Positions 1 through 23,012 of a stretch of DNA of 23,012 nucleotides are shown in pieces; within the stretch, counting starts at the first letter, position 1, and every line of letters starts with the position of its first letter. Source of the stretch: a virus; IMG/VR virus record IMGVR_UViG_3300035698_017746, positions 1 to 23,012 of that record, one strand, 5' to 3'. Made by a program: the position numbers and the translations under genes. The notes beneath the pieces were generated by a model that did not search any database, was not told where the DNA came from, and saw only the letters and a program-made list of their open reading frames with translations.

Positions 1-190
1 CTACACTGATGACGCTGACGCGGCTGGAGGGGTTGTTGATTATGCGGTAATACAAACAAGCGGTGGGGATGAGAGGGTTAGATTTTCGGACCCAGTTAAC
101 GATATTGGGTTATCAAGTGCAACAATAGCAGCACTTGACCCTGTAGATATCAATGTCGATATTGTCATACAAATGGCTAATCACACCTAA
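1..190 (+). CDS. C-terminal part of a virion-side structural protein (5' truncated)
   Basis: An open frame enters from the left edge (first complete codon at position 2) and stops at TAA 188-190, giving the last 62 residues. The product is acidic and rich in Gly, Asp, Ala and Val with alternating hydrophobic residues (for example NVDIVIQM near the end), which suits a beta-rich structural domain. It is the first of a run of rightward genes that lead into the virion RNA polymerase. In N4 this position is held by virion and appendage proteins, so a virion role is inferred from place only. I do not recognise the family. The start lies outside the window. Confidence 0.7.
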   Translation, partial: YTDDADAAGGVVDYAVIQTSGGDERVRFSDPVNDIGLSSATIAALDPVDINVDIVIQMANHT

Positions 191-193
191 AAA

Positions 194-517
194 ATGTTAG
201 GCTTACTATTAGCAGGGCAATCGACAGAAACTGTCACTAGAACGATAGGTGGTTCAGTTCAGCTTGCTGACTTTGGTTCATCTGGTGGACTGCAAGTAAG
301 AACACGCCAAACAATTGGCGGATCAATTCAGCTTGCTGCATTCGGTTCTTCAGGTGGGTTACAAGTACGCACACGTAGGACAATCGGTGGAACGGCTCAA
401 CTAGGGGCTTTTGGGTCAAGTGGTGGCATTACCTCTGATAGTGCGCCTAGTTCTACATTATTAATGTTTAACAGTCATATTGGTTTTAACGTAGGTTTAT
501 CTGGAGGATTTCGATGA
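194..517 (+). CDS. Small Gly/Ser-rich protein with three 23-residue tandem repeats
   Basis: 107 residues. After a short leader (1-16) come three near-identical repeats at about residues 17-39, 40-62 and 63-79, each built on TIGGS-QLA-FGSSGGLQVRTR; the third is truncated before a unique tail ending in LSGGFR. Repeats of this kind, short beta-strand pairs rich in Gly and Ser, suggest a fibrous or beta-solenoid-like structural protein, but the family is not recognised. The gene follows the previous stop by 3 nt with no clear ribosome-binding site, so translation may be coupled. Its TGA overlaps the next ATG (ATGA at 514-517). A virion or decoration role is inferred from position among late genes. 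Confidence 0.7.
   Translation: MLGLLLAGQSTETVTRTIGGSVQLADFGSSGGLQVRTRQTIGGSIQLAAFGSSGGLQVRTRRTIGGTAQLGAFGSSGGITSDSAPSSTLLMFNSHIGFNVGLSGGFR
242..430 (+). repeat. 69-bp coding tandem repeat, about 2.7 copies
   Basis: Three in-frame copies start near 242, 311 and 380 and encode the 23-residue unit of the 107-residue protein. The copies differ mainly at silent or conservative positions: the protein is almost identical but the DNA is more diverged. This points to selection on the amino-acid repeat rather than a very recent duplication. Confidence 0.8.
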
Positions 518-1314
518 TTACTACTGCAGGTAAAGTTAATAAAAGTGAGTACTTTTATATAATAGGTGATTCAGGTCATGCTACTCCAGGTGAACCGGTA
601 ACAGGTCTTTTATTTTCTGATATTGAAACAGGGGGATCTGCTTCATATTGTCGTCAAGGAAGTGCACTTGTAAATCTAACTTTAATTACATTAGACTCTT
701 CAGCAGCGGCTCATTCCGACGGTGGATTTATTGAAGTCAGCGCATCTAGTATGCCTGGGGTTTATCGATGTGATTACCCTGATGCTGCATATGTAACTGG
801 GGTAGATCAGGTTATATGTCAAATTGTAATAGCCTCTAGTAACAATGCAATTGCTGCACCAATTCAAGTTGATATTACAAATGTTAATTTACGAGATTCA
901 ACAGATGCTGGCTTATCTATCTTAGGAACTCTAGATACAAAGCTTGATGCCATTGCTGGGTATCTTGATACTGAAATAACATCAATTATTGATGCACTTA
1001 CTACTGTTGATGGTGTTGTAGACGCTATACTAGATGATACGAGTAATGCCGGTGTTGTTCTATCAGCAGCTCAAATGAATATGGTTGCTGACCATTTCTG
1101 GAGACGTACTGCCGCTAACATACGGGCCTCTGCAGATGGTGACGCAGTAGCTTTTCGATCTGGATTAGGAATGATGGCAAAATTAGTTAACGCTATTGGT
1201 GTTGTATCCACTGATTTATTAATTCGAGAAGAAGATGATTCAACAACTTTTGGTACTCAAGCGATTACAACTAATGCTTCTGCCGAACCAATTGTATCGT
1301 TAGATACCACCTAA
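514..1314 (+). CDS. Probable virion/tail protein: beta domain plus coiled coil
   Basis: 266 residues. Residues 1-125 are beta-rich and end in a motif (GVYRCDYPDA, then QVICQIVIAS and APIQVDI) that resembles an Ig-like or baseplate-associated domain widespread in phage structural proteins. Residues 133-175 (LGTLDTKLDAIAG through VDGVVDAILDD) form a heptad-like amphipathic helix suited to a trimeric coiled coil. The remaining C-terminal part (VADHFWRRTAANIR and on) is mixed. The start is well supported by GGAGG at about 7 nt before ATG 514, and the ATG overlaps the upstream TGA. Resemblance to the phage family is from memory. A structural role is likely, the exact part unknown. Confidence 0.75.
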   Translation: MITTAGKVNKSEYFYIIGDSGHATPGEPVTGLLFSDIETGGSASYCRQGSALVNLTLITLDSSAAAHSDGGFIEVSASSMPGVYRCDYPDAAYVTGVDQVICQIVIASSNNAIAAPIQVDITNVNLRDSTDAGLSILGTLDTKLDAIAGYLDTEITSIIDALTTVDGVVDAILDDTSNAGVVLSAAQMNMVADHFWRRTAANIRASADGDAVAFRSGLGMMAKLVNAIGVVSTDLLIREEDDSTTFGTQAITTNASAEPIVSLDTT

Positions 1315-1315
1315 A

Positions 1316-1852
1316 ATGTCACTTAATGGCATTCTTGGTCTTCAAGGTGTCATTCCTCTTGCAGCAGCTCCAGAACTAGCTTCTACAGGGGGCTTTACTG
1401 ATTTACTAGCCTTACAGGGTGTTACTCCATTAAGTGTGGTTACGAGAGTAACTGGAGGGTTGTATGATATCTTGGCATTACAAGGTGTTACTCCATTAAG
1501 TGGGGTTACGGGAGTAACTGGAGTAACTGGAGGGTTGTATGATATCTTGGCATTACAAGGTGTTACCCCCCTTTCTACACCAATTGCTGCTACCCCAATT
1601 GCAGGTGCAGTTTCTTGGATGCAACTATCTGGTGTTTGGGTAAATAGTGCGCCAATCTACATACCACCTACAACTACTCCAAGTATTCCAGAAATAGTTA
1701 AATCTGTGAGTGGAACATCTCAACAAGCAAAAATAATATTACAAAACTTACAATTACCCAAGAAAGATACAAATATCTATAAACAGTTATTCTTGGAAGA
1801 TGAAGAGCTTATTAGTATAGTAGCTCTATTGTTACAAAATGGTGACCTATAA
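1316..1852 (+). CDS. Repeat protein with four ILALQGVTPLS motifs
   Basis: 178 residues. An 11-residue motif occurs four times, at about residues 6-16 (variant), 30-40, 52-62 and 77-87, joined by Gly/Thr/Val-rich linkers. The last two copies sit in a nearly exact DNA duplication. The C-terminal half (from about 95) is non-repetitive and ends in a charged helix (QLFLEDEELISIVALLLQNGDL). The family is not recognised. The motif could be a short docking peptide displayed several times, or a beta-fold repeat. The gene starts 1 nt after the preceding TAA without a visible ribosome-binding site, and its TAA shares one base with the ATG of the giant polymerase gene, so it may be coupled to, and expressed with, the virion RNA polymerase. 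Confidence 0.7.
   Translation: MSLNGILGLQGVIPLAAAPELASTGGFTDLLALQGVTPLSVVTRVTGGLYDILALQGVTPLSGVTGVTGVTGGLYDILALQGVTPLSTPIAATPIAGAVSWMQLSGVWVNSAPIYIPPTTTPSIPEIVKSVSGTSQQAKIILQNLQLPKKDTNIYKQLFLEDEELISIVALLLQNGDL
1451..1569 (+). repeat. Near-exact 41-bp direct duplication, 75 bp apart
   Basis: The 41 bases at 1451-1491 recur exactly at 1526-1566. They encode GGLYDILALQGV-type repeat units 25 residues apart. Just before the second copy is a small tandem 9-bp duplication (gtaactgga). The identity at silent positions suggests recent expansion. Confidence 0.85.
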
Positions 1853-4800
1853 TGACATGCAGCATTGAAGAAATTAACGAAATCTTAGCTCGATACAATG
1901 TTACGATTAAACCTAATTCTACCCTCTCCAAACTAGTAAAAGCCTTTAGCGACAGTGACGTTTCGTTAAGAGCACGAAGTGCTCTGTCGAAACAGACTGT
2001 AAGAGAATTGCTTGAAGAAAGAAAATCTCTCCTTAATAAAATTATTGCTGAGACTGCTAGGATTCGAACTGCCCTATTGACTCAAGCATATAACGGTAAA
2101 GTACCTAAGAAATTTAATTTGGAGTTTCATAGTGTTGAGGTTAGTGATAAAGAAATTAACGCTGCCTTACGAACTAACCAGACAGCTACCCGATCCATTT
2201 TAAACGATACAATCGAAGTGGGTAGGGCTCGTGGTAAGCAGGTACTTAGTGATTTCTTAACAACATCCACCAAGAAACTCAGTAGATTCTTTCAGCATAG
2301 TCTTACCCTGGTAGATTTCATTGAATCCAAAGAAGGTCAGAAATTCCTGAATAATACGACTGTAGCTGACAATAAGGTTATTAAGTATTTGTTTGAAAAT
2401 AGCCAGCAACTCACCAATTTTATTTATGGGTCAGACCGTAAATCACCTATATACGGGTATATGGACCCTAAGCAGCGAGATCTGCGAGTATTCGGGCTAT
2501 TACAAGATCAGGCATCCCATAATGACGCGTTACGTTATCTCTTACGAGGTGAGCTTACACAGGTCACTGTGAAGGTTAATGGTAAGAACAAAACACAATT
2601 AGATGGAGATTTGTCTTTTGATCCATTAGTTATTGATGCTATGAATCAAGCTGTGTTTAACTGGGTATCTTCACAAGCGCAAGATGCTTACTTTAACGAT
2701 CGATCAGATGTGAATTCAATACTGGGTCGAGATTCAAAAACTAAAGTAAGTGCCACTGAAATGAATAATTTCGGAACTGGAACAAGTCAAGCGATTGTTA
2801 TAGATAATATTGGTACTGAGATTTATCGATTACTGGGTTTTAAACAAAAAACTGGTGATGAGGTTGAAGGTAATTTTAGTGACAAATTAAAAGTAGCTTT
2901 AGGTGAAATGGGTGTTGCCTACCTCTTAGATACTGGAGTACTTACTCAACGTAAAATTGATAACTCTGCCTTTCCAAAACGTAAAGATACTTCTCTTGAA
3001 TCAAATCAAACTAGAGGGGGGGATGGAACAACTATCTTTTTAGAAGTAGCTAATCGAGAGAGTGTTAATTCAATTTCTAATGATAGAAAAGGAGCAATAG
3101 ATATCGATGAGTTGTTGGGTGTAGAGAGTTATAAAACTTTTCCAAGTTTTAAAGCTTCAGATAAAATCCCTAACTTTATGCGTCGAACTCTACAAAGGAT
3201 TAATGACACCACAGGCGATACCCTTAAAAAGCTTCAGAAAGATGAATGGGAAGTTAAATCAACAGTTGCAGATTTATTATTCTCAATGGGTATTGATGTT
3301 GTTGAACAAATCGCTGGAGTTGATGAATCACCCGTACATGTAACCCAGGAAAAACAACGTGATTCGGTTAATGACCGTATTCGTCGATCTATTGAACACT
3401 TTCAAGAATTTCAGGGAAAATTGAAAAACAAGCGTAATTCATTTTTTATGAAATATTTTGTGTCTAAAACTGGTCGAATCTTTATTGATAATAATACGAT
3501 TGATCCTATTAACGATAAAATGATCCGACATCTTATTGGATTAAAGAATTTTAATGTAGAAGTAAATTCTAAAGCTACCCGACAACAATTTAAATTAGCA
3601 GTTGCTCAAGCGTTTGGTTATGGAATTGATAAAAAATCCTTAGCTGACAGTATCACTGAATTTGATAATATCTTGAATAATGAAACGGTAAAAAATGCTG
3701 TTCGGTCAATTCGACAAGGACATGTTAATGACAATCCATTTAATGTACGGATGATCCTTGAAGCTGTTGCTATGGGTGGTGAGAAGATGCATACCTTTGA
3801 AGCATTGGTTGCCCTGGCTGATTATGATGCAGATGGCTCATTTAGCACTAGTCTTCCTGTAGCGTATGACGCAGTAACCAGTGGTGTTGCTATTGGTATG
3901 ATGCAGTCGCTCTTAGATGGAATCAAGAAACTCCCAGCTATCGGGGTATTTGTTGATGGAGTAACCAATACGTTTCCGAGTTGGAAAAGTAAAATTGGTA
4001 ATCAAGACCTATACCAACAACTTGCAGTTGATTGGCACCTAAACGTTAAAAAGAGTCCGCTCGTTAATATCGTGGGTGGTATTGAAGCCTTAATTAAACC
4101 ATTTTCAGATAATGGTCTAATTACTAAAGCTGGTCGAGATTTCAGTAAATCCCCATTAATGTTCACAAACTACGGTGCAGCTATTCAAGGAGCTATTGAT
4201 TCCTTTTCAGCATCTGTATTAGAGGAATTTTATTCACAACTTGTTAAATCAGATAATCCATTAGAGGTTATTGGGTATGCTCAAAATATTATCCAGGCTC
4301 AGTTAAATCTTGGGGAAAAGTTTGACCCACGAACTTTTACTTTAATTGAAAAACAGACAGAGAATTTTCTGCTAAATGTCAGCCGGACTTACGGTAATGG
4401 TTTATCTGATGCTCTTAAAAGTCAATTAGGAAAGTTTCTTCGTTTTCGTGAAAATATTAATCAAGCAACCCGAGCTATGTTTTTTATCTTTGAAAAGAAA
4501 TTTAATGTAGAGAAAGCCGTTCTTGAGACACAATTAAAGAGAACTTTATCCATTGAAGAATTGGAAACTTTACTAGATGAGGTTCGAAAATTTATGCCAA
4601 TCATTCAGGGTCCATTGTCTACTGGGCTTGATACTGGTATTGCCGTATTAAAAGGTGGTTTACGTAGGAACTACACACCTAAGTATACTAACCAACAACA
4701 GTATACACGAAAGCTTAAAGGTACTGCTGATAATACATCCAGTCTTACTTCTCATGCTCGTGGGTATGAATTCCAAGATCCTGGGGTTTCAGGTACTGTT

Positions 4801-7800
4801 GTTAATATCCACAATATGGATTCAGCCATTCAACAAGCAATGCTATCATCCTATTCTGCGCTTAACATTCATGATGCTGGACTGTATTCACTGACAGATG
4901 CGGTTCCAGCCACTAAAACGTATAACCAATCTTTCTTTGATACAACTACTTCGTTTAACATTATGAAAGAAGTAGCTTCTAGTTTAAATAATGTTATGCG
5001 AGCAGCTCAAGCTGATCCTGTCTTTGGTAAAGACGCACCAAATCGATCACGTAATATTAGTGCTTTGTTAAAGGATAGTATGTCTCCAATTAAGCAATAT
5101 GATGCTAATGGTGATTTACGTATAAACCCAAACACTGATACACCTGTTGTTGAAGATTTTACAGTTAGAGGATTCCAGAGAGAATTTGCTGATGTACTAC
5201 AACAAGTGAATACAAACAAACAACAACTATTGTCGGATCATTCAAGTATTGTTGTGGGGCACTCTGCGTCACCCGATGAAGATGCTTCATTTATTTATAC
5301 TGGATCAAGTAAACCAACTACTGAAACTTTGGTGGATAACTTGGTGGATCAAATTCTTAATAATACTCGTAACTCGAATACACTACCTATTAAAAAATCT
5401 GAAGTTGGTCTCCAGAAACAGAAAGATATATCTGAGGCTAATCGACGTAAGCGGGGTCGTGAGCAATCTGCTGCTAATATCCAACCCAATGAAACTGATA
5501 GTCTATATGTGTTCCTTCAAAAACTAGGAGGAATTGATGTTACTAAAGATAAAGAATTACATACTCTTTTAGTACCATACAATGAATCAAATAGACCATT
5601 AGTTGGCGCTTTTGGTATTGCTCAACATAAAAAAGGTAATAAAGGATTAAACCCAGGTAAAGCAGCAGAGTTAGCGATTGAAGCTCGTTACATGACAGAT
5701 GATCAAAACTTAATAGATGTTCTTCAAGAAGGTGATGGAGGTTTAGATGTTTTTAATTCCGATGGATTAGAAGCTAATGAACAAGCTGCCCTAGAGTTTG
5801 CAAATCGTGTCCGTGATCCACAACAACCAATTGGTACGGACCAATCTAAATTATTTGGATCTTCATCGAGATCTGTAGACTTTGATAACTTTACAGCTTT
5901 ATTCACTGGGACCATCACAAGCTCTACGATTAATCATATATTCCAGCAACTGGCTAATATTGGATCAAAGAAAGACTCTCAAGCTCACACAGAGCGATTA
6001 CAAGAACTTTTAGACAATATGGTACGAGTACAAGGGTCTATCGATTTGAAGGTGGGAAACAGTAACTCAGAGACATTTGGAGCACAACGTACCTTCTCAG
6101 ATGGTACCCAGGATATCCATATTCTTGGATCAGCTAGTACTGTTAATAACAATGCTCAATTATCAGCTCAAGAGGTGTACTTACACGAGCTTATACACGC
6201 TGTAATTGAATTTGGCATAAATAGTAACGTTTCAGTCCGTAATGCGCTTAAACGGCTATTTACGCAGGCTGAGAAGCATTTTAATTGGAAAGACTTTTTA
6301 CCAGAAGGCAATACAGCACCAAATCCAGAGGAAATTGCTACTGCTAAAGAAACCTACGCCTATATCTTTAAGAATACAAAAGTCGTTAAAAATGATAAGG
6401 GCAAAAAAGTCAATGCGTATCTGCATGAATTTGTTGCTTACGGTTTGACTAATGCAAGATTTATTAAGAAGCTCTCAACTATTGCAGTTTTTAAACCAGA
6501 TCGTACTGGTAAGAATTTATATGAAAAAATACTGAATTGGTTTAGTGATATTATTAATAATATTGTTAATCGTGTGCAAGGTGTTAATGGTCTGACAGCT
6601 GATAAGGCTCTACGAGTATTGACTGATAAATTATTAACTTCTCACCAAACTAAAACTAATGCCCTAGTTAAACATTTTGATGTATTCAATAATATTAATG
6701 AACGTGCTTTAGATAATCTTAATAATTTTATCTTTAAACCAATGATGGAATTTCGAAAACGTAATCCACCAACGCATGTTCCTGGTCGGATACTTCATAC
6801 AATGGCTGGGCTTCTTGATGAAAAAGTTTTAACAGGAGTTGGTAAGGTATTCGCTCAAGTTGGTCGTAATATTGGAATTACAGAACGAAGCTTTATCACA
6901 AAATTAGTTCGTGAGATGCAAGGATTGACTGAAGATAATGCTGTATGGCATTCATTATTACGCATGTCAAAGAAAACTGTTGATCAGGCTCGGCTACATG
7001 AAGCTGATAATATTAAACGCCACATTAAAGAACGATTTCATGATTCAGATTTAACTGAAGACGAAAGTCAGGGAGTTTATAAAGTATTTATGAAATTAGA
7101 TCTTGTTTCACTGCTCAATACTTATGAGAAGAATAAGTATTCTCCTGATGATGTAATTAAATTACTAACTGATAATAATGCTGTTCATGCCGAAATTTTA
7201 AAAATAGAGCAAGATTTAAATAGCTCTGGTTATGGTGAAAATGCAAAATATTATATTGAACAAGCACAGGGTCTGGGTAATTTAATAGCAAAGAGTGAGG
7301 ATTTTAAACCTGGACAAATGAGCAATGCACACCTAATTGCTACACTTAAAAATGTAGGAAATACAGCTACAGGTGATATCACAAAAGCAACACTACTTAT
7401 TGATGAGTTGGCTTCTTTATATGGGCTATTAGCTACAGCTGCACCCGATAAAATTGCCGCAGCTCGTGTGTATACGCGAGAGAACGCTGTAGATGGTGTA
7501 CAAAATGGTATTACCAATTTGTTATACCTTCATAATTTAAGTAAGCAGGAAGCGTTAGAACGAGTGTTTTCAGGTAACCCTGCACAAACAACTAAGGGGT
7601 ATACTCGTGAAACATTCAATCCAAATATTGATATTAAAGTTAGCCCCCTAACCGTTGAGAAAATAAATAAAACAACAGGGGAAGTAACTGTTACAAATCT
7701 TGAAAAGAGTTTGTTAGCTGCTGGGTATGTACGAGTAAATCAAAGTGCTCTACCTAAAGACCCTGCTGATACATTTTCAGGTGATCGTTACTTATTTGTA

Positions 7801-9429
7801 AATGCTAGTAGCTCTAATGCAAGTTGGGTTAAGTCGATTGTGTCTCTAACAAATAAGCAAGCTCGTGGGCATGAGATTCAAGATATCTTACAGGAAGTAA
7901 TTTTTGGAGAGTCTCAAGCGGAAATAAATGAAGCTTTAGCCAGAGTGATTAAACAAACAAATAAACGAGTTAAGAAACAATTCGCTGTTCAAAAAAATAC
8001 GGATACAACTAACTTATTACCTATCGTAGATGATCGAGGTAAGACTACTGGTTACAGATATATTATGTCTGATACTACGAAAGATAAAGTGATGCAACGA
8101 GATAACCGATTTGACTATTCAATGGGTCGTATGTTTTCAAGCATTACAGATAAAGAAAACTCAAAGAAGATAAATAGTAATGTTTTAAAATTGTTAAAGG
8201 AAGATTTTGATAAAGACTATTTAAATAATGCGAGTGCGTTTGTGGATATCGGACCACAAACTAGTGATAAAGAGTTATCTGAAATTTATCAGTTATTACC
8301 TCAAGAAATGAAAGATGAAATGAAAGGACTTTGGGGTAAAGGTGAACCTGTTTTTATAAAAGAAGAATTTGTTAATCTTGTATTTGGTTTTAGAAAAATG
8401 AGAGTAACTGATATGGACAACTATGCTGGAGCTGCAGTACGGGGTGTTAATCGCGGGCTATCTTGGATAGTTCAAAATACTTTATTTCCTGAAGCACCTA
8501 ATGCGGATATCGGGAAACTTTGGGGTGAGACAGTTGAATTTGCAAAAGAAAATATTGTTATTCGAACAGGTGTAATTTTATTACCTAACTTTATTAGTAA
8601 TAATATTCTTTTATTTATTAAAGGAGTATCACCTAAAGTTGTTGTTAAAGCACAGACTGAAGCACTTGTTGAGTTGGATCGATATCGTAAAGATCTATCG
8701 CGTAGAGATATTTTAGCCAGAGACTTAAAAGGTAATACTGCGTTAAAAGGTGTTAAACGTAAAAATACTGAATTGGAGTTAGCTCGGTTAGAAGATGATC
8801 TATCTAATAATCCTGTTGCGGAATTAATAGATGAAGGAATTTTTCAAAGCATTATTGAGGATATTAATTTTGAAGAAGATATTTATTCATCGCGAGCAAA
8901 AATTGGTGATAAGGCTAAAAAGCTTGCTGATACGTATTTACCTGAATTTTTAACTACTGGATACCAGCATTTGTTTTTGACCCAGAATACTAAACCTTAC
9001 CAGTTATTATTGAAGGCTACCCAGGTCAGCGATTTCATGGCGAGATACGCTCTATTTAAGCATCGTATGGATCAAATCCCAAATGGTACAGATGTGGTAG
9101 CCTATCGTTCTGACACGCTGAGAGAGATTGTAGAGACCTTCGTGAACTATGACATACCAACATCTCGGGAAATGCAGTATATAAATGATATTGGTTTGCT
9201 AATGTTCACTAAATTCTACTTTAGGATTCAAAAAATAATTTTAAGGTTATTTACTAAACGGCCTGCGTCAACTTTAGGTTTTTATATGATTGAAGGTATG
9301 CTTGGAGATATGGAAGATATTAGTGATAGTATGATATCACCATCACATTTATTGACTCGAATGTTAAATGCACCTTCAAACATAATGGACACAGTCAGTA
9401 CACCTCCTGCAATTGAATTATTGTTGTGA
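1852..9429 (+). CDS. Giant virion RNA polymerase (N4-like) with zincin metalloprotease-like domain
   Basis: 2525 residues. The N-terminal ~1100 residues match the layout of a single-subunit T7/N4-type RNA polymerase: SKTGR at 538-542 (compare TxxGR of N4), motif A with catalytic D673 followed by AVTSG, motif B with R762, K766, M770, Y774 and G775 in exactly the T7 spacing, and motif C with H1007-D1008. In N4 this polymerase is packaged in the virion, injected with the DNA, and transcribes early genes from hairpin promoters. Near residue 1445 there is HELIH (H1445, E1446, H1449) followed by HEFVAYGLTN, whose E1526 could be the third zinc ligand; this is a zincin-type peptidase pattern known from large phage 'polyvalent' proteins. 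The C-terminal ~900 residues are mostly helical, with a hydrophobic stretch at about 2240-2265. N4 vRNAP is near 3500 residues, so this one is much shorter. The polymerase call is firm, peptidase activity is inferred. Confidence 0.88.
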   Translation: MTCSIEEINEILARYNVTIKPNSTLSKLVKAFSDSDVSLRARSALSKQTVRELLEERKSLLNKIIAETARIRTALLTQAYNGKVPKKFNLEFHSVEVSDKEINAALRTNQTATRSILNDTIEVGRARGKQVLSDFLTTSTKKLSRFFQHSLTLVDFIESKEGQKFLNNTTVADNKVIKYLFENSQQLTNFIYGSDRKSPIYGYMDPKQRDLRVFGLLQDQASHNDALRYLLRGELTQVTVKVNGKNKTQLDGDLSFDPLVIDAMNQAVFNWVSSQAQDAYFNDRSDVNSILGRDSKTKVSATEMNNFGTGTSQAIVIDNIGTEIYRLLGFKQKTGDEVEGNFSDKLKVALGEMGVAYLLDTGVLTQRKIDNSAFPKRKDTSLESNQTRGGDGTTIFLEVANRESVNSISNDRKGAIDIDELLGVESYKTFPSFKASDKIPNFMRRTLQRINDTTGDTLKKLQKDEWEVKSTVADLLFSMGIDVVEQIAGVDESPVHVTQEKQRDSVNDRIRRSIEHFQEFQGKLKNKRNSFFMKYFVSKTGRIFIDNNTIDPINDKMIRHLIGLKNFNVEVNSKATRQQFKLAVAQAFGYGIDKKSLADSITEFDNILNNETVKNAVRSIRQGHVNDNPFNVRMILEAVAMGGEKMHTFEALVALADYDADGSFSTSLPVAYDAVTSGVAIGMMQSLLDGIKKLPAIGVFVDGVTNTFPSWKSKIGNQDLYQQLAVDWHLNVKKSPLVNIVGGIEALIKPFSDNGLITKAGRDFSKSPLMFTNYGAAIQGAIDSFSASVLEEFYSQLVKSDNPLEVIGYAQNIIQAQLNLGEKFDPRTFTLIEKQTENFLLNVSRTYGNGLSDALKSQLGKFLRFRENINQATRAMFFIFEKKFNVEKAVLETQLKRTLSIEELETLLDEVRKFMPIIQGPLSTGLDTGIAVLKGGLRRNYTPKYTNQQQYTRKLKGTADNTSSLTSHARGYEFQDPGVSGTVVNIHNMDSAIQQAMLSSYSALNIHDAGLYSLTDAVPATKTYNQSFFDTTTSFNIMKEVASSLNNVMRAAQADPVFGKDAPNRSRNISALLKDSMSPIKQYDANGDLRINPNTDTPVVEDFTVRGFQREFADVLQQVNTNKQQLLSDHSSIVVGHSASPDEDASFIYTGSSKPTTETLVDNLVDQILNNTRNSNTLPIKKSEVGLQKQKDISEANRRKRGREQSAANIQPNETDSLYVFLQKLGGIDVTKDKELHTLLVPYNESNRPLVGAFGIAQHKKGNKGLNPGKAAELAIEARYMTDDQNLIDVLQEGDGGLDVFNSDGLEANEQAALEFANRVRDPQQPIGTDQSKLFGSSSRSVDFDNFTALFTGTITSSTINHIFQQLANIGSKKDSQAHTERLQELLDNMVRVQGSIDLKVGNSNSETFGAQRTFSDGTQDIHILGSASTVNNNAQLSAQEVYLHELIHAVIEFGINSNVSVRNALKRLFTQAEKHFNWKDFLPEGNTAPNPEEIATAKETYAYIFKNTKVVKNDKGKKVNAYLHEFVAYGLTNARFIKKLSTIAVFKPDRTGKNLYEKILNWFSDIINNIVNRVQGVNGLTADKALRVLTDKLLTSHQTKTNALVKHFDVFNNINERALDNLNNFIFKPMMEFRKRNPPTHVPGRILHTMAGLLDEKVLTGVGKVFAQVGRNIGITERSFITKLVREMQGLTEDNAVWHSLLRMSKKTVDQARLHEADNIKRHIKERFHDSDLTEDESQGVYKVFMKLDLVSLLNTYEKNKYSPDDVIKLLTDNNAVHAEILKIEQDLNSSGYGENAKYYIEQAQGLGNLIAKSEDFKPGQMSNAHLIATLKNVGNTATGDITKATLLIDELASLYGLLATAAPDKIAAARVYTRENAVDGVQNGITNLLYLHNLSKQEALERVFSGNPAQTTKGYTRETFNPNIDIKVSPLTVEKINKTTGEVTVTNLEKSLLAAGYVRVNQSALPKDPADTFSGDRYLFVNASSSNASWVKSIVSLTNKQARGHEIQDILQEVIFGESQAEINEALARVIKQTNKRVKKQFAVQKNTDTTNLLPIVDDRGKTTGYRYIMSDTTKDKVMQRDNRFDYSMGRMFSSITDKENSKKINSNVLKLLKEDFDKDYLNNASAFVDIGPQTSDKELSEIYQLLPQEMKDEMKGLWGKGEPVFIKEEFVNLVFGFRKMRVTDMDNYAGAAVRGVNRGLSWIVQNTLFPEAPNADIGKLWGETVEFAKENIVIRTGVILLPNFISNNILLFIKGVSPKVVVKAQTEALVELDRYRKDLSRRDILARDLKGNTALKGVKRKNTELELARLEDDLSNNPVAELIDEGIFQSIIEDINFEEDIYSSRAKIGDKAKKLADTYLPEFLTTGYQHLFLTQNTKPYQLLLKATQVSDFMARYALFKHRMDQIPNGTDVVAYRSDTLREIVETFVNYDIPTSREMQYINDIGLLMFTKFYFRIQKIILRLFTKRPASTLGFYMIEGMLGDMEDISDSMISPSHLLTRMLNAPSNIMDTVSTPPAIELLL

Positions 9430-9594
9430 TTTATGCTCGTAATGATCTTTGACTACATATCCAACTAAAAACAATATTGCTAAGAATATAGCAATACCAA
9501 TTAGCCATAGCGCGATATAGAGTGCAACACCCACTACAATAATCGATAACCCTATCGCTAGGGTTATCGTTATTATTTTAAACCACTTCCGCAT
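9418..9594 (-). CDS. Small two-helix membrane protein, last gene of the leftward operon
   Basis: 58 residues from ATG 9594 to TAA 9418. The N-terminus is basic (MRKWFK), then about 42 residues contain no charged side chain (IITITLAIG through FLVGYVV), enough for two membrane spans or one hairpin, and the C-terminus is hydrophilic (KDHYEHKSQQ). It begins 7 nt after the stop of the preceding gene on the same strand and overlaps the 3' end of the giant polymerase gene tail-to-tail by 12 bp. No strong ribosome-binding site is visible. A perfect hairpin lies within its coding sequence. The composition fits a holin-like or other small phage membrane protein, but I cannot name a family. The hydrophobic pattern and operon position are the support; the hairpin is the main reason for doubt. 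Confidence 0.6.
   Translation of the reverse strand: MRKWFKIITITLAIGLSIIVVGVALYIALWLIGIAIFLAILFLVGYVVKDHYEHKSQQ
9544..9569. terminator. Perfect 11-bp hairpin, probable terminator of the rightward transcript
   Basis: CGATAACCCTA and TAGGGTTATCG pair perfectly around a TCGC loop, and on the + strand are followed by TTATTATTTT. It stands 115 nt past the stop of the giant gene, between two convergent operons, which is where a factor-independent terminator is expected. On the - strand the downstream tract is only mixed A/T (ATTATTGT), so leftward activity would be weaker. It lies inside the coding sequence of the small membrane protein. Confidence 0.7.
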
Positions 9595-9601
9595 TCAAGT
9601 G

Positions 9602-9961
9602 TTACTCGGCACCACCGAACATACGTTTTTTACCTGGGGCTGCTTTTTTATTATCACCAGCTGGTTCCTTGCCTTCCATTTCTGCAGCTATTCGAGCGGC
9701 TTCGGCTTCGGCCTTATTCGCATCAGGAACACTATGTACAGGATCAGGTTTAACAACAGCAGGTTCTTTTTTAACAGGTGTTTTTGGTTTTGGAACAGAC
9801 CGTTTGGCTAGTTTTTTATCAGTACTCGGTTCGTCGATAGAGACTTCAATTGTGTAGTCTTCATCAATGACAGGAGTTACTTCGTAAACTCCCTTTAGTT
9901 TGCCAGTAATATGAGCAGACAATGCGGCAGTAATGTCAACTTTATTTAGGATAATATTCAT
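9602..9961 (-). CDS. Hypothetical protein with K/P/A-rich tail ending in MFGGAE
   Basis: 119 residues. Residues 1-50 form a small predicted folded part (MNIILNKVDITAALSAHI, then YTIEVSIDEP) resembling a short N-terminal domain that recurs in many phage hypothetical proteins. Residues 50-119 are low complexity, rich in Lys, Pro, Ala and Glu, and end KKRMFGGAE. The preceding ssDNA-binding candidate ends QKMFG, so both may present a similar C-terminal peptide to one partner, as bacterial SSB tails do. It is the penultimate gene of the leftward operon, 24 nt after the resolvase gene. Function unknown; a replication-associated role is inferred from context. Confidence 0.7.
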   Translation of the reverse strand: MNIILNKVDITAALSAHITGKLKGVYEVTPVIDEDYTIEVSIDEPSTDKKLAKRSVPKPKTPVKKEPAVVKPDPVHSVPDANKAEAEAARIAAEMEGKEPAGDNKKAAPGKKRMFGGAE

Positions 9962-9985
9962 GTTTTCTTGGTTACCTTGGTTGGA

Positions 9986-10363
9986 TTAATTTTCTTGGAT
10001 CTCGATTTCTACACGAGGATTTTCTTTACAAACACCTCCCCATTGGTACAGCACATTAGGTATCCACATAGAGTTGTCATCTTTAATTTTTTTAAACTCA
10101 GTTAATGCATCACAAAAAAATTTATCATGTATCGCTAATACATTAGATACATCAGTCTTTCGTTTAGTTTTTGCATACAGCTTATACCGGATGATCACCG
10201 GAACATCTATGAAAGGTAAGCTCATTATCTGTTTTTGCATTAAAGCCTTATAAACAATCTTAGCTTTATTTAAATCATGATAATGAGCATTCCTATAAAT
10301 GTTTAAATTTAAAACAAATACTTTATTTTTAGATATGGGTACCCTTAATGGGGAGATTAACAT
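9986..10363 (-). CDS. RusA-like Holliday junction resolvase
   Basis: 125 residues. The pattern KRKTDVSNVLAIHDKFFCDAL followed by KIKDDN (D71, N74, D85, D95-D96) matches the RusA signature R-x-D-x-x-N...D-x-L...DD, where the acidic residues bind the catalytic metal at four-way junctions. The N-terminal half has the expected beta-strands (VPVIIRYKLYAKT). Length agrees with RusA (about 120). The enzyme would resolve recombination or replication intermediates before packaging. Its ATG directly follows the TAG of the ssDNA-binding gene, so the two are probably translated together. I judge this by motif only. Confidence 0.75.
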   Translation of the reverse strand: MLISPLRVPISKNKVFVLNLNIYRNAHYHDLNKAKIVYKALMQKQIMSLPFIDVPVIIRYKLYAKTKRKTDVSNVLAIHDKFFCDALTEFKKIKDDNSMWIPNVLYQWGGVCKENPRVEIEIQEN

Positions 10364-11098
10364 CTAGCCGAACATTTTCTGACTTTTGGGTTCGTTCTTC
10401 TCGTTAGCTTTATTGACACTGGGATTTTTTCCTTGTCCACCAGTTTTATCAATAACTTGCCCACTAAATGAAGCGATCCACTTATTCATAAAAACAGGTT
10501 CGGCATTAGCCTGTTTTTCAGTTAAGGTTTGTCCTGTTTCAGCATCGTAAGCCTTAATGAATTCATTCTGCTTGCGAGTCTCAACCGGATTAGTATCAAC
10601 GTATACCCCATCAACATTAATCTGTTTGATAACAAGTTGTTCTTGAATAGCAACTTTAATAACTTTACCAATCATGCCAGTTAAAACAGCTTTGGTTTGA
10701 GGTATATCTCGTTTCGCTTCTTTGTTATAAGCGTTTACAAGTTTTTGCTGAGTTTCCATTTCAGCAAGAGGTACACCCAGGAGAATTTCATGCAAATCAT
10801 CACAGAATACAAAGCCAGGGAGATAACGTTCTTCAGCAGTCGGATTACCCTGCTTATCTTTTACTTTAAAGGTAATTGAGTTACCTTTTTTATCACCAGA
10901 TGTAAAGTAAACTGACATTCCTACAGTTTTGCCAGTATCTGTAATCCCAGAAATGTGAAGAAACGCAGCACCACCTTCTGATTGATCGGCGTATACCTTA
11001 TCCAGCGTAATTGGGTATACATTAGTTTCCAATACAGCACCAAAGATAGTATCACCTTCATCTTTGACTGATTGCTTTTTTTGTAGAGCTTCAAACAT
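10364..11098 (-). CDS. Probable single-stranded DNA-binding protein (N4 gp45-like)
   Basis: 244 residues, with beta-rich segments (TIFGAVLETNVYPITLDKV, GGAAFLHISGIT, GKVIKVAIQEQLVIKQINVDGVYV) and a disordered C-terminal tail rich in Asn, Lys and Gly ending KSQKMFG. Place in the operon, size and a flexible tail fit the ssDNA-binding protein encoded at this point in N4-type genomes, between the RecA-like ATPase and the convergent virion polymerase gene. N4 SSB coats replicating DNA and also activates host RNA polymerase at late promoters. No invariant catalytic motif exists to confirm it, so the call rests on synteny and fold-like composition. Ribosome-binding AAAGG lies upstream of ATG 11098. 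Confidence 0.65.
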   Translation of the reverse strand: MFEALQKKQSVKDEGDTIFGAVLETNVYPITLDKVYADQSEGGAAFLHISGITDTGKTVGMSVYFTSGDKKGNSITFKVKDKQGNPTAEERYLPGFVFCDDLHEILLGVPLAEMETQQKLVNAYNKEAKRDIPQTKAVLTGMIGKVIKVAIQEQLVIKQINVDGVYVDTNPVETRKQNEFIKAYDAETGQTLTEKQANAEPVFMNKWIASFSGQVIDKTGGQGKNPSVNKANEKNEPKSQKMFG

Positions 11099-11127
11099 AT
11101 TTTGTACCTTTTATTAAGTTAAACTTA

Positions 11128-11868
11128 CTATTGATAATATTCAGCAAGACGCTGAACTACTAAACTGATGTTGTTGTCGATGAATAATTCTTCATCTTTC
11201 CACAGACCCATTGGACTTCTAATTTTAAGGTCTAAAGTATCTGAAGTAAGGTCCGTTTGGAACACATATTTAAAACCTAATCGTTTCTCACGAGCACTGA
11301 TTGTAAGTAAACTATTACCTTCCATGAAGGGTTCAAGTTTTTCTAATGTTTTCTTATTAGCAGTAAGAATAATATTATAATCGGCTTCAACACCAATCCT
11401 ACCTACAGCACCTCTAACAGGAACGGTAGTTTCGTAAGCTACTTCAGCTTCTTTAAAAACTGTGTTTGTATGGGCAAGTATAATCCAGCTTTTTAAGCTA
11501 GTTTTAATCGCGAGCATAAAATCGTTATAGAAGGCTGCGTATTCTTGCCAAGCTGCACCAAAGGGTCTGGTATCCCCTGTAACGAACTCTGCCTCATATC
11601 GATTCATTAGGAAAGTTACAGTATCTAAAACCCCTGTGGTTACTTCAGGGTAATTTGCTTCAAGATCCTTGACAGCTTCAAGAGCTGTTTTAGCATGGGC
11701 AATATTGAGTACCTTCATACCACCTTTAGGTACCTTAAAAGGTAAATCTTTAAGATCAGTATTTAGGTATGCAACAGATGGATCATTTGCAAATTTAAAT
11801 AATGAATGCGACTTACCCATTGAAGGTGGAGCAGCGATCAGTACTACTCGTTTGTTATCTTCGGACAT
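11128..11868 (-). CDS. RecA-like P-loop ATPase (Sak4/AAA_24 type)
   Basis: 246 residues. Walker A is APPSMGKS (13-20) immediately after the first strand, a probable Walker B is GVLDTV (D82), and WIILAHTN (128-135) fits the sensor strand of RecA-fold ATPases. The compact core without the RecA N- and C-terminal domains is typical of phage Sak4-like single-strand annealing or recombination ATPases and of the ATPase next to SSB in N4 relatives. It probably loads on SSB-coated DNA, with the nuclease and SSB encoded on either side. AGGA lies about 7 nt before ATG 11868. The gene is separated from the primase gene by 69 nt, the longest gap in this part of the operon. Confidence 0.75.
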   Translation of the reverse strand: MSEDNKRVVLIAAPPSMGKSHSLFKFANDPSVAYLNTDLKDLPFKVPKGGMKVLNIAHAKTALEAVKDLEANYPEVTTGVLDTVTFLMNRYEAEFVTGDTRPFGAAWQEYAAFYNDFMLAIKTSLKSWIILAHTNTVFKEAEVAYETTVPVRGAVGRIGVEADYNIILTANKKTLEKLEPFMEGNSLLTISAREKRLGFKYVFQTDLTSDTLDLKIRSPMGLWKDEELFIDNNISLVVQRLAEYYQ

Positions 11869-11937
11869 GTGTTTTCCTATGGTCGTTTTATTATTGATTG
11901 TGCGGGTATAATGTTTAAGATTCGTTTAGGCATAGTA

Positions 11938-14100
11938 TTAAGCATCTCCCATCCGGCGAGCAATTGTCATCATTATAGTTCGGCTAATTTCTTCATCCCC
12001 TAATGGGCTATCCAGTTTTTCATTAAAGGTGTCAATTTTTGAACGGATAACATCAATTGGATATCGAGCATCCTTGAGAATTAACCCATACTTTAATAAC
12101 ATTCTAGATCGGTTACCTTCTTTAGTTTCCCGAATAAACCAACGTTCAAGGGCAGTTAAATTTGAGTGCTGTGTAATTTCAGCTTTGACTTGTTCACATT
12201 TTTTAGTCTGCGGGATAAACAATGTTGCGTCCAATATTTCACCCTCATTGGTGAATATAGTTGAGTCTTTCGCCGTAGCCCATTTACGGGCAATATCTTT
12301 AGTACCTTCATCACAATAAAATGGTAGCCAATCAAATACATTTTCCATATAACTAACGTATTCACGTGTAGATAATTTTAATGTATGGCTCAATGGTATT
12401 ACAATACGGAATCGATGTTTTTCATTAGTGTGTCGTTGAGTTGTATATATTTTATGGGTGTAATCTTTAAGTAATAATTGAGCTGTTTCAATGGACGTTC
12501 CTTCATCGACATCAAGCACTAAAAGATTAAAACCAGGGACTACCTTTGTGTTACTTCGATAGTCATTTACAAACTGATGTACTGTCCAATTATGATCTCC
12601 AGAAACAAACAATTCATCAAGAGCTAAAAAGGGTACAAGAACACTAACATATCTTTCAACAGCATCTTTACTATAAGATATTGTTAATTTTTCCATATTA
12701 GTTTCTTCTAGAGTTTCACCAGAGTAAAATTCAATATCATCAATATAGCTTTTTTTAATAATAATATTATGGCTGTAACCATATGTTGCAGCTAATGCCA
12801 GCATGGTTCGTTTATGTCCATCTGCACCTTTAAAGAAGGTAAGATTCTCCATAAGGTCTACTTGAGTAACAGGATGACCTACTTCAGCAATATATTTAGC
12901 TAAACGTTCATATGGTTTTTCTCGTGCAATAATATTTAAATAGGCTTCACCGGAATCTTCGACAAGTTTTATTGCATTACGAATATGTTCTTCAGTGACC
13001 TCTTCAGACTTATCAATAAAGGCATAGGTACCTGCTAATTTCAATGCTTTATAATATCGATGTTCTAATTCAGTTCGAAGCATCTCCTGGTATTTTTTAA
13101 GTTTAGTTGCTCGCTCAACACACTCAATTTTATATTCTAATAGCATGACATGAGTAGCTTTTGTCATGGTTAGGTCAACATTAAAATGTGAGACATCTGC
13201 CAAATCTGCAATCGCATCTGAAAGCGCACTTAGATCTACATCAATTTTAGTATCAGTAAGCGCATCATATAAATCTTCTGCGTTTAACACTGATTTGTGT
13301 AATGCAGTTCTAGTATAACCAAATATGAATCGACGACCATAACCAGTATCAAACAGACTGATTAACTCATCTTCAAGTTTTGTATCTTCGAATAGTTTAT
13401 TAGGTGTACCAAATAACATCATGTTAGCTGGTGTTTTACCATGTAGTGTTGGAATACGTTTACTTTCAACTGTGTGCTTAATTAGCTTTTCTTTAATGAT
13501 GCCAATATCATAAAGTTCTAAATAAGCTTTCAATACATCTTGACTAGCAAATAGATTACTACCAATTTCATCAATTTCTAGTGACATTGAACCTGAACCA
13601 GCCATCAGTAATTTTTGACGCATTTGTTTCAGTGCTGGTGTAGTTCCACTATCAAACGAAAATAACATTGGGCCACAAGAATCAAATTCAGCACAAACCC
13701 TATCATATTCAACATCCTCATCGTTGCCTTCAGTTAACGCTCGTTTTACTGCTAGTGCACGTAATGATTTTTCAGCAATTACTTGAAAAGTTTCTTCCAT
13801 AAAAACCTGACGAAATGGGGTTATAATTTTATCTTCGAGAATAAATGTAGCGTACCCTTTACCTGTTCCAGAGGGGGCCAGATTTAGCGCGTATACGTTA
13901 ACAGGAATCTTACCTCGATCATGGGTTGCTATATTCGTTCGCATCGTAGCGGCTATTTTAGCGAGATAGTAAGCTACCAGTATTCGAAAAAACCCAATGT
14001 TATCACTCTGGGTTTTAGTCATTAAAATGTTAACTAACTTTTCTGAAAATTCATGATATTTATAGTCTTCAAAGTTTGTTTCTTTTTGTGCTTTAGACAT
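11938..14100 (-). CDS. ATPase-primase fusion replication protein (N4 gp43-like)
   Basis: 720 residues from ATG 14100. An in-frame GTG lies 12 nt upstream at 14112, but the ATG has AGGTGA 8 nt before it and overlaps the preceding stop (ATGTCTAA), so I prefer it. The N-terminal half has Walker A APSGTGKG (75-82) and a Walker B-like LEIDEIG (D177, E178), followed by GYGRRFIFG, as in DUF3987-like or helicase-type phage ATPases. The C-terminal part carries LDVDEG (D530, D532) and RHTNEKHRFR (H557 or H562), which resembles the DxD and histidine motifs of archaeo-eukaryotic-type primases. It would unwind and prime, or only prime, at the phage fork. The primase half is inferred from motifs; helicase activity is uncertain. 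Confidence 0.72.
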   Translation of the reverse strand: MSKAQKETNFEDYKYHEFSEKLVNILMTKTQSDNIGFFRILVAYYLAKIAATMRTNIATHDRGKIPVNVYALNLAPSGTGKGYATFILEDKIITPFRQVFMEETFQVIAEKSLRALAVKRALTEGNDEDVEYDRVCAEFDSCGPMLFSFDSGTTPALKQMRQKLLMAGSGSMSLEIDEIGSNLFASQDVLKAYLELYDIGIIKEKLIKHTVESKRIPTLHGKTPANMMLFGTPNKLFEDTKLEDELISLFDTGYGRRFIFGYTRTALHKSVLNAEDLYDALTDTKIDVDLSALSDAIADLADVSHFNVDLTMTKATHVMLLEYKIECVERATKLKKYQEMLRTELEHRYYKALKLAGTYAFIDKSEEVTEEHIRNAIKLVEDSGEAYLNIIAREKPYERLAKYIAEVGHPVTQVDLMENLTFFKGADGHKRTMLALAATYGYSHNIIIKKSYIDDIEFYSGETLEETNMEKLTISYSKDAVERYVSVLVPFLALDELFVSGDHNWTVHQFVNDYRSNTKVVPGFNLLVLDVDEGTSIETAQLLLKDYTHKIYTTQRHTNEKHRFRIVIPLSHTLKLSTREYVSYMENVFDWLPFYCDEGTKDIARKWATAKDSTIFTNEGEILDATLFIPQTKKCEQVKAEITQHSNLTALERWFIRETKEGNRSRMLLKYGLILKDARYPIDVIRSKIDTFNEKLDSPLGDEEISRTIMMTIARRMGDA

Positions 14101-15097
14101 TAGATAATTCACCTGATTCAGTTAATTGTTTACGTTGATCACAAAAGTCATGTGCAGAGCAATAATTACAAGCTTTTGCTACTGAAGGGATAATCTTTAC
14201 TTCACCAAAACCTTGATTTTGTAGATGGGTATAAGCACTGTCAGCATTGGTACCAAATACTTTAGTTGCACGTTTTGCATCAGGTTTTGAGTAATACTTG
14301 TATTCTGGTAAATCCCTCCAGAGATCTTCATCGGTACAAACAGGAATTGAAGCTTGTGGTCTACCAGAATATTGTTTTATTAATCTAAGCTTTTCGGTAA
14401 TCCAAGCCTCAGTTTCTTTTAGTGACATGAGGGTAAACTGTTGGCTCAGTATTTGAGATGGTGGATAACCCGCTTGGGTCATTTTGTATTTTACCCAATC
14501 TGTGAAATAGTAATTAATGGTAAAGATTTCCTCAGTTACCTTATCTTGATTTAACCATCGATAGATAGATCCTTGTTGGATATATTTTGTAGATTGGCTC
14601 TGTTTGGTATACGTGAAGGTGCCAGTACTTTTATAATCATTGAGAGCACCAGCAAGAATTATATCAAATTTGCCCCCTATCTTAAAGCCTTCAATTGCTT
14701 TGATAACTCGCTGTTCCATATAGACAGGTATAAATGGAATAGCATCTTCAGTCCACGCCTTAACATTTTCATCAGATGGATTAATGACAATCGTTTCAGC
14801 AACTGCTTCTGAGATACCTAATAACGCACAAGCACGTTTAACAACATGTGGCTTCATCCAGGCATTCTCAATTGAATCATGCATGGCAGAGCCCATTTGA
14901 GACTTACCAAACATGGATATATCCATAGTCGATGTCTTCTTATCGTTCTCACGACTCAGAATGATCTCTTTAAGCGGTTTTAATAGGCCAGTAGCACTTA
15001 TGTAGTCTGGGTCGCTTACGTGGTCATAGTTGTCATCTAAGAGCCATACAGCCATAGGTAAGTCAATACCTGTTACGTTAGTTAATTTTTGGGCCAT
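14093..15097 (-). CDS. PD-(D/E)XK nuclease, RecB/Cas4-like, with putative Fe-S cysteines (N4 gp42-like)
   Basis: 334 residues. A RecB-type nuclease core is visible: H73 (AMHDSIE), E128, GKFDII with D145, then NDYKST with D154 and K156. The C-terminus has C310-x2-C313-x5-C319 (CNYCSAHDFC), and C90 could be the fourth ligand; the Cas4/AddB Fe-S cluster uses one upstream and three C-terminal cysteines. Such enzymes are 5'-3' exonucleases acting on DNA ends in recombination and replication. It sits directly after a small gene (TAA adjacent to ATG 15097, GAGG upstream) and overlaps the start of the primase gene. Family assignment is firm by motif, exact polarity unknown. Confidence 0.8.
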   Translation of the reverse strand: MAQKLTNVTGIDLPMAVWLLDDNYDHVSDPDYISATGLLKPLKEIILSRENDKKTSTMDISMFGKSQMGSAMHDSIENAWMKPHVVKRACALLGISEAVAETIVINPSDENVKAWTEDAIPFIPVYMEQRVIKAIEGFKIGGKFDIILAGALNDYKSTGTFTYTKQSQSTKYIQQGSIYRWLNQDKVTEEIFTINYYFTDWVKYKMTQAGYPPSQILSQQFTLMSLKETEAWITEKLRLIKQYSGRPQASIPVCTDEDLWRDLPEYKYYSKPDAKRATKVFGTNADSAYTHLQNQGFGEVKIIPSVAKACNYCSAHDFCDQRKQLTESGELSNV

Positions 15098-15352
15098 TTA
15101 ATCTACCTCAATATGTTTATGATCATGAGAAATTTCAGTAATGAAATAATCCAGTCTATTTACTACATGGAGACCCGATATAATAAGTATAATTGAAAAA
15201 CCTTCATCGTCTTCCTCACCAGTATCAATCCTTGTCCAGATAAATTTTAATTCAGTACCCCTTACATCACCCCATTGCAGGGGATCTTCAGTGGTGGGTT
15301 TATATTGATCAACCCATTCACCATAGGATAATTTTATGGTTTCTTTGGTCAT
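15098..15352 (-). CDS. Hypothetical 84-residue acidic protein
   Basis: Family not recognised. It is acidic with aromatic residues near the N-terminus (YGEWVDQY), a WTRIDTGEEDDEG stretch and a short hydrophobic beta-like segment (FSIILIISGLHVV), ending in a His/Asp-rich tail. AGGG is 6 nt before ATG 15352 and its TAA abuts the nuclease ATG, so expression is likely coupled to the nuclease. One of five small genes between the DNA polymerase and nuclease genes. Confidence 0.65.
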   Translation of the reverse strand: MTKETIKLSYGEWVDQYKPTTEDPLQWGDVRGTELKFIWTRIDTGEEDDEGFSIILIISGLHVVNRLDYFITEISHDHKHIEVD

Positions 15353-15369
15353 GATTATCCCTAAATTAT

Positions 15370-15561
15370 TTACCCATTTGGGTACAATTTTTTGCCTACT
15401 ATAAATGAATCATTTTGTTCTTCAAACCAAGTCCAAATATCAAATTTACATGTACCTGTTGGAAAGTGCATAAATGATTCTTCAGATAAATCTCTGTCAT
15501 CAATGACTACATCGGCTAACTGCTCCCAGAGAATATCTAGTTCTTCTATGGATCTACTCAT
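15370..15561 (-). CDS. Small conserved hypothetical (LWEQLADV...HFPTGT...WTWFEEQ)
   Basis: 63 residues. The pattern ELDILWEQLADV, an acidic stretch, FMHFPTGT and then IWTWFEEQN looks like a small conserved protein seen in many bacteria and phages (from memory; typical form LW..L.DV...D....FLHFPAGT....W.WFE). No biochemical function is known to me for it. It fills the operon between the 102- and 84-residue genes with 8- and 17-nt gaps. The start ATG 15561 lacks a strong ribosome-binding site. Confidence 0.65.
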   Translation of the reverse strand: MSRSIEELDILWEQLADVVIDDRDLSEESFMHFPTGTCKFDIWTWFEEQNDSFIVGKKLYPNG

Positions 15562-15569
15562 TTTGTTTA

Positions 15570-15878
15570 TTAAATTATTTGGGCTACTGCTTCAGAAACT
15601 ATGATTGTCTGGTAAGCAATTACACATTTAAATACATTACACACTTCTAATGGATCTCGACAAAGTATCTGTACGATTTCTTCCATTTCATTGAGTGGGT
15701 ACACTTCAACTATGAAACCTTTTTCCCGAGTTAGCCAAAGCTTAACTCCATCATTTTTTGACTCAGCACATAGGAATAAATACTCGCCATTTTTATCATC
15801 AGATAATTCCAAGGTGAAGATAAAACCCAACTTTTGGAGATCAGCTATCAACTGATCTGTGATGGTTTTACTTGTCAA
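15570..15878 (-). CDS. Hypothetical 102-residue protein, TTG start
   Basis: Family not recognised. The start is TTG 15878: GGAG lies 7 nt upstream, there is no earlier ATG in frame, and the first internal Met is only near residue 65. The frame overlaps the end of the preceding small gene by 11 nt, which suits translational coupling. The sequence looks like a small alpha/beta protein (FIFTLELSDDKNGEYLFLCAES, KLWLTREKGFIVEVYPL) with three cysteines and a hydrophobic C-terminus. Confidence 0.6.
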   Translation of the reverse strand: MTSKTITDQLIADLQKLGFIFTLELSDDKNGEYLFLCAESKNDGVKLWLTREKGFIVEVYPLNEMEEIVQILCRDPLEVCNVFKCVIAYQTIIVSEAVAQII

Positions 15879-16035
15879 GATTCTGCTCCGCTTCTTCTAT
15901 CTGATCAGCCCATTTTAATAGTCTTTTTTCTGACATAAGGATGTAATTTGTATTAAACATGTTACTAACCATACGCCGAATATCAGTAGTTATGCGTCTT
16001 AAGTTAGCTGCACTTTGTTCTATTGATTCGCTCAT
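15868..16035 (-). CDS. Small helical protein, 55 residues
   Basis: From ATG 16035 to TAA 15868. AGGTG is about 6 nt upstream of the ATG, the ATG follows the previous TAA by one base, and the 3' end overlaps the next gene by 11 nt. The product is mostly helix with heptad-like spacing (SIEQSAANLRRITTDIRRM, then EKRLLKWADQIEEAEQNL), suggesting a short coiled coil or helical hairpin. Family not recognised. Spacing and start signals make a real gene likely despite its size. Confidence 0.6.
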   Translation of the reverse strand: MSESIEQSAANLRRITTDIRRMVSNMFNTNYILMSEKRLLKWADQIEEAEQNLDK

Positions 16036-16036
16036 T

Positions 16037-16156
16037 TTATACACCTATTTTTTGTTTTCTTAATTCTAAGTTAGGAATGGTTTCTTTATAACCAAACCAT
16101 TCACCAGATATATCGTGTTTGGTATGTTTGATTATCAATAGATCTACTTTATCCAT
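16037..16156 (-). CDS. Tiny protein, 39 residues, overlapping the DNA polymerase 3' end
   Basis: From ATG 16156 to TAA 16037. The ATG overlaps the polymerase stop (ATGGATAA), and AAGGA lies about 9 nt upstream inside the polymerase reading frame. The product is MDKVDLLII followed by KHTKHDISGEWFGYKE and a basic tail. Family not recognised. It fills an otherwise unexplained gap in a tightly packed operon. Confidence 0.5.
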   Translation of the reverse strand: MDKVDLLIIKHTKHDISGEWFGYKETIPNLELRKQKIGV

Positions 16157-18728
16157 AAATTTTATTCCTTACATCGTTAATTTCATCATCATTAGCATCG
16201 TTAGATAACGTATACTGCTTATCCCAGGATGTACCAATATCTAAGTTTGCTTCCATTGGAACATCGGTTGATTTGATCTTTGGATGGTCATTCCATCGCA
16301 TCTCTTTTACTAGATTTTCATTGAGCCATTGAATGGTATCGTTGTCGTCTAAGAATACGAAATAAGCGGCGTCATGTATTGTATTACAGGGGAATATTTT
16401 ATCGTAATAGTCCGAACTAAGAAGTCTTCTAATTAACACGATAGATGCTCGATTAATCAACATACCCCAACTTTGAGATACAGCATTAACAGCAGACCTT
16501 CCTTCAGATTCAGCAGCGTATACATTGTTACGTGATGTCCTTAAAGTTTGGGCTAATAATGGAGTCCGTAATCGTAAACCAAACGCACATTCTACATAAC
16601 CATGTAGAGATGCAAATTCTATCTGTTTCTCTGACCAGATATCAGAGTGTGCATAAAGTTTATGGTAATTATCTTCAATTGCCTTCGCCTGAATTTTGGT
16701 CAAACCTAAGTTCTTGACAAGAGTATGCCAAGTACCTAAATAGGTTAATGCAAATGTTGGTTGTTTAGAATCTTGTCGCAGTGGTTTGTACAATACTGCA
16801 ATAGAATTTATAGATTCTACTGTATCTATAATATCAGGCATCTGATCACCAAAGTAACTGTGAGCACGTAAACAGTGACCATCATAGCCATCAGTATAGA
16901 CTTTAATTTTATTTGGATCTTGGGTCAGGATTGCATTAATACGATCTTCTAGACTTGCGTAATCTGCACCACCAAATAGATAGCCAGGGGGAGCTTCAAA
17001 ACAGGCTTTAATTAGTAGACCATATTCGGAGGTATTAGGTAAATTCTCTAGATTGGGTGAGTTAGCAGATAGCCGACCACTTTGAGTTCCACCTAATCTT
17101 TTATTACCATTTAACCAGACAGAACCATCTTCACGAGTAAAGGCATATTTAATAAAAGCTTTAATAAATGTACTAGATACTGTTGAAGCGGATGAAAATT
17201 CTTGTAAGAGTTCAATGATATGTTTTACATGTGGATCTTTAGTATGGTGTATTAAACTATCGAGTGTATTGGCATCACAAGATGCTTGTTTAGTATCGGT
17301 GAAATTAAGAACTGGTAACCCCAAAACGTCATAAAGTAAAACACGTTTTTGTTTATCTGAATTCGGATTGAATTCCTCATCATTAATATCATTTATTATT
17401 TTAATTTTGATTTTATCTGGGTTCTTTGCTTTTTCTTTACGATCAGCATTATCCTTAATAAGCCTTTGTTGTTTTAGTATTGCAACTGCATTTTCGATTT
17501 CTTTAATAGCACGTAAATCTTTGGTTACATAAGCCAGTATTTCATCAAGTTGCTTATCAGCAGCGTGTACCTTGAGCATATTCATAGGTAGGCCAATCAA
17601 CATCATGTAAAGTAAGGGCATGATAGAGGGTTGGAAGATCTCTCGGTATACGGCAATCTGAGCAGCCTCAGCTGCTATCGGATAGTTCTTTTCGTAAACA
17701 TACCAAGTACATAGGGCATCCCTTAAATTATATTCAAGAATTTCATCTCTTGGGTATTTATGAATATCCCCATCATGTTTAAATTCAATACCATAATTTC
17801 CAGCGTATTCAAATGAATTTTCTTTTAAACCAAGTTCAATATCATGAGTTGAGTTCTTGGCAAGATAAGTAATAATCATTGAATCCTCAACGTCATTAAA
17901 TGTGAATAAGCCATCACGTAACCCATCAATATCTAAACTATGTTCCATAAATAATTGATAGATTATTACCTTTGCATCATACAGTGCGTTATGCATGATG
18001 ATCACACCAGTATACGTTTTAAAAAACCATACAAGTAACTTACGAATTTTTGCTTCTTCCTTAGTGTCAACAGAAAATGCTATACCTTCATGTTTATTCC
18101 ATGCGAAAGCTATCGTACAGATTCTAGCTCTTTCAAAACGAAGGCTTTCTGTTTCAATATCACAGGTTAACTCTGGATGTGCAAGTAAACCCCAAAGGCA
18201 CCCTTCAATATCTTTAGCAGTAATTGGATTTACGAATACTTCAATTATATCTTTTTTTATTACCAGTATATTAGTTGCTGCTGTGTAAAAAACTTCTAAT
18301 GAGTTATCTAATTTAAATCGCAGGGAGTCATTATAGAGGAGGGCATTATGGTCAATGGATAATACAGTATTGATTTGCTCGAACCCTGCTAATTTACCTA
18401 TTCTAGGTTCACCAAAACAATCAGATGTTTTAGGAACTCCAGTGATGTATTTATATAAATCACCATTGGGAATAAGGATAGTTTTAATCCCCAGAATATT
18501 TAAACCTTGAGCTACTTTTTCAAGTTCAAGTTTTGTTTCTTTTGCAGGTAGTTTTTTATTAACGGAAGGAATCGTTATAAGTACGATTTGGTTTTTAGGA
18601 ATACCAAGAGCTTCTAATGGTTTAAAATAAAATGTGTTAAGTGGTAAAGGTAGATACGATGAAGTGTCTTTAATCAGTATCGCATACTTAATACTATTAC
18701 GATCTTTACTACTATAGATGTATTCCAT
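16149..18728 (-). CDS. Family A DNA polymerase with 3'-5' exonuclease (N4 gp39-like)
   Basis: 859 residues. Residues 1-160 are an N-terminal domain typical of N4-type polymerases (PLEALGI, then YKYITG and NALLYN). The DEDDy proofreading exonuclease follows: CDIETES with D190/E192, HNALYDAK with N246/D251, and YNLRD with Y333/D337. The polymerase domain has GRLSANSPNLENLP just ahead of motif A DYASLEDR (D589), motif B R651-x3-K655-x3-F659-x3-Y663 and motif C IHDAAY (H785, D786). All catalytic residues are present, so the enzyme should be active and proofreading. It is the phage replicative polymerase. The residue after motif C D786 is Ala instead of the Glu of E. coli Pol I, which I believe is normal in this clade. 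It starts at ATG 18728, 9 nt after a small gene, without a strong ribosome-binding site. Confidence 0.92.
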   Translation of the reverse strand: MEYIYSSKDRNSIKYAILIKDTSSYLPLPLNTFYFKPLEALGIPKNQIVLITIPSVNKKLPAKETKLELEKVAQGLNILGIKTILIPNGDLYKYITGVPKTSDCFGEPRIGKLAGFEQINTVLSIDHNALLYNDSLRFKLDNSLEVFYTAATNILVIKKDIIEVFVNPITAKDIEGCLWGLLAHPELTCDIETESLRFERARICTIAFAWNKHEGIAFSVDTKEEAKIRKLLVWFFKTYTGVIIMHNALYDAKVIIYQLFMEHSLDIDGLRDGLFTFNDVEDSMIITYLAKNSTHDIELGLKENSFEYAGNYGIEFKHDGDIHKYPRDEILEYNLRDALCTWYVYEKNYPIAAEAAQIAVYREIFQPSIMPLLYMMLIGLPMNMLKVHAADKQLDEILAYVTKDLRAIKEIENAVAILKQQRLIKDNADRKEKAKNPDKIKIKIINDINDEEFNPNSDKQKRVLLYDVLGLPVLNFTDTKQASCDANTLDSLIHHTKDPHVKHIIELLQEFSSASTVSSTFIKAFIKYAFTREDGSVWLNGNKRLGGTQSGRLSANSPNLENLPNTSEYGLLIKACFEAPPGYLFGGADYASLEDRINAILTQDPNKIKVYTDGYDGHCLRAHSYFGDQMPDIIDTVESINSIAVLYKPLRQDSKQPTFALTYLGTWHTLVKNLGLTKIQAKAIEDNYHKLYAHSDIWSEKQIEFASLHGYVECAFGLRLRTPLLAQTLRTSRNNVYAAESEGRSAVNAVSQSWGMLINRASIVLIRRLLSSDYYDKIFPCNTIHDAAYFVFLDDNDTIQWLNENLVKEMRWNDHPKIKSTDVPMEANLDIGTSWDKQYTLSNDANDDEINDVRNKIYG

Positions 18729-18737
18729 AAATAAAAG

Positions 18738-18869
18738 TTACGATTTCTTTTTTGGTAGGTGTAATATTTTACGAGTCGGTGTGGTTATCTTATGAACATG
18801 TTTTAATAGCTCTGATGTCTTAGCGTTTTCTTCTTTTAATTTCTGACTTGCGTCGTTTTGTCGATTCAT
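18738..18869 (-). CDS. Small basic protein, 43 residues
   Basis: From ATG 18869 to TAA 18738, with ATGA overlap to the stop of the zincin-VWA gene. Residues 1-27 are a charged helix (MNRQNDASQKLKEENAK, then SELLKHVHK) and the C-terminus is basic (RKILHLPKKKS). Family not recognised. The ATGA junction and the exact fit between two larger genes support it. Confidence 0.55.
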   Translation of the reverse strand: MNRQNDASQKLKEENAKTSELLKHVHKITTPTRKILHLPKKKS

Positions 18870-19987
18870 TTCGTTAATCCAATTATGTTACCAAAAGCAG
18901 CCTTCCTCTTTATAGGGTGGTCTGTATTAATCCAAAGTACAGGATACTTAGGAGGTGTAAAATCCGTATTACCGCATAAGTCTGAAAAGTATACCAGACA
19001 ATTTGGGTTTAATTTATTCTCATCAATATAGTCGAATACTGGTTTAAACTGTGTTGCACCTCTACCATGCATAGTCATTGTTATTGGGTACATACGAGGT
19101 GTAAAAATATCAATCTTTTTAATAGATGTATCACAATGGATCAATGTCAGTTTTTCTGGTTTTAAACTAATTAATATTTTATTAACTTCCGCTACGACAT
19201 TTTGAAATTCATCTGTCGTTACTGAAGAACTTGTATCAACAGCTATAATTAATGAAGCTAATTTTTTACCACTTCGACTAGGTAAGAATAATCCGGTATG
19301 TGCGTATCGTCGTTTGGGTTGACTCCAATTAGTCCTGTTTTTCGCGTTACGGGTAAAGAATTTAGATAATATATTCTGCCAGGGTAATTGTGGTGGAACA
19401 ACAGTATCAATTATTTCTTGTATAGCTTTACTAATCCCAGAATTACTATTATTTACAAAAGCTTCAGCTTCCTTAATATTTACGGTCCAAACATCATCTA
19501 TACCTGTTTGAATCTCGGTTGTGTTATCAACTGGGGGTAATTCGAATGTTCCTTGTTTTTTAGATGTTGCAACAAGTTTTGGATTAGGAGTGCCCTTACA
19601 TTCATCAAAGAGAATTTTATATACTGCCTCATATGACATGTTTTGAAAACGATCTTCATAAAGTACCCAGTCTTGTAATTCAAAATCAGTTTTATTTTTA
19701 ATATAATCATTAACTACGTAATCAGCCGCATATTGGCTAATTTCTTTAATGTGACCAATACCTCGTGTAGGGTGCATAAACACACAATGTAGCAATTCAT
19801 GAACTATATCTGCGATTAAGTGATGTAACAGTTCATTACGAATGAAGTCGGGTGAGTACCAAAAGTTAACACCATTAACAGCCATTGTATTTACTTTACG
19901 AGTTTCAATATATTTTAATTTAAGTGCTAGATAACCAAAGAAAGGTTCTTTTATTAAAAGCTTATTCAGTGCCGTAGAAATTAACAA
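18866..19987 (-). CDS. Zincin plus VWA-like protein (DUF2201 type, N4 gp25-like)
   Basis: 373 residues. The N-terminal half has HELLHCVFMH (H63, E64, H67, H72), a metallopeptidase-like HExxH signature followed by YAADYVVND, and the C-terminal half is a VWA fold with a MIDAS: DTSSS (251-255), GRGATQF (308-314) and FSDLCG (334-339). This pairing is the DUF2201 arrangement, and VWA proteins of this kind partner MoxR-type AAA+ ATPases such as the one encoded 1.3 kb upstream. N4 has the same pair. Role probably metal-dependent assembly or remodelling of an unknown client; peptidase activity is not certain. The start is TTG 19987, chosen because a full AGGAGG is 5 nt upstream. Confidence 0.8.
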   Translation of the reverse strand: MLISTALNKLLIKEPFFGYLALKLKYIETRKVNTMAVNGVNFWYSPDFIRNELLHHLIADIVHELLHCVFMHPTRGIGHIKEISQYAADYVVNDYIKNKTDFELQDWVLYEDRFQNMSYEAVYKILFDECKGTPNPKLVATSKKQGTFELPPVDNTTEIQTGIDDVWTVNIKEAEAFVNNSNSGISKAIQEIIDTVVPPQLPWQNILSKFFTRNAKNRTNWSQPKRRYAHTGLFLPSRSGKKLASLIIAVDTSSSVTTDEFQNVVAEVNKILISLKPEKLTLIHCDTSIKKIDIFTPRMYPITMTMHGRGATQFKPVFDYIDENKLNPNCLVYFSDLCGNTDFTPPKYPVLWINTDHPIKRKAAFGNIIGLTK

Positions 19988-19992
19988 AATTA

Positions 19993-19998
19993 CCTCCT
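19993..19998 (-). promoter_or_regulatory. Strong ribosome-binding site AGGAGG for a TTG start
   Basis: AGGAGG followed by five bases and TTG 19987. It overlaps the TAG of the preceding gene. It is the best ribosome-binding site in the operon and decides the non-ATG start of the zincin-VWA gene; the nearest in-frame ATG would remove about 34 residues. Confidence 0.8.
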
Positions 19999-20440
19999 AT
20001 GAATTAAATTGTCTAGGCTCACTTGAATCAAGTGCTGTTAACATTTTTGCAAATATTTTGTACCTAGTTTTAATTAGTATTTTAATGATCCTTAAATAAT
20101 ATACAGCATTCTCTGGACCATGTTGCAATCCTCGTTGAAATAGAAATTTTGAAAACTGTGTGTGAGTTTTATTTGTAAAAGCACAGATAATAAAATCAAA
20201 CATCCATAATAATGTTGGTTGATCCATTACAACTAATCTACCTGAATTTATTTTTTCTATTTGGTGGTATAAAGCCTGAAAATTGTTAAAATTATTTATT
20301 TCACCAATCTCACTACCAGTTGTAAATGGATAACCTAAATGTGTATAACCATTTGTTTTATTTATATTCATAGTACAAAAAGTTAAGTAGTATTTTTCTA
20401 ACTTTCGTACATTACCATTAACTGTTTGGATTTGATTCAT
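19997..20440 (-). CDS. Hypothetical 147-residue protein between DUF3150-like and VWA genes
   Basis: Family not recognised. The sequence is rich in Asn, Phe and Tyr in its first half (NINKTNGYTHLGYPF) and helical in the second (LLWMFDFIICAF, then YYLRIIKILIKTRYKIFAKML), with no signal peptide or clear membrane span. GGAG lies 4 nt before ATG 20440, and the frame overlaps the DUF3150-like gene by 23 nt. Being enclosed by the MoxR/DUF3150/VWA set, it may belong to the same complex, which is inference only. Confidence 0.65.
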   Translation of the reverse strand: MNQIQTVNGNVRKLEKYYLTFCTMNINKTNGYTHLGYPFTTGSEIGEINNFNNFQALYHQIEKINSGRLVVMDQPTLLWMFDFIICAFTNKTHTQFSKFLFQRGLQHGPENAVYYLRIIKILIKTRYKIFAKMLTALDSSEPRQFNS

Positions 20441-21272
20441 GGATCTCCATTACTAAATCAATAACATTTTGAGTCTGTTTAATAATACGATCACGGTATG
20501 TAGGACTTTCTTTAAGATGATCTACGCGAATATCTTTTATATTTTTATCCACTATACTTTTAACTTCTGTGATTAATGGATCATTATCATAATTAAGGTT
20601 AGCGAGTTGCTCACTTAATTTATCAATATTCCCAGTCACAGTAGAATGAAATATACGTTTATTTGCATTCAATAAAGTATGCATTAAAGTACGAGCAATT
20701 TTTTCAGTTCTGTAAACTAAATCAAATTTAGCAGACATCGACATAGCATCTAACTCTTTACTAAGTTTTTGAACTTGAACATTGGTTATACCTGAATTAA
20801 AACGAGTTGTTTCAGGAACTGGAAAAAAATGTAATTCAATTAAGAATTTTTTAGGTAAATCTTTTGATAATGGGTAATCTTCAATACGATAAAGGTCACC
20901 TAACATTTTTTGAGCAGTTCTACGGTTCTCTTCATAATCAGTAATAAATACTGCTACAGCTTTATTTAACTGCTCTACTGCAGTGGAAGCAACTTTCTGA
21001 AAGTTAACAAAACTATCTGTTGGTAAAATACGGGTACCTAATAAAGCATTATAGGGAAGGGTATTATCATTAAAGTGCGCTTTGAATTTATCAATGACAG
21101 TTTTAATCTCTTTAAGACAAAACTTTGGTAACAGCTTCTTATTAAACTTACCTGAACCAGTCTCCATTCGGTTAGCTTCAATGGCATCTGTACTAGCCTG
21201 TTTGTCGTGTTTGTAACCTGACCAGTACTTAACTTTAAGTGTTACTAATACACATGTGTCATTGTTAATCAT
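20418..21272 (-). CDS. DUF3150-like protein next to MoxR-type ATPase
   Basis: 284 residues. The opening (VLVTLKVKYWSGYKHDK), the GTRILP element and the helical middle with a catalytically uninformative pattern match what I remember of DUF3150, a phage/plasmid family usually encoded beside a MoxR-type AAA+ ATPase and a VWA protein. No catalytic residues are evident. It follows the ATPase gene by 11 nt and precedes the VWA gene, exactly the usual context. A role as adaptor or third component of the ATPase-VWA machine is inference. If the family call is wrong, it is an unknown helical protein. Confidence 0.6.
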   Translation of the reverse strand: MINNDTCVLVTLKVKYWSGYKHDKQASTDAIEANRMETGSGKFNKKLLPKFCLKEIKTVIDKFKAHFNDNTLPYNALLGTRILPTDSFVNFQKVASTAVEQLNKAVAVFITDYEENRRTAQKMLGDLYRIEDYPLSKDLPKKFLIELHFFPVPETTRFNSGITNVQVQKLSKELDAMSMSAKFDLVYRTEKIARTLMHTLLNANKRIFHSTVTGNIDKLSEQLANLNYDNDPLITEVKSIVDKNIKDIRVDHLKESPTYRDRIIKQTQNVIDLVMEIHESNPNS

Positions 21273-21283
21273 TGTTAGTATCT

Positions 21284-22258
21284 CTAGTTAAAAACCGACT
21301 GATTTTTCATGCACCAATCGGTAATTTTAGTGGTACCCATAAGATTATTTTTTGTTTCATTAATCATGATAATCGTGAGTACTTGGAACTCAAGTTGGAC
21401 TGTTTTAACGTAATCCATTAAAGCGTCAACATTTGTATGATCAACAGCATTTACAATCATCATACAAATAGCAGCAACTTTCGAAGGGCTACTGTTTAAT
21501 GAAATAAAGTTAGATGGGTTATCAATTATTTGTTGGATTGTTGGAAGTTTGGATAATAGATTTACATAAGCAACAAATTCAAGTGCTGCTCCTTTACCTA
21601 CAGTTGCTGCAATTAACTCCTGTAGTAATGGTGAGGTCGCACACTCAACGTATATCCGTGATGCATACTCCCATGTTCTAGGAGATGGAAAGGCGTATTC
21701 GTCCTGATTTGTTGGCCTAGCATGGAGTAATTCAGGTCTTGAAGCGACAAAGCCAAGGATATCGCTGTGTATGCTCGCCTGTGCTCCCCAGACAACCCAA
21801 TTATTAACTGAGGGCATTACATCAATGTGCATGAAACGATTGCCTAGAGCCTCTGCCATGCGCTCCTGACCAGGGTTTCCAGCTGCAAGTATTCTCCATC
21901 GCTTAGGAAGGGTGTATTTTCCCAGTTTTCGATCTAATACGAGTTGATACGCTGCCGATTGAACTGCTGGATCAGCTTGGGGTAATTCATCAAGAAATAA
22001 GATACCCATTGATTTTGGATCATCAGGTAAAAAATCTGGAATATTCCATGTAGTTTTACCATTATGAAGTGACGGTAGCCCACGAAGATCCACTGATTCA
22101 ATTTGGGATAAACGTTCATCACGTAATTCAACATCGTAATCAACTGCAAGTTGATGGACAATAGATGATTTACCAACTCCGGCTTCTCCCCACATCATGA
22201 CAGGAGTGTCTGTTGCCATACCAGCCTCAAGAGCTGTTACTGCGTTTTTTAAATCCAT
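21284..22258 (-). CDS. MoxR-type AAA+ ATPase (N4 gp24-like)
   Basis: 324 residues. Walker A GEAGVGKSS (24-32), Walker B GILFLDE (D90, E91), sensor 1 RILAAGN (N128), a likely arginine finger in GNRF (R141), and SPRTWEYASRI in the lid region are all in order. The short core and lid fit MoxR/RavA-type ATPases, which work as hexameric chaperones together with VWA-domain proteins to insert metals or remodel complexes. The DUF3150-like and zincin-VWA genes downstream complete the set. N4 carries an equivalent pair early in its genome. ATG 22258 follows the previous stop by 2 nt. Confidence 0.85.
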   Translation of the reverse strand: MDLKNAVTALEAGMATDTPVMMWGEAGVGKSSIVHQLAVDYDVELRDERLSQIESVDLRGLPSLHNGKTTWNIPDFLPDDPKSMGILFLDELPQADPAVQSAAYQLVLDRKLGKYTLPKRWRILAAGNPGQERMAEALGNRFMHIDVMPSVNNWVVWGAQASIHSDILGFVASRPELLHARPTNQDEYAFPSPRTWEYASRIYVECATSPLLQELIAATVGKGAALEFVAYVNLLSKLPTIQQIIDNPSNFISLNSSPSKVAAICMMIVNAVDHTNVDALMDYVKTVQLEFQVLTIIMINETKNNLMGTTKITDWCMKNQSVFN

Positions 22259-22260
22259 AA

Positions 22261-22485
22261 TTAATCTCTGTTGATTGTAGGTGACTCAATAAATCTAACA
22301 CTATCTATTTTCCCTATCTCACCTGTATGGCCTACATTATCTAGATACATACCATCAAGAGTTAGTCGATATCGAATGTAAGATTGATTAAAATAGTAAT
22401 GTTCTTTAGCACCCCAAAGTATTTGAGGTAAGTATCGACATTGCTTAGGGAGGGAATGCAATCTGATCCAGCGCGGTTCAGTCAC
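22261..22485 (-). CDS. Hypothetical 74-residue basic protein, GTG start
   Basis: Family not recognised. It is rich in Tyr, Arg and His (EPRWIRLHSLPKQCRYL, YYFNQSYIRYRL) and suggests a small beta protein. The start must be GTG 22485, since the frame closes with a stop a few codons upstream and the next Met is near residue 46. The GTG shares a base with the TAG of a 16-codon reading frame (22485-22535), so it may be translated by coupling. It is the most upstream recognisable gene of the leftward operon in this window. Confidence 0.55.
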   Translation of the reverse strand: MTEPRWIRLHSLPKQCRYLPQILWGAKEHYYFNQSYIRYRLTLDGMYLDNVGHTGEIGKIDSVRFIESPTINRD

Positions 22486-22723
22486 TACTCTAAGGCTTCG
22501 TTATAGAATAATACCTTTAAACCTTCAGCTTCCATTCCTACCTAATATATATCAAAGCTATTTGTCATCTACCGTTTACCATCCTGGTTACTGGTCAAGT
22601 CCCCTTGCTGTCCAAATATGATGTTTTGCCTTATCCGCCGGTCTCAAGCGAATCTTTAATATATTTACTTCCTGGTGTTAAAGACTTCAGTTTGTCTTTG
22701 ATGATTCTTTGTAAAGTGCTAAG
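22486..22723 (-). other. Leader region without a firm gene, holding several tiny reading frames
   Basis: No gene of usual size. On the - strand there is a chain of very short frames: MVNGR, then an ATGA overlap to MTNSFDIY, then a 16-residue frame (22485-22535, MEAEGLKVLFYNEALE) whose TAG overlaps the GTG of the 74-residue gene. A further open frame without ATG (KDKLKSLTPGSKYIKDSLE...) ends at TAA 22631-22633. I see no confident promoter or terminator hairpin. Confidence 0.4.
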
Positions 22724-22861
22724 TGGTGGACTTCACGGGCATCGAACCCGTTAACATGCCTTTTTGCATCGCAACCGCTAAGTTGTTTAGTGATACCTAA
22801 CAAAGGTCTAGAAATCCCGCGCACAGTATCCGAACACATCAGAGAGAGCCATTCAAAGCCC
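22724..22861 (-). ncRNA. tRNA/tmRNA-like 3' end: T-arm, U70, A73 and encoded CCA
   Basis: A canonical T-arm (ACGGG TTCGATG CCCGT, 22735-22751) is followed by a 7-nt acceptor strand GAAGTCC, A73 and CCA (22724-22726). A matching 5' acceptor strand GGGCTTT occurs at 22855-22861 and pairs over all seven positions, with G3-U70 and U7-G66 wobbles. G3-U70 with A73 is the alanine identity element used by tRNA-Ala and tmRNA. The distance of 138 nt is too long for a tRNA and too short for a usual tmRNA, and I find no anticodon arm. A worse 5' strand GGGATTT would give 95 nt. The 3' end is reliable, the extent is not. Confidence 0.4.
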
Positions 22862-22935
22862 ATCACTTAACACTCTACATTCGCTTTCTTGATATTCTGG
22901 CGCGACTAATCCAAACGACTTGAATGCGTTTTGAA

Positions 22936-23012
22936 TCCGAAAGGCAAGATTCGAACTTGCAATAGAACAAGGCTTTGGGCCTCTGGCTTCCTTAATCTTG
23001 TATCAACAACTA
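22936..23012 (-). tRNA. Possible partial tRNA, isotype unresolved, runs off the window
   Basis: A perfect canonical T-arm (GCAAG TTCGAAT CTTGC, 22944-22960) is followed by CTTTCGG and A73, without CCA. The matching 5' strand CCGAAAG is not present in the window, so the gene would begin beyond 23012. The segment where an anticodon arm should be (GAGG CCCAAAG CCTT) forms a short stem, but the loop lacks U33. It may be a real tRNA with unusual geometry, a decayed one, or part of a larger structured RNA. Confidence 0.35.

Follow-up and report, generated by a model that had tools for sequence, protein, structure and literature searches.

The window analysed here is the whole of a 23,012-base linear IMG/VR record. 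On its plus strand, from 1852 to 9429, lies an open reading frame (ORF) of 2525 aa, the ATG of which overlaps the stop codon of the preceding ORF (TAATG); the nearest upstream in-frame stop, at 1843, limits how far upstream the protein can begin. This ORF matched PHROG 2206, "virion RNA polymerase," with an E value of 0, covering profile positions 1022 to 2051 and 2262 to 3401 of 3406, and nothing aligned before profile position 1022. Pfam returned only N4_RNAP_helical, below threshold, and since a PDB search with the single polymerase sequence gave no match, profiles were used instead. A seven-sequence profile matched the N4 virion RNA polymerase (vRNAP) structures, a result that is partly circular because N4 was in the profile. 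A profile of 27 sequences, comprising the window protein and IMG/VR relatives with N4 left out and hence not circular, matched the N4 mini-vRNAP with an E value of 8e-74. Sequence P0001 alone found no relatives among viral contigs, while alignment-based searches did find them. No relatives were found among 84,980 prokaryote genomes, nor any phage DNA near-identical to the window, and the window vRNAP is at most 28% identical to that of any catalogued phage. It is a new divergent member of an already known family.

A sequence-only reading had recognized an N4-type vRNAP from SKTGR, D673, R762/K766/M770/Y774/G775, and NIHDAG (D1008), and all of these are confirmed exactly where it placed them. 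SKTGR, a T/DxxGR motif (residues 538 to 542; 3463 to 3477), contains R542, equivalent to N4 R424. Motif A, PVAYDAVTSG (residues 669 to 678; 3856 to 3885), contributes D673 (3868), equivalent to N4 D559. Motif B (4123 to 4176, with R762 to G775 at 4135 to 4176) reads R762-x3-K766-x7-Y774-G775 and corresponds to N4 R666/K670/Y678, and motif C, NIHDAG (residues 1005 to 1010; 4864 to 4881), carries D1008 (4873 to 4875), equivalent to N4 D951. The motif B spacing is, as had been claimed, that of T7 RNA polymerase, both R-x3-K and K-x7-Y matching T7 R627/K631/Y639. Across a 66-sequence alignment, R542, R559, D673, R762, K766, and D1008 are invariant and align with R424, R440, D559, R666, K670, and D951 of the N4 mini-vRNAP, so the motif matches in the window are not due to chance. 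K556 and Y774 correspond to N4 K437 and Y678; the former is conserved in 64 of 66 sequences, and at the latter position every one of the 66 has either Tyr or Phe. The window polymerase, in other words, combines T7-type single-subunit motifs (TxxGR, A, B, and C) with N4-type spacing. The N4 promoter-contact residues were either not conserved in this alignment or fell where it is unreliable.

The single-subunit RNA polymerase domain, modeled over residues 245 to 1150 (2584 to 5301), was predicted by AlphaFold2 with a pLDDT of 82.2 and a pTM of 0.80. Foldseek identified the N4 mini-vRNAP as the structure closest to this model (E value of 2e-26), and VIA-align superposed the two (3c3l) with a Z score of 26.9 at 4.3 Å over 807 residues. 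The yeast mitochondrial and T7 RNA polymerases ranked behind, with Z scores of about 20, and hence the predicted fold is closer to the N4 mini-vRNAP than to T7 RNA polymerase proper. The earlier reading had proposed two checks, a profile match to single-subunit RNA polymerases and a superposition on the N4 mini-vRNAP to see whether D673 and D1008 meet at the active site; the PHROG 2206 and N4-free profile matches supply the first, and the predicted domain agrees with the second at the level of the overall fold. Sequence comparison and modeling support an N4-type vRNAP that is up to this point ordinary, if very divergent, among those of the Schitoviridae.

The window motif A, A-Y-D-A-V-T-S-G, departs from the consensus E-x-D-G-x-T-N-G, a point absent from the earlier reading. 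Ala671 occupies the position of E557, the Glu with which N4 grips the initiating NTP and which is kept in 59 of 66 relatives. DAVTSG for DGxTNG is also found in the related contigs L019 and L080. The change is unusual, and activity could be lower. The protein might even be a decayed or non-transcribing relative that is kept solely for ejection and as a scaffold, given also that its polymerase half is less conserved than its C-terminal half. We regard this as very improbable, since all core catalytic residues are retained, the polymerase fold is predicted with confidence, and a handful of other relatives likewise have Gly, Ser, or Ala in place of this Glu. Moreover, the gp15/gp16 RNA polymerase families, which are not on the 23-kb contig, are present in a 55-kb fragment of a close relative (G001, which holds L080), suggesting that the three-polymerase program of N4 likely persists in the lineage. 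No promoter hairpins of N4 geometry beyond chance were detected in the window, the early region of which lies off the contig, or in the available end of G001, from 44000 to 55570; as a control, the scan recovered the promoters of N4 itself (557 and 4546).

Schitoviridae have a podovirus morphology and genomes of 59 to 80 kb with terminal repeats. Convergent with the polymerase gene, the minus strand of the window carries an N4-type replication block (9986 to 18728) with a RusA-like resolvase, SSB (gp45), Sak4 (gp44), primase (gp43), exonuclease (gp42), and DNA polymerase (gp39), as well as a gp25-like gene (PHROG 1314) and a gp24-like ATPase gene (PHROG 1297) at 18866 to 22258. Identity to Schitoviridae proteins reaches 47% for the primase and is about 41% for the DNA polymerase. 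Homologues of all seven of gp24, gp25, gp39, gp42, gp43, gp44, and gp50 are found on the contig, and these seven belong to the 17 core genes listed for the family (PMC7650795). Between the DNA polymerase gene and the gp25/gp24-like genes there are only ORFs of 147 and 284 aa of no assigned family, and neither the N4 helicase gp37 nor rIIA/rIIB is at its usual place in the window.

In N4 gp50, a membrane-associated N-terminal domain (NTD) is followed by a linker (907 to 1006), the polymerase (1007 to 2101), the C1 domain (2124 to 2375), and then C2 (PMC12633501). The window protein starts near this linker: its N-terminal 244 or so residues (1852 to 2583) are poorly conserved and lie at or just past the N4 NTD-polymerase linker, residue 250 aligning with N4 residue ~1134. 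At the other end, the large C-terminal domain (C1 and C2; 5914 to 9411) is the best conserved part, matching PHROG 2206 positions 2262 to 3401 with an E value of 1.5e-225. Its C1 zincin-like metallopeptidase domain carries HELIH (HExxH) at residue 1445 (6184 to 6198). A conserved HExxH is reported for N4 C1 (PMC12633501), and the zincin-like domain of N4 has also been described elsewhere (PMC5512222); in the alignment made here, N4 itself lacks the HExxH. The window chain therefore contains the polymerase, C1, and C2 but not the membrane domain of about 900 residues: instead of one chain of about 3,500 aa that includes the NTD, there are 2525 aa without an NTD match, compared with a vRNAP length range of 2,842 to 3,820 aa in reference genomes (PMC10654107). 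The sequence-only reading, which saw a polymerase hidden in a 2525-residue protein, was thus right about its identity but overlooked the absence of the N4-type NTD. Against its expectation that such a gene would likely be labeled only as a giant structural protein, PHROGs names the vRNAP at once, although depositors have used labels such as "coil containing protein" and "ribonuclease E" for relatives.

Where the missing domain might be encoded is suggested by the sequence upstream. The polymerase gene begins 1.85 kb from the left end of the window and is preceded on the plus strand by two repetitive, structural or fibre-like ORFs of 107 and 266 aa (194 to 1314), both without a family match, and by an adjoining ORF of 178 aa (1316 to 1852). 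The latter matches counterparts in L019 and L080 (phmmer E values of 2e-7 to 6e-5), where the matching ORF is the 3' end of a block that separates the NTD and polymerase genes. A C-terminal motif, LEDEELxxIxxLLLxxGIL, is common to the pre-polymerase ORFs of the window, L019 (9723 to 10001), L080 (9627 to 9875), and, as judged by eye for LEDEELxxIxxLLLxxG, L058 (8982 to 9239); outside the motif these ORFs are unrelated, low-complexity sequence. Given this shared motif, the three upstream ORFs of the window may well form the 3' end of a similar insert. Since only 1.85 kb is available, apparently all of it inside the insert, the window's own NTD gene is presumed, by analogy, to sit further left than the contig reaches.

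Among the fetched loci, the NTD is part of the polymerase ORF at 67 others, while in nine related contigs (L011 and L080 counted once) the polymerase is short and the NTD forms an ORF of its own. A profile built from 39 fused NTDs detected these separate NTDs with E values of 2e-34 in L080, 1e-40 in L098, 2e-46 in L100, 9e-38 in L104, 6e-38 in L058, 7e-27 in L052, 2e-74 in L055, 8e-113 in L082, and 3e-17 in L019, the last being a modest match with high composition bias; reversed ORFs, used as a control, gave zero matches. The NTD proteins of L019 and L080 also match one another (6e-76). Coiled-coil noise as the source of the PHROG match of L080 and L019 was ruled out by the NTD profile together with the reversed-sequence control. 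In L080/L090, L098, and L100, the genes are ordered gp53-like, gp52-like, gp51-slot protein, NTD, other genes, and polymerase, so that the NTD gene still stands where gp50 would start. The two parts are usually separated by holin, spanin-like, or tail-fibre-like genes: L080 has a holin here (E value of 3e-39), L019 has an ORF that weakly matches Rz-like spanins, and fibre-like proteins occur as well.

Short ORFs of this kind could in principle be assembly or frameshift artefacts of a normal fused vRNAP of about 3,400 aa, as was suspected for two isolates (PMC10654107), and this might in part explain the adjacent split pairs (L082 and L055) and the broken genes of L058 and L112. For the window, however, we find this scarcely credible. 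Three non-NTD ORFs lie directly upstream of its polymerase gene, intact genes separate the two parts in L019, L080, L098, L100, L104, L052, and L058, and the start and stop codons overlap as in coupled genes. Furthermore, four independent assemblies of the L080 type, each from a different metagenome, have identical boundaries with differences of only 1 to 5 residues, which together with the intact intervening genes argues against an assembly error. The vRNAP frame is broken again further downstream in L058 (15456 to 16880; 2087 and 474 aa) and in L112 (7013 to 17290; 1374, 1246, and 738 aa), reflecting either sequencing error or additional splitting.

Alternatively, the phage may truly have lost the NTD, leaving ejection to just the C-terminal domain and gp51/gp52-like proteins. 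No NTD gene is on the contig, and L024 (4762 to 7161), in the sister group, has a short polymerase with no recognizable NTD within 7 kb upstream, from the gp53-like region to the polymerase, making true loss possible in that case. For the window we consider loss unlikely, because L019 (53% identical over the best segment) and L080, the closest of the relatives whose contigs extend far enough upstream, both keep an NTD gene 5 to 6 kb upstream, behind a small ORF of the kind seen in the window. We think it likely that the window ORF is an N4-type vRNAP reduced to its polymerase and C-terminal domains, the NTD being detached and encoded separately upstream, presumably off the contig.

The free NTD proteins of the relatives carry additional domains. 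That of L080 (L080 2 to 4117 with L090 5087 to 8998) is fused to an SF1 (Dda-like) helicase (PHROG 325, 2e-52; Pfam AAA_30, 3e-18), which would amount to an ejected helicase. That of L019 (746 to 4681) shows a weak ART-PolyVal match at residues 1104 to 1205 (E value of 0.006, below the Pfam cutoff). No transmembrane segment recurred consistently among the NTD proteins in a simple hydropathy scan, and the structure prediction for the L100 NTD was too poor for use (pTM of 0.29).

In a FastTree phylogeny of trimmed alignments, split types occur at five or more places (window/L019/L080; L098/L100/L104; L058; L082; L055; L052), although the number of splitting events is rough because several deep nodes are weakly supported and L082 and L055 are adjacent pairs. 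Fused types (L095, L103, L102, L105, and L021) stand between the split ones. Such interspersion suggests that splitting has been recurrent, and recurrent fission, or some re-fusion, probably fits the tree best. On balance, we favor the idea that phages of the Schitoviridae type have on repeated occasions severed the giant ejected polymerase at the NTD-polymerase linker, so that the membrane-entry module and the polymerase became two distinct proteins of the virion and the NTD gene, once free, gained effector domains (a helicase and possibly an ADP-ribosyltransferase). If true, covalent tethering would not be needed for delivery of the polymerase.

In this uncultivated, Schitoviridae-like phage, the polymerase would, by analogy with N4, be packaged in the virion, travel through the tail along with the DNA, and transcribe the early genes, starting at promoters of the genome as it enters. 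The NTD, tethered in N4 by a linker of about 100 residues, would be detached from this chain and, as in close relatives, come from a separate upstream gene at the ejection-operon position of the gp50 start, with other genes in between. Presumably, NTD and polymerase are packaged and ejected as two proteins.

The N4 vRNAP is ejected and transcribes from hairpin promoters together with gyrase and SSB of the host; when isolated, its NTD enters membrane nanodiscs (PMC12633501, PMC4496689). A 2025 model pictures a single beads-on-a-string chain with the membrane-binding NTD leading (PMC12633501). Natural phages with the chain cut at the linker offer a direct test of how much the tether matters when a 383-kDa polymerase has to cross a tail of ~35 Å and two membranes. 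In a limited literature search, we found no prior description of a detached NTD as a vRNAP variant. A survey that required at least 2,500 aa and ExDGxxxG (PMC10654107) reported a vRNAP over two or three adjacent ORFs in two isolates, ascribed to gene calling or read-through. Its filters exclude the present lineage, the window protein passing on length and failing on the motif and relatives of 2312 and 2388 aa failing on length, which shows why split-type phages get missed.

Compared with coliphage N4 gp50 (3500 aa; PDB 2PO4, 3C3L, and 9PNR), the window protein shares the polymerase fold, the catalytic residues, the C2 domain, the position of the zincin-like HExxH in C1, and a gene location that closes the late operon and faces the convergent replication genes. 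It differs in its low overall identity (about 19%), the absence of the NTD (N4 residues 1 to ~906), a motif A of AYDAVTSG instead of EADGVTNG, and the HExxH, which N4 lacks in our alignment. The best catalogued matches, the Schitoviridae vRNAPs of VCO139, PT15-A5, and pYD6-A (Vibrio, Alteromonas, and Pseudoalteromonas phages), share the HExxH and the operon position, but they are only 26 to 28% identical and are all fused, with at least 3022 aa. Likewise, the polyvalent ejected proteins of Iyer et al. 2017 (PMC5512222) include an RNA polymerase fused to a zincin-like peptidase, as in the window; the parts of that paper available to us treat one chain and contain no detached N-terminal domain. 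The extra domains on the relatives' free NTDs, the SF1 helicase of L080 and the sub-threshold ART-PolyVal of L019, are reminiscent of these polyvalent proteins.
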